DNA of 64,000 nt from Adhaeribacter swui (GTDB lineage Bacteria; Bacteroidota; Bacteroidia; Cytophagales; Hymenobacteraceae), in NCBI RefSeq assembly GCF_014217805.1, contig NZ_CP055156.1:2486585-2550584 (forward strand), given 5' to 3'. Position numbers and translations under genes: made by a program. Numbering within the stretch: position 1 is the stretch's first letter; the number at the start of each line of letters is the position of its first letter. Shown in pieces: positions 1-64,000 of this stretch. The notes beneath the pieces are model-generated. The model did not search any database, had not been told where the DNA came from, and was given only the letters and a program-made list of their open reading frames with translations.

Positions 1-906
1 CAGGAAACCAGCCAACCAACAAACGACCACAACCCAACCGAAATATTAGCCAGAATAAAAGCTTCCATGCACCAAAACTACCCTGAAATGCGGGTAGCCG
101 GTTCTGAAATAAATAAGGAAACAGAAAAGCTTGCAGGGAAAATAGAGTGGAAGAAATGGTATAAAATGGCGGCGGCTATTTTATTGCCTATCTGTTTATT
201 AACTGTGGTGGTGCATTATTACATAAGTGAGCGCAATGCCGCCCAAATGGTAATAGCCGAAACCTTGCCGGGCGTTAGAAAAACCATATCCTTAGAAGAT
301 GGGTCCACGATAACCTTAAACGGGAGTAGCAAAGTGGTATACCGGCAACATTTTCCGGATGATGCCCGGGAAATTACTTTAACCGGCGAAGCTTTTTTTG
401 AAGTAGCCAAAGATAAATCGCGGCCTTTTATTGTAAAAACCGGACCTATTGCCACGCAGGCCTTAGGCACTTCCTTTAACATTAATTACCGCAATAATGC
501 CCCCTACATAGTGGTAGCCCTCGCCACCGGAGTGGTCCGGATTGACCAGGAAATCAATCAAAATAAAACCGAGCTCACGAAACTCAGGCCAAACCAGCAG
601 TTGATTTACGATAAAAAGACTGCCCGTTTTGAGCTGCAACCCTACGATGCCCGCGTGATTTTGGGCTGGCGCCGGGGTATTTTATTCTTTAATCAGGCCA
701 GCCTGACGGAAGTAGTTAGCCGCTTAGAAAACTGGTACGGCATACCAATTGAATTAGCGGGTAAAGTTCCGGAAAAAACCGCAGAATGGAATTACACCGG
801 CGAGTATAACAACCAGGCGCTGGAAGATGTGCTAACCGGCATCAGCTTCGTGAAAGATTTTACCTTCGAGAAAAAAGAAAATAAAATAGTGATACACTTT
901 AACTAA
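1..906 (+). CDS. FecR-family anti-sigma factor (5' truncated by window)
   Basis: Inner-membrane anti-sigma/signal-transduction protein of the FecR family. The frame is open from base 1, so the start probably lies upstream; the first ATG inside the window is at 67. Counting from that ATG, a single membrane segment lies at about residues 32-54, followed by a periplasmic FecR domain (LEDGSTITLNGSSKV, GEAFFEVAKD, ALGTSFNI) and a C-terminal DUF4974-like domain at about 210-279. In this family the periplasmic part senses the STN domain of the partner TonB receptor and controls a cytoplasmic ECF sigma factor. The partner here is most likely the SusC-like gene directly downstream, which has an STN domain. 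The sigma factor is presumably upstream of the window (inference). Confidence 0.93.
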   Translation, partial: QETSQPTNDHNPTEILARIKASMHQNYPEMRVAGSEINKETEKLAGKIEWKKWYKMAAAILLPICLLTVVVHYYISERNAAQMVIAETLPGVRKTISLEDGSTITLNGSSKVVYRQHFPDDAREITLTGEAFFEVAKDKSRPFIVKTGPIATQALGTSFNINYRNNAPYIVVALATGVVRIDQEINQNKTELTKLRPNQQLIYDKKTARFELQPYDARVILGWRRGILFFNQASLTEVVSRLENWYGIPIELAGKVPEKTAEWNYTGEYNNQALEDVLTGISFVKDFTFEKKENKIVIHFN

Positions 907-942
907 CCCGCTTGGCCTATGCAGGAATAAATTTAAAAAATA

Positions 943-972
943 GCCGTCAGGTTTTAATTAAAACCCGACGGC
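943..972. terminator. Hairpin between fecR and susC
   Basis: GCCGTC (943-948) pairs with GACGGC (967-972), and the inner arms GGTTTT/AAAACC extend the pairing across one mismatch. No T tract follows on the plus strand. On the minus strand it is followed by T-rich sequence. It may be a weak terminator, a processing site or a stabilising stem that sets FecR and SusC levels. Confidence 0.55.
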
Positions 973-1053
973 CTGGCCCTTAAGGTACTTATGTTGGCGC
1001 ATAAACCCCTTAAAAAGGCATGGTATTATAATAAAAATCTTAAGCCCAAATTT

Positions 1054-4000
1054 ATGAAACTAAACTTACTCTACCTACTTCCGAGGGTAGCAAAAACCCT
1101 ATTGCCCGGACTTTTCCTTTTTCTAATTACTTTTTCTATTGTTCTGGCCGAGGACCTTCCTTTGCAGAACCTGAATAAAGCGAAGGTTACTTTAAACCTC
1201 TCCAACGTTTCCTTAAAAGAATTTATAGCCGCCATCGAAACCCAAACTCCCTACCGGTTTACCTTGGATGAGCAAGAGGTAGACCAGGTAGGCCGCATCT
1301 CCGTTAATGCGCAAAACGAATCGCTGTTAAAAATACTGGAACAGGTAACGGCCAGCAACAACCTGGAATTTAAACAGATAAATAACAACATCCACCTGCG
1401 GCAACAAAAAAGCAAAATTTTAAAAAACGAACAGAATAACCAAAGTTTAAAAAAGCCGGTGCCAGCCCGGGTTTCGGGAGTGGTAAAATCGGTTACCGGC
1501 GAAACTTTGCCCGGCGTAACCGTTTTGGTAAAGGGAACTACCGTGGGCACTACCACCGCCACCGATGGCAGTTATACCTTAGATGTACCGGATAACACGG
1601 GTACTTTGGTGTTTTCGTTTATTGGTTTTATTACCCGGGAAGTTCCGGTAAATTCAGAAGCGGTAATAAACGTAACTTTAACAGAAGACACCCAGAGCTT
1701 GAAGGAAGTGGTAGTAGTGGGCTATGGTACCCAGCAAAGAGGAGATATTACCAGTGCAGTAGCCACCGTTTCTACCAAAAGTATCGAGAACCAGCCATTA
1801 GCCGGGCTCGACCAGGCCATTGCGGGTCAGGCGGCGGGGGTGCAGGCGGCGCAGCGGTCCGGCACGCCGGGCGGTGGGGTAACAGTACGGGTTCGCGGTA
1901 CGGGCTCTATCGGAGCGGGCAACGAGCCGCTTTACGTGGTAGATGGCTTCCCGATTGAAGGCGATTACAACCGCGATTTAAACCCGCTGGCTACCATTAA
2001 CCCCAACGATATTGAATCCATCCAGATTTTAAAAGATGCTTCTTCGGCGGCTATTTATGGTTCCAGGGGCAGCAACGGGGTAGTTATTATTACCACCAAA
2101 AGAGGCAAAGCCGGCAAAACCCGGATTAATTTAAATACTTACTATGGCGTACAGCAGGTTGCGAATAAAATCGACATGCTAAATGCTAGGGAATACGCTG
2201 AGTATAACACCGAAGCCCGGAACAATGCCTGGGTAGATGCCGGCGGTAACGCCAGCGACCCCAACAGTGTGCGGCCGGACCGGTTTAAAATTCCGCCGAT
2301 GTTTGCGGACCCGGCCTCGCTGGGCAAAGGTACCGATTGGCAAGACGAGGTGTTCCGGACTGCTCCCATCCAGAATTATGAATTATCTGCATCTGGTGGC
2401 AATGAAAATTCCCAGTTTTTAATATCCGGCAGTTATTTCAATCAGCAGGGCGTGGTGCTTAAAACCGGCTTCGAGAGATATTCTTTCCGGGTAAATCTGG
2501 ATACCAAGGTATCGGATAAGATTAAATTAGGAGTAAACCTGGCGCCTTCTTATTCTACCAACGATGTATTGCCCGTAGAGGACCAGGTATTTACCGGGGG
2601 TATTCTGGCTGCGGCCTTGTCTATGGCGCCCACCATTCCGGTTTATAACCCCGATGGTACGTATACTACCCAGTTGGGCGTGTCGCCGTACGTAACCGGT
2701 ATTATTGAAAATCCGGTGGCCATTGCAAATAAAATAAAAGGCGGAACCGCGGCTTTCCGGACCTTAGGTACTTTTTTCGGGGAGTACGCTATTGTAAAAG
2801 GCTTAACTTTTAAAACCAGCCTGGGTGTTGATTATACCGATTCCAGAAGCAACTTTTATCACCCTTCTGATTTAGGCCGAGATGGTGCCAGTGCTCCGGT
2901 AATACCTATTGCCAATGCTAGTTCCAGCCGGGGTATTATTTTGCTTAACGAAAATACGCTAACCTTCGACCGTACTTTTAATGACCATAACATTACGGCT
3001 TTAGCAGGTTTTACCAACCAGAAAGCGCGCGGCGAGAGCGCCAATATGTTTGCCACCAACTTCCCGAACGATTTGGTAATGACGCTGAATGCCGGGCAGG
3101 TAACTTCCGGAGGCACTTCTATGGCGGAGTGGTCTTTATTGTCTTTCCTGGGCCGGGTTAATTACAGCTACAAATCTAAATATTTATTTACCGCCACCGT
3201 GCGGCAAGATGGTTCTTCGAGGTTTGGAGCGGGCAATAAATGGGGTACCTTCCCTTCGGCTTCGGTAGGATGGAATATTGCCCAGGAAAATTTTATGAGC
3301 CATGTAACACCCGTGAGCGATTTTAAAATCAGGGCCAGTTACGGTTTAGCCGGTAATAACACCATTGGTAATTACAACCATATTGGCCTCTTGTCGGCTA
3401 CCCGGTATGTATTTGGCCCGGGCACCGGTACTATTGTTAACGGATTGCAGCCTACCAGTATCAGCAATCAAAATTTAAGCTGGGAAAAAATGGACCAGTT
3501 AGATTTAGGGGTAGATATTGGCCTGCTTAAAAACCGCCTGTTCCTAACAGTAGACTATTATAATAAAAATACTTCCGATTTATTATTAAGTGTGCCGGTA
3601 CCATCGTCCACGGGTTATACCACCGCTTTACAGAACATCGGTAAAATAAATAATAAAGGCTGGGAGTTTGCCCTGAACTCAAAAAACCTGGTGAATGCGT
3701 TTACCTGGAATACTGATTTTAATATTTCGTTTAATAAAAACAAGGTATTGGCTTTAGGGCCATCCGGCGACCCGATTATTTCTAAAAGTCCTTCTTTCAG
3801 CCCCAATACGCATATCACGCAAATTGGCAGCCCTATTGGCAGTTTCTATGGTTACGAAGTTATTGGCATTTACCAGAACCAGGCCGACGTGGATAACAGC
3901 CCGGCCGTGCGCGGAGTGGGTGGCTCTAAACCCGGCGACTTAAAATACCACGATGTAAACGGCGACGGCCAAATTACCGGGGCAGATGTAACCATTATCG

Positions 4001-4518
4001 GGGATAACCAACCGGATTTTACGTATGGCTTTACCAATACATTTGGCTATAAAGATTTTAGTTTAAGCGTGCTGATAGATGGCGCCGAAGGCTTTGAGCT
4101 TTTAAACGGCTCCCGAAGAAATATTGGTTTGGTAAGTGGCAGCTATAGCCGCCGGGATGTTTTAAACCGCTGGCAGTCGCCGGAAAATCCGGGCGATGGC
4201 AAAACCCCGCGGGCGAATGTAGTGCCTACCGGCGGTAATTTATCGTATGTTTCTTCTTTGCTGGTAGAAGATGCTTCTTTCCTCCGCATCCGGAATATTA
4301 ACTTACGGTACCGTTTGCCGGAAAAAGTATTTAAGTATGTCCGGGCCCAAAATGGCAGCCTTTCTTTCAGCGTACAAAACGCCTTTACCTTTACCAAGTA
4401 TTTAGGCTACAACCCCGAGCAAAGTTTCCAGGGTACCAGCCCCTTAACGCCGGGGGTAGATTATAATGGCTACCCGGTTGCCCGAACCTTTACTTTAGGC
4501 TTAAACATCACTTTTTAA
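1054..4518 (+). CDS. SusC/RagA-family TonB-linked outer membrane protein with STN domain
   Basis: TonB-dependent outer-membrane transporter, the SusC half of a SusCD uptake complex, about 1154 aa. I chose the ATG at 1054 rather than the one at 991 because it opens directly into a signal peptide (MKLNLLYLL, then a hydrophobic stretch to about residue 32). Domains in order: STN secretin/TonB short domain (about 40-110), carboxypeptidase-like regulatory domain (GVVKSVTGETLPGVTVLVKG), plug domain beginning around GYGTQQRGDITSAVATV, then the beta-barrel ending in the typical aromatic C-terminus LNITF. The STN domain implies control through the upstream FecR. SusD follows after 27 bp. The substrate cannot be told from sequence. 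Confidence 0.96.
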   Translation: MKLNLLYLLPRVAKTLLPGLFLFLITFSIVLAEDLPLQNLNKAKVTLNLSNVSLKEFIAAIETQTPYRFTLDEQEVDQVGRISVNAQNESLLKILEQVTASNNLEFKQINNNIHLRQQKSKILKNEQNNQSLKKPVPARVSGVVKSVTGETLPGVTVLVKGTTVGTTTATDGSYTLDVPDNTGTLVFSFIGFITREVPVNSEAVINVTLTEDTQSLKEVVVVGYGTQQRGDITSAVATVSTKSIENQPLAGLDQAIAGQAAGVQAAQRSGTPGGGVTVRVRGTGSIGAGNEPLYVVDGFPIEGDYNRDLNPLATINPNDIESIQILKDASSAAIYGSRGSNGVVIITTKRGKAGKTRINLNTYYGVQQVANKIDMLNAREYAEYNTEARNNAWVDAGGNASDPNSVRPDRFKIPPMFADPASLGKGTDWQDEVFRTAPIQNYELSASGGNENSQFLISGSYFNQQGVVLKTGFERYSFRVNLDTKVSDKIKLGVNLAPSYSTNDVLPVEDQVFTGGILAAALSMAPTIPVYNPDGTYTTQLGVSPYVTGIIENPVAIANKIKGGTAAFRTLGTFFGEYAIVKGLTFKTSLGVDYTDSRSNFYHPSDLGRDGASAPVIPIANASSSRGIILLNENTLTFDRTFNDHNITALAGFTNQKARGESANMFATNFPNDLVMTLNAGQVTSGGTSMAEWSLLSFLGRVNYSYKSKYLFTATVRQDGSSRFGAGNKWGTFPSASVGWNIAQENFMSHVTPVSDFKIRASYGLAGNNTIGNYNHIGLLSATRYVFGPGTGTIVNGLQPTSISNQNLSWEKMDQLDLGVDIGLLKNRLFLTVDYYNKNTSDLLLSVPVPSSTGYTTALQNIGKINNKGWEFALNSKNLVNAFTWNTDFNISFNKNKVLALGPSGDPIISKSPSFSPNTHITQIGSPIGSFYGYEVIGIYQNQADVDNSPAVRGVGGSKPGDLKYHDVNGDGQITGADVTIIGDNQPDFTYGFTNTFGYKDFSLSVLIDGAEGFELLNGSRRNIGLVSGSYSRRDVLNRWQSPENPGDGKTPRANVVPTGGNLSYVSSLLVEDASFLRIRNINLRYRLPEKVFKYVRAQNGSLSFSVQNAFTFTKYLGYNPEQSFQGTSPLTPGVDYNGYPVARTFTLGLNITF

Positions 4519-4545
4519 TACCGGGAATTTAAAAAATTTAAAAAA

Positions 4546-5997
4546 ATGATAATGAAAAATAAGATATATATGCTGGGCCTGATGAGCATATTGTTAAGTT
4601 CCTGCAGCGATGATTTTCTGGAATTAGCCCCTATTTCTAACGCCAACGTGCAAAACTTTTACCGCAATGCCCAAGATATGCAGGTAGCCGTTAATGCGGC
4701 CTACTCGGCCTTACAACTGGAAGGGCAGTATCGCACCGCTTACTGGCAAATGGGCGAAGTACGAAGCGATAATACCATGAACATGGATGTAGCCGGTAAT
4801 TTTCCGGATGCCGAAATCGATTTATTTAAAACGGCCGCTTCTAACAGCATTATTACCGCAGCCTGGAACGATAATTACCGCGGTATTTTATTATGCAACG
4901 TGGTTCAGGACCGGATTGCTGCCGTTACCATGGACGAAGCCCTGAAGAACCAATATCTGGGGGAAGTAAAATTCCTGCGTGGCCTGATGTACTTTAACCT
5001 AGTCCGGATTTTCGGGGATGTGCCCTTGGTACTAAAAGAAACAAAATCGGTGGAAGAAGGCTACCAGCAGCCGCGAGTTGCCAAAGCTTTAATTTACGAA
5101 CAAATTGTTAAAGATTTAACGGAAGCGACCCAAAGCTTACCCGATAAATTTACCGGCAACGATATTGGCCGGGCAACCAAAGGAGCCGCTTTAGCTTTAC
5201 TGGGGAAAGTATACCTCACGCAAAAAGATTACGCCGCGGCCGCCGCTAAATTAAAAGAAGTTATTAGTTCGGGTACCTTCCAGCTGGTTCCGGACTACGC
5301 TAATTTATGGGGGCCAGCCAACGAAAATAATGTGGAATCTATTTTTGAGGTGCAATTTAAAAAAGGCGGTACCGGTACCGGAAGTAATTTCTATAACCAA
5401 TTTGCCCCCTGGAATTCCGAAACCGCCGTTACGGGAGTTGGATTTGCCTCCGGTAAAAATTTGCCAACCGCCGATATAGCCAACGCCTACGAACCCCATG
5501 ATTTGCGTAAGGCTAGTTCCATGGCCGAAAGCTATGTAAAAAATGGCGTTGCGGTGGAAGATAAGTACACCATTAAATACCGCGACCTGCAGCCTTTTGC
5601 TGCCGCCGATGCCGATAACAACTGGGTGGTGCTGCGCTACGCCGATGTTTTATTAATGTACGCCGAAGCCTTAAACGCATTAAACCAAGGGCCAAGCCAG
5701 GAAGCCTACGATGTGGTAAATGCCGTCCGGAACCGGGCCGGTCTGGAAGCGCTACCTACCGGCTTAACGTATGAGTCTTTCTCTTCGGCGTTGGAGCATG
5801 AAAGACAAGTAGAATTAGCCTTTGAAGGCCACCGCTGGTTTGATTTGGTGCGCACCGACCGGGCCATACCCGTAATGAACGCGCATTTTAATGGCACCTT
5901 AACCATAGACGAACATCACCTGGTATTTCCGGTGCCGCAGAGCCAGATAAATGTAAATCCGGAAGGCATTCCGCAAAATCCGGGTTATACTTTCTAG
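4546..5997 (+). CDS. SusD/RagB-family nutrient-binding outer membrane lipoprotein
   Basis: Surface lipoprotein that forms the lid and binding partner of the SusC-like protein just upstream (27-bp gap). 483 aa with a short hydrophobic signal and a lipobox LLSSC placing the lipidated Cys at residue 20; a second in-frame ATG at 4552 would work as well. Typical SusD features are visible: an N-terminal TPR-like SusD-like_3 region (NAYSALQ-type helices, EVKFLRGLMYFNLVRIFGDVPL) and the C-terminal motif block RYADVLLMYAEALN, then VRNRAGL, then the HERQVELAFEGHRWFDLVR signature. The protein ends FPVPQSQINVNP...NPGY, as is usual. The ligand is unknown. Confidence 0.96.
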   Translation: MIMKNKIYMLGLMSILLSSCSDDFLELAPISNANVQNFYRNAQDMQVAVNAAYSALQLEGQYRTAYWQMGEVRSDNTMNMDVAGNFPDAEIDLFKTAASNSIITAAWNDNYRGILLCNVVQDRIAAVTMDEALKNQYLGEVKFLRGLMYFNLVRIFGDVPLVLKETKSVEEGYQQPRVAKALIYEQIVKDLTEATQSLPDKFTGNDIGRATKGAALALLGKVYLTQKDYAAAAAKLKEVISSGTFQLVPDYANLWGPANENNVESIFEVQFKKGGTGTGSNFYNQFAPWNSETAVTGVGFASGKNLPTADIANAYEPHDLRKASSMAESYVKNGVAVEDKYTIKYRDLQPFAAADADNNWVVLRYADVLLMYAEALNALNQGPSQEAYDVVNAVRNRAGLEALPTGLTYESFSSALEHERQVELAFEGHRWFDLVRTDRAIPVMNAHFNGTLTIDEHHLVFPVPQSQINVNPEGIPQNPGYTF

Positions 5998-6020
5998 AAA
6001 ATTTTAAAAATTTAAAATAT

Positions 6021-6067
6021 GCCTGCCGGTTTAAGTGCAATAATTTACTGCTTTTAAACCAGCAGGC
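6021..6067 (+). terminator. Hairpin after susD
   Basis: GCCTGC-C-GGTTTAA (6021-6034) pairs with TTAAACC-A-GCAGGC (6054-6067), one mismatch, 24 bases after the susD stop. There is no T tract downstream; the flank upstream is A/T-rich. It probably ends or trims the SusCD transcript before the peptidase gene. Confidence 0.6.
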
Positions 6068-6140
6068 CTAATTACCCATTTCCTGAAAATTCTATTTCCT
6101 AATTCAGCTAAATCAAAGCCTTTCTCAAAAATCTAAATCT

Positions 6141-7445
6141 ATGGTGCTTCCGGCTAAAATTTTTAAAAAATGGGTAATCCTGCTCTTATTTATTTGCCAG
6201 GGTAACTTTCTGTTTTTTTCATTTGCGGGTGCCAGTACTTTATATGGTTCAGGCAAACGTAAAATTAATCCTTCCCTCAATCTTCATCCGGATTCGGTAC
6301 AAAATAGTTTTGAGTTTATAAATACTAATTTCGAGAATGCTTCTCCACTAAATTACATGGTAGATTCAACGGGCGTAGTACAGATTAGCCTCGTTTACGA
6401 TCATGAGCGTTCTTCTACGAACCAGGCCAACAGCCACTTCCATTTTCAGGTACAGGCTAAACCCGGCTCTACGCAAACGTTAATCTTACAAAATTTTGAT
6501 AATGTCTGGAATGGGAGGTGGGCCACGCCTTTATCGGAAAAAACCAATTGCTATGTTTCGGTGGATGGTATTAACTGGAAAACTATTCCTACGGAAGTAA
6601 TTAGTAACAACCGCTTAAAAGTGAAACTGCCCATGGAAGCCAAAGAAATGTACGTTGCCTCCGTGGAACCCTACCGCATCAGCGACCTGGAAAAATTATT
6701 AGCCGAGATTAAAAATAAACCGCTGGTGCAAATAAGTACCATTGGTAAAACAGTAGAAGGGCGACCACTGGAAATAATACGGTTGGGAAACCCCACTGCC
6801 CCTTACCGCATTTTTTTACGCGCCCGGGCCCACGGTTTTGAAGCCGGCGGCAATTGGGTAGTTCAGGGTTTAATCCGCAGTTTGTTGAAAGGCGACCAGA
6901 ATGCGGCCCGTTATTTAAAAAAATATTGCCTGTACATTATGCCTATGGCTAATAAAGATGCAGTAGCCCGGGGCCGGTCGCGGTTTAATGGCCTGGGCAT
7001 GGATTTAAACCGGAAATGGGACAAACCCGCCGATGCTTTTTATTCTCCGGAGAATTACGCCCTGGAAAACTGGTTTAAAACTATGATAAAACAAGGCAAA
7101 AGACCGCATCTGGCCATCGATCTGCACAACGACAATTACGGCAACATCCATATCAGCCGCCCCGCTGGAAACCTGGAAAAGTACCTGGCCAACATGAAAA
7201 TATTGGAAGCGCAATTGCGCCGCCATACCTGGTTTACCGAAGGCAGCACCGGCAGTAATTTTAAAAATCCGGGTACTCTGGGTGAGGGTTTGCTGGAGCG
7301 CTTTGGCATTGAAGCCCTGGTGTATGAGTTTAATTACGATTGGATTGCGAGCCTGAAAAAACAACCTTTTGGTAAAGATTGGGAAGCATTAGGCGAAAAA
7401 TTAGGCGAAGTATTTTACCAATATTTTAACGAAGCAAATTATTAG
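6141..7445 (+). CDS. Exported M14-family zinc carboxypeptidase-like protein
   Basis: Predicted zinc metallopeptidase of the M14 carboxypeptidase family, 434 aa, with a signal peptide of about 31 residues (basic start, then LLLFICQGNFLFFSF). The zinc-binding set is visible: His231 and Glu234 in HGFEAGGNW and His329 in IDLHND. The family motif GMDLNRKW precedes the last of these, and Glu396 in VYEFNY fits the catalytic glutamate. An N-terminal beta-rich region of about 180 residues (about 50-190) precedes the catalytic domain, as in the cytosolic-carboxypeptidase-like branch, but here the protein is exported. It lies behind a hairpin 143 bp after susD, so cotranscription is uncertain. The substrate could be a peptide, a modified amino acid or a peptidoglycan fragment. 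Confidence 0.85.
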   Translation: MVLPAKIFKKWVILLLFICQGNFLFFSFAGASTLYGSGKRKINPSLNLHPDSVQNSFEFINTNFENASPLNYMVDSTGVVQISLVYDHERSSTNQANSHFHFQVQAKPGSTQTLILQNFDNVWNGRWATPLSEKTNCYVSVDGINWKTIPTEVISNNRLKVKLPMEAKEMYVASVEPYRISDLEKLLAEIKNKPLVQISTIGKTVEGRPLEIIRLGNPTAPYRIFLRARAHGFEAGGNWVVQGLIRSLLKGDQNAARYLKKYCLYIMPMANKDAVARGRSRFNGLGMDLNRKWDKPADAFYSPENYALENWFKTMIKQGKRPHLAIDLHNDNYGNIHISRPAGNLEKYLANMKILEAQLRRHTWFTEGSTGSNFKNPGTLGEGLLERFGIEALVYEFNYDWIASLKKQPFGKDWEALGEKLGEVFYQYFNEANY

Positions 7446-7764
7446 GACGCCGCTTCGCGAAATCAAAAATAGAAATTATGAATTAGAAATGAGGCCAGGA
7501 TGCTTTTACCTGTTCCTTCATCCAGAATAAGTAAAGAAACACAATTATAGATATTAAGTTGGGGTAAAAGCTCCTCTCCTAAGTTTAGGAGGGGTAGGGG
7601 TGGTTGTTTTCCTATGAAAGCGGCGAGTGAAAATAGATACTTCTTTTTGTCCAGGTACTTATATATTCTTAAAGCTTCTTTAGTAGAAAATTTGGTAGGT
7701 CAGGCAAATTAATTTAGGCAACTGCCAGCTCAATTTCTCTAAAATTCGAAAATTTTAAAAAATC
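7446..7764. other. Intergenic region with a short palindromic repeat
   Basis: No gene seen in these 319 bp. It contains the G/C-skewed repeat at 7571-7606 and otherwise AT-rich sequence that probably carries the promoter of the downstream dehydrogenase; no clear -33/-7 pair could be assigned. Confidence 0.6.
7571..7606. repeat. CTCCTCTCC...GGAGGGG short dispersed-type repeat
   Basis: An imperfect palindrome (CTCCTCTCCTAA, loop, TAGGAGGGG) followed by a TAGGGGTGGTTG tail. I recall similar palindrome-plus-tail repeats scattered between genes in Bacteroidota genomes. Only one copy occurs in this window, so repeat status rests on general knowledge. Confidence 0.5.
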
Positions 7765-9354
7765 ATGCATATTCTTAAAAAGGGTTTCTTGCTTAGCTGC
7801 GTGCTCTATTGTTGCCTTATGGGTAGCGGGTGCCGTAAGCAAAGTAGTCTATCCCGAAATACTACGGCAACCAATATAAATTTTAAGTGGCCGGTAGAGC
7901 GGGTAATTACGGTAGATTCTACCAGGCTGGGGGTGAGCACTATTATTACCAACCTGAATGTACCCTGGGAAATAACCTGGGGGCCCGATAACCAGATTTG
8001 GTGCACCGAACAGGATGGCACCATTAGCAAAATAAACCCAGTAACCGGGGAGAAAAAGGTTTTAGTAAAAATAACCGATGTTTACCGCAAAAGGCTGGGT
8101 TTACTAAGCATGGCGCTTCACCCGAATATGAAAAAGTGGCCTTACGTTTTTGTGAACTATACTTACCTGAAGGGAGAAGTTATCTTTTCTAAACTGGTAC
8201 GCTATACTTATTCCCACGAGGCTTTAACCCAGCCAAAAATTTTATTAGAATTTCCGGCTTATTACGGGCACATGGGTTCGCGGGTGGTTATTGCTTCGGA
8301 CGGAAAAATTATGTGGGCTACCGGCGATGGAGCCGAAGCCACTAATGCCCAGGATACTAATTTATTAAGCGGCAAAGTGCTGCGCCTGAATATAGATGGT
8401 ACCATTCCGGCGGATAACCCGGTAAAAGGAAGTCCGGTTTGGGCCAGTGGTTTCCGGGTGCCGCAGGGAATGGTATATAATCCCAATGGAATGCTGTATA
8501 TCGCCGAACACGGCGATGCCACCGACGATGAAGTAAATATAATTCAGAAAGGGCACAACTACGGGTGGCCCCAGGTACAAGGCTTTGTTGACCTGCCGGA
8601 AGAAAAAGCGTATCATACTGCCCATACCATTACCGAACCTCTGAAGGCCTGGACACCTACCATTGCTCCGGCCGGGATGGATTTTTATAGTAAAAATTCT
8701 ATACCAGAGCTTCAGAATTCGTTGTTACTCACCACCCTTAAAGAAAGCGATTTACGGGTACTTCAATTAAATAAAGAAGGCACCGCGGTAGTGTCCGAAA
8801 AGATTTTGCTGGACCAGCAGTACGGGCGTTTGCGGGATGTTTGCGTTTCGCCGGCGGGCGATGTTTACGTTTCGACCAGCAACCGCGACTGGAATCCGGG
8901 TCCCGGATTTCCCCAACCCACCGATGACCGGATTATCCGGATTTTTAAAATAACGGATAAAGATAAACTTAACCTGGCAACGGCTCCGCAGAATTTTGTA
9001 ACAGCAACACCGGCAAATTCTGTTTCTGAAGCTGCATTGCCAGCCGGTCAGGTAGTTTACCAACAATATTGCGCTTCCTGCCATAAAGCCGATGGCAATG
9101 GGGTCGCCGGTACTTTTCCATCCCTGCGGAGTTCCGGAAAGGTAAGCGGGGAACCAAAAGACCTCATCCCATTTATCTTAAAAGGCTCCTCCGGCAGTAA
9201 AAAGACCGAAGGTTCCGAAAGCCAAATGCCCGCCTTCCATTTCTTAAACGACCAGCAATTGGCCGAAGTAGTAACCTATATCCGGTCGGAGTTTGGAAAT
9301 ATAAAAAGTGGAACTACTGCCGCCCAAGTAGCGGAGGCACGGAGTTTGAAATAA
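7765..9354 (+). CDS. Soluble PQQ-type sugar dehydrogenase fused to cytochrome c (lipoprotein)
   Basis: Predicted extracytoplasmic aldose dehydrogenase of the glucose/sorbosone dehydrogenase family, 529 aa. The N-terminus is a lipoprotein-like signal ending GSGC (Cys about 23). Residues about 55-395 form the six-bladed propeller, with family motifs such as VPWEITWGPDN, GLLSMALHPN, LLSGKVLRLN, YIAEHGD and GHNYGWP. The C-terminal 100 residues are a class I cytochrome c: heme motif C436-A-S-C439-H440 and a likely axial Met in SQMPAF. Electrons from sugar oxidation would therefore pass directly to the fused heme. It follows the SusCD1/peptidase genes after 319 bp and is probably its own unit. Confidence 0.9.
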   Translation: MHILKKGFLLSCVLYCCLMGSGCRKQSSLSRNTTATNINFKWPVERVITVDSTRLGVSTIITNLNVPWEITWGPDNQIWCTEQDGTISKINPVTGEKKVLVKITDVYRKRLGLLSMALHPNMKKWPYVFVNYTYLKGEVIFSKLVRYTYSHEALTQPKILLEFPAYYGHMGSRVVIASDGKIMWATGDGAEATNAQDTNLLSGKVLRLNIDGTIPADNPVKGSPVWASGFRVPQGMVYNPNGMLYIAEHGDATDDEVNIIQKGHNYGWPQVQGFVDLPEEKAYHTAHTITEPLKAWTPTIAPAGMDFYSKNSIPELQNSLLLTTLKESDLRVLQLNKEGTAVVSEKILLDQQYGRLRDVCVSPAGDVYVSTSNRDWNPGPGFPQPTDDRIIRIFKITDKDKLNLATAPQNFVTATPANSVSEAALPAGQVVYQQYCASCHKADGNGVAGTFPSLRSSGKVSGEPKDLIPFILKGSSGSKKTEGSESQMPAFHFLNDQQLAEVVTYIRSEFGNIKSGTTAAQVAEARSLK

Positions 9355-9403
9355 AGTAATATTACTCATCCAAATGCAATGATAAGGAATTGATCCTTGT
9401 TAA

Positions 9404-9850
9404 TCACTCCTTTTCCGGTAGATAATTTAACGTTTTAGAGGTAGCAAACGCAAACAGCATATGCGCCAAGAATAATTGTTGGTAAAATTGCTGATAAGCA
9501 ATTTTAGGAGGATTGGTATGTAATTTTAATACCGACTTCCAGATAAGTACCCCGGATACCCCGCTAATTAAACCAAATACTAGCGCCTGTTTATTTTGGG
9601 GCTTTTGGTGTAGCGCCTGCAAACTAAGGCTATAAACACCGGCCCAAACGCCACCCACGGAGTAGTGCAGCAACCAGCCGGCAAAGTGGTTGGGCCTAGC
9701 TTTATCACGGTCGGGTTGATTTTGTAGGAGTAAATTTAAAAGTTCCGGTTCTTTAAAGTTTTCTTTTTTAAGGGCAGATACAGCATAACTAAACGCCGTC
9801 ATGACGGTAGTGCCCACGATACCGGCTACAATGGTAGTAACTAGCTTCAT
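9404..9850 (-). CDS. Small multi-pass membrane protein, unknown function
   Basis: A 148-residue integral membrane protein, not assigned to a family. Hydrophobic segments are visible at about residues 3-22, 58-77, 88-106 and 122-140, with two short loops containing PNHFAGWLLHY and NPPKIAYQQFYQQ. The start is taken at 9850 because the codon forms an ATGA overlap with the stop of the upstream SpoIIAA-like gene (9847-9849). This arrangement is typical of translational coupling. A longer version starting at 9892 would lie almost wholly inside the neighbour. It converges on the dehydrogenase gene with a 49-bp gap. Confidence 0.75.
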   Translation of the reverse strand: MKLVTTIVAGIVGTTVMTAFSYAVSALKKENFKEPELLNLLLQNQPDRDKARPNHFAGWLLHYSVGGVWAGVYSLSLQALHQKPQNKQALVFGLISGVSGVLIWKSVLKLHTNPPKIAYQQFYQQLFLAHMLFAFATSKTLNYLPEKE

Positions 9851-10239
9851 TTTATTTGGTTTTCGTTTTCGGATAGCGGTGCTGATACCCACTGTTTGGC
9901 CGTTTTATAATCTTTTAACTCATAAGAGTTTATTTCTCCGGGCACCAGCGGGCTTAAGGCATCGTAGGCCAGGCGCACCCATTTTTGATCCGACACAATA
10001 GCCATCCGGTTCCAGCGGGTAATATGTTCGAAGCTAACCTTTAGATAATTTAAAAAAGCGGCTAAGCTGTACTCTTCCAGACCAGTTTCCAAGCGTACCA
10101 AAAAGTTAATCTTATCATATTTTGCCGCCACTTCATCCACTCTCCGCATCACTACTTTTTCATATTCGTCTTTATGCACCTCTCCCGAGGCTTTGTAAGC
10201 AGCTACATGCGGCGGGAAATCGGCTAGCAGTTCAACCAT
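9847..10239 (-). CDS. SpoIIAA-like (STAS-fold) protein
   Basis: 130-residue cytoplasmic protein of the SpoIIAA-like family (STAS/CRAL-TRIO-like fold). The family pattern is visible: a DKINFLVRLETGL strand, a middle helix and the block FEHITRWNRMAIVSDQKWVR, followed by a conserved-looking C-terminal segment. Functions of these proteins are largely unknown; some are suggested to bind lipids or act in stress responses. It is the first gene of a two-gene operon with the membrane protein at 9404-9850, with which it overlaps by ATGA, so the two probably act together. Confidence 0.85.
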   Translation of the reverse strand: MVELLADFPPHVAAYKASGEVHKDEYEKVVMRRVDEVAAKYDKINFLVRLETGLEEYSLAAFLNYLKVSFEHITRWNRMAIVSDQKWVRLAYDALSPLVPGEINSYELKDYKTAKQWVSAPLSENENQIK

Positions 10240-10358
10240 AAACCTGATTTTAAATTTTCTTTAAAAAGAGATTAGTTGTGTTTTATACGGTGGCAACCTG
10301 ATGCTGTTTGCGGTTATTCTTTGCAAAAGAGGTTTTATTGCATAAGTTTTTAAAAAAA

Positions 10359-10388
10359 TAGCCATTCTTTCTTCTGGAAAAATGGCTA
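10359..10388 (-). terminator. Intrinsic terminator of the dienelactone hydrolase gene
   Basis: TAGCCATT (10359-10366) pairs with AATGGCTA (10381-10388). Read on the minus strand the stem is followed by seven T residues, 36 bases after the stop codon at 10424. Confidence 0.8.
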
Positions 10389-10423
10389 TACGTTAGTTAG
10401 AGCAAGGGTTAAATTTAAAAGAT

Positions 10424-11311
10424 CTACTTCAACTTGTCGGTAAAAAAGTCGATGGTACGTTTCCAGGCGAGTTCGGCGGCAGCTTTGTCGTAGCGCGGCG
10501 TGGTGTCGTTATGGAAGCCGTGGTTAGCGTTTTCGTACATGTACGCGGTGTATGGTTTGTTATTATTTTTTAAGGCAGTTTCGTAAGCAGGCCAGCCTTC
10601 GTTTACCCGGGTATCGAGGGAGGCGTAGTGGAGCAGGAGCGGCGCCTTTATTTTAGGTACATCTTCAGCAGCCGGCTGACCACCGTAGAATGGCACAGCA
10701 GCGGCCAAATCCGGAATGCGTACGGCCATCATGTTAGCGATCCAGCCGCCGAAGCAAAAGCCAACTACACCTACTTTACCGTTGCAATCTTTGTGATTTT
10801 TTAAAAAATCGTACGCTGCGATAAAATCTTCTAACATTTCGTTGCGGTCGCGTTTACTTTGCAGCTCCCGGCCCTGGTCGTCGTTACCCGGATAGCCGCC
10901 CAGGGGAGTTAAAGCATCGGGCGCAATAGCCACAAAACCGGCCAAAGCAGCCCGGCGCGCTACATCTTCGATGTGCGGATTTAAGCCCCGGTTTTCGTGT
11001 ACCACCACAATACCACCCAGTTTCTTTTTGGCATCGGCTGGCCGGGATAATAAAGCTTTAATGGTTTTACCACCCTTGGGAGAAGAATAATTGACGTACT
11101 CGGATTTTAAGCGCGGATCGTCGGGTTTAGTTTGAATGCCACCCTGGTAATCGGGCATGAGAAAACTCATGAGAGAGGCTACTGTAATACCGCCCACCGC
11201 GTAGGCAGATAACTGTTGCATAAACTCGCGGCGATCTACCCGGTTGTGCGCGTAGTCGTCGTAGAGGTCAAATACTTCTTGTTTAATATCTTCTTTCTTA
11301 ATTTCATCCAT
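10424..11311 (-). CDS. Dienelactone hydrolase family alpha/beta hydrolase, with export-type N-terminus
   Basis: Alpha/beta hydrolase of the dienelactone hydrolase (DLH) family, 295 aa. The nucleophile is Cys186 in the GFCFGG elbow, as in classical DLH; a catalytic Asp fits ASLDTRV and the His fits ANHGFH. The N-terminus carries DRREFMQQL followed by a hydrophobic segment ([15 protein letters not shown], about 37-51), which resembles a Tat signal anchor with about 27 residues in front of it. Similar exported DLH-like proteins are common in Bacteroidota and often annotated carboxymethylenebutenolidase. The true substrate is unknown. It is monocistronic, with its own terminator and a 486-bp upstream region holding paired palindromic sites. 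Confidence 0.9.
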
Positions 11312-11797
11312 AATGCGTAGGGTTAGTGATGCCTTTAAATTTAAAATTATTCTAATAAACTGGCTTATATCAAAAACTTTTATTTATCGGTTAAAATCTT
11401 AATCCTGAGATGATATCATTATAACGCGTTACAAATAATAACCTTGTCATTGTTGTTTGTTGCAACAATATATTTACTTAAGGCAATATATTCAATGTAA
11501 CAGGTTGCAACAATAACTCATTTTGATTAGCCCCGATGGTTACTTTAAGGTTGTGCTTAGCTTAACTAATATTCAGATAAGGGTGTTCTTTCTGTTTATT
11601 ACCAGTATTTCCGGCGTAAACACCAGAATGTAGGATGTCGCTTATCCGTTGCGCTAAAGAATTAATAGTACGGACTGTCCTGTATTCCATTTTTTAAAAA
11701 TCTTTAATAGCAATCAAACACCCGGGTAGAAGCAACGTTATTTAATTTAAAAAAATTAGCCAGCTGTTAAAATATAAAACTCTGCCTAAAGTATTTT
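11312..11797. other. Intergenic region with paired palindromic sites
   Basis: No gene seen in 486 bp. It holds the two GTTGCAACAATA copies listed separately, otherwise AT-rich promoter-like DNA upstream of the dienelactone hydrolase gene, and the untranslated tail of the ABC-F gene. Confidence 0.6.
11457..11515. promoter_or_regulatory. Two copies of a TTGTTGCAACAA-type site (candidate operator)
   Basis: A perfect 12-bp palindrome TTGTTGCAACAA occurs at 11457-11468, and its GTTGCAACAATA part is repeated at 11504-11515, exactly 45 bp downstream in the same orientation. The pair lies about 145-205 bp upstream of the dienelactone hydrolase start. No regulator gene is adjacent. Confidence 0.4.
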
Positions 11798-13387
11798 TTA
11801 GAATAAACTAATTGTTCGCTCTATGTGTATTTGTTCTAAAAAATACTCGTCGTGCGATACTACCAGCAAAGTTCCTTGGTAATCATGAAGGGCAGTAATT
11901 AAAATTTGGATATTATGGATGTCTAAGTTATTGGTAGGTTCATCCAGTACAATCATATCAGGTGCTTGGTTGCTAATGGTGAGGCAGCAAAGCATAAGGC
12001 GCATTTTTTCTCCACCGCTTAAAGCACTATCGGGTTTTTCCCAATCGTCTTTGGTAAACAAGAAACGGTTAAGCCGAATCTTAATCTCGTGTTCCTGTAA
12101 GCCCGTAGAATTAAACAATTGAGCCTGCTCGTACACTGTAAGGTTATTTTTAATTAAAGTATAGTCCTGATCGATGTACACCGCTTGATTGCCGGCTCTT
12201 TGCACCGTGCCCATTTGGGGGGCCAGTTCTCCTAAAATTATCCGGATTAAAGTGGTTTTGCCCGAACCGTTAGAACCTTTAATTGCAATGCGCTCGCTAC
12301 TGGTAATCTGAAAAGTTAAACCCTGTTGCCAAAGTAGTTGCTCCTGGTAACAGTAATTTAATTCTTTAGCTGTAAATAATATTTTTCCACGGTGCAGCCT
12401 AGATTGATCGAAGCCAAATTTTATTTTGTCGGTGTCGGATAAGTCTTTACGCAACTCGTGTAAATTCTGTGAAATAGTGCCCACTTTTTCGGCGTGAATG
12501 CCTTTTAACCGCGATGTACTGTTTTCTGCCTGATTTCTCAGAGTGTTCATCATGATTCGGGAAATACCGGCTTTTTCCTGCTTTTTCTTGCCCCGGGCAT
12601 CCAGTTTTTGCTGCCGTTCAGCGGTTTCGCGTTCCAGGTCTTTGGCTTTACGCAGGGCTTTTTCTTTGCTGCGTACATCCTGATTTAGTGCCTGACTTTC
12701 TATGGTTTTTTGTTCAGCGTAAAAATCGTAATTGCCGCCGTATACCGTTATGCCGCGTTTGCTTAATTCTAAAACCGGGTTAAGTAAGTTCAGCAGTTTT
12801 TGGTCGTGGCTTATTACCAATAAAGTACTGGAACTTGATTGAATAAATTTGTACAATAATTGCCGACCGCTAGTATCCAGGTGATTGCTGGGCTCGTCGA
12901 GTAAAATTAGCTCGGGTTGATGAATGAAGATGCCTGCCAGGAAAACTTTGGTTTTTTGTCCGCCACTCAACGTTTGCATGGGCTGGTTTAAATCTAAAGC
13001 TGCCAAGCCCCAGTACGCCAAAGCTTCAGTACACCGTTCCTCCAGGGTCCAGTCGTCATTCAGCATAGCCAGGTTCGTTTCCGTTACATCACCCTCCAGA
13101 ATTTGGTAAAAGGCTGTTAACTTTTCTTCAATCTTTAACGCTTGGGCAATACGTAGGTGATTGTATTGCCCATAAAGTTGGGGAACGTAATACGGTGTAG
13201 CTGCCACATGCACTGTACCTGATGCAGGTGATAAAATACCTGCCGCTATTTTAAGAAGGGTAGATTTTCCGGTGCCGTTATTGCCAATTAACGCCGCTTT
13301 ATCGTGTTTGGTAAGAGAAAGATTTAAATTATCTAATAATAAATCTTTATTCGGATGAATATAAGTGAGGTTTTGGATAGTAAGCAT
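11798..13387 (-). CDS. ABC-F family ATPase (ribosome-associated type)
   Basis: Soluble ATP-binding protein with two ABC domains and no membrane segments, 529 aa. Domain 1 has Walker A GNNGTGKST (about 36-44) and signature LSGGQKTK. Domain 2 has Walker A GSNGSGKTT and signature LSGGEKMR with Walker B LDEPTNNLD. The charged helical linker between them (about 215-310, rich in Lys/Arg/Glu) is the ABC-F interdomain arm that reaches into the ribosomal E site in characterised members. ABC-F proteins act as translation factors, and some confer resistance to ribosome-targeting antibiotics; subgroup and role cannot be assigned by eye. It appears monocistronic. Confidence 0.93.
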   Translation of the reverse strand: MLTIQNLTYIHPNKDLLLDNLNLSLTKHDKAALIGNNGTGKSTLLKIAAGILSPASGTVHVAATPYYVPQLYGQYNHLRIAQALKIEEKLTAFYQILEGDVTETNLAMLNDDWTLEERCTEALAYWGLAALDLNQPMQTLSGGQKTKVFLAGIFIHQPELILLDEPSNHLDTSGRQLLYKFIQSSSSTLLVISHDQKLLNLLNPVLELSKRGITVYGGNYDFYAEQKTIESQALNQDVRSKEKALRKAKDLERETAERQQKLDARGKKKQEKAGISRIMMNTLRNQAENSTSRLKGIHAEKVGTISQNLHELRKDLSDTDKIKFGFDQSRLHRGKILFTAKELNYCYQEQLLWQQGLTFQITSSERIAIKGSNGSGKTTLIRIILGELAPQMGTVQRAGNQAVYIDQDYTLIKNNLTVYEQAQLFNSTGLQEHEIKIRLNRFLFTKDDWEKPDSALSGGEKMRLMLCCLTISNQAPDMIVLDEPTNNLDIHNIQILITALHDYQGTLLVVSHDEYFLEQIHIERTISLF

Positions 13388-13595
13388 TATCTCTTTCTTA
13401 AAAAAAATAAAACAATCCGGCCAACCACTCGGGGTAGCCTATCTATTTTCCCGGAAAGAAATTTTATATCACATAAAAAGGACCTACTGCTTACGTTGGC
13501 AAATATACGAATAAATCGGCATAATGGTAGATTAATGCCATCTTCAGCTAACAAGGGCTGCAATGGTACGGCAACTAGTATTAAGTATTATAAAA

Positions 13596-14009
13596 TTACT
13601 TACTGGTTCTCATGGCTTTTACAACGGTAAGCGCCGGGTTATTGGCGAGCTTTTCGTATTCAGGGGTTTCGCAACCGTAAAGAGCTACTTTGCCGTGTTG
13701 GTCGCTGTGAATGCCCCACCCATAGCGCTTGGCTAGCGGCGATGCCCGGAAACAAGGTTGCCCTTTAGAGAAAAAACGTGCTCTTGCTTCTGGGTACTCG
13801 CTGGGGGTTAAACCGCTGCGGTCGGCAAAAACCTGGAAAAATACCTCGTCGGAAGTAAACTGGTAAGGGTTTTTACTCACCAAATCAAATTGCATACTAG
13901 CTACTGTCTTCGTGTCGCCTTTTACGGGCGGAGTTTCGCCGTTTGCCGCCGGACAATCGTCGGCCACTTTTATAAACGTGTTTTGATAATTGGTGCTATA
14001 AATTTTCAT
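13596..14009 (-). CDS. DUF6157 family protein
   Basis: 137-residue cytoplasmic protein that I recognise as DUF6157. Typical segments are FIKVADDCPA, PPVKGDTKTVASMQFDL, PYQFTSDEVFFQVFADR, FFSKGQPCFRASPLAKRYGW and VALYGCETPEYEKL. There is no signal peptide and no catalytic motif I can name; several conserved Cys and aromatic residues are present. Members are widespread small proteins of unknown function in soil bacteria. It sits alone between the ABC-F and nucleoside-hydrolase genes. Confidence 0.8.
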   Translation of the reverse strand: MKIYSTNYQNTFIKVADDCPAANGETPPVKGDTKTVASMQFDLVSKNPYQFTSDEVFFQVFADRSGLTPSEYPEARARFFSKGQPCFRASPLAKRYGWGIHSDQHGKVALYGCETPEYEKLANNPALTVVKAMRTSK

Positions 14010-14210
14010 TTTAGATTGTAATTATACCTTAGGTGTTGTTTATCAAGATAAAATAAAAAATAAATAACCTGTTTTGCCTCGCTGCTTTCTTTTAAACAGC
14101 GTTGCTCCATACTGAGAATAAGTAAAAAGCCGGGTTTTCACTTAACCATCGTGTAATTTTTAAAATTTTACCTTTTGGGGCAAGAACAATTAGCCAACTG
14201 TGGCGAGCTG

Positions 14211-15230
14211 TTATTTTTTAAATAATTCGAGTTTGGCAAAAAAGTCGTTGAACATCAGGTTTACATCTAATCGCGTATACACCCGAATGGGGCGCCCCGT
14301 ATGGTTAAACTCGTAAGCGCCTTGCTCGTTAATTTTAGGAGCCAATTTAATAACGTACGCGCTGGACGATGGGTCGGCTTCGAAGGAGCTTTGCAGGGCC
14401 GTAAGCAAAACCAAAGGACTATCGCCCAGGATGTAGGTTTCGCCGATGTTCAAGTACTTCTGAATCCGGGTCATTAAGTTTTCTAGCAAACCCGTTAAAT
14501 ACGCGCCCGTTTTACCGTGCGGTTTAATTTTTAATAGCAGTTGCGAGTAAGGCAGTAAGGCTTGCCGGTAAGCATTGCGGGGCACTTGCCAGATTGGTAC
14601 AGTAGACTGGTTGAAAACAACGCGGGCCGCTGCTTTATCTATATTCAGGTTGTACTCGGGGTTAGAATAATTCGGGGGTGGTAGCGCCAATTCGGGGTAT
14701 TCTGGTCCGCCAATCCAGATTAAGGTAAGCTTATCGGCAATCCGGGGTGTGGTGAGTAGGGCAGAGGCAATTTCGGTAAGACCGGCGCCGGCCAGCACGT
14801 ACAAGGGCAACTGGGTATCGGTGCGTAAGGCTTCTTTAATAATAAAGTTTACGGCCTCACTTTTTACAGGTGTGCTGTCGTTTACCATGCCCGTATTGGA
14901 GCCGGCAATTATTGGAACAGAGCGTTTAACCTGCATAATTTGTAGCAACTCTTTGGCCTTGTTGGCAGCATTCTGGGCCTGGGTTTTCGAAGCATCAAAG
15001 CCATCGCCCACTTTCAGGTGCGAGCCAATAATCGCCCTTATTTCTACCGACGGCGACAACAGCAGATGCGCGAGCTGAAACAAGCCATCCGGGTCGCCGC
15101 TAAAGTCGTTGTCCACGATTACCCGCATGCGGGGCGTTACCGTAGTGCGGCCCATTAAATCCTGACTAAAACCAGGAAAGGTAAAGCCCAACCAAAAAAA
15201 GAATAAAAGCCAGGTAGATTTATGTAGCAT
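14211..15230 (-). CDS. Exported nucleoside hydrolase-like protein
   Basis: 339-residue protein with a signal peptide (MLHKSTWLLFFFWLGF...FSQ). The start is the ATG at 15230; an in-frame TTG at 15245 gives a less natural N-terminus. The mature protein opens with RVIVDNDFSGDPDGLFQLAHLL, the Asp-rich calcium-binding signature of inosine-uridine-preferring nucleoside hydrolases, here in the variant seen in exported homologues. Later blocks LYVLAGAGLTEIASALL and LIWIGGPEYPEL fit the same fold. It would cleave an N-glycosidic bond or a related ribosyl substrate in the periplasm. It follows the esterase gene after about 275 bp. Confidence 0.82.
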   Translation of the reverse strand: MLHKSTWLLFFFWLGFTFPGFSQDLMGRTTVTPRMRVIVDNDFSGDPDGLFQLAHLLLSPSVEIRAIIGSHLKVGDGFDASKTQAQNAANKAKELLQIMQVKRSVPIIAGSNTGMVNDSTPVKSEAVNFIIKEALRTDTQLPLYVLAGAGLTEIASALLTTPRIADKLTLIWIGGPEYPELALPPPNYSNPEYNLNIDKAAARVVFNQSTVPIWQVPRNAYRQALLPYSQLLLKIKPHGKTGAYLTGLLENLMTRIQKYLNIGETYILGDSPLVLLTALQSSFEADPSSSAYVIKLAPKINEQGAYEFNHTGRPIRVYTRLDVNLMFNDFFAKLELFKK

Positions 15231-15505
15231 AGGCTTGTAACACAAGAAAAAGTAAGTACAAATTTTAGGAAATTAATCTTTCACATTCTTCCGGCAAACC
15301 CATAAACAGAAGGCCAGCTTCTTGTTTAAAAAAATATTTTTAAAAAATCACGTTAAATCTGCTTCTATTATTCTGGCCTCAGAATTTTTAAAAATATTAC
15401 TATTCCTCCGGAGTTTGTTGAGGTGTTTAACCGGTACCCAAAATAACAGTAGCCGATAAATACCTTGGCGTACGCCGGCGGACGTTGCTGCTTGCTTCCT
15501 TTTTG

Positions 15506-16354
15506 TTACTTGCCGCTAACTTCCTGCCGGGCTTTCTGGAAAAACAGCATATGGTACGGCAAGGCATTGCCCCAGTAAGCCCAGGTATGCGCGCCCGGCC
15601 GTTCGATGTATTCGTGGGGCACTTTTTCAGTTACTAAACGCCGGTGCAACTCGCGGTTACTTTCAATTAAAAAATCGTCGACGCCGCAATCAAATAATAT
15701 TTTAACCGAGTTAGCTTTTATTTGTGGTACCATGTTTACTACCGAATTCTGAATAAACTGCCCGTAGTTCTGGCTTTTCGGGCCGAGTAAAGCTTCGATG
15801 CTCTTGGTTAAATCGCCACCCTGGATAGAAGCAATATCTAAAGCGCCACTCATGCTGCCCGCCGCCAAATACAAATCCGGATGTCGCGCCGATAAATACA
15901 AAGCCCCGTGACCGCCCATGCTTAAACCTGAAATAAACCGGCCTTCCCGAGTAGTAATTGCCCGGTATTTCGCTTCCACGGCCTGCACCAGTTCTTGGGT
16001 AATAAAAGTTTCGTACCGGCTGTTTTTATCTAAAGGGCTGTCCAGGTACCAACTACTAAAGCCCCCATCGGGAGTTACAATTATGGTTTGGTATTGATCG
16101 GCCATACTGGTGAGCACGCTTTTATCAGGCACTTTGGTTAACCAATCGCGGAAGTTACCGCTGTAGCCATGCAATAAGTAAAGCACCGGGTATGTAGCTT
16201 TTTTTTGTTTTTTGTAGCTATCCGGTACCACAATACCGGCGTGCAGCTTTTGGTTCATGGCGGTGCTGGTAATTTTCAAGGTATCTACTTGCGCGGCTTG
16301 GGTGGTATAAAAAGTAAAGAAAGTGAGAATTAATAGCAGGTATTTGGTAGGCAT
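15506..16354 (-). CDS. Exported esterase D-like alpha/beta hydrolase
   Basis: 282-residue secreted serine esterase of the esterase D/acetyl-xylan-esterase-like group. Signal peptide MPTKYLLLILTFFTFYTTQAAQ. The motif LLHGYSGNFRDWLTK supplies the oxyanion-hole region. Ser145 in GLSMGGHG is the nucleophile, Asp lies in DCGVDDFLIE and His in PGAHTWAYWGNALPY. Related enzymes remove acetyl or feruloyl groups from polysaccharides, hydrolyse S-formylglutathione or transfer mycolates; an ester decoration on the sugars handled by the island is a reasonable guess. It is separated from the upstream dehydrogenase by a strong terminator and a dispersed repeat, so it is a separate unit. Confidence 0.88.
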   Translation of the reverse strand: MPTKYLLLILTFFTFYTTQAAQVDTLKITSTAMNQKLHAGIVVPDSYKKQKKATYPVLYLLHGYSGNFRDWLTKVPDKSVLTSMADQYQTIIVTPDGGFSSWYLDSPLDKNSRYETFITQELVQAVEAKYRAITTREGRFISGLSMGGHGALYLSARHPDLYLAAGSMSGALDIASIQGGDLTKSIEALLGPKSQNYGQFIQNSVVNMVPQIKANSVKILFDCGVDDFLIESNRELHRRLVTEKVPHEYIERPGAHTWAYWGNALPYHMLFFQKARQEVSGK

Positions 16355-16410
16355 AGAATTATTAAATTTTTTAAAATTATTTTAGTTACTCAACCTTATT
16401 TTAGTAGGTT

Positions 16411-16600
16411 TTTCTTTGGAGCCGGTTCCCGTCTCCAGGCACAGGTTCCATCTTATTAGATCAGGCTGAGTTTGCCTCATGGCCGGCGGGCATCGTTTGG
16501 CTCTTTCGGGCGGTCTAAGCTTCCTTTCCTCGCTCCGCTGCTGAATTTTGCTACGCAAAACCGGAACCTTAGAAGGCCCTCAACAGCCAAACTGGTGTCA
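16411..16600 (+). repeat. Dispersed intergenic repeat, copy A
   Basis: About 190 bp, noncoding, much more GC-rich than the flanks. It aligns with copies at 50833-51050 (inverted) and 63825-64000. Shared blocks include GGAGCCGGTTCCCGTCT, CAGGCTGAGTTTGCCTC, CGTTTGGCTCTTTCGGGCG and the right end GGCCCTCAACAGCCAAACTG. GTTTGGCT (16495-16502) and AGCCAAAC (16585-16592) form an inverted pair enclosing the most variable part. Confidence 0.85.
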
Positions 16601-16700
16601 GTTGCTCGTAGCCAATTGATCAATTAAAACGGTTCTAACGTAATTTTGGCTTTGGGGCTATTTCATAGTAAGTTAAAATTTAACATAGTCTAAATATTGT

Positions 16701-16738
16701 AAAAAGCCGGTAAATTTTAAAAAATCTACCGGCTTTTT
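16701..16738. terminator. Bidirectional intrinsic terminator
   Basis: AAAAAGCCGGTA (16701-16712) pairs perfectly with TACCGGCTTTTT (16727-16738). It follows the stop of the cupredoxin-fused dehydrogenase (16764) by 26 bases and works on either strand. Confidence 0.9.
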
Positions 16739-16763
16739 AGTCAGGATATTAATTCAAGCAACC

Positions 16764-18917
16764 TTATTTCGGTAACACTTTCATAGTGCCTTGCATGCTG
16801 TAAAAATGGCCCGGTACCGAACATTCGTAGGTGTAGTTACCTGGTTTTTCGGGGGCAGTAAAGTAAATGGTTTCGGTGGATTGCGGCTGCAGCAGGTTGG
16901 TGTGGTACAATACTTTGTTAGTATTAGGGATGTAGTTTTTCTGCTGACCTTCCAAACCTAATTTCATGGCCAGATTACCTACTTCTATAGCTGTGCCGGG
17001 CAGTACCACCACAAAGTTGTGCAGCATATCGTCGTCGTTCTGGAACACCACCCGGATTTTGCTGCCGGCTTTCACCTGAAACTGCGATGGCTCAAATTTA
17101 AGCCCAGGTTTGGTGCCCAGATTAATGGTATAATCGGCATTGCCGTTCCAGTCGGCGGGCATTTCGGTTACTCGTTTTGCAGCCATTTTGGTACCAGCCA
17201 CATTGCTGGATGCCGTTGAAGTAGTGGTGCTTGATTTTTTGTTATTTTTCGCACTTCCGGCCGCTTTACCAGCCGAGGCCATCATGGCGGCGTGGTCGTG
17301 CATGGGAGATGCAGCTTTGGCAATGTTTAATTTTGTGCCATCCGGTAAGTTGTTCAGGGTGTAATAACCAACCGTGTGCAGCAAAGGCTGGCCCGACTTG
17401 GAGCGCACGCCATCAGAATTAATTTCGTGAATATAGCCTAAACGCAGATCATCTACTACCAGGCGCGCTTTCAGACCATCTTCCGAAACTACAACGCCTC
17501 TTATTGGGTTTTCTTTGTTATTAATAACCGGGCTGCCGTAAGATGCCTGGTATTTATAGCTAAAGCCGGTTACTTTGTAAGAAGCTACATTAGAAGCGGT
17601 AGCCTTATCAACGGGTTGGGTAAATTCAATCTCGAAACCATCCGGCATGGCGTGAATGGTCTTCATTTCGAAAGGAGTTCGGCCGGTCCAGACTAAGCGC
17701 TGCAAGCTGTATAATTCTTTACCCGTCGAAGACCAACCCCGGCTGGTCATGCCCACAAACATAGACCCGTCGTGGCCCCAAACCTGCCGCAAAATTCCCG
17801 AAGAAAATCCTTCCCGGAAACCGAAGGCTACCCCCTGGTACTCGCCTTTTACTTTTTCCAGGTCTACGCGCATAATTTTGCTTTGACCCTGGTCGCCCAC
17901 AAAAATCTGGTTCTGGAACGGACCAAATTTACCGTTGGTATTATCGTTTAAGAAAGCCGAAGTAGAAATACCAAAAATGCCGTGCGGCATCCAGATGGCT
18001 GGGGCTTTTAATTCTGGTACCCGTTTAGCCACATCGTACAAAGGTTCGCCAGTATTGGGTATATCTTGCGGCTTTAATTTTAAAGGGGAGCCTGGTAAAC
18101 CCGACCAGTTTAAACTTTCGGCATTACCCAGAAAATCGCCTTTTTCTACATGCGAGATCCGGCCAGAACCTACCCAATCGCCCTGGTTTTCGGTGTAGAA
18201 AAAGTCGCCGGCAGCATTAAAGCCGTAACCAGCCGGGGAACGCATACCGGCGGCAAACGGGGTCATTTTACCATCGGGGGTAATTTCTAAAGTCCAGCCG
18301 CGCCAGGGCACCAAACTTACTCCGTGCCCTAAGCTATTGCTCCAGCCTACGTTTAGCGTTACCAGCATATTGCCGTTAGGTAAAAAAGTAGGTCCGTAGG
18401 AATATTCGTGATAATTACCGGACAATGGCCAGGAATAAACTTTATCGTAGCTGTCGGCTTTGCCGTCGCCATCGGCATCGCGTAACCGGGTAACCTCACT
18501 GCGTTGCGTTACATAAATATCACCGTCTTTGTAAGCCAGGCCAAGTGGTTCGTGCAAGCCGTACGCATAGCGCTTATAAGTTGGTCGTTCCTCGCCCGAA
18601 ATAGTTGGGTTAGATACAATCCAGACTTCGCCGCGACGGGTACAAATCGCCAGACTGCCATCCGGTAATGTAGCCATGCCGCCTACCTCCAGAATAACAT
18701 CTTCCGGTACTGGCAGCGAAATAAGGGTATAATAATCATCTTCTTTGGCCGGTGCCGCTTCTACTTTGGTTAAGCCTTTAGGTGCCGGGGCCGGTTGTTT
18801 ACTGCCGGTAATTGGGTTTATCTTGGTTTGAGCAAAACCGGTATTTTGTAAAAATAAAAGCCCGGCGGCTACCAGCGTAGCTTTGGCAATATGATTTATT
18901 TTAAAAATTTTATTCAT
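16764..18917 (-). CDS. Exported propeller dehydrogenase-like protein fused to an azurin-type cupredoxin
   Basis: 717 aa with a signal peptide ending GFAQ. Residues about 65-540 form a beta-propeller of the sorbosone-dehydrogenase-like/DUF7133 kind (GGMATLPDGSLAICTRRGEVW, GLAYKDGDIYV, AGMRSPAGYGF, FVGDQGQSKIMRV). After a low-complexity Lys/Ser/Ala linker (about 545-585) comes a cupredoxin domain. Copper ligands are readable: His633 (MLHNF), Cys699, His704 and Met708 in YECSVPGHFYSM, with spacing identical to azurin (C+5 His, C+9 Met). The likely role is periplasmic oxidation of a sugar or alcohol with electrons passed to copper. It is the second gene after the DUF1080/PA14 gene (123-bp gap) and is a paralogue of the protein at 26809-28938, which carries heme c instead. 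Confidence 0.88.
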   Translation of the reverse strand: MNKIFKINHIAKATLVAAGLLFLQNTGFAQTKINPITGSKQPAPAPKGLTKVEAAPAKEDDYYTLISLPVPEDVILEVGGMATLPDGSLAICTRRGEVWIVSNPTISGEERPTYKRYAYGLHEPLGLAYKDGDIYVTQRSEVTRLRDADGDGKADSYDKVYSWPLSGNYHEYSYGPTFLPNGNMLVTLNVGWSNSLGHGVSLVPWRGWTLEITPDGKMTPFAAGMRSPAGYGFNAAGDFFYTENQGDWVGSGRISHVEKGDFLGNAESLNWSGLPGSPLKLKPQDIPNTGEPLYDVAKRVPELKAPAIWMPHGIFGISTSAFLNDNTNGKFGPFQNQIFVGDQGQSKIMRVDLEKVKGEYQGVAFGFREGFSSGILRQVWGHDGSMFVGMTSRGWSSTGKELYSLQRLVWTGRTPFEMKTIHAMPDGFEIEFTQPVDKATASNVASYKVTGFSYKYQASYGSPVINNKENPIRGVVVSEDGLKARLVVDDLRLGYIHEINSDGVRSKSGQPLLHTVGYYTLNNLPDGTKLNIAKAASPMHDHAAMMASAGKAAGSAKNNKKSSTTTSTASSNVAGTKMAAKRVTEMPADWNGNADYTINLGTKPGLKFEPSQFQVKAGSKIRVVFQNDDDMLHNFVVVLPGTAIEVGNLAMKLGLEGQQKNYIPNTNKVLYHTNLLQPQSTETIYFTAPEKPGNYTYECSVPGHFYSMQGTMKVLPK

Positions 18918-19040
18918 GATGTTTTAATCTTTTCAAACTCCTGTACAATAGAGGATAATCCGAGGAGTTGTTTTGCCTAAAATGAGCAGTTATTTAAAAA
19001 TTCCAGAGTGGACTATCGTCTATCGACCAGGAACTAGGCC

Positions 19041-20939
19041 TTACCACACAATAGCATATTTCACTACTCCCGATGCATCTTTGGCTTTTACAGGTAAGAG
19101 CATTTCTTCGGTATTTTGGGCCGTTTTTCGAATAACGGGTTTTTCTTTTTTATCTAATTGCACAAAATATTCTTTGTCGCCAATCGCGTACAAGCCATTC
19201 GGCATTTTGGTAATGGTACTTCCTTCAGCCACGCGGCACCAGATTGCTTGGGTTTCCTGACCCGGGGTTACGGTAAACGTGTGGGTTAATTTTCGGCCAT
19301 TGTCTTCAGGTTCTACGGTTTCGCGTACGTTGGCATTACCCAGGTTATATTTAAAAATAGGCCGACCTGCTTTGCTTACATCGTAACCTAAGTTGTTGTA
19401 GGCGGCGTTGGAATCAGGCCAGGCGGCATTCTGGTCAGCTAAAAAGGTAAGTGATGGTTTAGCCGGGAACTGCGTTACGCTACCCATAGGTACTTCTAAC
19501 TGGGTCTCGCCCCGGCCGTACCACATGGGAGTAGTTTCCAGGAAATCGCCCCGCCAAACCTGCAGGAACTGGCCCCGGCTTAAATCAATGGCGTAATTAG
19601 CGCCACCGGGTTCGCCTACGGATATCACGTGGGTTCTTTTTTTACCTAAATGCTCCAGAAAACCCCTCTGCATCATCGGCTCATCGGCTACTTTAACGGT
19701 GATAGCGCCTACCGGGTCCATTACTTTTAAGGGGGTTTTTAAGGCGGTTAAAGCCACCCCTGGTCCGCTTACAGTAAGGGTAATATCGTTGCGACGGGCA
19801 TACCAATACGACGAACTTTTAAAATAAGCTAAATTTAAGGGATACGTACCGGCTGCCAGATTTACCGTGCCGGAAGCCACGCCGGTTTTCCCGGTTACGG
19901 TTAACACTTTTTTATCTCCAATAGTTAGTTCGCCGGCCCCGTTGATGTAATTGGGGTTGGTGTCCATTGGAATCCAGGCTAGATTTAAGTTGAAATTGTA
20001 GTCGCCGGAAGTAGGCACCTGGATCGTACCGGTAATTTTACCGGCAAACTGGTCGCGGGTAGCGGGAGCCAAATGCGCCAACACATCAATATCCATTTCG
20101 GATTTAGGCGCATTGGTGTTGAAATCCGATAAGGCTTTGATGTTGTCGTAAGACGTTAATTTTAAATCGATCAGCTTAACTTCTTCGGTGCCATACGCCT
20201 GGTATTTGATATTGCGGATAGCTACTGCCCCGTGGTCGCCTTGAATCATTAAGGGCCCTAAAGGTTTTTCGTCTTCAAAAGCAGCGGCCCGGGTAGGTCC
20301 GGTTACTTCAATATTTTTTTGTACTAAAACCCCGTTTTGGTACACTTCTAAAAACCGGGCATTTTCAATTTTTTGACCTTGCGCATTAAACCGCGGTGCC
20401 CGGAAAACTATTTTGTAATGCTGCCACAAACCGGGCGCTTTGCTTACATTTACCAACGGCGGATGCCCTTCGTAGCCTTCCCGACCGGAACCGCGTTTTT
20501 CGTCCCAGCGCTGGTAAATAGCCCCCGCATCCGAATACTTTGGATCGGTTTCGCCCCAGGAATCAAACATCTGCACTTCGTACCGACCTTGCAAATACAC
20601 CCCAGCATTAGAACCTTTGGCCATCATAAAGTCTAGTTCCAACTCGATGTCGCCGTGCTCCATGGTGGTAAATAAATGGCCATTATTGCTTTTGCCCAGC
20701 GTATTTACCAGGATACCAGTACCGGCCGTGATTTTGCCGTTGCCGCCTTTCATGGGATCAAAAAATACATCTTTTGCCTGCTTCCAGTTATTGGTTACCG
20801 GCTTAAAAGCACTAAGATCGGTTAAGGGGATGGGCGTTAAAGTAGCAGAAGGCGCATTGGCTTGAGCAATTCCTTCGGGCTGCCATAAAAAAGAAAATAG
20901 GGCTGCCAGCAGGAATCTTGATTTAATTTTAAATTTCAT
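19041..20939 (-). CDS. Exported DUF1080 (3-keto-disaccharide hydrolase family) protein with PA14-like insert
   Basis: 632 aa. The start is ATG 20939, giving signal peptide MKFKIKSRFLLAALFSFL; an upstream TTG at 20960 is in frame but less likely. Residues about 40-245 are a DUF1080 concanavalin-like domain (PLTDLSAFKPV, DIELELDFMMAKGSNAGVYLQGRYEVQMFDSW, GLWQHYKIVFRAPRF, GDHGAVAIRNIKY). A segment at about 255-405 resembles a PA14/carbohydrate-binding fold. The C-terminal about 210 residues (VWRGDFLETTPMWYGRG) match the paralogue at 28959-30434, which lacks the insert. Pfam names the DUF1080 family 3-keto-disaccharide hydrolase; cleavage of oxidised glycosides is inferred from that. It heads a pair with the cupredoxin-fused dehydrogenase. 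Confidence 0.85.
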   Translation of the reverse strand: MKFKIKSRFLLAALFSFLWQPEGIAQANAPSATLTPIPLTDLSAFKPVTNNWKQAKDVFFDPMKGGNGKITAGTGILVNTLGKSNNGHLFTTMEHGDIELELDFMMAKGSNAGVYLQGRYEVQMFDSWGETDPKYSDAGAIYQRWDEKRGSGREGYEGHPPLVNVSKAPGLWQHYKIVFRAPRFNAQGQKIENARFLEVYQNGVLVQKNIEVTGPTRAAAFEDEKPLGPLMIQGDHGAVAIRNIKYQAYGTEEVKLIDLKLTSYDNIKALSDFNTNAPKSEMDIDVLAHLAPATRDQFAGKITGTIQVPTSGDYNFNLNLAWIPMDTNPNYINGAGELTIGDKKVLTVTGKTGVASGTVNLAAGTYPLNLAYFKSSSYWYARRNDITLTVSGPGVALTALKTPLKVMDPVGAITVKVADEPMMQRGFLEHLGKKRTHVISVGEPGGANYAIDLSRGQFLQVWRGDFLETTPMWYGRGETQLEVPMGSVTQFPAKPSLTFLADQNAAWPDSNAAYNNLGYDVSKAGRPIFKYNLGNANVRETVEPEDNGRKLTHTFTVTPGQETQAIWCRVAEGSTITKMPNGLYAIGDKEYFVQLDKKEKPVIRKTAQNTEEMLLPVKAKDASGVVKYAIVW

Positions 20940-21027
20940 GCGATAAAATAAAGAAAACAAAATAGTTAATAGAACAAATATAGTTATTGTTTTTAGAACA
21001 ATAAGATGTGAAAATTTTAAAATTTAT

Positions 21028-21169
21028 CGTTTGTATAGCCGCTGCATCAGCTTAATTACACTATGGCGCGGAAGTTACTTCCGTGCCTTTCAGATTGATG
21101 TTAGTGCCTTGCCTTACTTGCAAGAAATTAAAAATTCTCGTTCGCATAGCTGCTGTACTAGCTCTGATT
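21028..21169 (+). repeat. Imperfect direct repeat CGTTnGnATAGCnGCTG
   Basis: Two copies, 21028-21057 and 21139-21169, share CGTT-G-ATAGC-GCTG-A--AGCT---ATT at a spacing of 111 bp, each preceded by an AT-rich run (AAAATTTA / AAAAATTCT). No coding potential was seen. Confidence 0.55.
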
Positions 21170-21201
21170 GCTAGTTGAAGTTGTTTCATTGCTCAGGTTC
21201 T

Positions 21202-21281
21202 GTTCTTTTTGTCTTGACACAAAAAGAACCAAAAAAGTCAAGACGATTTTAAACTCGCTGCCGCTCAAACACAAAATCGTC
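21202..21281. repeat. Three overlapping inverted repeats
   Basis: Stem 1: GTTCTTTTTGT (21202-21212) with ACAAAAAGAAC (21219-21229). Stem 2: GTCTTGAC (21211-21218) with GTCAAGAC (21237-21244). Stem 3: GACGATTTT (21242-21250) with AAAATCGTC (21273-21281). All are perfect. Stems 1 and 2 exclude each other, as do stems 2 and 3 at their overlap. Confidence 0.8.
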
Positions 21282-21377
21282 AGGTTCTGCACTTCGCTTA
21301 AGTTGTTCGTTTCATAGTTCACATTGAAATTATACCTATTTATCCGGTATTCTAATGTCTAGTATCTAATATCCAAC

Positions 21378-24300
21378 TTATTGATTAAAAGTAATGGCGG
21401 ATAAAGATGCTAGTCTGTCGTTGGGTTTTTCGCGTTTTACCAGAATGAAGTAAAGGTCGTGCTTGCCGGTAATGGGTTTATTCAGGGTGCCGGTTACTTG
21501 CTTCGGGCCTTTGTTGTTACCGTTTGCTTTAAAGGCAGTTCGGCTAATTACTGGTCCGGCGAAGGATCCAATGCGCAGTTCTATTTCGCCATCTTTGTCC
21601 GGAGCCGAATAATCGTAAGTAAATCCTTTAATGCCCGTTAAATCAATATTTTTTAATAAAACGAAAGATTTATGGTTGCCGGTACTCAAACTATTGCCAA
21701 ACCGGCCAAAACCAGTGTAAGCATCGGCATCTATGGCTTGTACTTTCGCATTTCGGAGGGTTACTACTTCGGTGCCGGTAAGCGGCCCTACGGCTTTACC
21801 GCCTTTATCGGTGTAAGTAGCTAGTAAGGTATACTTGCCGCGGGGTTCGTCTGCTTTGTGTTCTTTAAAGGTAAGGGTGCCTTTAGCTGGTAAAGTAGTT
21901 TTTTGCTTTTTAGCGTCGGTGAGCGAGAAAATGTATTTTACCATTTCCTGCGCATCTTTTTCGGCAATTTGCGGGTGTGCGCTCATTACGTGTTCGGTGC
22001 CCCAGTTACCGCCGCCCCCATTGATAATTTTCTTGACTAACATATTTACGGCGCCGCTTTGCCCTTTGTAGCGGGTAGCCACGGCCATAAACGCCGGACC
22101 TACCGAAACTTTATCTACGGTGTGGCAAGCTTTACAATCGCTATTGGCTACGAGGGTTTTACCTAAAGAATTAGATTCTACGGTAGTAACTACCTGGTGC
22201 CCTGCTTCGGGTTCTTTGTTTATGGCGCTAGGTTGCGGATTGTAATCGAAGTACACCTTTATTTTTTTAGGATCAATGGTTTTGTCTTCTTTATCCTTTA
22301 CCTGCACATTGTAAGCAAAAGGCTTATTCTCCCAATAAAAAGATTTATTGCCAGTAGTGACAATATTTACCTCGGGCAAGGCATTTCCTACTTTTATGGT
22401 TACCGTATCGGTGGCAGATGCGCCGGAATTATCGGTAACTTTTAAAATGGCTGCGTAAATACCGGGTTGTGTGTAGGTATAAGTAGGGTTCGGTGAGGTT
22501 GAGCCCACGGTTTTACCATCGAATAACCACTGGTAGGTTAACTTGTCGTTATCGTCGAGGTCGCGGGTGCCGCGGCTGGCAAATTTAACGCGCAAAGGAG
22601 CTGAGCCAGTTACTTCGGTTAATTGCGGGCCCATGCGTGGGTCGGAGGTTAAGTAAGAACGCGCACTGGCTTGGGCCATGGCAGCGGAGTCGGTGGCGTA
22701 AGCTTTGGCAATGGGGGCCCGGTTGTTGGTGTTGTACTCAATTTTTACGAGGCGGGCATCTTCGTTATCTGCGCCGTAAACCGAACCGTATTCCAGCATA
22801 TACATCACGCCATCTTTCCCAAAAGCCAAATCAATCGGACGCCGGAAATCGCCGTTTAAAGTCATAAAAGGTTCGGCGCGCACAAAGTTTTCGTTGGCAT
22901 CGAACCGTAGAGCCATTACCCAGTTGCGCATCCAGTCCATCACGAACAAAGTGCCATCGTAATATTCCGGAAATTTAAATTTAGAAGTGGAGTTCTTGTC
23001 GTAAGTATAAAACTCGCCGGCCATAGCGCTACGGCCACCAATGCCTAACTCCGGAAACTCTTTAGAAGCATCGTATGGGTACCAGATCATAGCCGGTACG
23101 GCGGGTGGCAATTGATTTAAACCGGTATTATTAGGCGAGTTGTTAATAGGGGCTTGGGCATTGTAAAGCGGGCCCGCTTTTTTTGTGGCAAAATCCCAGT
23201 CGGCATACGCTATGTTATTACCTACAAAATACGGCCAGCCGTAATTACCCGGTTTTTTAGCCTGGTTAAACTCATCGTACCCTTTGGGGCCACGTAAGCT
23301 ATCTACGCCCGCATCCGGACCAATTTCGCCCCAGTACAATACCGACGTTTTGGGATTTAAAGCAATGCGGTACGGGTTACGGCAGCCCATTACGTAAATT
23401 TCGGGTTTGGTTTTAGGCGTGCCTTTCGGGAATAAGTTGCCATCCGGAATAGTGTACGAACCATCCGGCTCCGGGTGGATGCGTAAAATCTTTCCTTTGA
23501 AATCGTTGGTGTTGGAAGCAGAGCGCTGGGCATCTTCGCTGAAATGTTCCGGTTCCGGGCGTTCGTCGATAGGTGCATACCCTAAGGATGGGAACGGCGT
23601 GGTACCATCGCCGGTTGATAAATACAAGTTACCTTCTTTGTCCCAGGCTAATGATCCTCCGTGGTGAGCGCCGCTTTTTTCCTGTACCGGTACCTGCAAC
23701 AACACTTTTTCCGAAGCAGCATCCAGGGTGTTATCGGGTTTTAAAGTAAACCGCGACAGGTTAAATAAATAAGGTTCTTCGGCTTTAGGTGGGCTATAAT
23801 ATACGTATAGCTGTTTGTTCGTGGCAAAATTAGGATCTAAGGTTAAGCCGATTAATCCGGTACCGCCTTTTTGTACTACTTCAAATTGATGTACTTGAGA
23901 GAGTTGTTTGGTTTGCGGGTCGTACATGGATAATTTACCCGCAAACTCCGTGAAAAATACCCGGCCATCCGGTGCTACGGCTAACTCCATGGGTACCGCC
24001 AAGTCATTTACCAGTATGGTTTTCACAAAACGGTTTTCTTCCGGCACAACTACGGCGTACGATTTACTGTAATCCAAGGGTTTGCCGCTGCCCATCGCGT
24101 ATTTAATGCCGCCTAATAAATGATTCAAAAATAAAGGGTCGCTGTAGCTTTCGGGAGTGTGGCCGCTGCCGGTATAAAAGGCCCGGCCGCCGTCGAACTC
24201 GTGGTACCACATAATTGGGTGGTTGGCACCGTTCGTACCGCCTTCGTAGGAGTTTTCGTCGAGAGATGCTAAAACTTTAATGCCAGGGTAAAAAGAACGG

Positions 24301-24866
24301 TAGTTGTACCACTCGTCGGTGCGTTCCCATTTATCGGGCAAACCAGCGGTTGCGGGGTGCGTTTTATCTGTTACTTCCACCGTCGCTTTGCGTTCGCCGG
24401 GTTGCAGCGGGTGGCTCGAAAAATGTGCACCCATTAATTTATCGTACCAGGGCCACTCGTATTCGGTATCGGCCGCCGAGTGAATACCTAAATAACCGCC
24501 GCCTGCCTGAATGTAGCGTTCAAAAGCTGCTTGTTGTTCCGAGTTTAATACGTTGCCGGTAGTACAGTTAAAAATTACCGCCTGATATTGTTTTAAACTA
24601 TCGTCCGTGAAATAATTGGCATTTCTAGTGGTATCTACCCGCCAGTTATTTTCTACCCCCATTTGATGAATGGCTTTGTTAGCGTACGGGATCGAAGTGT
24701 GCTTCCAGCCCATCGTCCGGGAGAATACCAGTACCCGTGGGGTTGCTTTGGCCTGATTGGTAGTTTGCTGTTGCTTCCCGTTTAAACAAGAGTACAATCC
24801 CAGGCTGGCGGCGAACACGCCCAAGCAACCAAGCCCAAGCTTAGAAGTGAGTTTAGAAAGATTCAT
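21378..24866 (-). CDS. ThuA - sugar dehydrogenase - PKD - cytochrome c - CBM-like fusion lipoprotein
   Basis: 1162-residue exported multidomain protein with a signal ending LGLYSC (lipobox-like, Cys 27). Rough domains: ThuA-like glutamine-amidotransferase fold (43-255; GGYLGIHSAADTEY), glucose/sorbosone dehydrogenase propeller (about 280-700; PMELAVAPDGRVFFTEF, GLIGLTLDPNF, GSLAWDKEGNLYLSTGD), PKD domain (about 745-830; YQWLFDGKTVGS, YTQPGIYAAILKVTDNSG), cytochrome c (C911-K-A-C914-H915, likely Met in EHVMSAH) and a C-terminal beta-sandwich (about 1030-1160; GFTYDYSAPDKDGEIELRIG) like a CBM6. Rhizobial ThuA takes part in trehalose use through 3-keto intermediates, which fits the neighbouring DUF1080 genes. 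It appears to be its own transcription unit, bounded by a terminator upstream and repeats downstream. Confidence 0.9.
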   Translation of the reverse strand: MNLSKLTSKLGLGCLGVFAASLGLYSCLNGKQQQTTNQAKATPRVLVFSRTMGWKHTSIPYANKAIHQMGVENNWRVDTTRNANYFTDDSLKQYQAVIFNCTTGNVLNSEQQAAFERYIQAGGGYLGIHSAADTEYEWPWYDKLMGAHFSSHPLQPGERKATVEVTDKTHPATAGLPDKWERTDEWYNYRSFYPGIKVLASLDENSYEGGTNGANHPIMWYHEFDGGRAFYTGSGHTPESYSDPLFLNHLLGGIKYAMGSGKPLDYSKSYAVVVPEENRFVKTILVNDLAVPMELAVAPDGRVFFTEFAGKLSMYDPQTKQLSQVHQFEVVQKGGTGLIGLTLDPNFATNKQLYVYYSPPKAEEPYLFNLSRFTLKPDNTLDAASEKVLLQVPVQEKSGAHHGGSLAWDKEGNLYLSTGDGTTPFPSLGYAPIDERPEPEHFSEDAQRSASNTNDFKGKILRIHPEPDGSYTIPDGNLFPKGTPKTKPEIYVMGCRNPYRIALNPKTSVLYWGEIGPDAGVDSLRGPKGYDEFNQAKKPGNYGWPYFVGNNIAYADWDFATKKAGPLYNAQAPINNSPNNTGLNQLPPAVPAMIWYPYDASKEFPELGIGGRSAMAGEFYTYDKNSTSKFKFPEYYDGTLFVMDWMRNWVMALRFDANENFVRAEPFMTLNGDFRRPIDLAFGKDGVMYMLEYGSVYGADNEDARLVKIEYNTNNRAPIAKAYATDSAAMAQASARSYLTSDPRMGPQLTEVTGSAPLRVKFASRGTRDLDDNDKLTYQWLFDGKTVGSTSPNPTYTYTQPGIYAAILKVTDNSGASATDTVTIKVGNALPEVNIVTTGNKSFYWENKPFAYNVQVKDKEDKTIDPKKIKVYFDYNPQPSAINKEPEAGHQVVTTVESNSLGKTLVANSDCKACHTVDKVSVGPAFMAVATRYKGQSGAVNMLVKKIINGGGGNWGTEHVMSAHPQIAEKDAQEMVKYIFSLTDAKKQKTTLPAKGTLTFKEHKADEPRGKYTLLATYTDKGGKAVGPLTGTEVVTLRNAKVQAIDADAYTGFGRFGNSLSTGNHKSFVLLKNIDLTGIKGFTYDYSAPDKDGEIELRIGSFAGPVISRTAFKANGNNKGPKQVTGTLNKPITGKHDLYFILVKREKPNDRLASLSAITFNQ

Positions 24867-25202
24867 GCGGGTGAGGGTATTTTATATACACGGTTTTGTA
24901 GTTTTTAAATGTACTATTTTTTTAAAAATAATCTACCCTTAGAATTTTTTAAATTTTTCATTTTCTGGCGCTGCATAAAGGCAGGTAACTAACAGTTTAT
25001 TAGTTTAAGAAGTACAATGCTTTAATTTTTTAAAAATATTTAAACCGCTAATCTCGAAAAGTAAAAAGCCGCTCCTGGTGGGGAGCGGCTTTTGCGAAAT
25101 TATATTGTTCTAATTTCTTACGCTGTTTCTTAATCTGGTAAAAAAGGCTTTCCGAAAAGTTTTAAATTGTTTTGCCGGTTTAAGAAGTGTTGGCTAAACG
25201 GT
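24867..25202. other. Intergenic region with a terminator
   Basis: 336 bp without a gene. It holds the hairpin at 25064-25093 and AT-rich DNA with runs of TTTTTTAAA upstream of the ThuA fusion gene, presumably its promoter. Confidence 0.6.
25064..25093. terminator. Bidirectional intrinsic terminator
   Basis: AAAAGCCGCTCC (25064-25075) pairs perfectly with GGAGCGGCTTTT (25082-25093), downstream of the outer-membrane barrel gene on the minus strand. Confidence 0.9.
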
Positions 25203-25880
25203 CTATTTTTTTCTTTTCCGTTCTAGCAGGTACCCGATGCAGGCTGTAATGGCTTGGTTTGGCGAAGTAGCAGGGGTTAATACATTGCCAAGGCCATAAG
25301 CAAAACGGGCCTCGAACTGAAAGTTTCCTACAGCCGTTTTTTGTAAATATCCCAGTCCAAAAGCCAGTCCGTATTGTAAGCGGTTGGGTATAAGTTTAGT
25401 TTGGTTCGTATTGGCAGTTTCTGGCAAAAGAAGGCTATCGCGTTTAGAAATAAGAAAGGAAATGTAAGGGCCCAGGTTTAACAAAAATGCCCCGTTTTTC
25501 TTCCCGATTTGGATGTGCGTAAATACCGGTACTTCCAGGTAGTTAAATCGCCGCGAATCGCCATTTTCGGATAAAGTCCAGCCGGCTTGCAGGTAATTTA
25601 ATTCCACCTGAATGCCGGCATATGGTTGCGCAAAATGATTTAAAATTAGCCCTGCGGTAATTGATCTAGTAAAGTCTTGGTTGATAGGAGGGGAGAAGCT
25701 GATTTGTGAAAGATTGTAGCCTGCTTTAAACCCTACAGAAGTAGAAGGAATAAACTTTTTTTGAATAACTACGGTGTCCTGGATTTGAGCCGCCGACTCG
25801 TTTTTTAAAAAAGCAGTTAAAAGAATTAGTACGAACCAACACTTCTTACAAATCAGCAACAGACGAAATACATGAACCAT
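25203..25880 (-). CDS. Outer-membrane beta-barrel (PorT-like) protein
   Basis: 225-residue protein with an N-terminal hydrophobic signal (LLLICKKCWFVLILLTAFL) ending near SAAQ. The mature part alternates polar and hydrophobic residues in strands typical of small outer-membrane barrels: VGFKAGYNLSQISFSP, GIQVELNYLQAGWTLSE, FNYLEVPVFTHIQIG, LLNLGPYISFLIS, YGLAFGLGYLQ and FQFEARFAYGLGNV. This matches the PorT/outer_membrane_beta-barrel families. It is isolated between two terminators. A role in the island (porin or structural) is only inferred from position. Confidence 0.85.
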   Translation of the reverse strand: MVHVFRLLLICKKCWFVLILLTAFLKNESAAQIQDTVVIQKKFIPSTSVGFKAGYNLSQISFSPPINQDFTRSITAGLILNHFAQPYAGIQVELNYLQAGWTLSENGDSRRFNYLEVPVFTHIQIGKKNGAFLLNLGPYISFLISKRDSLLLPETANTNQTKLIPNRLQYGLAFGLGYLQKTAVGNFQFEARFAYGLGNVLTPATSPNQAITACIGYLLERKRKK

Positions 25881-25915
25881 GAGGAACCTTTAATTTTTTA
25901 AAGATGCACAAAAAT

Positions 25916-25946
25916 AAAAATGCCTAAGGTGGTCTTAGGCATTTTT
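25916..25946. terminator. Bidirectional intrinsic terminator
   Basis: AAAAATGCCTAAG (25916-25928) pairs with CTTAGGCATTTTT (25934-25946), 27 bases after the DUF1080 stop at 25974 and 35 bases before the barrel start. Confidence 0.9.
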
Positions 25947-25973
25947 TTTAAAATTCTTAAAAATGTTTCTGAA

Positions 25974-26657
25974 TTATAATTCTTTAATTTTTACGTTCCG
26001 GAAGTAGATCGGTGCCCCGGCGTGCTTGCCTTGCAAACCCACGTAACCTTTCAGAGGCAAAGTAGCTAATGGTTTGTTCAACCAGGCCGGAATATCAGAA
26101 CCATCAGGGTTTTTCTTAGCATCGGTCCACTGGTTCATGTCGATTTCGTTTACCAGTTCACCGTTCAAGATTACCCAGATTTTTTTGCCTTTGCAGGTAA
26201 CGGTATAGTGGTTCCATTCACCGGGCTTTTTTACGTTGCTTTTCTTAGGAGCCAAACGGCCAAAAATGGCGCCGCACTGCCAAGTTTTTGGAGCTTTCGA
26301 CCATTCTTCGCTGTAGTCGTCGGCAATCTGAATTTCAACACTGTTGGGTATCCAGTTTTCGATATCGCTGGCGTGTACTACTACGCCGCTGTTGGTACCA
26401 TTGGCGGTTTTAAATTCCAGGTCCAGAATAAAATCGTTGTATTCTTTATTCGACCAGATGCTGTTATCCTCAGTAGCCGTTAACACCCCGTTTTCAAATG
26501 ACCAAACATTATCGGGCTTAATGGCATTGGTTAAATCCGGTTGAAACAAATCGCGCCAACCGGCTTTTTTGGTGTTGGGGTGGGTTTTAGTGCCTTCCTG
26601 GGCTTGCGCAAAAAAGAAAATATTTAAAAAAAATAAAACGGAAATTAGCTTTTTCAT
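25974..26657 (-). CDS. Exported single-domain DUF1080 (3-keto-disaccharide hydrolase family) protein
   Basis: 227 aa with signal peptide MKKLISVLFFLNIFFFAQAQ. Nearly the whole mature protein is one DUF1080 domain: GWRDLFQPDLTN, a WSFENGVLTATEDNSIWS strand pair, FILDLEFKTANGTNSGVVVHA, NSVEIQIADDY, GEWNHYTVTCKGKKIWVILNG and GYVGLQGKHAGAPIYFRNVKIKEL. This is the canonical minimal form of the family. Catalysis on 3-keto glycosides is the family-level assignment. It is a monocistronic unit between two terminators, and is the third DUF1080 copy in about 11 kb. Confidence 0.9.
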   Translation of the reverse strand: MKKLISVLFFLNIFFFAQAQEGTKTHPNTKKAGWRDLFQPDLTNAIKPDNVWSFENGVLTATEDNSIWSNKEYNDFILDLEFKTANGTNSGVVVHASDIENWIPNSVEIQIADDYSEEWSKAPKTWQCGAIFGRLAPKKSNVKKPGEWNHYTVTCKGKKIWVILNGELVNEIDMNQWTDAKKNPDGSDIPAWLNKPLATLPLKGYVGLQGKHAGAPIYFRNVKIKEL

Positions 26658-26744
26658 TAGGTGGTAATCTTTGAATAAAATGTAAAGAGATATTCATCTA
26701 AAACCTTAAGGCCAAGAACCAAATTTTAGATGGTGTTACAAAAA

Positions 26745-26781
26745 GAAAGCATGAAAGAATATTGCTTTCTTTCATGCTTTC
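26745..26781. terminator. Terminator of the DUF1080/cytochrome c pair
   Basis: GAAAGCATGAAAG (26745-26757) pairs with CTTTCATGCTTTC (26769-26781), 27 bases after the stop at 26809 on the minus strand. Confidence 0.85.
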
Positions 26782-26808
26782 TGATAATCAGGTTAATACA
26801 AAACTGAA

Positions 26809-28938
26809 TTAGTTATTTGGATCATCGGGGTTTTTAACGGCAGCTTTCGAAGCTGATTCGTTGCTACCACCATCCAAAGAGTTAATCCAGGCGGCAATTT
26901 TTAAGGCATCACCCCGCGAAACTTGCGGCATAGGCGGCATTTCGGTGGCGTACTCCGGCCAGTTTTGTGGCTCTGGATTGTGAATTAACTTCACGATGCG
27001 CTCGTTGGTATATTTGCGTTTCGCTACATCTTTATAAGCCGGACCAACCTGGCGTTTATCAGGGTTATGGCAAGCCAAGCAGTTGTTTTTCTGTAAAATA
27101 GGCTTAATCTGGTCGTAGGTAAGTACTTGCTGAGCAGGCACACTGCCTTTGGCAACAATACCGGTACCTTTGGCACTGCCTTTTGCTCCACCTTTAGCGG
27201 CGGTTTTGTTATTGTTTTTTAAACCGCTTTCTACTACTGCTGATTGTAATTTAAAGTTAAACCGGTCTTCCATTATTTCTGTTGGAACCGACTTAATAGC
27301 TACAGATTTACCAGAATTTTTAGTGCTGGCCTGGGCCAAAGGTAATTTAGCGCCATCCGGAATGTTGTTCAGGGTGTAAAACGCGTTCGTGTGTAACAGC
27401 GGCGAAGATTTCTCTTTATCCCGTATACCTTCTAAAGAGATGTTGTGTACGTAGGCTTCCCGTAAACCATCCACAATAATGCGGGCTTTCATGCCATCTT
27501 CCGATACTTTAACGCCTTTTACTTTTGGATTCTCGATGTTTACCGGTGGGCTACCATATACCGGGTGGTATTTATAGGTAAAGCTTTCTACGGCGTAAGA
27601 AGCCAAATCTTCGGCAGAGCTACGGTCAACGGGTTTGGTAAATTCAATTTCAAAACCATCGGGCATCGCGCGTACATTCAGCATTTCGAAAGGAACCTGG
27701 TTGTTGTACACTAAACGCTGCAAGCCTTGGTTTTCTTCCCCGGCAGAACCCCAACCGCGGTTGGTTTCACCTACGAACAAAGAGTTATCCGGGCCCCAGG
27801 CCATCCGCATTACGCCAGATTGAAAATCGTTCCGGAACTCGATGGCTGCACCCTGGAATTCGCCTTTTACTTTTTCCAGCATTACCCGCGAAATTTTACT
27901 TTGTCCCTGGTCGCCAACTAACAACTGACCGGCAAACGGGCCGAATGCTCCTTCCGGAATTTTAACGATTTCAGAGTTAGAGATACCCAGAATAGTGTGC
28001 GGCAATACTACGGCTTGTAACTGCAGTTGTGGGAAGTCCTTTTTTAAATCAGCTTTCGTTACAAATTTTTCATTTACTACGTTTTCTGGTTTAATAGCCC
28101 GGTCGTTCGCATCGCGTTTATCACGCGGATCTAATTTGGCGTTAAATTGCTCGGTAGTATATTTTACCGGGGATCCGGGTAAGTTGGTCCATTTTAAACC
28201 AGCAGGGTGGCCTGCAAAAATACCTTTTTTTACGTGCCAAATACCACCAGAACCTACGTATTCGCCTTGGTTATCGGAGTAGAACAACTCACCGTCGATC
28301 ATGCCTAAACCAGCCGGTGAACGCATACCGGTAGCCCAAGGCTCTACTTTACCATCCGGGCTGATTTTTAAAGTCCAGCCGCGCCATGGCACCCGGCTTT
28401 CGCCCCGCCACCATTGCTCGTCGCCGAAGGCCACGTTACCCGTTACGAAAAACGAACCATCCGGCGCAATTTTTGGCCCGAAAGAATACTCGTGGTAGTG
28501 ACCCGATAAAGGCCAGGCGTAAACGGTTTCGAATACATCGGCTTTGCCGTCTTTGTTGGTATCTACTAATTTGGTAAGCTCACCGCGTTGGGCACAGTAA
28601 AGGGCTCCGTCTTTATAAGCTAAACCTAATACTTCGTGTAACCCAGAAGCAAACTTGCGGAAATAAGGCCGGGCGCTGGTGGGGTTTTCCACGATAAAAA
28701 TATCGCCGCGGCGGGTAGAAATACCCAGATCGCCGTTCGGCAACATGGTTAAACCACCTACTTCCAGAATAGTACCTTCGGGAGCAGATACTTTTACAAT
28801 TTTATAAAAATCTTCTTCTTTAGGGGCATTTTGGGCTTGGGCCGAAGAAACACCAGCTAAAGAAAAAGCGCCCAGCAACAACGGCAGGGCCGTGCGGCGC
28901 AAAAATTTGTTTCGGATATATTTACTAGAATATTTCAT
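26809..28938 (-). CDS. Exported propeller dehydrogenase-like protein fused to cytochrome c
   Basis: 709 aa, signal peptide of about 36 residues ending SAQAQ. Residues about 45-540 are the same propeller as in the 16764-18917 protein (GGLTMLPNGDLGISTRRGDIF, GLAYKDGALYCAQRGE, FAGQLLVGDQGQSKISRVMLEKVKGEFQGA), so the two are clear paralogues. The C-terminal about 100 residues are instead a cytochrome c with heme motif C620-L-A-C623-H624, a GPAYKDVAKRK helix and a likely Met ligand in EMPPMPQ. A linker of about 75 residues, rich in Lys, Gly and Ala at its end (GGAKGSAKGTG), joins the parts. It lies 20 bp after the DUF1080 gene at 28959-30434, so the two are cotranscribed and probably work in sequence. 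Confidence 0.9.
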   Translation of the reverse strand: MKYSSKYIRNKFLRRTALPLLLGAFSLAGVSSAQAQNAPKEEDFYKIVKVSAPEGTILEVGGLTMLPNGDLGISTRRGDIFIVENPTSARPYFRKFASGLHEVLGLAYKDGALYCAQRGELTKLVDTNKDGKADVFETVYAWPLSGHYHEYSFGPKIAPDGSFFVTGNVAFGDEQWWRGESRVPWRGWTLKISPDGKVEPWATGMRSPAGLGMIDGELFYSDNQGEYVGSGGIWHVKKGIFAGHPAGLKWTNLPGSPVKYTTEQFNAKLDPRDKRDANDRAIKPENVVNEKFVTKADLKKDFPQLQLQAVVLPHTILGISNSEIVKIPEGAFGPFAGQLLVGDQGQSKISRVMLEKVKGEFQGAAIEFRNDFQSGVMRMAWGPDNSLFVGETNRGWGSAGEENQGLQRLVYNNQVPFEMLNVRAMPDGFEIEFTKPVDRSSAEDLASYAVESFTYKYHPVYGSPPVNIENPKVKGVKVSEDGMKARIIVDGLREAYVHNISLEGIRDKEKSSPLLHTNAFYTLNNIPDGAKLPLAQASTKNSGKSVAIKSVPTEIMEDRFNFKLQSAVVESGLKNNNKTAAKGGAKGSAKGTGIVAKGSVPAQQVLTYDQIKPILQKNNCLACHNPDKRQVGPAYKDVAKRKYTNERIVKLIHNPEPQNWPEYATEMPPMPQVSRGDALKIAAWINSLDGGSNESASKAAVKNPDDPNN

Positions 28939-28958
28939 GAATTCAAAAAATTAAAAAA

Positions 28959-30434
28959 CTAGAACAGGATGGAATAGCCTACTTTTCCTTTTACCGGCAC
29001 TACTAATTCTTTGCGGCCATCGGCATCGCGTACTACTGGTTTTGTTCCTTTAGCATCATCTAAACGCAGGTAATAAGCTTTACCATCTACCACGTAAGCG
29101 CCATTGGATTTATCTTCTTCAATAGAACTACCTTCGGCTAAGCGGGCATATAAATCGCCACCAGCCGGATTTTGCACGGTAATTTCCCGGTGAATTCCTT
29201 GACCATTATCCAGTACCCGGATAGCATCCAATACAGTAGCGCCGTAGATGCGGTAGGTAAAAGTAGGTTGGTCATTTTCGTCGAGAGTATAGCCTTTCGG
29301 ACGGAAGCTGGTGCCGGCACTATCAGCCATCCAGGCAGCTTGCGCTGAACCTAATTTAGCTAAAGCAAACTTGGGCAAACCAAAACGCTGCACCATGCCG
29401 GCAGGGCGCGAAGATCCGTCGCCGCGATCGTGCCACATGGGAGTTGCATCTAAGAAGTTGCCGCGCCACACCTGGATTACAGCACCTTTGTCAAGGTCGT
29501 AGGTATAATGTACTTTTTGCGGACTACCTACCGATACGGCATGTACCACGCGGGTACGCGGCTGGCCCGGAATATCCATAAAGCTGCGCAAAATGGTGTT
29601 GGTGGGGGCTTCTACCAGAATAGGATCTACCGGATTGTTTCTCCGGGAGTTTGCCTGCTCCTGCGGAGCGGCTGGTAAGTTGGAAATAGAGATATTCCGG
29701 AAAGCAATAGCCCCATGATCGCCCTGGAAGCGTAAAGGACCGGTGGCTTTTTCATCGTTCGCTACGGCACCACGGGTTGGGCCCAGTAACTCCAGGTTTT
29801 CGTGAATTAGTACACCATTTAATTCTACGCTCAACATGCGTGCATTTTGGATTTTTTTGCCGCTGCCGTCAAACTTTGGAGCTTGAAACGCTACTTTCAT
29901 GTGCTGCCATAAGCCGGGAGCCCGGCTGGCATTCTGGCGGGGCGGATAACCTTCATAGCCTTTCTGGCCTTCGGGTTTGCTATCGTCCCAACGTTCGTAA
30001 ATTCCTCCGTTATCACTAGCTTTTGGTGTTTTTACGTTCCAGCTATCCAGTAATTGCAGCTCATAACGGCCTTGCAGATAAACTCCGGAATTAGAGCCTT
30101 TGGCCATCATGTAATCAAATTCTAACAGCGCGTCGCCGTGTTCCGCAGTAGTGTATAAATCAGCGCCGTGGTTTTTTTTGTCGGGCAGATTCACCAGTAC
30201 GTTTGTTCCTTTAGAGGTAGACAAGTTGTTGTCTTTACCCAGATTGGCGGATACATCACCCACAATCTGCCAGGTTTTACCTGGGTTTTTAAAAGCAGAA
30301 AGGTCCGTCAGCGGCATAGAGCCGGCCGGACTGGTTGCAGCCGTTTGCGCCTGCAGGTAAAGAGGAGCCAGGAACCCGGCACAAAACAAAGCCGCTTTGT
30401 TCCGCATACTCTTCACTGAAATAGTAATTGTCAT
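28959..30434 (-). CDS. Exported DUF1080 (3-keto-disaccharide hydrolase family) two-domain protein
   Basis: 491 aa. ATG at 30434, with an alternative ATG at 30407 that would begin MRNKAALFCAGFLAPLYLQAQ, a clean signal peptide. Residues about 40-250 are DUF1080 (PLTDLSAFKNPGKTW, ALLEFDYMMAKGSNSGVYLQ, LWQHMKVAFQAPKF, GDHGAIAFRNISI). The C-terminal half (about 285-491; VIQVWRGNFLDATPMWHDRG, YARLAEGSSIEEDKSNGAYVV) matches the C-terminus of the 19041-20939 protein, without the PA14-like insert. It heads a two-gene unit with the cytochrome c dehydrogenase 20 bp downstream and is separated from SusD2 by a terminator. Confidence 0.87.
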   Translation of the reverse strand: MTITISVKSMRNKAALFCAGFLAPLYLQAQTAATSPAGSMPLTDLSAFKNPGKTWQIVGDVSANLGKDNNLSTSKGTNVLVNLPDKKNHGADLYTTAEHGDALLEFDYMMAKGSNSGVYLQGRYELQLLDSWNVKTPKASDNGGIYERWDDSKPEGQKGYEGYPPRQNASRAPGLWQHMKVAFQAPKFDGSGKKIQNARMLSVELNGVLIHENLELLGPTRGAVANDEKATGPLRFQGDHGAIAFRNISISNLPAAPQEQANSRRNNPVDPILVEAPTNTILRSFMDIPGQPRTRVVHAVSVGSPQKVHYTYDLDKGAVIQVWRGNFLDATPMWHDRGDGSSRPAGMVQRFGLPKFALAKLGSAQAAWMADSAGTSFRPKGYTLDENDQPTFTYRIYGATVLDAIRVLDNGQGIHREITVQNPAGGDLYARLAEGSSIEEDKSNGAYVVDGKAYYLRLDDAKGTKPVVRDADGRKELVVPVKGKVGYSILF

Positions 30435-30739
30435 AATAAGGATGGAATTAAATAAAAATTATTAAAAATAATCTAGGCTTAAATTTATTACTTAATACTG
30501 AAAGTTGATAGGTAAATCCAGATTTATCAAAAAATAATCCTGATGTAACAATGGTATTTATTTATTAAACCTTGGTATAAATTTTTATGAAACCGGGATG
30601 GTGTTTGCCCTTTTGTTACTATAGCTCTGGAGTGGCAATTTCTTTAAACTGAAGAATGATGTAATTTTTAAAAATAGATTTAATGGATGTAATTAAGTAA
30701 AGAAGCCGTCTCGTAAAGACGGCTTCTTTAAAAATAATA
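30435..30739. other. Intergenic region upstream of the DUF1080/cytochrome c pair
   Basis: 305 bp without a gene. It contains the SusD2 terminator at its right end and AT-rich DNA that probably carries the promoter for the pair; no convincing -33/-7 match was found. Confidence 0.55.
30699..30729. terminator. Terminator of the SusCD2 unit
   Basis: AAAGAAGCCGTC (30699-30710) pairs with GACGGCTTCTTT (30718-30729), starting 10 bases after the SusD2 stop on the minus strand. Confidence 0.9.
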
Positions 30740-32422
30740 CTAGTAACCGTTAGGTTTTAAAAGTGGGTTTGAATTTAATTGTCTTGCCGGAATCGGGAAC
30801 ACTGTTGCATCCTTAGAATCCCGGGCCTTATCCCACCATTCTTCACCAAACCGATCCCAACGAATCAGATCTGTTCTCCGGTGACGTTCGCCTAAGAATT
30901 CGCGACCTAATTCATCCACGAATTCATCATCAGTTAGCTTGCTTAAATTAGCGCTGTAGCTATTAGCCTGCCATTTATCGGCTGGGAAATTACGCTCCCG
31001 CACCTGATCCAATAAAGCAGCGGCACCGGCTTTATCGCCGGCCCGGTATTTCGTTTCGGCTAAAGCGTAGTAAATCTCCGCTAAACGAATTTCGGGAGCA
31101 GAGTTAAACTGAAACAAGTTCTGCGTCATAGACAACCAAGGGAATTTAATAAATCTAACTCCCGAGTTTTCCTCGCCTGTTTCCACGTGAGAGCCTTTAG
31201 CTATGCCAGCTGCACCTTCTGAAAAACGGCCTACCTGGTCTACGTACTTTAAAGGTTTATTATTATACTCTTCGGTACCATTAATTACTTTGGTACTATC
31301 ATAGCCAAACCCTTTTGTTTTATTAAACTCGTATTGCTGACCAATCAGGAAGAAACCATCATAATTAACTCCGGTTGCGGTTGTTCTAAATGGCTGCTTG
31401 CGCTTATCGTCGTTAGAATATTTCTGGTAAGGCTTTCCTAATTTATAAGGATAAAGGTTGCCTTCCAGATCCAACGAAGGAGTTAAGGTAACACCATTCC
31501 AGCCACCCCAGTCATTATCTAAAGAATAGCGGGCCTGGTAGTGCATCATCGCATTATACATCCAGCCAAACTCGTAAATGTTTTTAGCGTGCGGGAATTC
31601 AAAAATATTTTCTGAAGACCGGTAGCCGCCGATACCTGACCGGAACGGACCTCTGTAGTCCGGATCGAGGCTATAGGTGCCATAGGTGCCATCTATAATC
31701 TCTTGGGCATATTGCGCTGCTTCGGTGTACTTAGGAGTACCAATCCACTTCTCAGCATTCATGTACATGCGTACTAAGATAGCCGCTGCCCCAGCTTGGT
31801 CCCAACGACCAACTTTTCCGTTTTTCGGTAAACCTGGTAAAGCTTCTTTTAATTCTTGCTCCATAAATGCAAATACCTCTTGCGGAGTAGATTGGCCAAC
31901 CCGCTCCCCAACCTTGGTAGATATAGGAACACTCCGGAAATAATCAATTAAGAAAGTATAGAACCAGGCCCGTAATACTCTTAATTCACCAATATGCGCT
32001 TTTTTATCTGCTTCAGACAAGCCCATTTTGGAATAATCAAGTTTCTCTAAGTCGGTAATAATTTGGTTACACTGGCCAATACCTTGGTAAGGACCAACCC
32101 AACCACCATTAATATGGTTGTCTTCGGAAGTCCATTCGTGGCGGTGCAAACGCACCCAATCACCACCATCCTGTCCGTGTCTTCCTTTTTGCGCCCAAAC
32201 AAACTGGTCAGCAGTTAATTCAGAAATTAACCAACGGTCTCCATCCCAACCATTCCAATGAGCATGTTCATACGGGCGTGTAACAGCAGCAATAATTGAA
32301 TTTTTATCCTGGTAATAATTCTCTGCGACCAGAACATCAAATGGTTCTTCGTCCAGGTTGGTACAAGCGGGAACTACCGTTGTAAGCGCCAGGGCTAAAG
32401 AAAATATTTTAATTTTATTCAT
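30740..32422 (-). CDS. SusD/RagB-family nutrient-binding lipoprotein (SusD2)
   Basis: Surface glycan-binding partner of the SusC2 gene 39 bp upstream. The start is taken at ATG 32422 because it gives a standard lipoprotein signal (MNKIKIFSLALALTTVVPAC, Cys 20); an ATG at 32437 and a TTG at 32449 are also in frame. 560 aa, at the long end for SusD proteins. Family features: the SusD-like N-terminal TPR region (GELRVLRAWFYTFLIDYFRSVPI) and the C-terminal block IRLAEIYYALAETKYRAGD, ALLDQVRERNF, then LGREFLGERHRRTDLIRWDRFGE. The protein is Trp- and Tyr-rich, as expected for sugar stacking. Confidence 0.94.
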   Translation of the reverse strand: MNKIKIFSLALALTTVVPACTNLDEEPFDVLVAENYYQDKNSIIAAVTRPYEHAHWNGWDGDRWLISELTADQFVWAQKGRHGQDGGDWVRLHRHEWTSEDNHINGGWVGPYQGIGQCNQIITDLEKLDYSKMGLSEADKKAHIGELRVLRAWFYTFLIDYFRSVPISTKVGERVGQSTPQEVFAFMEQELKEALPGLPKNGKVGRWDQAGAAAILVRMYMNAEKWIGTPKYTEAAQYAQEIIDGTYGTYSLDPDYRGPFRSGIGGYRSSENIFEFPHAKNIYEFGWMYNAMMHYQARYSLDNDWGGWNGVTLTPSLDLEGNLYPYKLGKPYQKYSNDDKRKQPFRTTATGVNYDGFFLIGQQYEFNKTKGFGYDSTKVINGTEEYNNKPLKYVDQVGRFSEGAAGIAKGSHVETGEENSGVRFIKFPWLSMTQNLFQFNSAPEIRLAEIYYALAETKYRAGDKAGAAALLDQVRERNFPADKWQANSYSANLSKLTDDEFVDELGREFLGERHRRTDLIRWDRFGEEWWDKARDSKDATVFPIPARQLNSNPLLKPNGY

Positions 32423-32461
32423 TTTGATTAAATACATAAAATTGGTCAAACTCGATTAAAC

Positions 32462-35400
32462 TTATAAGGTAATCTGTATCCCTAGGGCAAAGTTTCTGGA
32501 GATAGGATAAACATCCAGGCCACCGTACCCAGGAGTTAAACCAGAAACACCAACTGCTGCTGGGTCTAAGCCAGTATATTTAGTTAGCGTAAACACGTTT
32601 CTGACCGTACCATACACCCGGAAACTGTTTACTTTTTTAATTCCCAGTTTTGGAGACCAGCCTAAGGTGATGTTATCCAATTTTAAGAAGTCACCTTTTT
32701 CCAGGAAATAATCGGTAATAACTTTACCTGATTTAATATGGCCATTACGCTCGTAAGCATCTTTTAACAGGTTAGTGCTAGCTTCGGCCTGTAAACCATA
32801 ATACATTTGGTACAAATTCAGGATATCGTATTTAAAGCGACCGCGGAAGAACAAGGATAAATCGATGTTTTTGTAAGCGAAGGTATTTGTCCAGCCTAGT
32901 TCATAGCGAGGGGCACCGTTGCCAATGTAGGTTTTATCGCGGCCAGCATCTATTTGAATTTGGTTACCGGAAGCACGTAATTTTTCGCTACCTTCTATAC
33001 CATTTTTCCATACTAAGATATTTCCGTTTTCGTCTACGCCGGCATATTTGTATCCGTAGAAGTTGCCAATGTTGGTACCATCTTCTAAGCGATAAGCCCG
33101 GCCTGGGTTACCTGGCGATGGAAGATCAGATCCGTTTACCTGCAGTTCAATGTAGTCGGCTTTATAGGTTTCGTTGGACCAGCTATCTAACTTAGCTCTG
33201 GTGTAAGAACCGGTTAAAGTAGTGTTGTATGAGAAATTTTCGTTTTCAATAACTGCCCAGTTTACATTAAGTTCAACCCCTTTAGAGCTGGTAGTACCTA
33301 CGTTAACGGTCATTTGCTCGTGCAGGTAAGGAGGTACTGGTACCTGGTAGTCAGAAATCAAATCACTGCTCTTGCGAATAAAAGCATCTACACTACCGCT
33401 CAGTTTATTATTAAACAAAGTAAAGTCTACACCGGCGTTATAAGCAATTGATTTTTCCCAACGAATATCCGGGTTGTAATTATTACCTGGTCCGTAAACC
33501 TGTATCCACTGGCCTTCATCATTCTGATACCGGCCATAACCATCGTAACGAGCAATAGAGGTATATCTTGGGAAGCCAGAACGACCCGTTTCACCGTATG
33601 ATACCCGCAGTTTTAAGTCATTAATGGCTTCAATATCAGCGAACACGGGCAATTTAGAAATACGGTAAGCGGCAGAAGCTGCCGGGAACAATCCCCATTT
33701 ATTATTCGCTCCAAATTTGGTGTTTCCTTCGTACCGGAACGAACCGGTTAAGAAGTAAGTATCATCGAAAGCATAATTTACCCGACCCAGGAAGGCAATA
33801 GTTTTTTCTTTGCTTCTCCAGGAATCCATTACATCGTTCATGTTAATGGGTTGGCCATTACCGTAGTTACCGGCACCTATATTGTTATAACCAAAGGCAT
33901 CGGTTGGGAAACGGCGGTTTTGCGCCCAGAAAGCAGAGTTATTAAATTCCTGGTAAGAATAACCACCCAGGGCTTTAATTTCGTGCTTGCCAATAATGGT
34001 AGAATAATTACCTAACCATTCTAAAGTATAATCTGTCCATTTTTCATCCTGTAAACGGGCCCGGCCAGTATAGCCACCAGTTACTGATTCGGCAGATAAT
34101 CCAGAATGATACTCCCGGCTTAAAGCATCCCGTCCCTGACGGGCTAATTTTAATTCGGTATTCAGATTTTTTAAAATATTTACTCTGGCGGTTATGTCCA
34201 CAATAGAATATTCCCGATCAGCGCCGTTTTCGCGGGCTAACAAGTTTTGTACCGGATTATAGGTATCATATCCCAGGAGGGTATTGTACCGGGTAGGATT
34301 GGTAGGATCCATAATCGGAATAGTAGGATTAAGCTTTACAGCTTGCTGGAAAGCACCGTAATTGGTATACTCTTCGTTAGCTACCCGGTACGAGAAATTA
34401 CCGTTTAACTCGAGTAATCCATCCAGCGCTTTTTGTTGAAAGCTGGCCCGTAAGCCGTATTCTTTCCGGTCGGATGCAATATCCAAACCGGTTTTCGTGC
34501 GGTATTGACCAGAAATCCGGAATACTGAATTTTCATTACCTCCGGAAACCGCTAAAGAGTGATTTTGTCCAAAGTTATCTTTCCGGATTAATTCGTTGTA
34601 CCAGTTATTACGGGCACCTAAATCCTGATCTCTTCCACGAGCTAAAAATTCTTCGGCCGAAAGGATTTCGGGCTTAGCCGCTACGGCATCATGATCTATA
34701 AAGCTGTCGTAAGTAACAGAAACTCTGCCAGCAGCGCCGCGTTTGGTTTGCACCAAAATAACCCCGTTAGCACCCCGCGAACCGTAAATAGCTGCCGCAG
34801 AAGCATCTCGTAAAACCGAGATAGATTCTATATCCTGCTGGGCTATGTTGCGCAGATCGCCACCTGGCATACCATCTATAATTACCAAGGGTTCGTTACC
34901 TGCTCTAAGCGAAGAAGCTCCCCGTAATTGCAACGAAGGAGAAGCATTGGGGTCGGCGGCGGCAGGGTTAGAAACGGTAACGCCGGCTACTTTACCTTCA
35001 ATCATCTGCATGGGGCTGTTAAAAGCACCTTGCTGGAATTCTTTAGCGGTAACGGTGGTAACGGCACTGGTTAATTCGCGCTTTTGCACGGTACCGTAAC
35101 CCACTACTACTACTTCTTCTAAGGCTTTGGTATCGGGTGCTAAAGATACATTAATGATAGTTTGGTTGTTTATGGCAACTTCGCGGGTCTGGTACCCAAT
35201 AAAAGATATTACCAGGGTACCGGTACCATCCGGAGTGCTTAAGGTAAAACTACCATCAGGGCCAGTGGCTGTACCGGTAGATGTACCTTTTAAAAGAACG
35301 GTAACGCCGGGTATTCCTTCGCCTTTTTCGTCGGTTACTTTACCGGTAATATCCAATACCACAGCGCTCTTTGCTGAACTGGCAAGCAGGCTGGAGTTAT

Positions 35401-35836
35401 GCGATAAGTCCGCTACAAAGTTGTTGCTGGCGTTAGCGTTTAATGGGGTAGTGCTGTTACCTTCGGTACTGATATCAGATACTTTTACCGGCGAAATAAC
35501 GTAGGTATTGGCACCAATTTTTTCAAACCGAAGTTGTAGGGGCTTCAAAATAGCCTCTAAATCTTTTTCTACGGTTTGGTTGCGGTTATCCAGTTTGTCC
35601 ATGGTAACCGTTCTGTTCTGAACAAATTCGTCTTTGTAGAAAAAAGCTACAGCGTACTTTTTCTCCAGAATTTTTAAAGCGCCCTCCAGGCTGTTTGTGG
35701 CGCGCAAACCAGCGGCTTTTTCGGTGCCGGTACTGCGAGCCGTGAGTTGGGTAGATACTACTTGTTGTCCATTTACATGAAAGCTGATCAATGCACTAAG
35801 GCAGACCATGCTTTTGAATGGTATTTTTACTTTCAT
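32462..35836 (-). CDS. SusC/RagA-family TonB-linked outer membrane protein with STN domain (SusC2)
   Basis: 1124-residue TonB-dependent transporter. Signal peptide, then an STN domain (about 45-118; LEGALKILEKKYAVAFFYKDEF, VEKDLEAILKPLQLRFEKIG), a carboxypeptidase-like regulatory domain (about 160-235; GKVTDEKGEGIPGVTVLLKG), a plug (GYGTVQKRELTSAVTTVTA, AAIYGSRGANGVILV) and a barrel ending FALGIQITL. The STN domain, together with the FecR gene 86 bp upstream and the sigma gene beyond it, makes a standard cell-surface signalling cassette that would induce the locus when substrate is bound. SusD2 follows. Confidence 0.96.
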   Translation of the reverse strand: MKVKIPFKSMVCLSALISFHVNGQQVVSTQLTARSTGTEKAAGLRATNSLEGALKILEKKYAVAFFYKDEFVQNRTVTMDKLDNRNQTVEKDLEAILKPLQLRFEKIGANTYVISPVKVSDISTEGNSTTPLNANASNNFVADLSHNSSLLASSAKSAVVLDITGKVTDEKGEGIPGVTVLLKGTSTGTATGPDGSFTLSTPDGTGTLVISFIGYQTREVAINNQTIINVSLAPDTKALEEVVVVGYGTVQKRELTSAVTTVTAKEFQQGAFNSPMQMIEGKVAGVTVSNPAAADPNASPSLQLRGASSLRAGNEPLVIIDGMPGGDLRNIAQQDIESISVLRDASAAAIYGSRGANGVILVQTKRGAAGRVSVTYDSFIDHDAVAAKPEILSAEEFLARGRDQDLGARNNWYNELIRKDNFGQNHSLAVSGGNENSVFRISGQYRTKTGLDIASDRKEYGLRASFQQKALDGLLELNGNFSYRVANEEYTNYGAFQQAVKLNPTIPIMDPTNPTRYNTLLGYDTYNPVQNLLARENGADREYSIVDITARVNILKNLNTELKLARQGRDALSREYHSGLSAESVTGGYTGRARLQDEKWTDYTLEWLGNYSTIIGKHEIKALGGYSYQEFNNSAFWAQNRRFPTDAFGYNNIGAGNYGNGQPINMNDVMDSWRSKEKTIAFLGRVNYAFDDTYFLTGSFRYEGNTKFGANNKWGLFPAASAAYRISKLPVFADIEAINDLKLRVSYGETGRSGFPRYTSIARYDGYGRYQNDEGQWIQVYGPGNNYNPDIRWEKSIAYNAGVDFTLFNNKLSGSVDAFIRKSSDLISDYQVPVPPYLHEQMTVNVGTTSSKGVELNVNWAVIENENFSYNTTLTGSYTRAKLDSWSNETYKADYIELQVNGSDLPSPGNPGRAYRLEDGTNIGNFYGYKYAGVDENGNILVWKNGIEGSEKLRASGNQIQIDAGRDKTYIGNGAPRYELGWTNTFAYKNIDLSLFFRGRFKYDILNLYQMYYGLQAEASTNLLKDAYERNGHIKSGKVITDYFLEKGDFLKLDNITLGWSPKLGIKKVNSFRVYGTVRNVFTLTKYTGLDPAAVGVSGLTPGYGGLDVYPISRNFALGIQITL

Positions 35837-35922
35837 AAAAATTATTGAATTAAGGTGTTAAAACGCATAAGTATTAAAAGTAATGAATAGGTATTCTTCG
35901 AAATGGCTGATAAAAGCAGGTG

Positions 35923-36897
35923 TTAGTGTTTTTGAATAATGATTTGGTTCTCCTTTTTGGTTATTTGTAAATTAAAAGCTTTGCTTAAGCCCAGTAATAA
36001 AATTTGAGCGTCTTGTTTGGGCACTTTGCCCGAAAAGGTATGCCGGAGCAAACTGGTGTCGGGTACGGTAACTTGTAAACCATAGGTGTTTTCGAGGGTG
36101 CTAACTAACTCCCGGAGGGTTGTTTTATCCAGAACGAGCATGGAGCTGCTCCACGAGGAGTATTTTTCGGGGTTAACTTTTATTTTGGCTACCTTGGCAG
36201 ATTTAGGTTCTAATTCTACCATGTCGCCGGGCTCCATTTCTACTTCTTTGGGGGTGTTTTTTTGCGTATTGGATAGCCGTAAGCGCACTTTGCCGGAGTT
36301 TAATACTACCCGGGTGTTATTTGGCCGGCCGGTTACGTTAAACTCCGTTCCGAGTACTTCTATCTGCATTTTACCGGGAAGGTGCACTAAAAATTTTTGG
36401 TGGTTTTTAGTGTGTTGCACCGAAAAGTAAGCTTCGCCACGCAAGGTTACTTCCCGAGTTTGGTGAGCGCTCCAGGGGGTGTAGCGGAGTTCTGAATTGC
36501 CGTTTAAAGTTACTTTTGAGTTATCTGGTAAAGTAAAAGTGGCTACCTGGCCTAACGCAGTAGTTAATACTACCTGATCCTGGGGAATAAAAAAGTAGTA
36601 CGAGAACGCCAGTAGTATACCAACAAAAGAAGCCGCTACCGAAAAGTAGAAGGCTCGTGGGTTTGTAATAAATTTAAAATTTGGCTTGGTTTCCGGTACT
36701 GGATCGGCTTCAATGTTTTGCAGAATACCTGCGTAAATTTTTTCTTCTAGTAATTCTTTGCTTTGGGGAGTTAAATAAGGCGTATAAGGTTGTTCTTTCG
36801 CAAAAGAACGATAATACGCGTCTACTAACGCTTTTTCTTCTGCGGTAGCTTTTCCTTGTAGGTATTTTTGAATCAGGTCCTGAATGGCAGGTTTCAT
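35923..36897 (-). CDS. FecR-family anti-sigma factor
   Basis: 324-residue membrane anti-sigma regulator. The cytoplasmic N-terminus (1-75; IQKYLQGKATAEEKALVDAYY) binds the sigma factor in the family model. One transmembrane segment lies at about 80-103 (FYFSVAASFVGILLAFSYYFF). The periplasmic FecR domain follows (FTLPDNSKVTLNGNSELRYTP, REVTLRGEAYFSVQH, VLGTEFNVTG), then a C-terminal DUF4974/STN-like domain (TTLRELVSTLENTYGLQVTV). It is 176 bp downstream of the sigma gene and 86 bp upstream of SusC2, the normal order for this system. Confidence 0.95.
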   Translation of the reverse strand: MKPAIQDLIQKYLQGKATAEEKALVDAYYRSFAKEQPYTPYLTPQSKELLEEKIYAGILQNIEADPVPETKPNFKFITNPRAFYFSVAASFVGILLAFSYYFFIPQDQVVLTTALGQVATFTLPDNSKVTLNGNSELRYTPWSAHQTREVTLRGEAYFSVQHTKNHQKFLVHLPGKMQIEVLGTEFNVTGRPNNTRVVLNSGKVRLRLSNTQKNTPKEVEMEPGDMVELEPKSAKVAKIKVNPEKYSSWSSSMLVLDKTTLRELVSTLENTYGLQVTVPDTSLLRHTFSGKVPKQDAQILLLGLSKAFNLQITKKENQIIIQKH

Positions 36898-37073
36898 TGC
36901 CGGTATTTAGCGTTTCATATCCATGACACGCCAGGTATCGGTTTACCGCCACTCTGCCGAAGAAAATTTTTTAAATTTTTTAAATTTGATTACCAACTTG
37001 CCCGCAATCAGGCTAATAAATTTAAGAGGTAAGAAATAATATAGTTGTTTTTGGACTCAAAAAATTAAAATTT

Positions 37074-37646
37074 TTAAAAAAACCAGATAAAGAAGGCCGT
37101 TAAAGTAAAATCTTTTAAGTGAAAGCGAAGTGCCCGCAAGGCTTTGCCCACGTGTTTTTCTACGGTATTAACCGAAATGTTTAACTGGGTAGCAATTTCT
37201 TTGAAAGAAAGCTGTTCCTGGCGGCTTAGCTCAAAGGCCGCCCGGCATTTTTCGGGCAGTCTGTTTACCTGGTTTTGGTAGGCTGCTTCTAAATCTTTTT
37301 TGTTGATTTCTTCTTCCAGGCTATTGGTTGTTGTAACAGCTTCGTTGCGCACTACCTGCAAGTGGGCGGTGCGTACTTGCTCGTTTCGTAAAGCATTTAA
37401 AACCCTGAATTTTAAAGCGCCAAAAAGGTATGCCTCCATGGACTCTTTAATAATAATTTGTTCTCTTTTTTCCCAGAGCTCTACAAATAAATCCTGAATA
37501 ATTTCTTCGGCTTTTTCGGTGGAGCGCACCCGCTGGTAGGCAACATCGAATAACGTTGACCAGTACTTACGGTAAACTTGATCGAAATCGGTTAAGTCTT
37601 TAAGTGGTAAATGGTTACTGGTATGTTTTGCGGTAGTGGCAATCAA
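37074..37646 (-). CDS. ECF RNA polymerase sigma factor (Bacteroidota SusCD type)
   Basis: 190-residue sigma-70-family protein. Region 2 is visible at about 24-90 (FDQVYRKYWSTLFDVAYQRV, AEEIIQDLFVELW) and region 4 at about 125-180 (RLPEKCRAAFELSRQEQLSFKEIATQLNISVNTVEKHVGKAL). It belongs to the sigma group encoded next to FecR and SusC genes, and should direct transcription of the SusCD2 locus once released by the FecR downstream. No ATG occurs in frame between the upstream stop and region 2; the start is TTG at 37646, an uncommon codon that may keep its level low. A short hydrophobic C-terminal tail (TLTAFFIWFF) is present. Confidence 0.93.
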   Translation of the reverse strand: MIATTAKHTSNHLPLKDLTDFDQVYRKYWSTLFDVAYQRVRSTEKAEEIIQDLFVELWEKREQIIIKESMEAYLFGALKFRVLNALRNEQVRTAHLQVVRNEAVTTTNSLEEEINKKDLEAAYQNQVNRLPEKCRAAFELSRQEQLSFKEIATQLNISVNTVEKHVGKALRALRFHLKDFTLTAFFIWFF

Positions 37647-37820
37647 GAGAGCAGAATTTGTAAATAAAAAATCACTGTGTTTTGTAAAATGGGAACAAGT
37701 TAACTACTTAAGTTAATATATCCAACCATTGAATAAACGGGATTTGGGCTTAACTATTTTATAGTGTTAGTAATGATCGTACTTATAATTTGTACTCCAC
37801 TAATAAAAAGCTACAAAAAA

Positions 37821-37857
37821 AAGAAGCTACCACTTAAAAGTAAAGGGGTAGCTTCTT
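37821..37857. terminator. Terminator of the SusCD3 unit
   Basis: AAGAAGCTACC (37821-37831) pairs with GGTAGCTTCTT (37847-37857), 43 bases after the SusD3 stop. On the minus strand it is followed by an interrupted run of T residues. Confidence 0.88.
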
Positions 37858-37900
37858 GGCGCCTTAGTAAGCCAGGCGGGCGTTATAATTTTTTAAAAAA

Positions 37901-39451
37901 TTAATAGCCGGGGTTCTGCACCAGGTTCGGGCTGTTCTGAATTTCTGGTATTGGAATCGGGAACAGCAGGTGTCTTTCCTGTAATGGGAAACGGCCTTGG
38001 TTCTGATGACCAACAAATTCGTCGAACTGGTTAGTAGTTTCGTTATACACCTTCCGTAACCGGACCATATCGAACCAGGTAATTTGTTCGTAGGCCAATT
38101 CGTGCCAGCGTTCCCGCCAAACAGCTTCCCGGAAGCTGGCTTGGGAGTAAGTGCCTAAATCAGGAGTGGTTAATTGCGCCCGGTCCCGGATTCTTTTAAA
38201 AGCGGCGTATGCCTCCGGCGTAGGGCCACCTAATTCATTCTGCGCTTCGGCGTACATTAAAAGCACTTCGGCGTAACGAATGAGGGGTACGTTCAGGTTA
38301 TTATTACGGGAACCAGCAACACCGGCAAAACCACTGGAGGTAGTATTAAAATGTTTAAAAATATAAGGAGCGCCTAAATCGAAAGGAGCACCGTTGCCAT
38401 TGGTGTAATAGCTGGTGTAAAAATAACCTTCCTGGTTCTTAGCCCGTAAGTCGCCTGGTTCGTAAGACTTATAGAATTCGGGTGTAGGAATAGTGCTACC
38501 TGTACCGCCCGGACCAGCGTAAGTTACGGGTTTAAAGTTCGGGAACATGTTTTCCATAGGATTGCCGGCAACCAGCGTATTGTACTGAATCATGAAGATG
38601 TGCTCCAACTTGTTTTCGGTACTTTCTCTATGCACATCCATGTACGTAGGGAAGAGGTTAATCTCTCCAGGATTGGCATTAGCGTAGGTAATTACTTCGT
38701 AAGCTTTGTCGGCTGCTAATTTATAGTACTCCGTTCCTTTGTTTAAAGGATAACCCGCCATGGTTAAGTATACCCGGGCTAATTGCGATTTTACCGCGGC
38801 CGTAGAAGCCTTACCACTTGCATCCATCCAGGGCAAGCCTGCCGCTTCGGCGGCTTTTAAATCCTCAATAATTAAGTTATAAACTTGTTCCTGAGGAGCC
38901 CGGGTCGGGAAGAAGTCGGCCGATTCAATAGTTTGTGGTTCGGTAATTAAAGGTACATCGCCCCACAAACGGACCGCATTAAAGTACGCCCAAGCCCGTA
39001 AGAACCGAGCCTGACCCAGTACTCTGTTTTTCTGCCCTTCGTCCATAGGCGTAATTCCTGGTACTTTGGCCAGCAGCAGGTTCGCATTGGCAATAATCCG
39101 GTACATGCCATTCCACCAGTTAATGATATGTTGGGTGTTACCATCATAAACCAGGGAATACAAGTTATTCAAGTCCGAATTTTGGGCAGTTTCAGTAGTG
39201 GAAGTACCGGTGGGTGCTTCCAGCATTTGCCAGCTCGACGAGAAAATACCAGCTCCATCGTAACCTAACCGTAAATCGGCGTAAACAGCAACTAAAGCGG
39301 CTTCGGCGTGATCCGGGATGGTATAAAAATTGTTCGGCGTTAAGTTAGAAGGCGGATTCTCATCCAAAAAATCTTTACAGGAGGTGGGTCCGAGTAAAAT
39401 AGCACCTAATAACAAGGAGGTGCTTACTTTTTTAAATATTTTCAACTTCAT
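37901..39451 (-). CDS. SusD/RagB-family nutrient-binding lipoprotein (SusD3)
   Basis: 516-residue surface lipoprotein, signal with lipobox LGPTSC (Cys about 26), mature start KDFLDENPPSN typical of SusD. Characteristic blocks: NRVLGQARFLRAWAYFNAVRLWGDVPLI, IEDLKAAEAAGLPW, VPLIRYAEVLLMYAEAQNELGG, RIRDRAQL, then REAVWRERWHELAYEQITWFDMVRLRKVY and the C-terminal LLFPIPIPEIQNSPNLVQNPGY. It follows SusC3 after 27 bp and closes the unit before a terminator. The ligand is unknown. Confidence 0.95.
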   Translation of the reverse strand: MKLKIFKKVSTSLLLGAILLGPTSCKDFLDENPPSNLTPNNFYTIPDHAEAALVAVYADLRLGYDGAGIFSSSWQMLEAPTGTSTTETAQNSDLNNLYSLVYDGNTQHIINWWNGMYRIIANANLLLAKVPGITPMDEGQKNRVLGQARFLRAWAYFNAVRLWGDVPLITEPQTIESADFFPTRAPQEQVYNLIIEDLKAAEAAGLPWMDASGKASTAAVKSQLARVYLTMAGYPLNKGTEYYKLAADKAYEVITYANANPGEINLFPTYMDVHRESTENKLEHIFMIQYNTLVAGNPMENMFPNFKPVTYAGPGGTGSTIPTPEFYKSYEPGDLRAKNQEGYFYTSYYTNGNGAPFDLGAPYIFKHFNTTSSGFAGVAGSRNNNLNVPLIRYAEVLLMYAEAQNELGGPTPEAYAAFKRIRDRAQLTTPDLGTYSQASFREAVWRERWHELAYEQITWFDMVRLRKVYNETTNQFDEFVGHQNQGRFPLQERHLLFPIPIPEIQNSPNLVQNPGY

Positions 39452-39478
39452 AGTGAATCTCTTTTTTAGATAAACGAA

Positions 39479-42400
39479 TTACAATGTAACCTGTAAGCCA
39501 AGCATAAAGGTGCGGGGCTTTGGATAACCATGCCAGATAATACCTTGCGAGAAAGCACTGTTGTTATTATCCTGGTTAGTGGGAGTAGCTTCCGGATCGC
39601 CGATAATATCTTTACCGGTAACTAAGAAAGCATTCTGCACGGAACCATAAATGCGCAGGCGGTTTAAACGGATTTTGCTGGCCAGCTCCGCTGGAATGGT
39701 GTAACCCAATAAAATGTTACGACCCCGCAGGAATGAACCATCTTTTACCCAGCGAGAGTCTACGTTGGTAACATAACCAGCGCGGGTATCCCGGATTTCA
39801 GCAATTTGCGTGTTCTGGTTTTGTGGTGTCCAAGCATCCAAAACTGTTTTGTAGCTGTTGGCAATAGCTTGGCGGTCTTCGCTGGGGTGCAAAGTTAAAT
39901 CTAAAATGTCGTTGCCGTAGTTGTACTGCAATTCAACGGTTAAATCGAGGTTCTTATACTTAAACGTGTTGATAAATGCCCCCCAGGCTTTAGGAGTACC
40001 GTTACCAATAATCATCCGGTCGGCATCGGTAATAGCGTAGTCGCCGTTTACATCTTGGTATTTAATATCGCCAGGCAGAATGGTTAAACCGTTACGATAG
40101 CTCCGGAATTTAGCAGCTTCGTCTTTTTCGGCTTCGCTCCATACGCCTAAACGATTTAATCCCCAGAAAGAACCTACTGGTTCACCAATCCGGATAATGC
40201 TGGTTTGGTTCGTAAAGTTAGGGCCACCTACCCCAAAAATATCGGCTGGTGTAGCCAGGGTAAGTACTTTGTTCCGGTTCATGGAAACGTTAAAGGTAGT
40301 ATTCCAGGAGAAATCGCCGGTATTAACGTTAACGGTATTTAAAGTTAATTCAATCCCTTTGTTTTCCATAGAGCCTACGTTCTTCCGGATAGAGCCGTAA
40401 CCGCTGGTACGGGGTGCCGGAGCATCCAATAACATATCCGTAGTTTTGCGGTAATAAAAATCAGCTTCTAAGCTAATCCGGTTCTGTAATAAACCTAATT
40501 CTACCCCGGCATCGTACTGTGCTGTTTTTTCCCAACGTAAATCGGGGTTAGCCAAGCGGCTAAGGCCTGTACCACCCACCCGGGTATCGCCAAATATATA
40601 AGCGTAAGTAGAGCTTAATATATCAATGGATTGATATGGCGGAATTTCGGAGTTACCGGTTAAACCAAAGCTGGTCCGTAATTTTAAATTAGAAATAACA
40701 GGGTTGCTTTTCAGGAACTCTTCTTCAGAAACCCGCCAGGCTAAAGCCGCAGAAGGGAAGAAGGAAAACTTATTGTTGGCACCAAACTTAGAAGAACCAT
40801 CAGCCCGACCAGTTACGGTAAGCAAATATTTATCTCTTAAGCTATAGTTAATCCGGCCAAAGTAAGAGCTAAAAGCAAACCGGTTAGCTTCCGAGAATAC
40901 TTCTGGGCGAAGAGAACCCGCATCTAAGTTATTAAATCCAAAATAATCGGTAGCAAAACCACGGATCCGCGCGTCCATATCAAAAAAGTTGGTTTCCTGC
41001 CAGGAAATACCAGCTAATGCAGTAATAGAGTGAATTTCGGCAAACTGCTTGTTATAAGTTAAGTAGTTTTCCAGCGACCAGAAGCTTTCTTTCCGGTTGT
41101 AGGCCCGGGCAAAACCTTGGTCCGCAATAGATAAGGTCCGGGTGCTAGACTCGTTCGTTTCCTGCGTCAGGATATTAGCTCCCAATACGGTCCGCATTTC
41201 TAAACCCGGGAAGAAGGTAATGTTAGAATATACGTTACCGTTGGTAGTTTGCGAATTTAAAATATACCTACGACCCATTAAACGGTGATACGAACTCATG
41301 GTACCTTCGGCCTGTGGATAATCCCGATTATTGGCGTAAGTGCCATTGGCGTATCTTACCGGTAAGAAAGGGAAGTCTTCTACCATTTGGCGAGCTACCG
41401 CATCGTTAATATCTACTAAGTTTTCGGTTTGGTTATTATAGCTTAAAGTACCACCTACTTTTAACCATTTTTTAACTTGATCGTCGATGCTAAACCGGCC
41501 GGAGTACCGCTTCATGTACGACGTTTTTACTAAGCCTTCGTCGTCGCGGTAACCTAAAGAGAAGGAATAAGTAGTACGTTCGTTACCGCCGCTAAAGCCT
41601 AATTGGTGGTTTTGCGAAATTTTATTTTGGGTAATTTCTTTCATCCAGTCGGTGTCGTGCAAAGGCTGTAAGTTTTCGTCGAAAACCCCCGGAAACTGTT
41701 TGCTGAAATCTGTTCTTCTCTTTACTGGATCTAAATTAGCATATTTACCCTGGGCCCAACCGGCCGGATCGTATTTAGCGATGTTGGCATAAGCTAAATC
41801 TTCGGTAGCTAAATATTCGCGAGCGTTTAAAACTTCCGGACGATTTGGCCCGATGGTATTCACGCTAAAATCAGCATTATAAGTAACTTGGCCTTCGCCA
41901 GCTTTGCCGCGTTTGGTAGTTACCAAAATAACGCCGTTGGCGCCCCGGGCACCGTAAATAGCCGTAGACGAAGCATCTTTCAATACCTCTACCGATACGA
42001 TATCGTTGGGGTTAATGTAATCGATGGCGTTACTGAACTGGGCTTGGTTACCTTGTGGCAGCATTACACCATCTACCACGTATAAGGGGTTGTTGGAAGA
42101 GTTAATAGAGCTGAAGCCCCGAACCCGCACGGTAGTACGACCACCCGGACGGCCCGAGTTGTTGTTTACCTGTACCCCTGCCATCCGGCCGGCTAAAGCC
42201 TGGTTTAAGGATGGGGATGGGCGTTCCTGCAATTGCTCGGCTTTTACGGTAGCAACCGCGCCGGTTACGTCTGATTTACGTTGGGTACCGTAACCAATAA
42301 CTACCACTTCGTCCAAAGCTTTGGTATCAGGCGCTAAGGTTACGTTAATAGTAGACTGGTTATTAATCGGCACTTCTTTCGATTGATAGCCGATAAAAGA

Positions 42401-42685
42401 CACCACTAAAACGCCGTTTCCATTGGGTGCATTTAGTGTAAACCCGCCATTCGGGTCGGTGGTTGCGCCGGTGGTAGTGCCCTTTACCAAAACAGTAGCG
42501 CCCGGAATCCCTTCGCCTTTTTCGTCGGAGATTTTACCCGAAATGGCAGTTTGGGCGTAAGTAAACGTGGTAGCCCACAGAAAAATAAAAACGAAACAAG
42601 CTAAATTTAACATAGTACCCACCGGCAGATGTAGCTTGCGTACCCCGGTGTGGTTCCTGTTTGGCATGGGTAAACTAATTTTCAT
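39479..42685 (-). CDS. SusC/RagA-family TonB-linked outer membrane protein without STN domain (SusC3)
   Basis: 1068-residue TonB-dependent transporter. After a signal region reaching about residue 45 (MLNLACFVFIFLWATTFTYAQ) the mature protein begins directly with the carboxypeptidase-like regulatory domain (GKISDEKGEGIPGATVLVKG), then the plug (GYGTQRKSDVTGAVATVKA, SSTAIYGARGANGVILVTT) and the barrel ending FMLGLQVTL. Unlike SusC1 and SusC2 it has no STN domain, consistent with the absence of a FecR/sigma pair upstream. Its control must come from another regulator acting in the 1060-bp upstream region. Confidence 0.96.
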   Translation of the reverse strand: MKISLPMPNRNHTGVRKLHLPVGTMLNLACFVFIFLWATTFTYAQTAISGKISDEKGEGIPGATVLVKGTTTGATTDPNGGFTLNAPNGNGVLVVSFIGYQSKEVPINNQSTINVTLAPDTKALDEVVVIGYGTQRKSDVTGAVATVKAEQLQERPSPSLNQALAGRMAGVQVNNNSGRPGGRTTVRVRGFSSINSSNNPLYVVDGVMLPQGNQAQFSNAIDYINPNDIVSVEVLKDASSTAIYGARGANGVILVTTKRGKAGEGQVTYNADFSVNTIGPNRPEVLNAREYLATEDLAYANIAKYDPAGWAQGKYANLDPVKRRTDFSKQFPGVFDENLQPLHDTDWMKEITQNKISQNHQLGFSGGNERTTYSFSLGYRDDEGLVKTSYMKRYSGRFSIDDQVKKWLKVGGTLSYNNQTENLVDINDAVARQMVEDFPFLPVRYANGTYANNRDYPQAEGTMSSYHRLMGRRYILNSQTTNGNVYSNITFFPGLEMRTVLGANILTQETNESSTRTLSIADQGFARAYNRKESFWSLENYLTYNKQFAEIHSITALAGISWQETNFFDMDARIRGFATDYFGFNNLDAGSLRPEVFSEANRFAFSSYFGRINYSLRDKYLLTVTGRADGSSKFGANNKFSFFPSAALAWRVSEEEFLKSNPVISNLKLRTSFGLTGNSEIPPYQSIDILSSTYAYIFGDTRVGGTGLSRLANPDLRWEKTAQYDAGVELGLLQNRISLEADFYYRKTTDMLLDAPAPRTSGYGSIRKNVGSMENKGIELTLNTVNVNTGDFSWNTTFNVSMNRNKVLTLATPADIFGVGGPNFTNQTSIIRIGEPVGSFWGLNRLGVWSEAEKDEAAKFRSYRNGLTILPGDIKYQDVNGDYAITDADRMIIGNGTPKAWGAFINTFKYKNLDLTVELQYNYGNDILDLTLHPSEDRQAIANSYKTVLDAWTPQNQNTQIAEIRDTRAGYVTNVDSRWVKDGSFLRGRNILLGYTIPAELASKIRLNRLRIYGSVQNAFLVTGKDIIGDPEATPTNQDNNNSAFSQGIIWHGYPKPRTFMLGLQVTL

Positions 42686-43745
42686 GTTACTGTTTGTTTT
42701 CTGATTAAGTAATGCGAAAGTAATAGTGGTTTAAAGCAACCACCTGGTAATAGCAGGTTATAAACTTAACCCGAACGTGATGAAGTACTAAATAGCGGAT
42801 GGAAGCACCCTTGTTTGATAAATTTTAAGAACTACAGAATAGATTTAAGTTTCTGCAAAAGAATAGTTAGTCGCTGTTTTTACATAGAGTAGATTTTAAT
42901 TGAAAGATTGTTTTGGTAATAGCGCTTTATGAAAATTTTAATAATTTAAGATTTTTAGTTGTTCAGAGAAAACCTACTGATTTTCTTAAAAATTTAAATT
43001 TTATCTGATTGCGGATGCTAAGTTCTCCGGCAGCATTATTGTTAAATTATAATTTTTTAAAAAATAAACTGCCAGCTCCTGTAATAAAAGCTAAACCCGA
43101 AAAAAGCCTAACTAAAGCTTTACCAAATAATGATTTACGTTTGCAAACATGAAAATCATTATTCAACCGAAATGAAACAGCGGCAGTAGTGTTATCCTAT
43201 GCTCTGAGAATTTTTAAAGAGTAAAGCTGTTTCTAAGATGTTGCCGTTCACACTGCTATTTAGCCGCTAATTTAAAAAAAAGCAACCTTTCCGGAACAGG
43301 CGTAAAAACCGGAATATGAAAATATTAGCGCAACTCTGATAACAGTAAAAACTAACTAAAAGGAACGCTGATTCACTAGAAAATTATTACTTATTCTATA
43401 AATATTTAAATAAAATTTAATTTCAGAAATGTTGAGCGTAAGGCCACGTTGGGCGGCTTATAATTAAAAAATGCCCTGCAAAGCAGCTTGGTTATTCTGA
43501 TGAAAACGGATGGTTGTGACTAATACAGTGTAACCTGGCTGAGGTTATATATAAGTATTTATATTGTAACAAATACAAGATGCTGAAAGTAAGATTTAAG
43601 TTAAAAGGCGGGTTAAGGATTATAATCTTCTTTATTTAACCTGTTCGATAAATTAGCCTGATTTTAAAATTTATTCGTTTTTAAAACCGGATACCGTATT
43701 TTTTGTAATTTGCCTTTTTAGCCACTACACCTGCAATTTTAAAAT
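42686..43745. other. Long noncoding region between SusC3 and the creatininase gene
   Basis: 1060 bp between divergent genes with no credible ORF, tRNA or repeat copy. It is strongly AT-rich with many TTTTAAA tracts (for example 43049-43062). It must hold two promoters and possibly a long SusC3 leader or a small RNA, but I could not assign any site with confidence. Confidence 0.5.
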
Positions 43746-44528
43746 ATGTCTCCTAGACCTTATATATTAAGCGAAACCAATTGGAAAACGGTAAAAGACA
43801 CCCATTACAACGTAGCCGTTTTACCCTGGGGTGCCACCGAAGCTCATAATTACCACATGCCCTACGCCACCGATACTATTTTGGCGGAGCACGTAGCCGC
43901 CAAAGCTGCTGGGCTAGCCTGGGAGCAGGATGTAAAAGTGATGGTGCTGCCTGCCATTGCTTTTGGGGTAAATACCGGCCAGTTAGATATTCCGTTTACC
44001 ATTAACCTGAACCCCAGCACGCAGGCTTTAATTTTGCGCGACATTGTAGATTCCCTTTCGGGGCAAAACGTAAAAAAGTTAGTTATTTTAAATGCGCACG
44101 GCGGTAATGATTTCCGGCAAATGATCCGGGAATTGCAGGGCACTTGCCCGGATATGTTTATATCTGCGGTAAACTGGTGGCGAACCGCCAAGGATACCGA
44201 CTTTTTTGATGAACCCGGCGACCACGCCGGCGAACTCGAAACCAGTGCCGTAATGCACATTGCCCCGGATTTGGTGCTACCACTTTCGGAAGCCGGCGAT
44301 GGAAAAAGCAACAAATTGCTATTAAAAGCCCATCAGCAGGGTTGGGCCTGGACGCCAAGGGCCTGGACTAAAGCTACCAGCGATACCGGGGTAGGGAATC
44401 CGGCGCTTTCTACGGCCGAAAAAGGTGAAAGATTTGTGGCGGCAACGGCAGCGAACATAGCCGGTTATTTTGTAGAACTAGCTCATGCTGATTTAAATAA
44501 CCTGTACGAGCAGCACCTGCAAAGTTAG
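43746..44528 (+). CDS. Creatininase-family amidohydrolase
   Basis: 260-residue cytoplasmic metal-dependent amidohydrolase of the creatininase/FAPy deformylase family. Metal ligands known from creatininase can be placed at Glu32, His34 and Asp43 in TEAHNYHMPYATD, the same 2- and 11-residue spacing as Glu34/His36/Asp45 in creatininase. Further ligands fall in LNAHGGND and in GDHAGELETS. Family members open cyclic amides (creatinine, formamidopyrimidines) or act in cofactor biosynthesis, so the substrate is open. It is transcribed alone, divergent from SusC3, and ends directly against the stop of the LytTR regulator with no gap. Confidence 0.9.
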   Translation: MSPRPYILSETNWKTVKDTHYNVAVLPWGATEAHNYHMPYATDTILAEHVAAKAAGLAWEQDVKVMVLPAIAFGVNTGQLDIPFTINLNPSTQALILRDIVDSLSGQNVKKLVILNAHGGNDFRQMIRELQGTCPDMFISAVNWWRTAKDTDFFDEPGDHAGELETSAVMHIAPDLVLPLSEAGDGKSNKLLLKAHQQGWAWTPRAWTKATSDTGVGNPALSTAEKGERFVAATAANIAGYFVELAHADLNNLYEQHLQS

Positions 44529-45248
44529 TTAGTACTTGCTGAGCAACTGCAGCACATTGCGGGCATAAGTGGCGCCAATAGGAATAAACTTGTTGCCGAT
44601 GGCTACGTTGTTGCCTTCTACAGCAGTAATGGCATCCAGGTTAACGATAAAAGAGCGGTGCACCCGGATAAATTTGTTAGCCGGAAACCGGCTAACGGTA
44701 GCTTTTAAGGTAGCGTACACAATGGTTTTTTTGTTATTTGATACAATGTGCACGTAATCGCCCAAGGCTTCGATGTACTGGATGTCGGCGAAATAAATTT
44801 TTACAAGTTTCTGCTCAACTTTCACGAAAGTAAAGTCGGCGGTGCTGCTGGGTTGCTGTTTTTGGTTTAATTTATCGCATACTTTTTGCGCGGCAATTAA
44901 AAAGCGCGGGTACGTAATGGGCTTTACGAGGTAATCAATTACGTTCTGTTCAAAAGCTTCTACGGCGTATTCGCGGCTGGCACTGGTAACAATTACCAGC
45001 AGATCTTTATTCTGAATGGTGGTGAGCAAATCCAGGCCCGACATGTCGGGCATTTCTATATCCAGAAATAAAACGTCTACGAGGGTGTCGCGTAAAAGGC
45101 GGGTAGCTTCAATGCCTCCGTTAGCAACTCCTGCCAGCTCCAAAAAGTCAGTGTCGTTTATAAATTTTTGAATAATCCGGGCCGAGAAACTGTCATCATC
45201 AATAATCAGACATTTAATGGGGGAATTAACTAACAAAGAAGCAGCCAT
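44529..45248 (-). CDS. LytTR-family response regulator
   Basis: 239-residue two-component response regulator. Receiver domain at about 10-125: acidic pocket DDD (17-19), phospho-acceptor Asp63 in LFLDIEMPDMSG, switch Thr/Ser in VIVTSAS and Lys in YLVKPI. LytTR DNA-binding domain at about 140-239 (FVKVEQKLVKIYFADIQYIEALGDYVHI, FIRVHRSFIVNLDAI). No histidine kinase is encoded next to it, so it is an orphan in this window; a LytS/YpdA-like kinase elsewhere is expected. Tail-to-tail with the creatininase gene. Confidence 0.95.
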   Translation of the reverse strand: MAASLLVNSPIKCLIIDDDSFSARIIQKFINDTDFLELAGVANGGIEATRLLRDTLVDVLFLDIEMPDMSGLDLLTTIQNKDLLVIVTSASREYAVEAFEQNVIDYLVKPITYPRFLIAAQKVCDKLNQKQQPSSTADFTFVKVEQKLVKIYFADIQYIEALGDYVHIVSNNKKTIVYATLKATVSRFPANKFIRVHRSFIVNLDAITAVEGNNVAIGNKFIPIGATYARNVLQLLSKY

Positions 45249-45442
45249 GTACTCACAATTTTATAAGGCATTAGCTATTTAAGAAAACGAATAACCAGAA
45301 AAGTGCCTTTTTTTCCAAAGTTGACCTGTATTTTTTACTTAAATGCTTGATTTAAGTTATTTTAAAGATTGATGTTCTTTTTATCACCATACAGTTTTCT
45401 TAAAATTTTCCTGTTTTTTGCTATAAAAACTAAGTGAATCAA

Positions 45443-46615
45443 CTACGGCTTAATCCCATATTTACGCAAATCTGCTTCAATGCGGCTGTTCCAGGCGGCC
45501 TGGGCGGCCTGGTTGGTACCGTGGCCGGTTTCACTGTCGTATTGCTCCTGCAAGCGGTTCATTTCCCGGAACGACTCAATAAATTTGTATTGCACTATAC
45601 TGTTATAATCTTCCAGGGTTAAGCTATCGGGCTGAATCTTACGTTTAAAACGCTCCGCTACCAGTTTAACAATATCGAAATGCCGTTGTTCGTGGTTTAT
45701 GCTGTAGGCATCGCGGGCGACAGGTTTTACCCATGACGAACTCCGGATAACGTATACTTTTACCGCAAGGTTCAGTTGAATAACGCCATTTACTACTTCG
45801 CTGCCACCTTGGTACGCGAAGCCCGGAAAAACCAGGGCCGCATACCGGCTTCCGCGAGGAGTAGCGGTAAAATCATTCCAGTTAAGCGGGCGGTTGGGCG
45901 AGTAAAAAACAGTGTCGTCTTCGGCATTCCGGAGGTAATCCGTAAAATTTACCTGAATGCCCGTGGCTAGCTTTTCGTTTTTACCGGCTTCCTGGTTCAT
46001 CCAGGTGTTAATATAACTTAACCCGGCAATTAAGGCCTGGCGCAGGGTAGGTTCTATAACCGTAAGCGAACTGGCCGGCCGGCCGTAGCGGGCGCCGCCG
46101 CGGTATTCTACTAAATGCACCGGTTTGCCTTCGCGTAGGAACTCAAATGCCATTGCCACAGAAACACGCCCATCTACCCGGCCTTTGCCATTAGCGGTTT
46201 CCTGTACTTTACATTCTTTTAACCGGATAACAATAGGCCGGAGCTTGGTGTTCTGGTGCCAGCTTTGTTTTACAAACTCCCGGATCGCGTTTAACCCGCC
46301 CCCCTGCAAATCAATGGGCTGAGCTGCCGTGGCTAAAGGAACCGTAGGCGATGCTGGAGGTGGAATTAAATAGGTAACTGCTTTTTTATCGGAGCGGTCG
46401 TCTATTACATCGGCAATATAAAACTCTTTTACCGTAAATTTTAAAGGTTCGGCGCGGAGGGCAATCGGCGAAACTTTGGCCGATGATTGAGCCATGGCGC
46501 TATCCATATAACCGAACAGCCAAAAACAACCAAGCAGCACGTTCTTACATCCGGATTTTTTTAAAAAATTGAATATCTGGTAAAAAGATTTATTTAAAAA
46601 AAGAAGATTCGTCAT
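45443..46615 (-). CDS. DUF922-family protein (putative zinc protease-like), exported
   Basis: 390 aa from the ATG at 46615, which gives a hydrophobic signal region ending near AMAQ; a start at 46687 adds 24 unlikely residues. The C-terminal part matches DUF922: RPLNWNDFTATPRGSRYAAL opens the domain and HEQRHFD (in YSINHEQRHFDIVKLVAERF) has the HExxH metal-binding spacing (His-Glu-x-x-His). The N-terminal 200 residues are a second, unassigned beta-rich domain (VIRLKECKVQETANGKGRVDGRVSVAM). Many DUF922 proteins are annotated as secreted Zn-dependent proteases, but activity is unproven. It is a single gene, divergent from pta. Confidence 0.78.
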   Translation of the reverse strand: MTNLLFLNKSFYQIFNFLKKSGCKNVLLGCFWLFGYMDSAMAQSSAKVSPIALRAEPLKFTVKEFYIADVIDDRSDKKAVTYLIPPPASPTVPLATAAQPIDLQGGGLNAIREFVKQSWHQNTKLRPIVIRLKECKVQETANGKGRVDGRVSVAMAFEFLREGKPVHLVEYRGGARYGRPASSLTVIEPTLRQALIAGLSYINTWMNQEAGKNEKLATGIQVNFTDYLRNAEDDTVFYSPNRPLNWNDFTATPRGSRYAALVFPGFAYQGGSEVVNGVIQLNLAVKVYVIRSSSWVKPVARDAYSINHEQRHFDIVKLVAERFKRKIQPDSLTLEDYNSIVQYKFIESFREMNRLQEQYDSETGHGTNQAAQAAWNSRIEADLRKYGIKP

Positions 46616-46938
46616 TTTATATAATCGGGCGAGATAGTAATCTTGGCACCGGAATTTGTAACCAGTCGCTACAAAACCGGCATCCATAAATGGTAAAACA
46701 TTCGTGCTTTTAATTCGGTTCGTTCCGGGTAAGCGCCGCCTAAAAAAGAAGATTTTAAAAAATGTAGTAGTAGCGGACAGAAGTAGCTTAAAGTTAAAGG
46801 TTTTTAATCTACTTAAGCACGCGGATATTGGGTACAGTAGCTCTCTATAAAAACTAAAACACTGGTACGGGAGTATGTCTTTTAACTTATTATATTTCGG
46901 GTAAAGCCGGTTTAACAGCTAAACTACCATCTAAAACT
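46616..46938. other. Divergent promoter region of the DUF922 gene and pta
   Basis: 323 bp without a gene. The sequence just upstream of pta is AT-rich (TTTTAACTTATTATATTTC around 46880-46898) and is the likely promoter area; the match to the Bacteroidota TTTG/TAnnTTTG pattern is only partial. Confidence 0.4.
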
Positions 46939-49029
46939 ATGACAAAAACAATTTTTATTGCGTCAGCAGAACCTTACAGCGGCAAATCAATGGTGGCATT
47001 GGGTTTGGTAAACATGTTATTGGGGAAAGCCCAAAAGATCGGCTACTTTAAACCTATAATTAATAGCAGTTCCACGGATAAAAAAGACGTGCACATCGAA
47101 ACCATCGTGAATTATTTTAATTTACCGGTGCAGTATGCCGATACTTTTGCTTTTACCGGAAGTGAGGTTTTGCGGATGATTGAAGCGAATAACCAAGGCG
47201 AAATTATTGATACCATTATTAGTAAATACAAGCAGTTCGAAGAAAACTACGATTTTACTTTAGTAGAAGGTACCGATTTTACCGGCGAAGGAACTGCTTT
47301 TGAGTTTGATATAAACGTTACGGTAGCTAAAAACCTGGGTATTCCGGTAGTTCTGGTGGTTTCCGGCGAAAATAAAACTACGGCCCAGGTAATTAATGCG
47401 GTGTTTACCGCCTGGCGCAATTTCGAAGCCCGCGAAGTACAGGTTATTGCAATAATCGCCAACAAAGTAAACCCGGTGCAAGCCGACGATGTACGGGAAT
47501 TATTGCGGAGCCAATTACCACCGGGTTTGATATCGGCGGTAATCCCGGAAGATAAAAGTTTAAAAAACCCGACCATGCACGAGATTTGCCAAAGTTTAGG
47601 GGGTAAACTCTTGTTCGGGGAGCAACAACTCAGCAACCAGGTCGATAATTTTGTGACCGGGGCCATGCAGGTGCCTAACTTCCTCAAACACATTAAAGAC
47701 AATGTACTAATCGTAACGCCCGGTGACCGCGGCGATATTATTATTTGTGCGTTGCAGGCTAATTTATCGGCCAATTACCCCCGGATTGCCGGTATCGTGC
47801 TTACCGCCGGCTCCGAACCCGAAGAACCTATAATACAACTAATTGAAGGTTTGCAAACCGTAGTGCCCATTGTTGCGGTAAAAACCGGTACTTTTCAGAC
47901 TACCACTGAAATTGGCGCTATTAAATCGCAGATCACACCGGATAACCCCAAGAAAATTGAACTAGCCATTGATACTTTCGAGAAATACGTGGACGTGGCG
48001 GCTTTAGACGAGAAGATAGTAACCTTTACCGCCGAAGGAATTACGCCGCACATGTTTCAGTACCAACTGGTAAAATGGGCCAAAAGCCAGAAAAAACACA
48101 TTGTACTACCCGAAGGCAACGACGACCGCATTCTACGGGCTGCAGCCCGCCTGATAAACCAGGAAGTGGTAGATTTAACCATACTGGGCAACGCTACAGA
48201 TATTGCCGCGGCGATTAAACGCATGGGCTTGCCCCTGGATATGAGCCGCGTGCGTATTATTAACCCCGCGGAGTCGGAGTATTACGAAGAATACGTGCAT
48301 ACATTGTATGAGCTCCGGAAAAACAAAAACGTGGAACTCGAAATGGCTTACGACCTGATGACGGACGTATCGTATTTCGGGACGATGATGGTGTACAAAG
48401 GCCACGCCGACGGTATGGTGTCGGGGGCGGTACATACTACTTTGCATACCATCCGGCCAGCTTTGCAGTTCGTGAAAACCAAACCGGGCGTATCTATTGT
48501 ATCGTCGGTCTTTTTTATGTGTTTGCCCGACCGTGTATCGGTTTTTGGCGATTGCGCCGTAAACCCGAATCCCACCGCCGAGCAGTTAGCCGAAATTGCG
48601 ATTTCCTCTGCCGAGAGCAGTCAGCGTTTTGGCATTGAGCCGCGCATTGCCATGTTGTCGTATTCATCGGGCACTTCCGGCGAAGGCGCTGAGGTAGAAA
48701 AAGTGCGGTTAGCCACCGAAATTGTAAAACAGAAACGCCCGGATTTAAAAGTGGAAGGACCGATTCAGTACGATGCAGCCGTAGACCCGGAAGTAGGCAA
48801 ACAAAAATTACCCAACTCAGAAGTAGCGGGCCAGGCCAGTGTTTTAATCTTCCCGGATTTAAATACGGGTAATAATACATACAAAGCCGTGCAACGCGAA
48901 ACCGGTGCCTTAGCCATCGGCCCCATGCTGCAAGGCCTTAACAAACCAGTAAATGACTTAAGCCGCGGCTGCACCGTGGATGATATTTTTAACACCGTCG
49001 TGATTACCGCTATCCAAAGTCAGGGGTAG
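46939..49029 (+). CDS. pta: Phosphate acetyltransferase
   Basis: Converts acetyl-CoA and phosphate to acetyl phosphate and CoA in the cytoplasm. 696 aa, the long form: an N-terminal BioD/dethiobiotin-synthase-like P-loop domain (FIASAEPYSGKSMVALGL, about 5-220), a DRTGG domain (about 225-335) and the catalytic PTA_PTB domain (about 365-692; HIVLPEGNDDRILRAAARL, DGMVSGAVHTTLHTIRPALQ, YSSGTSGEGAEVEKV, GPIQYDAAVDPEV, LIFPDLNTGN). Length and domain order match E. coli-type Pta. The acetate kinase gene follows after 340 bp, so the pathway pair is together, though probably from separate promoters. Confidence 0.97.
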   Translation: MTKTIFIASAEPYSGKSMVALGLVNMLLGKAQKIGYFKPIINSSSTDKKDVHIETIVNYFNLPVQYADTFAFTGSEVLRMIEANNQGEIIDTIISKYKQFEENYDFTLVEGTDFTGEGTAFEFDINVTVAKNLGIPVVLVVSGENKTTAQVINAVFTAWRNFEAREVQVIAIIANKVNPVQADDVRELLRSQLPPGLISAVIPEDKSLKNPTMHEICQSLGGKLLFGEQQLSNQVDNFVTGAMQVPNFLKHIKDNVLIVTPGDRGDIIICALQANLSANYPRIAGIVLTAGSEPEEPIIQLIEGLQTVVPIVAVKTGTFQTTTEIGAIKSQITPDNPKKIELAIDTFEKYVDVAALDEKIVTFTAEGITPHMFQYQLVKWAKSQKKHIVLPEGNDDRILRAAARLINQEVVDLTILGNATDIAAAIKRMGLPLDMSRVRIINPAESEYYEEYVHTLYELRKNKNVELEMAYDLMTDVSYFGTMMVYKGHADGMVSGAVHTTLHTIRPALQFVKTKPGVSIVSSVFFMCLPDRVSVFGDCAVNPNPTAEQLAEIAISSAESSQRFGIEPRIAMLSYSSGTSGEGAEVEKVRLATEIVKQKRPDLKVEGPIQYDAAVDPEVGKQKLPNSEVAGQASVLIFPDLNTGNNTYKAVQRETGALAIGPMLQGLNKPVNDLSRGCTVDDIFNTVVITAIQSQG

Positions 49030-49369
49030 TTAAAGGTTGCAGGTTACAAGTTGCAGGTTTAAAGGTTTTAAAGTTGCAAGGTTGAAAAGTTGGAAGGTTA
49101 GAAGGTTAGAAGGTTGGGGAAGTTGGTTGAGAATTTAAAATTTTAAAAATTTTCTGCTGGCGATTTCCTGGCGCGAGCGTCTTCGCACGTGGCTAACCAT
49201 TGGGTAGGCCTCTGGCCGGGCGAACCGATGCACTTTGGCTAATAGGAAGTATAAATAATCAACTAATCATAAAAGCCGGACGGTGGTTATTTCAAGCGAA
49301 GGAGTCCGCTTAAAATTCAATTACAAAACACGTATTACGTCGTACGTAAAACTTATCACTTAAAATTGC
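49030..49369. other. pta-ackA spacer with low-complexity and repeat-like DNA
   Basis: 340 bp without a gene. The first 100 bp are the GGTT-type repeat listed below. The block at about 49157-49230 is GC-rich (GGCGCGAGCGTCTTCGCACG, GGCCTCTGGCCGGGCG) and unlike its flanks, as if a dispersed-repeat fragment. The ackA promoter must lie in the last 150 bp. Confidence 0.6.
49031..49131 (+). repeat. Degenerate GGTT-based tandem repeat
   Basis: A purine-rich, low-complexity tract of short units such as AAGGTTGCAGGTTACAAGTT, ending in GAAGGTTA units repeated in tandem and GGGAAGTTGGTTG. The unit is about 7-9 bp and degenerate, and there is no coding frame. Confidence 0.75.
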
Positions 49370-50587
49370 ATGAATATATTTGTTGTTAATGCGGGTAGTA
49401 GTTCTATTAAATACCAGTTGTTTCGCATGCCTTCCGAGAAGCCGGTTTGCAGCGGTCTGGTGGAAAGGATTGGGTTAGAAAATTCGATTATTACGCACCA
49501 AATATTTACCGGTTCCGATAAAAAGGTAATTAGCCGTACCTTGGATTTACCCGATCATGCGTCGGGTTTACAGGAAGTTGGTAAGTTGCTCTCCGATCCG
49601 GAATCCGGGGTAATTCGGGACCCCGACGAAATTGATGTAGTGGGGCACCGGGTGGTACACGGCGGCGAAAGCTTTGCGGCCACTACCATTATTACCCCGG
49701 AAGTAAAGGCCGAAATTAAAAAACTGTTTCCGCTGGCACCTTTGCACAATCCATCGAACTACCTGGGTATTGAGGTGGCCGAAAAAGCTTTTCGGCGGGC
49801 CTGGCAAGTAGCCGTTTTTGATACGGCTTTTCACCAAACCTTGCCCGAATACGCGTTTCGCTACGCTTTGCCCGAGTCTTTTTACACCGATTTAGGTATC
49901 CGGACGTATGGTTTTCATGGCACCAGTCATAAATATGTAGCTGAGCAAGCCACGCAATATTTAAAAAATCCGGAAGCCCGGTTAATTACCATTCACCTGG
50001 GAAACGGGTGTAGCATGGCCGCAATAAAAAACAAGCAATCGCTAGATACCAGCATGGGTTTCGGGCCGTTGAGCGGTTTGGTAATGGGTACCCGTTCCGG
50101 CGACATTGATCCTTCGGTTGTTTTCCATTTGATTAACCAGCTTGGGTACGATCCGGAGCAGGTAAATACTTTATTGAACAAACGCAGCGGCATGTTGGGC
50201 TTAACCGGCCACAGCGACATGCGCGATATTACCCAAGCCATTCAGGAAGGAGATGCCGCCGCCGATTTAGCGTATGAGTTGTATAGTTACCGCATTAAAA
50301 AATACTTGGGAGCTTATGCCGCCGTGTTAAACGGGGTAGATGCCGTAGTATTTACCGCCGGCGTAGGTGAGAACGACGCTGAAGTACGTGCCCGCGTGTG
50401 CCGCAACCTGGATTACCTGGGCATTAAGCTGGACGAGGAAAAAAACAAAATCCGCAGCAAAGAGCTCCGCGAAATCAATCAACCCGATTCCCCGGTGAAA
50501 GTACTGGTAATTCCCACCAACGAAGAGCTCGAAATCGCCCAACAATGCCACGAACTCCTGCTCCAAACCACCGAAACAAGCAGTTAA
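49370..50587 (+). CDS. ackA: Acetate kinase
   Basis: Converts acetyl phosphate and ADP to acetate and ATP, completing the Pta-AckA pathway. 405 aa, the usual length. ASKHA-fold signatures are present: NAGSSSIKYQLF at the N-terminus, GHRVVHGGESF, FDTAFHQTLPEYAFRYALP, the acetate/hydroxy-acid kinase motif GFHGTSHKYV, LITIHLGNGCSMAAI, and VVFTAGVGENDAEVR near the C-terminus. Acetate overflow or acetate use in the cell would depend on it; acetyl phosphate could also phosphorylate response regulators. Confidence 0.97.
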   Translation: MNIFVVNAGSSSIKYQLFRMPSEKPVCSGLVERIGLENSIITHQIFTGSDKKVISRTLDLPDHASGLQEVGKLLSDPESGVIRDPDEIDVVGHRVVHGGESFAATTIITPEVKAEIKKLFPLAPLHNPSNYLGIEVAEKAFRRAWQVAVFDTAFHQTLPEYAFRYALPESFYTDLGIRTYGFHGTSHKYVAEQATQYLKNPEARLITIHLGNGCSMAAIKNKQSLDTSMGFGPLSGLVMGTRSGDIDPSVVFHLINQLGYDPEQVNTLLNKRSGMLGLTGHSDMRDITQAIQEGDAAADLAYELYSYRIKKYLGAYAAVLNGVDAVVFTAGVGENDAEVRARVCRNLDYLGIKLDEEKNKIRSKELREINQPDSPVKVLVIPTNEELEIAQQCHELLLQTTETSS

Positions 50588-50832
50588 AGTTTGATGGAAG
50601 AGGATGCAGTTTTGAATATTATCTGATAAACTAGTGTACTAACATTTAAAATGAAACTGTCGGCTACCTGCTAAATAGATTCCTCCTGGATAACAGAAAA
50701 TTTTAAAAATGTCAAATCTAGGTGATGGAGGTTTAATTTAGCGAAGTACTCCTAACACTTTGGAGATGACTAAACTTTGATTGACTTTTAGTTAAAATCC
50801 TCGTTACGCCCATTCTTTACAAAGTAAATCAA

Positions 50833-51050
50833 AAGACACCAGTTTGGCTGTTGAGGGCCTTTCGGATTCTGCGAATCTAGCGTTCCGGTGCTGACGCAGG
50901 AGGCATGGTGAGGTTTGTAGAAACGTGCCACAGCACGTTCCTACTCGCTCGCCCGAAAGAGCCAAACGAGGTCCGTCGGCCATGAGGCAAACGCAGCCCG
51001 TTCAAACTAGATAGCACCTGAGCCTAGAGGCTTGAAAAGGCTCTAAAGAA
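50833..51050 (-). repeat. Dispersed intergenic repeat, copy B (inverted)
   Basis: Reverse complement of the family seen at 16411-16600 and 63825-64000, about 218 bp. It keeps GTTTGGCT (50842-50849) and AGCCAAAC (50960-50967) as an inverted pair. Its extra length comes partly from a nested palindrome at 50917-50944. Confidence 0.85.
50917..50944. repeat. Nested palindrome inside repeat copy B
   Basis: GTAG-A-AACGTGC (50917-50928) pairs with GCACGTT-C-CTAC (50933-50944) with one mismatch and a CACA loop. Copies A and C have unrelated sequence at this place. Confidence 0.75.
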
Positions 51051-51165
51051 AAACAAGAATACGCCAGTCAGGAGACTGGCTCTTGTCTATAAGTCACAAG
51101 TGTTTAAAAACAGACAATTTTGCCAATTACTCGGCCGTAAATCCAGCCAAATTTTAAAATTTCCC

Positions 51166-51768
51166 CTACTGCGCCATTTGCGCAATCTTCTCCAACGGTA
51201 TGGTATTCGCCATCCGCAGCACATCGGCTTCTTGTGCCTCGGTAACTTTAAAAGTAACTAAGGTATTCTGCAACGGCACCTGTAGGTCGTAATCTAACTT
51301 TTTAGTGTCGGTATTTTCGGTTTTGGTTAAAACGGCTTTATAGCCTTGCACTTTTACTACTTTCTGGTTGCCATCGCCGCCCCGGCCAATAAAAGGCAGA
51401 GCCAGCAGCGCGTTTAAGGAGGTAATTAAAGGCGAGTTATTGATAATATCTACCGTTGCTGTTTTGGCGCCGGTGCCGTAGGTGCGTTGTACAAAAAGAC
51501 CTAAACCGGCGTTGGTGCCCGTGCCGGTGGTATTATCGTCTTTTACGTTTGCCGCTAAAGCATCCATTTTGGGAGGCAACAATTTTAAAATATCTTTCCC
51601 GATGGCGGCATCGAGGGTGTGCAGCATTTGCTCCATGGCAAACCGCGAATTGCTTAAGTTTCCAGCCGCATAAGACGAACGGGCATCGGCTAAGTTTTTA
51701 TTAAAATCCTGGGCCAGCGAAACGTGGGCACAAGCACTTATAACGAGTAAAGTAAGTATCTTTTTCAT
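51166..51768 (-). CDS. Exported protein of unknown function, paralogue of its upstream neighbour
   Basis: 200 aa, signal peptide MKKILTLLVISACAHVSLAQ. I do not recognise the family. The mature part aligns with residues about 83-258 of the gene directly upstream: LADARSSYAAGNLSNSRFAM against LTDAESKYKAGQYAQSRSAL, IGKDILKLLPPKMDAL against IGQKILKSLPESISGL, and GLGLFVQRTY against WVGLTIQRQY. It looks like a helical N-terminal half followed by a beta-rich half (KVVKVQGYKAVLTKTE). It follows the paralogue after 43 bp, so the two form an operon. There are no catalytic motifs; periplasmic or surface location is likely. Confidence 0.8.
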   Translation of the reverse strand: MKKILTLLVISACAHVSLAQDFNKNLADARSSYAAGNLSNSRFAMEQMLHTLDAAIGKDILKLLPPKMDALAANVKDDNTTGTGTNAGLGLFVQRTYGTGAKTATVDIINNSPLITSLNALLALPFIGRGGDGNQKVVKVQGYKAVLTKTENTDTKKLDYDLQVPLQNTLVTFKVTEAQEADVLRMANTIPLEKIAQMAQ

Positions 51769-51811
51769 GATTGATCAAAAGGATTAGAGAAGAATGAATT
51801 AAACCAATAGC

Positions 51812-52597
51812 TTATTTTTCGCCCAGCATTTTTTTAATGCCCGCAATATCTACGGCATTAGCGGCGGCCATTAATTCGGCTTCATCTTTAAAATTTACGC
51901 CTTCGTACACCAGCATCGACGATTGACCCAACGGTACGGTAAGCTTGTAGCCGGTACTTTCGTCGTACTCAATTACGGCTTTGTTGCCTTTTACTTTGGT
52001 TTGCTTCCAATCTTGCTTGCCGCCGGTTGTTTGGCTGTAGCCGCCATTGGCTAAATACAGGTTTACTGCCGAAAGCATAGCCGCATTGTTAGCGATAGTG
52101 GTAGTTAATTCTTTTTCGTTGCCGTCGGTGTATTGGCGTTGAATGGTTAGGCCAACCCAACCCCAGCCGGTGCTGGTAACCTGGTCAGCTTCGGCATTTT
52201 TCTTTAAGCCCGAAATAGATTCTGGCAACGATTTTAAAATTTTCTGCCCGATTTCCATTTCTACGCCCAACATGGCTTGCTGCAAAGCCGAGCGGCTCTG
52301 CGCGTATTGGCCGGCTTTGTATTTGCTTTCGGCATCGGTTAGGTTTTCTTTTACATCCGGCGGCGTAGTTACTAAGCCCGCGCCACCTTTGTTTCGGGCC
52401 CGGCTCCCCGACGAAGAACCCGTGGAGGTAGACGTGGAGGTGTTGTTGGCATTTTTATCGGTGCCTAAAGCTCGGTTAACGGATTGCTCGGCAGCATTTT
52501 CGAGTTTTTGCCGCATTTTGTTGAGTAACTGACCGGAGGCTTGGTGCTGGAACAGGCACATCCCGGTTAAAAGGACGGATGCGTAGATAATTTTCAT
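51812..52597 (-). CDS. Exported protein of unknown function with Ser/Thr-rich linker
   Basis: 261 aa, signal peptide MKIIYASVLLTGMCLFQHQASG. An N-terminal amphipathic helix (LLNKMRQKLENAAEQSVNRAL) is followed by a low-complexity linker rich in Thr, Ser, Asn and Gly at about 48-70, then the domain shared with the downstream paralogue. The shared domain keeps NNAAMLSAVNLYLANG, a TxxIxNN-type segment and a KQTKVKGNKAVIEYD strand. The extra linker may tether the domain at the cell envelope. First gene of the two-gene unit; function unknown. Confidence 0.8.
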   Translation of the reverse strand: MKIIYASVLLTGMCLFQHQASGQLLNKMRQKLENAAEQSVNRALGTDKNANNTSTSTSTGSSSGSRARNKGGAGLVTTPPDVKENLTDAESKYKAGQYAQSRSALQQAMLGVEMEIGQKILKSLPESISGLKKNAEADQVTSTGWGWVGLTIQRQYTDGNEKELTTTIANNAAMLSAVNLYLANGGYSQTTGGKQDWKQTKVKGNKAVIEYDESTGYKLTVPLGQSSMLVYEGVNFKDEAELMAAANAVDIAGIKKMLGEK

Positions 52598-52922
52598 ATG
52601 CGTGATTAATTGTGGATGAAAGGGTTAACCCGTAATGCCTATGCAAATTACTAATTTTTATGTGAATAGTAATACGTGTATATTCGTAATTTTAAATTAC
52701 AAGCAATTCTGAAATTTATAAAGGTAAGACTAAACAGAAGTTGTAAGTAGTTGTTAATAAATGTTATAACTAGATAAAAACCAACCTGCTAGAAATACAA
52801 CGGGGATAAGTCTGATGGGTACGCTAAGGTTTATCTATATCCTGGCTGATTGTAGGTAATAGCTTATTAGTTAATGTGGTGTAAGGCATATTGCCTTTAG
52901 TATTACCAGCCTGGGCGAATTT
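52598..52922. other. Intergenic region upstream of the paralogue pair
   Basis: 325 bp without a gene. One 15-bp perfect palindrome, GTAATTT-T-AAATTAC at 52686-52700, lies about 90 bp upstream of the 52597 start and may be an operator or simply part of the AT-rich background. Nothing else is recognised. Confidence 0.45.
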
Positions 52923-53867
52923 TTAAATTTTTACTATTTTTCCCTGAACCCTGTCCCAACGCCACAAAGAAGAAGCAGAATGCAGGTGTACGCCGCCCAG
53001 CCAACGTTCATAAGGTTGTAATTGTACGTAATCCGCTTCATCGCGTAGAATTTTAGAACCTAAATCCGTTATCACTATTTTATCACTCAAGAGCAGCAGC
53101 CCGGTTTGTTCGAAACCGCGCAAATAGTTTACAATCTGCGCATCGCCAATGCCAAACAAACTGGTTTGCTGCCAGAATTTTCCCATGAGCCCGGTAGGCG
53201 AGAGCTGATGATTTGCCGCTAGCTCCAGCAAAATTTGTTCAATGGCATTTAAACCGTTTTGCACCGACGGAAAACGGGTAATATGCGCCTGCAAAGCAGC
53301 GGGTAATAGCGGTAAGTGGCTAAAATCTTCGTTTTTTAAAAATTTAATTAAATCTTCGGGAGTTAAGGCGGCGTAAGCTTCCCAGCCCCGATGCCCCAAG
53401 GCTAAATCATCCGGCAAAAGAACTTGCCGTTTCGGGAACAAGGCGGCTAACTGAACGGGGCTTAATTCTCCCAATCCTTTAAAGGTTGGTAAATCGGGAT
53501 GTTCGCCAATGCACACCAAGCTAATTTTAGTGTTACCTAAATCGCGTTGGGCAAACCAATGCAGGAGGTACAATAAATTAACTTGGCAAAGTAAATCGTG
53601 CTCGAACCAAAGTACTACCTCCTCGTGCTGCGGGTAGGTTTCGAGTAATTTTACCTCGGCGGTAACTTTAAGTACGTAGGTTACGGCATCTTCCTGGTAG
53701 GTTTGGGTAAGATAATGCTGGCGGGTTTGCCAGAAATCGGCGGGTAAAGTATGATCCACAATGGGGCCTTCCGACAGAATTTCGCGCCATACCAGGATGT
53801 TTTTACCGGGTAAATCGGTTTGCTTGAAAATGGTTGCCGTAGCATCGCCGTTTAAGATGTGCAGCAT
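52923..53867 (-). CDS. DUF1835-domain protein
   Basis: 314-residue cytoplasmic protein. The N-terminus MLHILNGDATATIFKQTDLPGKNILVWREILSEGPI is the DUF1835 signature, and EEVVLWFEHDLLCQVNLLYLLHW is its second conserved block. Residues about 200-310 include FGIGDAQIVNYLRGFEQTGLLLL and LTDLGSKIL-like helices and end with ERWLGGVHL, resembling the winged-helix-like C-terminal part (DUF3658-like) of related proteins. The biochemical role is unknown. It is a single gene 106 bp upstream of the glycerophosphodiesterase gene on the same strand. Confidence 0.85.
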   Translation of the reverse strand: MLHILNGDATATIFKQTDLPGKNILVWREILSEGPIVDHTLPADFWQTRQHYLTQTYQEDAVTYVLKVTAEVKLLETYPQHEEVVLWFEHDLLCQVNLLYLLHWFAQRDLGNTKISLVCIGEHPDLPTFKGLGELSPVQLAALFPKRQVLLPDDLALGHRGWEAYAALTPEDLIKFLKNEDFSHLPLLPAALQAHITRFPSVQNGLNAIEQILLELAANHQLSPTGLMGKFWQQTSLFGIGDAQIVNYLRGFEQTGLLLLSDKIVITDLGSKILRDEADYVQLQPYERWLGGVHLHSASSLWRWDRVQGKIVKI

Positions 53868-53973
53868 AAGGTATAATTAAATTTTTCAGGTTGCCGGTTG
53901 AGCTGAGTAATTTACGAATTTTCGGGGGGAAGAAATACCTGTTTTAGAAGCAAGAAAAAAGGATTTTTTAAAA

Positions 53974-54948
53974 TTATTCTACTGCCAGCGTAGCGGCGGC
54001 ATCACTTAAAACACCGTCTACGCCGCGGTTTACCAGTTTATTGATTTCGGCGGGGTCGTCTACGGTCCAGACGAAGGTTTTAAAGCCGGCGTTGTGCACC
54101 ATTTTTACAAAGCGGCGGCTGGCAAAATATCGGTGCACGTTAATGGCCGAAGCCCGGTAGTATTTATCAAACGAGCCAAAGCGCAGGCTGGTATCAAAGT
54201 AAACGGGTACCAAGGGCAATTTGCCCACCATCAATTTATGCGTGGGTACCTGGTACTCGTTTTGCCAGATTTGTTGCAGGATTTCGTCGTGAAAAGATTG
54301 CAGCACGCACCATTCCCGGACCCGGTACTTCCGGAGCAAGCCAATAGTTTGATTTGCCAGACCCGGATAAAAGTCCTTGCCTTTTTTCAATTCAATTAAG
54401 AGTTTTTTGCGGCCTTTTACCAGTTGCAGTACTTCCTCCAGGGTAGGTACGCGTTCGTTTTTAAATTCGGGCTTAAACCAATTGCCGGCATCCAATTTTT
54501 TAATTTCAGCTAAAGTATGTTCGGCAATGGCGCCTTCGCCGTTGGTGGTGCGATCGAGGGTGGCATCGTGCATTACTACCAACTGCGAGTCGCGGGTTTG
54601 GTGCACATCAATTTCGATAAAATCAGCCGGAGAGTCCAAAGCTTTTTGAACCGCCGCTAGGGTGTTTTCGGGTGCTGTATTGGATGCTCCCCGGTGGGCC
54701 ACCAGCATAACTTTTCGTTTTTGATTTACCAACCTTATTTTTTCGGGCGTATCCGGCGAACAACTGCTAAGCGCCCAGCTTATTAAACTTAACAGAAAAA
54801 GAAATTTGTTAAAAAATAGCCGTTCCCGGGTGTTCGCGTTTACACCAAAGTTAGCGTATGGGTAAAATTTAAAAAAATGTTGCGCTGGATCTGTTTGTAA
54901 GGAAAAAATTGCGTTTTTACGCCGTAACCGGAAACAAAAAAGTGCCAT
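53974..54948 (-). CDS. Glycerophosphodiester phosphodiesterase family lipoprotein
   Basis: Hydrolyses glycerophosphodiesters to sn-glycerol 3-phosphate and alcohol. 324 aa. The GDPD core starts at VAHRGASNTAPENT (catalytic His85) and continues DFIEIDVHQTRDSQLVVMHDATLDRTTNGEG, which supplies the metal-binding Glu/Asp pair and second His; the C-terminus KTFVWTVDDPAEINKLVNRGVDGVLSD is typical. A hydrophobic segment FLFLLSLISWALSSC puts a lipobox Cys at residue 63, unusually far from the ATG at 54948; no closer start codon is available in frame, so the first 45 residues may be genuine or a non-standard start is used. Confidence 0.9.
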   Translation of the reverse strand: MALFCFRLRRKNAIFSLQTDPAQHFFKFYPYANFGVNANTRERLFFNKFLFLLSLISWALSSCSPDTPEKIRLVNQKRKVMLVAHRGASNTAPENTLAAVQKALDSPADFIEIDVHQTRDSQLVVMHDATLDRTTNGEGAIAEHTLAEIKKLDAGNWFKPEFKNERVPTLEEVLQLVKGRKKLLIELKKGKDFYPGLANQTIGLLRKYRVREWCVLQSFHDEILQQIWQNEYQVPTHKLMVGKLPLVPVYFDTSLRFGSFDKYYRASAINVHRYFASRRFVKMVHNAGFKTFVWTVDDPAEINKLVNRGVDGVLSDAAATLAVE

Positions 54949-55063
54949 AAACAGATGCTCGGATTTCTTAAATTTTAAAACTTAAGGTAGAAAATTTTAC
55001 CATTTGTTCAAGTAGGACCAAGGCCAGTATTTTTTAAAAATTTGTACTTTCCGGAACACAAAA

Positions 55064-55088
55064 AAAGCCTCCGCAAAAAGGAGGCTTT
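55064..55088 (-). terminator. Terminator of the LutB-like gene
   Basis: AAAGCCTCC (55064-55072) pairs with GGAGGCTTT (55080-55088); on the minus strand the T run continues for several bases. It starts 28 bases after the stop at 55117. Confidence 0.9.
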
Positions 55089-55116
55089 AAAGATGATTTA
55101 TATAATCCGGCAGCGC

Positions 55117-56496
55117 TTATTTTTTCTTCTGGTATTCTTTGTACAGTTTACCAAACGATTTGGGAGCCACTTGCAAAGGTTCGCGTTTGCGGCTCCAGGT
55201 ATCTTTTAAAACGTAGCGCAAGGCCATGTTTTTTAAACTGGTGGGCACCAGATCCATCATGCGCCGGTTTTTCATGGCGCGGGTCCACATTTTAAAAGTG
55301 AATTTTTCCTGGCTGTCAGCTAATCCTTCGGCTACGCTTTGCTGCCGGTTTAGCAACAACAACTCGTGGATGTTTATTTTAACCGGGCACACCGAGGTAC
55401 AAGCCCCGCACAAGGAACTAGCGTAACTTAAATGTTTGTGTTCGGCCATGCCGTTGTAATGCGGCGAAATAACGGAGCCAATCGGGCCGCTGTAAGTGGT
55501 TTCGTAGGTGTGGCCGCCAATGTTGCGATACACCGGGCACACGTTTAAACAAGCTCCGCACCGGATGCAGTTGAGCGCTTCTCGTTTATCGGGTAGGGCC
55601 AGCAAATCGCTGCGGCCGTTATCGAGCAAAATCACATACATTTCTTCGGGGCCGTCTTTTTCGTGTGGTTGCCGGGGACCCGTAAAAATGGTGTTGTAAA
55701 TAGTTACATTCTGACCGGTACCGCTGGTGGCCAGCAAAGGCCAGAACAAATCCAGGTCCATGATACTCGGGATCATCTTTTCGATGCCCACCACAGCAAT
55801 GTGGGTTTTCGGGAAAGCCGTTGATAAACGGGCGTTGCCCTCGTTTTCGGTTACGGCTACGCCGCCAATATCGGCAATCAGGTAATTGCCGCCGGTAATG
55901 CCAATTTCGGCGGTAGTGTATTTATCGCGCAACAAACGGCGGGCCGTTAATACCAGTTGCTGGGCATCGTCAGTGGGCTGAATTTTTAATTTTTTTACGA
56001 ATAAGTCCGCAATATCCTTCTTCGACATGTGCATGGCCGGTGTAACAATGTGGTACGGGCGCTGCTCGGCGAGTTGCACAATGTATTCGCCCAAGTCGGT
56101 TTCTACGGTTTCAATGCCATTTTTCTCCAGAAACTCGTTCAGGTGAATCTCCTCGGTAGTCATGGATTTGGATTTTACCACCGATTTGGCGCGTTTACGC
56201 TTCATAATCTGCCCGATTTCGCGCAGCGCTTCTTCTTTGTTCTGCGCCCAGATTACTTTGCCGCCGCGTTGCGTAAAGTTATTTTCGAACTCAATCAGGT
56301 ATTTATCGAGGTTATTAATAACGTTGGTTTTAATAAATGAAGCCCGGTCGCGGGCCAGTTCGTGGTTGCTGTATTGCTGCAAACCATTTTTTACGGCCAG
56401 GTTATACTTGCCAATATTGTATTTTATAATTTTGCGATGGTTCAGGTCAAACGACTTATTCTCCGAATCCAACAAAAACTGTTTTACCTTTGTCAA
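55117..56496 (-). CDS. lutB: LutB/LldF-type iron-sulfur protein (L-lactate utilisation)
   Basis: 459 aa, cytoplasmic. The N-terminal half is the LUD domain (KRKRAKSVVKSKSMTTEEIHLNEFL, GITGGNYLIADIGGVAVTENEGN). The C-terminal half carries two [4Fe-4S] motifs: Cys310, 313, 316 and 320 in CIRCGACLNVCPVY, and Cys363, 366 and 370 in CGACTSVCP. This is the LutB subunit of the LutABC L-lactate oxidation complex, or a homologue. No lutA or lutC is encoded nearby, which is unusual. The only start in frame after the upstream stop is TTG at 56496 (excluding ATT/ATA), so translation from TTG is likely. Confidence 0.9.
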   Translation of the reverse strand: MTKVKQFLLDSENKSFDLNHRKIIKYNIGKYNLAVKNGLQQYSNHELARDRASFIKTNVINNLDKYLIEFENNFTQRGGKVIWAQNKEEALREIGQIMKRKRAKSVVKSKSMTTEEIHLNEFLEKNGIETVETDLGEYIVQLAEQRPYHIVTPAMHMSKKDIADLFVKKLKIQPTDDAQQLVLTARRLLRDKYTTAEIGITGGNYLIADIGGVAVTENEGNARLSTAFPKTHIAVVGIEKMIPSIMDLDLFWPLLATSGTGQNVTIYNTIFTGPRQPHEKDGPEEMYVILLDNGRSDLLALPDKREALNCIRCGACLNVCPVYRNIGGHTYETTYSGPIGSVISPHYNGMAEHKHLSYASSLCGACTSVCPVKINIHELLLLNRQQSVAEGLADSQEKFTFKMWTRAMKNRRMMDLVPTSLKNMALRYVLKDTWSRKREPLQVAPKSFGKLYKEYQKKK

Positions 56497-57046
56497 AATG
56501 CTTTTTATCTATAAAAGTGAAATAGCTGATTAGTAATATAATAAATCTATTAATTTATTATACGAAAGAAAAGCTAAATTAAACAAGCCAGGATGCATTT
56601 GCAATTAATTTTAAGCGCCGGTATGTTTGCGCGAAAGGCAAAAATTTAAAAAAAAGGAAATCATCTTTATCAGTTAAAAATAAAACTCCGGATGTCTTCC
56701 GGTGTTTAAAGCAAGAAACAAACCTAGTGTTTTGCCTGGCAGGGGTTAGGTGCAATAATATAGTTGCCTAGTAAATTTTAAATTCGCGGTATTTTAAACG
56801 AAGCAATTCTTTGAATTTTTTTCGCCTTATTGTATTACGGATAAAGCTGCAAATCGAAGTTGAAAGTAACGTGTAAGGTTTTACCAAGGCTTAGATCGAA
56901 TCTTATACCGAACGTAAATTGCTGCCACAAATTTTCTTTCAATTCCATTATCATAACGGGAAATAAACGAATTATCGCGCCATCTCCGGTTTCTTAAAAT
57001 TTTTGCTGCTTTTACGGGCAAATTAAAAAATACTTAAAGCAGACAT
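56497..57046. other. Long spacer upstream of the LutB-like gene
   Basis: 550 bp between same-strand genes. It contains one possible small ORF (56835-56954, minus) and a short hairpin near 56682-56702. The rest is AT-rich; no other feature is visible. Confidence 0.45.
56835..56954 (-). CDS. Possible 39-residue ORF or beta-barrel gene remnant
   Basis: ATG at 56954 (with another at 56948) to TAA at 56835. The translation begins MIMELKENLWQQFTFG and continues with IRFDLSL and LHVTFNFDLQLYP, an alternation of polar and hydrophobic residues like two or three outer-membrane strands. There is no signal sequence and no homologue that I can name. It may be a remnant of an outer-membrane protein gene or a chance ORF. 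Confidence 0.25.
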   Translation of the reverse strand: MIMELKENLWQQFTFGIRFDLSLGKTLHVTFNFDLQLYP

Positions 57047-58300
57047 TTACTCGGGTTTCTCTTGCACTCGTGTTTTATTTAAATTTTGTAATTGCTGGGT
57101 AAGCTGTTCTTTTTCGGTGGTGGTTTGGCAAAGCGCAATGGCTCGTTGCAAGTACATTTTGCTTTGCTCAGGATTTATTGTTTGGTATAGCTCCGCGAGC
57201 AATATCCAATAAAAATGCGTCGTCTCTAATTTTAATTTTTCGGTTTCTTTAATTGCGGCGGGGTGGCCGTGCACCTGGGCAAAGGCATACACCCGGTTTA
57301 AAGCTACTACGGGCGAAGGTGCTACGGCCAGCAAAGCATCGTACAATTTTAAAATACCAGGCCATTTTTCGGGGTGATTATTTACGGTATGCCAGTAAGC
57401 AATGCTGGCCTCCAGGTAATACGTGGACCGGGCTGGCCATTTAGAGGCTTGCATTAAGTAGTAAAAGCCTTTTTCCATGAGTTCGGAGTTCCAACGTTGC
57501 CGGTCTTGGTTGGCGTATAAAATAAGCTGGCCGTTGGCAGCTTGCCGGGCTTCTAAGCGCGAAGCTTGCAAACACATTAAGGCCATTAGGGCATTGGTGG
57601 CGTGCGTATTGGTAAGTGGGTTTTGCAAAAGCAGGTAAGCCAGTTGCACCGCTTCCAGGCAAAGTTCTTTTTGAATAACAGTGGGGCGGTTTTCGGAATA
57701 ATAACCCTCGCTGAAGAGTAAATAAATGGTGTGCAACACGGTTTGGAGCCGTTCCGGTATTTGGCTGGTGGCGGGCATTTCCAGGACCACGTTAGCAGAG
57801 CGTAGTTTTTCTTTGGCCCGTTGCAGCCGTTTATGTATAGTTTCTTTGTTAGTTAAAAAAGCAGTTGCAATTTCGTTTAAACCAAATCCACCTAAAATCC
57901 GGAGGGCCAAACATATCTGGGCTTCCGGCGAAAGCACGGGATGGCAAATAGCAAACAGCATCCGTAATTGGCTGTCCTGAATGTTTTGTTCCGACAAATC
58001 CAGCAGCAAATCGGGGGTTGCAGAAGTAGTGGCTGAAATCTCGGCGGTAAACTTATTTTTTAAAATTTTATCGCGGGTGAAGTAATTTTTTGCTTTGTTT
58101 TTGGCTACGGCATATAACCAGGCAGTGGGGTTTGCAGGAATCCCATTGTAGGGCCAGGTATCGGCGGCCTGCAAAAAGGTGTCGCTGGCAATATCTTCGG
58201 CGGTTTCTACGTGCGCCAGACCAAAGGTTTTGGTGAGCACGGCTACCAGTTTACTAAACTCCGTCCGGAACAGATGCGGCAGTAAGGTATCAGAGGCCAT
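57047..58300 (-). CDS. ECF sigma factor with C-terminal TPR-like extension (ECF42-like)
   Basis: 417 aa. Sigma region 2 at about 12-75 (LVAVLTKTFGLAHVETAEDIASDTFLQA, AWLYAVAKNKAKNYF), region 4 at about 110-165 (EAQICLALRILGGFGLNEIATAFLTNKETIHKRLQRAKEKL). The remaining 230 residues are a helical DUF6596/TPR-like extension (TIYLLFSEGYYS..., YYLEASIAYWH, LNRVYAFAQVHG, YWILLAELYQ). This architecture and the adjacent YciI/DGPF-type gene match the ECF42 group. That group lacks classical anti-sigma factors, and its C-terminal extension is needed for activity in studied cases. A hairpin with a T6 tract ends just before its start codon (see site entry). Confidence 0.92.
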   Translation of the reverse strand: MASDTLLPHLFRTEFSKLVAVLTKTFGLAHVETAEDIASDTFLQAADTWPYNGIPANPTAWLYAVAKNKAKNYFTRDKILKNKFTAEISATTSATPDLLLDLSEQNIQDSQLRMLFAICHPVLSPEAQICLALRILGGFGLNEIATAFLTNKETIHKRLQRAKEKLRSANVVLEMPATSQIPERLQTVLHTIYLLFSEGYYSENRPTVIQKELCLEAVQLAYLLLQNPLTNTHATNALMALMCLQASRLEARQAANGQLILYANQDRQRWNSELMEKGFYYLMQASKWPARSTYYLEASIAYWHTVNNHPEKWPGILKLYDALLAVAPSPVVALNRVYAFAQVHGHPAAIKETEKLKLETTHFYWILLAELYQTINPEQSKMYLQRAIALCQTTTEKEQLTQQLQNLNKTRVQEKPE

Positions 58301-58309
58301 TATAAAAAA

Positions 58310-58327
58310 GCCCCGGCCAAGCGGGGC
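58310..58327 (-). terminator. Hairpin with T tract immediately before the ECF start codon
   Basis: On the minus strand GCCCCG (complement of 58322-58327) and CGGGGC (complement of 58310-58315) pair around a 6-base loop and run into TTTTTTATA and the ATG at 58300. It is either an intrinsic terminator/attenuator within the yciI-sigma operon or a translation-blocking stem. Confidence 0.75.
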
Positions 58328-58339
58328 AATTAGTTTAAT

Positions 58340-58681
58340 TTAAGAAGTTAAAATTTGGCGCACTTCCACGGTGTTGCCTTCGCCTTGTAAAATGGGAGCA
58401 CCTTTGGCAAACTCAGCGGCTTCATCGGCCGAAGCCGCCTTTACAATAATGTAGCCGCCCAAGGTTTCTTTAATATCGCCGAATGGCCCATTGGTAACTA
58501 CGCCGTGGTGATTTACCACTTTGGCATCGTCAAATAGCAAACCGGTGCCGCTTACAAATTTATTTTGGGCCGCAATGCTGCCCACCCAATCCATTTGTTG
58601 CTGCATCCATTGTTGCATTTGTTCCGGCGACACTTTCCCGGTGGCGTTTTCGTGACGAAAAATTAAAATAAATTCTTTCAT
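58340..58681 (-). CDS. YciI-like (DGPF-type) protein
   Basis: 113-residue cytoplasmic protein of the YCII-related family, dimeric alpha-beta ferredoxin-like fold in known members. It begins MKEFILIFRHENA and contains TNGPFGDIKETLGGYIIVKA, where the usual DGPF motif reads NGPF, and the C-terminal helix/strand DEAAEFAKGAPIL...VEVRQI. In ECF42 systems genes of this kind are the usual neighbours and likely targets of the sigma factor. It lies 39 bp upstream of the sigma gene on the same strand and is the first gene of the pair. Confidence 0.9.
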   Translation of the reverse strand: MKEFILIFRHENATGKVSPEQMQQWMQQQMDWVGSIAAQNKFVSGTGLLFDDAKVVNHHGVVTNGPFGDIKETLGGYIIVKAASADEAAEFAKGAPILQGEGNTVEVRQILTS

Positions 58682-58849
58682 TTTTTTAAATTAAATTGTT
58701 AGAGCATGTTGAACTACACCCTCCTGACAATCGAATTCGGGCGAAAGGGACACTGAAACGAAAATATTTAAAAATTTTAATTCGTAGCTGGTAAGTTTCT
58801 GGTTAATTGTAAAGTAGCATCCGTTTAGGAGTTAGAAATAAAACCGGAA

Positions 58850-59380
58850 TTAGAGAACCGCAGGATGATAGTTTAATTGCAAATAGGTTATAGCCCGGCT
58901 TTCGTGTTCGTGCAGTTTGGGGAGTAAATCCTCATCCAGGTCTTTATCTGGTGCAGAAGAATAGGTAATACTGTTAGAAAATTGGGCCAGCGCTTTTCCG
59001 GCAATATACTGTACTCTTGGCACGTGAAACTCTGAGGTAACAATAATAATCTGATTAATCGCGTATTTCTGAAATACAAGCCGCGCTTGCTCCAAATCTT
59101 CTACGGTGTTGGCGCTGGTAATAGCTTCGGTTAAAAAAGCTTCCGGCGAAACTCCCAGCTCTTTAATCAAATAATTTTTGGCGTAAGTATAATGCGGTAA
59201 ATTGGTTTCGTTAAAATGCGGCCCAAAGCCGCCGGTTAACAAAATTTTAAAATTGGGATGTTGGCTCAGTTCCTGATAACCTTTTCTTAGTCTGGATGTA
59301 GCTATCTCGGACAGATTACCCGCCGCATCGTTAGGCGCACCCAAAATCATAATGCAGCCCGGAACAGTAATTTCTTCCAT
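58850..59380 (-). CDS. YdcF/DUF218-family protein
   Basis: 176-residue protein with the DUF218 fold: MILGAPND near the start, LLTGGFGPHFNETNLPHYTYAKNYLIKELGV, ITSANTVEDLEQARLVF, and IIIVTSEFHVPRVQYIAGKAL. The conserved Ser/Asn/Thr segment (TSANT) and VTSEFHVPR match the YdcF family. Members are thought to act on envelope polysaccharide intermediates or to bind S-adenosylmethionine, but this version has no membrane anchor and is probably cytoplasmic. It is 46 bp downstream of the SnoaL-like gene on the same strand, so they may be cotranscribed. Confidence 0.85.
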   Translation of the reverse strand: MEEITVPGCIMILGAPNDAAGNLSEIATSRLRKGYQELSQHPNFKILLTGGFGPHFNETNLPHYTYAKNYLIKELGVSPEAFLTEAITSANTVEDLEQARLVFQKYAINQIIIVTSEFHVPRVQYIAGKALAQFSNSITYSSAPDKDLDEDLLPKLHEHESRAITYLQLNYHPAVL

Positions 59381-59426
59381 TTAATAAGACTTATTTTATA
59401 TGTCTGAAAAAGAGGCGGGTTTACGT

Positions 59427-59780
59427 TTATTCCGGTTCAATTTCCATCCGCCGTAACAAGCCATCCTGCAGCGTGTAAATGTGTTTAACTGTTCCATCAA
59501 AAAGCAGATTATCTTGTAGGTCTTTTACTTTTTGATGCACCGTAATTTCTAAAGTGCCATCTTGTCTTTCTTTAAAGCCGACGGGCTGCACGTTCGGGTT
59601 TATCTCGGTCCATTGTCTGGTCCAGTATTCTCGTATGGCTTGGTGCCCGCTCACGTATCCGCCTTCAAAGGCCTTGGGCCATTGCACATCCGGGTGCATG
59701 GTCGAAAGCGCCGTATCAATGTCCCTAGCGTTAAAAGCCGCGTAAGCTTTCTGAATTAAGTTTTCGTTGACTGTAGCCAT
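59427..59780 (-). CDS. SnoaL-like / nuclear transport factor 2 family protein
   Basis: 117 aa with the NTF2-like cone fold. It opens with an N-terminal helix (ENLIQKAYAAFNARDIDTALSTMHPDVQWP), typical for SnoaL-like proteins, then REYWTRQWTEINPN, LEITVHQKVKDLQDNLLFDGTVKHIYTLQDGLLRRMEI. The ATG at 59780 is used; a TTG one codon earlier adds nothing. It could be an enzyme or a ligand-binding protein; nothing in the context decides it. Confidence 0.88.
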   Translation of the reverse strand: MATVNENLIQKAYAAFNARDIDTALSTMHPDVQWPKAFEGGYVSGHQAIREYWTRQWTEINPNVQPVGFKERQDGTLEITVHQKVKDLQDNLLFDGTVKHIYTLQDGLLRRMEIEPE

Positions 59781-59877
59781 CAAGATTTTTTAAAATTTGT
59801 GTTTGATGAGGGCAGTAATTAACGGCTTGTGTATGGTGCTTATCTCAAAAGGTATGCACTAAACCGTTGGTGGTTTT

Positions 59878-60837
59878 TTATTTAATTGTCCGACAGTGTA
59901 TTCTTTCAGTTACCTTGAATAACTTTTCTAATTCAGACGGCCTTGAATAGTCGTAATGATAATATTTGTTTACGTAGCAATTGCATTTGTCATTGATTAA
60001 AGTGACACTTATGATTTTGGATTCGCCTGAATTTCTTTGTCTAGAGCTTTGTATTGAAAAGCCCTTAGACTTTAATTTTTCCACAATCATTATTTGTTTA
60101 CTTTGTTCTAAGTCATAAGGCACTAACTTACTATAAATGTCTGAAAATTCTGTTGGTTCAAGCTCACAAAAGTTTGTTTTATCAAAATTAAATTCCTTGT
60201 AGCTTTCTTTATTTAAGTCTTCATCTGCAATAACCCCGAATTCGTATTTATATTCTTTATCTTCTCCGCTGTAGCCATTGATCACTTTAAATGTTTTTAC
60301 ATCAGCTCCATAAATTATTTGACTTCCGTTTATAACATATTGTTTTGTTTTACCCCAATCACGATCGATGGGAACAAAATCGTTAATGTCATCCAGAAAT
60401 AGTGTGTCTCCACCATGAATTAATATGTTACCTGCCTTTGCCCAGGGATATTCAATTAACTCTATATCATCAGGCCTTATTCCTTTTATTGCACAGTTAT
60501 TTAAATTGTTATAGAAACCAAAAAAGTAAGCTGAATCTTTATCTCTGAAAATATAATTTCCAATAAATTGGAAGGTATGAGGATCTATATTTTTAATTAG
60601 CTCACCATCTATATATAAGTGATTTTTGTCTTTGCCAAACTTGAAAGAACAATCGCAATCAAAGCTTAATATTTGGAAAGTTTTTGCGTCTGCGTGCTCA
60701 AGTAAACGCTTATTTTGACCACTTCCTTCATTCCAATATTCATAATATACCTTTTCATCCTCAACTTTGTAACCCTGTTTACAGCTAGTTAATAACAGAA
60801 TTGTCAAAATTGTTAATACTAAATATCTTAATATCAT
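59878..60837 (-). CDS. DKNYY-repeat lipoprotein
   Basis: 319-residue lipoprotein (MILRYLVLTILTILLLTSC, Cys 19). The mature part repeats short blocks of the DKNYY type in which Asp, Lys and Tyr precede a beta turn: FKFGKDKNHLYIDGELI, FRDKDSAYFFG, QYVINGSQIIYGADVKTFKVI. The C-terminal part (KSKGFSIQSSRQRNSGE) is Ser/Arg-rich. Such proteins are of unknown function. Its composition is clearly more AT-rich than its neighbours, with many ATA, AAT and TTA codons, suggesting transfer. It lies next to another AT-rich unknown gene. Confidence 0.8.
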   Translation of the reverse strand: MILRYLVLTILTILLLTSCKQGYKVEDEKVYYEYWNEGSGQNKRLLEHADAKTFQILSFDCDCSFKFGKDKNHLYIDGELIKNIDPHTFQFIGNYIFRDKDSAYFFGFYNNLNNCAIKGIRPDDIELIEYPWAKAGNILIHGGDTLFLDDINDFVPIDRDWGKTKQYVINGSQIIYGADVKTFKVINGYSGEDKEYKYEFGVIADEDLNKESYKEFNFDKTNFCELEPTEFSDIYSKLVPYDLEQSKQIMIVEKLKSKGFSIQSSRQRNSGESKIISVTLINDKCNCYVNKYYHYDYSRPSELEKLFKVTERIHCRTIK

Positions 60838-60943
60838 TGATTGATTGGTTGTTTTATTTAATCACGCTCAAAGTACTTGTGTAAACAACGGCGAGGCTGG
60901 CGATCGAAGCTGGCGTTTATGCGTTGTCGTGGGGCGTTTTTCT

Positions 60944-61288
60944 TTATTTTCTGTTTATGTTATAGTAATAAGGAAACCGAGGGTTATCAAAAGGGTCGTT
61001 TTCCTCTCCAAATTTTTCTGAAATCTCTTTTGGTATATACTTTTCCAGTACATTGTAATAAAGGTTGTGGATGACTGAATAAGCTCCAGTATCTCTATTA
61101 CCCATATAAGTTTCAATGTCCTTAATCGTAGGGTAATTCATTCTTTGCTGAAAAAATCTATTAAATTCTTCCATTGTTTTGTAGATGAGCATGAAGTCTT
61201 TCAACTTTATCTCAATTTTTGCTTTAGGGTCAATCGAATCTAAGCCAAATTCAATCTGTTCGTTTATTTCTTTTGATCTGTTCTTCAT
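60944..61288 (-). CDS. Small unknown cytoplasmic protein in AT-rich patch
   Basis: 114 aa from ATG 61288 (an upstream TTG at 61306 is in frame). It is charged and helical with no signal peptide: KEINEQIEFGLDSIDPKAKI, DFMLIYKTMEEFNRFFQQR, DIETYMGNRDTGAYSVIHNLYYNVLEKYIPKEI, ending DPFDNPRFPYYYNI. I do not recognise the family. Codon use is AT-rich like the DKNYY gene downstream, about 106 bp away on the same strand. Real coding is supported by the compact hydrophobic/charged pattern and the absence of a competing frame. Confidence 0.65.
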   Translation of the reverse strand: MKNRSKEINEQIEFGLDSIDPKAKIEIKLKDFMLIYKTMEEFNRFFQQRMNYPTIKDIETYMGNRDTGAYSVIHNLYYNVLEKYIPKEISEKFGEENDPFDNPRFPYYYNINRK

Positions 61289-61375
61289 ATTTTTAATGCC
61301 CCACAACTACCAGATAAACGGAGTTACTCCATATACCCATCTAATATAACCAGATAACTGGAATAGGACAAAAGC

Positions 61376-61411
61376 AAAAGGCCATTACCCGCACTTAGGT
61401 AATGGCCTTTT
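61376..61411. terminator. Bidirectional terminator of the M28 peptidase gene
   Basis: AAAAGGCCATTACC (61376-61389) pairs with GGTAATGGCCTTTT (61398-61411), a perfect 14-bp stem, 18 bases after the stop at 61429. Confidence 0.92.
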
Positions 61412-61428
61412 ATTTAAAAAAATGAAGT

Positions 61429-63075
61429 TTATTTCTTGTTACTATCTACTTTGATGCGGTCGTCGCGGTTGGCGAGTTCCCAGGCGGTGTAGAAAATTAA
61501 ACGGCCGATTTTTTCAATTTTATCGAATTCAATCTTATCTACTTCGTCGGTTTCCTGGTGGTAATCGTCGTGCACGCCGTTAAAATAAAACGCTACCGGA
61601 ATTTTGTGTTTGGCAAAGTTATAGTGGTCGGATCGGTAGTAAAACCGGTTCGGGTCTTCGGGGTCGTTAAAGCGGTAATCTAGTTTTAATTGCGTGTATT
61701 GTTTGTTAGCCGCTTCGCTGATGGCGTGTAACTCCGACGATAATTTATCAGAACCAATCACGTACACGTAGTTTTTATCGTTTTCGTGTTCTTTATCCAA
61801 ACGGCCAATCATGTCGATGTTTAAATCCACCACGGTGTTTTCCAGCGGGAACACCGGATGATCGGTGTAGTACTCCGAACCTAATAAGCCTTTTTCTTCG
61901 CCGGTTACAGTCATAAACAATACGCTGCGGCGCGGACCAAAGCCGTCTTTTTTAGCTTGGGCAAAAGCTTGGGCCAGTTCCATTACCGCTACGGTGCCGG
62001 AACCATCATCGTCGGCGCCGTTGTATACTTTGCCATCCTGCACGCCTACGTGGTCGTAGTGCGCGGTTACCACTACAATTTCGTCTTTTTTATCGGTGCC
62101 TTCTACCAGACCCAGTACGTTCTCGGTGGGCAGCGGCTCGCGCTTGCGGGCTAGTTTTACCTGGATGGTTTTAATCGGTTTAAATGGCGAAGCAATGGCC
62201 TGGCTGGCTTTACTTACCTGACCATGGTAGGCCATTAAATTACGGGCCGTGGCGTTTAATAAGCGGCCACCCATTTCGGGGCCGATAAAAATACCGGGTA
62301 CTTCGGGCGCTTCGGCTTGTTCTTTCGGAAACTTGACGGAGGCGTGTCCGGCTACGGCTTTAATGCGGGCTACGTATTGGTTAAATTCGTCCTGCGAGGT
62401 ACGGCTACTGATTAAAACTACGGCTACCGCGCCTTTTTGCGCCGCTACGGTGCTTTTCTTTTTCCAATCTGTAGACCAGGCCGAAGGTTTGCTGGTTTGC
62501 GTAATAATGGATTTACCCTGGCGGTTGGTAGGCTCGCCCACGAACATGAGGGCTACTTTGCCGGTTACATCTACATTGTTATAATCGGTATAGGCCGAGT
62601 CTTCGATGCCGTAACCCACAAACACGGTTTCCAGGTTTTGCTCGGTGGCAAAAGTCGGGTCGCCCTGCACGTAAAAATCGTCCAGAAAAGTATAGCGTTT
62701 CCCGTCGATGGTTACGTACCCTTCGTCCCAGGACGTTTTTTCGAGGTTAAAAGTTTGGTAATACGGGTTATCGCCGTCTTTTACCGGCCCAATTAAGCCA
62801 TCTTCTTTAAATTGTTTCGAGATGTATTCGGCGGCCATTTTCTGGCCTTTTTCCCCGGTATCGCGGCCTTCGTATTCGTCGGAAGCAATAATGTTTAAGT
62901 GTTTCGATAAGTCGGCCGCCGTAATGGTAGCGGCATAAGTAGGAGCAGCAGCCCGCAGTTTGGTTACGTCGGTAATGGCTTTCTCTTCGGTTGCGCTGCT
63001 GGTTGCCTTTGGCTTGGAACAACTTGCGGTAAATAAAGCTGCGGCTAAAGCAAGGGCATAAAAGTGTTTATTCAT
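61429..63075 (-). CDS. M28-family zinc aminopeptidase lipoprotein with PA domain
   Basis: 548 aa, lipobox FTASC (Cys 19). An M28 metallopeptidase with the usual protease-associated insertion (about 135-290; GKVALMFVGEP) before the catalytic part. Zinc ligands can be read: His in VTAHYDHVG, bridging Asp in YNGADDDGSGTV, the catalytic Glu pair in TVTGEEKGLLGS, Asp in LNIDMIGRLD and His in NGVHDDYHQETDE. The family removes N-terminal amino acids from peptides; this one probably acts in the periplasm or at the outer membrane. A single gene with its own terminator. Confidence 0.94.
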   Translation of the reverse strand: MNKHFYALALAAALFTASCSKPKATSSATEEKAITDVTKLRAAAPTYAATITAADLSKHLNIIASDEYEGRDTGEKGQKMAAEYISKQFKEDGLIGPVKDGDNPYYQTFNLEKTSWDEGYVTIDGKRYTFLDDFYVQGDPTFATEQNLETVFVGYGIEDSAYTDYNNVDVTGKVALMFVGEPTNRQGKSIITQTSKPSAWSTDWKKKSTVAAQKGAVAVVLISSRTSQDEFNQYVARIKAVAGHASVKFPKEQAEAPEVPGIFIGPEMGGRLLNATARNLMAYHGQVSKASQAIASPFKPIKTIQVKLARKREPLPTENVLGLVEGTDKKDEIVVVTAHYDHVGVQDGKVYNGADDDGSGTVAVMELAQAFAQAKKDGFGPRRSVLFMTVTGEEKGLLGSEYYTDHPVFPLENTVVDLNIDMIGRLDKEHENDKNYVYVIGSDKLSSELHAISEAANKQYTQLKLDYRFNDPEDPNRFYYRSDHYNFAKHKIPVAFYFNGVHDDYHQETDEVDKIEFDKIEKIGRLIFYTAWELANRDDRIKVDSNKK

Positions 63076-63236
63076 TGGGTTACTTTCTGGTGGACAATAA
63101 TAATGGGTACTCTAGAAATAAATTTTAACGGTGAGAAATAGAAAAATTTGAAAAATGGTACTCGGTTTAAAATGATTACTACCTGATTTACAGATTAGTT
63201 ATTTGCTTAAACGAAATAAGTAAGCTTTAGATTATA

Positions 63237-63716
63237 CTACGGTTTATAAATTAAAACGGTGGCATAAGCGGCCACTCCTTCTTTTTTACCCACAAAGCCC
63301 AGTTTTTCGGTGGTAGTGGCTTTAATCGAAATATCTTCTTCGGGCAGTTGCATTACTTCGGCCAGGCAAGTTTTCATGGCCGGAATATGCGGGTTTACTT
63401 TGGGTTCCTGCAAGCAAACGGTCGAGTCGATGTTGCTCACTTCGTAGCCGGCATTCCGGATTAATTTTAATACTTCGCGCAGTAAAATTTTGCTATCGAT
63501 GCCTTTGTACTGCGGGTCGGTGTCGGCAAAATGGTAGCCAATGTCGCGCATATTGGCGGCGCCCAGTAAGGCATCGCAGATTACGTGAATGAGTACATCG
63601 GCATCGGAGTGGCCCAACGCGCCATGCGTATGCGGGATTTTAATGCCTCCGAGCCAGAAATCGAGTCCTTCGCGTAACTGGTGCACATCGTAGCCGAAGC
63701 CGGTTCGTATTTTCAT
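63237..63716 (-). CDS. ispF: 2-C-methyl-D-erythritol 2,4-cyclodiphosphate synthase
   Basis: Fifth enzyme of the non-mevalonate (MEP) isoprenoid pathway: converts CDP-ME 2-phosphate to MEcPP with release of CMP. 159 aa, the standard length. GYDVHQL at the N-terminus gives the zinc ligands Asp10 and His12, His44 the third; GALGHSDADVLIHVICDALLGA, DIGYHFADTDPQYKGIDS and TTTEKLGFVGKKEGVAAYA are family blocks. It is transcribed alone; other MEP genes are not in the window. Confidence 0.98.
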   Translation of the reverse strand: MKIRTGFGYDVHQLREGLDFWLGGIKIPHTHGALGHSDADVLIHVICDALLGAANMRDIGYHFADTDPQYKGIDSKILLREVLKLIRNAGYEVSNIDSTVCLQEPKVNPHIPAMKTCLAEVMQLPEEDISIKATTTEKLGFVGKKEGVAAYATVLIYKP

Positions 63717-63824
63717 GAAAATTTTAAAAATTTATTGAAAAGCAAAAATACGGATTGTTCCGGGGATGTATGGTAATATTTTACTAAATCTTGGTATAGT
63801 ATAGGAATATGTAATGTCAGGTTG

Positions 63825-64000
63825 TTCTTTGGAGCCGGTTCCCGTCTTCATGCTGCGGTGCTATCTTGTTTGAGCAGGCTGAGTTTGCCTCGTGGCCGGC
63901 GGGCCTCGTTTAGCCAGTTCGGACGGTTTAGCGAACCTTGGCTCGTTGCACTGCGCCATGCCTCCTGCGTCGGCACCGGAACGCTAAAAGGTCCTCATGG
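63825..64000 (+). repeat. Dispersed intergenic repeat, copy C (cut by window end)
   Basis: Third copy of the family at 16411-16600 and 50833-51050, same orientation as copy A. It shares GGAGCCGGTTCCCGTCT, CAGGCTGAGTTTGCCTC, GGCCGGCGGGCCTCGTTT and, with copy B, GCCTCCTGCGTC-GCACCGGAACGCTA. The right end lies beyond the window. Confidence 0.85.

Follow-up and report, generated by a model that had tools for sequence, protein, structure and literature searches.

Recurrent exchange of copper and heme carrier tails on related propeller proteins encoded beside DUF1080 partners in Adhaeribacter swui and its relatives

We analyzed a stretch of 64,000 nucleotides of Adhaeribacter swui (RefSeq assembly GCF_014217805.1, contig NZ_CP055156.1, positions 2,486,585 to 2,550,584), hereafter the window. 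A sequence-only reading of this DNA had placed two gene pairs at 20939-16764 and 30434-26809, each with a DUF1080 protein followed by a propeller protein. The ORFs were confirmed, and their places and order were as claimed. The features of the locus are as follows.

16764..18917, minus strand: copper-tail propeller protein P0001, 717 aa (ORF; Pfam Copper-bind; DUF7133 slightly below cut-off)
17328..18752, minus strand: propeller of P0001, residues 56-530, GSDH-like fold (Foldseek 2ism, 3a9g, 3das; tree)
17181..17312, minus strand: P0001 residues 536-579, low confidence (pLDDT <50), read as a flexible linker
16767..17147, minus strand: auracyanin/azurin-type cupredoxin of P0001, residues 591-717, with H633, C699, H704 and M708 (profile match to auracyanin A, E 1.4e-15)
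19041..20939, minus strand: partner P0003, 632 aa, with DUF1080 at 43-245, a weak PA14-like stretch at 292-393 (under cut-off) and a C-terminal domain at 419-632
21378..24866, minus strand: ThuA - GSDH - PKD - cytochrome c - CBM6-like protein, between the pairs (Pfam)
25974..26657, minus strand: small third DUF1080 protein, single-domain, between the pairs (Pfam)
26809..28938, minus strand: cytochrome c-tail propeller protein P0002, 709 aa (ORF; Pfam Cytochrom_C)
27343..28824, minus strand: propeller of P0002, residues 39-532 (propeller alignment; tree)
26866..27129, minus strand: cytochrome c domain of P0002, residues 604-691, with C620, C623 and H624
28959..30434, minus strand: partner P0004, 491 aa, with DUF1080 at 67-250, a C-terminal domain at 278-491 and no PA14 match
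30740-32449, minus strand: SusD, assigned by eye, upstream of the heme pair
32462-35836, minus strand: SusC, assigned by eye, upstream of the heme pair
35923-36897, minus strand: FecR anti-sigma (Pfam)
37074-37646, minus strand: sigma factor (Pfam)

A barrel protein also sits between the copper pair and the heme pair. A homologue of the ThuA-GSDH protein (21378-24866) was found upstream of the copper pair in loci L007 and L008. In A. aerolatus (L182), homologues of SusC (83%) and SusD (81%) likewise lie upstream of the heme pair. The FecR anti-sigma and the sigma factor (35923..37646) are a possible switch of the locus.

The claimed homology of both pairs was supported. P0001 and P0002 were 47% identical over 575 columns in BLASTP and 54% identical in the propeller alignment; P0003 and P0004 were 52% identical over 247 residues and 35% identical over a further 234 residues near the C-terminus. 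The tails and ligand numbering given in the sequence-only reading were also correct, i.e., a cupredoxin with H633, C699, H704 and M708 and a cytochrome c with CxxCH at 620. In Pfam, the P0001 tail matched Copper-bind (PF00127; 36.6 bits, cut-off 21.2) and the P0002 tail matched Cytochrom_C (PF00034; 26.2 bits, cut-off 21.3). The ligand spacing in the P0001 cupredoxin, H-x65-C-x4-H-x3-M, is that of azurin, and this exact spacing was present in 55 of the 71 copper tails compared. However, P0001 scored below the NCBIfam azurin equivalog cut-off (29 vs 105.1), indicating that the cupredoxin is not azurin itself. A simple Met pattern, a candidate for the distal ligand, followed CxxCH in 52 of 61 heme tails, and the other nine had different Met-rich stretches. 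When a donor of the heme tail was sought in this genome, the best other matches were 36-40% identical and none was outstanding.

Both partners matched 3keto-disac_hyd (PF06439, formerly DUF1080) at 101.3 and 90.3 bits, above the cut-off of 26.8. The best fold match of the partner model was 4qhz (putative glycosyl hydrolase), and further matches were 8v31 (3-keto-2-hydroxy-glucal hydratase AL2) and 9fbe (3-keto-glycoside eliminase/hydratase). In 128 of 136 cases, the gene directly upstream of the propeller encoded a homologue of the window DUF1080 proteins, identified by BLAST to them with a gap of -260 to 400 bases; some of these partners are truncated at the locus end. The other 8 propellers lacked such a neighbor. 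Partner and propeller distances also agreed (Spearman 0.75 over 105 pairs; 0 of 300 permutations).

Searching solved structures with the propeller sequence returned short repeat matches only, nearly all to designed propellers; therefore, a fold search was required. The best PDB matches of the P0001 propeller model were the PQQ-type sugar dehydrogenases 2ism, 3a9g and 3das, together with soluble GDH (Foldseek; TM by target 0.52-0.73). The non-enzymatic hedgehog-interacting protein (3ho4) was also among the matches, and whole-chain matches included nitrous oxide reductases. Both propeller proteins are probably sugar-oxidizing. The copper propeller remained below the Pfam GSDH cut-off (15.8 vs 25 bits), and any GSDH match at E <=0.01 was obtained for 6 of 29 propellers. 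PF23500 (DUF7133) matched all 29 at this threshold, with P0001 and P0002 at 25.1 and 25.0 bits against a cut-off of 27. Neither protein reached the TIGR02604 cut-off (28.6 and 23.1 bits vs 122.2).

Residues H170, N189, R226, S227, N244 and D342 were identical in all 132 propellers aligned, R377 was identical in 129 and K347 was kept in 89. K347 may match a PQQ contact, and the invariant His and the Arg-Ser-Pro motif presumably lie near the positions of the GSDH His and Arg-Asn PQQ contacts. We searched for pqqC alone among the PQQ synthesis genes and found no match over the family cut-off in the present genome or in any of 296 sampled genomes (23 of them with weak matches), and no control genome gave a match. 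PQQ, if used, would thus need to be taken up, and its synthesis by the host is unlikely.

Truncation at the locus end removed some propellers, and identical ones were dropped, before the relatives were counted. The remaining 146 distinct propellers comprised 74 with a copper tail, 62 with a heme tail and 10 with neither. No propeller carried both tails; L043 and L097 had been flagged as double-tailed by pattern only, and by eye their tails were a cytochrome alone, counted as heme. Only part of the matches was sampled, usually with four candidates scored in each genome that had more, so copies may be missed. The tail-less propellers of the outgroup were not carrier-free, with the carrier at the N-terminal side of the chain or in the adjacent gene. 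Six of the ten were preceded by a gene that encodes a cupredoxin together with a domain homologous to the one at the C-terminus of the DUF1080 partners (hhalign, E 8.5e-19 against 0.0035 for the best among 20 shuffles); five of these cupredoxins exceeded the Pfam cut-off and the ligands aligned in all six. The other four were single chains with a cytochrome c, two of which end in DUF1080.

We then placed the propellers in a tree of 142 rows (four near-copies thinned; quick search with SH-aLRT support only), in which P0001 and P0002 fell into two separate clades. AU tests were performed on 91 rows without the four long outgroup rows. A single clade of heme tails, a group defined by label, was rejected (p 0.00076). 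Grouping L144/L145 with the main heme clade, chosen after viewing the tree, was also rejected (p 8e-5). By the propeller tree alone, a shared origin of the main heme clade and L121/L123, again picked after viewing the tree, was not rejected (p 0.198); the cytochromes of L121/L123 were 19% identical to those of the main heme clade, whose members average 62%. When the tree was rooted on the tail-less relatives, a copper ancestor of the tailed group required three changes and a heme ancestor five. These counts went against a heme-first origin and against the direction in the sequence-only reading, in which copper had taken the place of heme c. The outgroup carriers were mixed, six being copper (in the next gene) and four heme (in the same chain), and thus do not fix the first state. 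In addition, the cupredoxin tree, likewise a quick search with SH-aLRT support only, intermixed the two propeller clades, with six changes of which three were forced by starred branches, suggesting that copper tails may have moved too. Copper probably came first in the tailed group and was then replaced by heme at least two times, probably three. The carrier is exchanged repeatedly among related propellers, and the proposal that the redox module was exchanged on one kind of protein held, with copper and heme tails on homologous propellers. Homology, module content, tree placement, recurrent exchange and permutation of modules are direct results of the computation.

The neighborhood in the window was a different matter. 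A locally duplicated cassette had been proposed, with the two propellers as each other's close relatives. They are homologous but, in the narrow sense, not each other's close relatives, an outcome that the sequence-only reading had itself named as refuting its proposal; the nearest relatives of each were elsewhere. The copper propeller was 93% identical to its counterpart in genus-mate G530 and 86% to that in A. aerolatus, and the heme propeller 97% and 90%, respectively. Co-occurrence was counted in 136 of 149 heme-side and 107 of 117 copper-side genomes, the rest being low-scoring, fragmented, not listed or of unclear side (on the copper side, G397, G428, G436, G439, G462, G473, G482, G501, G502 and G540). 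The two sides were set by list and propeller identity, not by carrier or tree placement. Both clades were listed for 105 genomes, on one contig in 31 and on different contigs of draft assemblies in 74. The two were no more than 50 kb apart in only two of the 31, namely the present genome and G530, and at least 55 kb apart in the remaining 29.

With moderate confidence, we propose that the pairs are two-protein units made of a GSDH-fold oxidoreductase, in which copper or heme forms an integral electron exit, and a partner that cleaves 3-keto-glycosides, and that their lineages are separate, with the carrier exchanged. Each pair would encode one unit, putatively periplasmic as judged from signal peptides read by eye. 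The propeller would oxidize a sugar or glycoside; the electrons would cross the flexible linker to the protein's own tail, a predicted type-1 copper domain or c-type heme, and from there continue towards respiration. The DUF1080 partner would cleave or hydrate the C3-oxidized glycoside, and its C-terminal domain would probably hold propeller and partner together. We infer the catalysis, electron path, substrate and docking role in this scheme. The two window units belong to two separate clades and would have become neighbors in the lineage of the present genome and G530.

More tentatively, and with some doubt, these proteins might represent an undescribed Bacteroidota family of modular oxidative-deglycosylation machines in which the propeller makes the 3-keto-glycoside cleaved by DUF1080. 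The five modules would be the propeller oxidoreductase, the copper or heme carrier, the DUF1080 lyase/hydrolase, PA14 and the conserved docking domain, either all in a single chain or divided between two, in which case the carrier would sit on the partner or on the propeller. If so, the propeller would add another kind of glycoside 3-dehydrogenase to the LacA type and the known Gfo/Idh/MocA type. In the single-chain relatives, a propeller oxidoreductase is linked to a 3-keto-glycoside enzyme, which suggests a possible, directly assayable source of 3-keto sugars. Among open-licence PMC papers, we found no description of tail exchange in these propellers.

It is a real possibility that the units act on different glycosides and that each lineage keeps its carrier as a frozen accident, with either tail sufficient. 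The sequence-only reading had suggested two electron routes or two metal conditions for one pathway; a difference in substrate would be just as possible. The exchange recurred without obvious pattern, and the surroundings differ, with ThuA-GSDH upstream of the copper pair (L007, L008) and SusCD upstream of the heme pair (L182); however, the frequent co-occurrence of both clades may hint at joint use. Alternatively, the carriers could be substitutes on one substrate, with the copper form at work under plentiful copper and the heme form under copper scarcity, in the manner of plastocyanin and cytochrome c6, which are copper and heme substitutes for one job. No double-tailed propeller was found once the two pattern artefacts had been set aside by eye, and 105 of 107 copper-side genomes (105 of 117 counting the ten left out) were also on the heme-side list, the lists being drawn by propeller similarity. 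We nevertheless consider substitution unlikely: the partners differ in the PA14-like stretch and the neighborhoods inspected differ, which fits different substrates at least equally.

It is less probable still that the propeller acts mostly as a hydrolase or lyase on glycosides, with the redox tail serving an auxiliary step. Purified Lac161_ORF7, which combines a TIGR02604 propeller, HEAT repeats and a cytochrome c, hydrolyzed lactose with a Km of 1.8 mM (PMC5342196). However, its kinship to the window proteins rests on the weak TIGR02604 scores, and every propeller examined has a carrier within it or next to it, which speaks for redox chemistry. Finally, a recent tandem duplication here, followed by replacement of the heme tail of one copy by a cupredoxin, would fit two adjacent pairs of identical gene order with propellers 54% identical, but is hardly credible given the far closer relatives elsewhere, the distances in 29 of the 31 one-contig genomes and copper first by parsimony; tree and positions rule it out unless the rooting is grossly wrong and rates were very unequal.

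The proposed units resemble several known systems. The lactose 3-dehydrogenase LacABC is three-part and membrane-bound, and the paper on it proposes periplasmic oxidation followed by DUF1080 cleavage, a scheme like ours (PMC9007349). BT2157 and CCNA_01705 (PMC9007349) and AL2 (8v31) are DUF1080 proteins tied to 3-keto-glycosides and have PF06439 in common with the window partners. The window partners add a C-terminal domain, and one also a PA14-like stretch; they pair with a propeller, not with LacABC. Of the 40 window ORFs of at least 150 aa, 35 were scanned with Pfam, and none of these gave a GMC-type LacA match.

PQQ aldose sugar and soluble glucose dehydrogenases (2ism, 3a9g, 3das, 1cq1) share the propeller fold, but identity is only 12-19% and the PQQ contacts are only partly kept; unlike them, the window propellers have a fused carrier and a DUF1080 partner and fall below the GSDH Pfam cut-off. 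PVC-type heme-binding CxxCH proteins (TIGR02604 / DUF7133) have a DUF7133-like propeller in common with both window proteins and, with the heme form, also a C-terminal cytochrome c; P0001 and P0002, however, are far below the TIGR02604 cut-off and have no HEAT match, and the carrier in the present group is often copper. Auracyanin and azurin have the same ligand set and spacing as the P0001 cupredoxin (E 1.4e-15 to auracyanin A), but are free carriers, whereas the latter is a tail on a larger protein and is predicted to bind copper. Replacement of heme by copper is familiar chiefly from free carriers, among them the photosynthetic plastocyanin and cytochrome c6, whereas the window carriers are covalent tails. 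Since these tails were exchanged at least two, probably three, times within one family, the swap is testable with much else, including the kind of propeller and partner, held constant, and nature itself provides a case for asking to what extent copper and iron can stand in for one another in one enzyme.

We confirmed the gene coordinates, carrier ligands and gene order of the sequence-only reading by ORFs, Pfam and motif reading. In transcription order, the genes are as follows (SusC and SusD were named by eye):

minus strand, sigma/anti-sigma pair, first
minus strand, SusC, then SusD
30434-28959, minus strand, DUF1080 protein of the heme pair
28938-26809, minus strand, propeller protein with cytochrome c tail
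minus strand, small DUF1080 protein
minus strand, outer-membrane barrel protein
21378-24866, minus strand, ThuA-GSDH-PKD-cytochrome c-CBM6-like protein
20939-19041, minus strand, second DUF1080 protein (copper pair)
18917-16764, minus strand, propeller protein with cupredoxin tail
minus strand, esterase, last

The cytochrome of the 21378-24866 protein shares no more than roughly 33-37% of its residues with the cytochrome of the heme-tailed propeller protein nearby. A further GSDH propeller that ends in a cytochrome c (GSDH score 241 bits) was located at 7765-9354 (plus strand); the second SusCD pair of the window (991-5997) lies upstream of it. This brings to four the propeller-type proteins of the window that have a carrier built in. 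The propellers of the two pairs were 54% identical in the propeller alignment, and BLASTP found no alignment between their tails. Because apparent signal peptides were read by eye at both starts, we infer that both proteins are periplasmic.

The two pairs had been taken for a locally duplicated cassette. In a tree of 142 propellers, however, they fell into separate clades: the copper-tailed propeller was placed among copper proteins from Adhaeribacter, Spirosoma and Algoriphagus; the heme-tailed one lay deep inside a 57-row heme clade. Relatives of the former turned up at 35 loci (57-86% identical) when named genomes were scanned; the hosts included Adhaeribacter, Spirosoma, Pontibacter and Algoriphagus. 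Relatives of the latter occurred in 37 of the 395 phylum genomes searched (E up to 1e-30) and in 149 of the 391 order genomes searched (E up to 1e-50). Both clades lay on one contig in 31 of the 105 genomes listed with both, and only two of these 31, A. swui itself and a genus-mate, had them less than 50 kb apart (starts separated by 10 kb and 14 kb, respectively; next closest genome, 56 kb). In the other 74 they were on different contigs, which in these drafts give no distance. The two propellers were also apart in the three named Adhaeribacter genomes searched: A. aquaticus has them about 1.2 Mb from each other, and A. aerolatus and A. rhizoryzae each have them on separate contigs. Upstream of the A. 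aerolatus heme pair, SusC matched its window counterpart at 83% identity and SusD at 81%, and the contig stops just past that pair; a ThuA-GSDH-cytochrome protein precedes the copper pair in A. aerolatus and A. rhizoryzae. Therefore, given the clades, distances and separate neighbourhoods, the window appears to be where two loci, separate in the Adhaeribacter relatives examined, have come together, rather than a local duplication.

The swap of a redox module on one protein family was real, and exchange of copper-type and heme-type carriers in this old, modular system is recurrent. Among 146 distinct propellers, 74 had copper tails, 62 heme tails and 10 no C-terminal tail (tails were called by motif; two that the motifs called both ways were assigned after reading), and the copper and heme states required three changes on the propeller tree. 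A tree constrained to keep all heme rows as a single clade was rejected (p 0.00076), as was one joining the L144/L145 propellers to the main heme clade (p 8e-5). The L144/L145 cytochromes were 50% and 44% identical to those of that clade, suggesting that a tail moved between lineages or that both tails came from one source. The cytochrome of L121/L123 shares only 19% identity with that of the main clade and is best read as acquired separately; on the propeller tree by itself, joining this lineage to the main heme clade is not rejected (p 0.198). Thus, the tree firmly supports two carrier switches, and the third rests on the tail. Copper-tail distances tracked propeller distances (Spearman 0.62; 0/500 permutations). 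Copper tails may also have been exchanged, because their tree mixes the two propeller clades (six changes, three forced by starred branches). The proposed direction, heme c to copper, is probably the wrong way round: rooted on the 10 tail-less rows, parsimony required three changes if the tailed group began with copper vs five if it began with heme, and this outgroup, itself mixed in carrier, does not decide the basal state.

In 128 of 136 cases the gene immediately upstream of the propeller encoded a homologue of the window DUF1080 proteins, the exceptions being L097, L098, L106, L120-L123 and L148. Partner and propeller distances agreed (0.75; 0/300 permutations; 105 complete pairs). The conserved C-terminal domain of the two partners (19044-19685 and 28962-29603, minus strand) had no Pfam match of its own in a Pfam search; its relatives in L133, L134 and L136 showed a weak DUF6797 match, below cut-off. 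With the ten tail-less relatives included, the same modules are seen in three arrangements, and two natural fusions unite propeller and DUF1080. Six short propellers (497-538 aa) are each preceded by a gene that encodes an auracyanin-like cupredoxin (5/6 above the Pfam cut-off, L132 below; ligands align in 6/6, L132 included), the second part of which is homologous to the partners' C-terminal domain (hhalign probability 99.1, E 8.5e-19; best of 20 shuffles 9.3, E 0.0035). Four long propellers (966-1226 aa) are single chains ordered as an N-terminal stretch resembling that domain (probability 88.8, E 2.5e-6; best of 20 shuffles 2.0, E 0.024), cytochrome c, PA14 and propeller. Two of them also contain a DUF1080 domain (L135:3821-7489 and L136:3423-7100; cytochrome c-PA14-propeller-DUF1080 in one chain) and are natural fusions of an oxidoreductase-like propeller with a 3-keto-glycoside enzyme family.

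The propeller-cupredoxin model (mean pLDDT 78, pTM 0.70) best matched PQQ-type sugar dehydrogenases, but nitrous oxide reductases and the hedgehog-interacting protein, which is not an enzyme, were also among its matches; the joining stretch was of low confidence, as expected of a flexible tether. The DUF1080 partner model (mean pLDDT 82, pTM 0.52) best matched 4qhz, with further matches to the 3-keto-glucal hydratase AL2 and a 3-keto-glycoside eliminase/hydratase. Genetic work ties DUF1080 proteins to 3-keto-glycoside breakdown (PMC9007349). On the simplest reading, the propeller would oxidise a substrate, electrons would leave through the tail and the DUF1080 partner would cleave the product. 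As to the cofactor, the GSDH signature was kept in part only (Pfam score, contact residues), and no pqqC above the family cut-off was found in the A. swui genome and 296 sampled genomes, in a search without positive control. The propeller chemistry could instead be hydrolysis; a purified TIGR02604-type cytochrome c protein is reported to hydrolyse lactose (PMC5342196).

The cell may use the copper and heme forms as substitutes: of 107 genomes assigned to the copper-side list, 105 appear on the heme-side list too (105 of 117 counting ten left out), although these lists do not equal carrier type. Because of this, and because the neighbourhoods read differ between the two units, separate substrates are at least as likely as substitution. 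The building blocks are common in A. swui, whose genome has 18 DUF1080 domain matches and three large proteins (ThuA-DUF7133 or GDSL-DUF7133-HEAT), each ending in a cupredoxin:

L179:3042-6536, 1165 aa
L180:2886-6521, 1212 aa
L181:2271-5537, 1089 aa

These three are the copper counterpart of an architecture that usually goes by the name PVC-type heme-binding.
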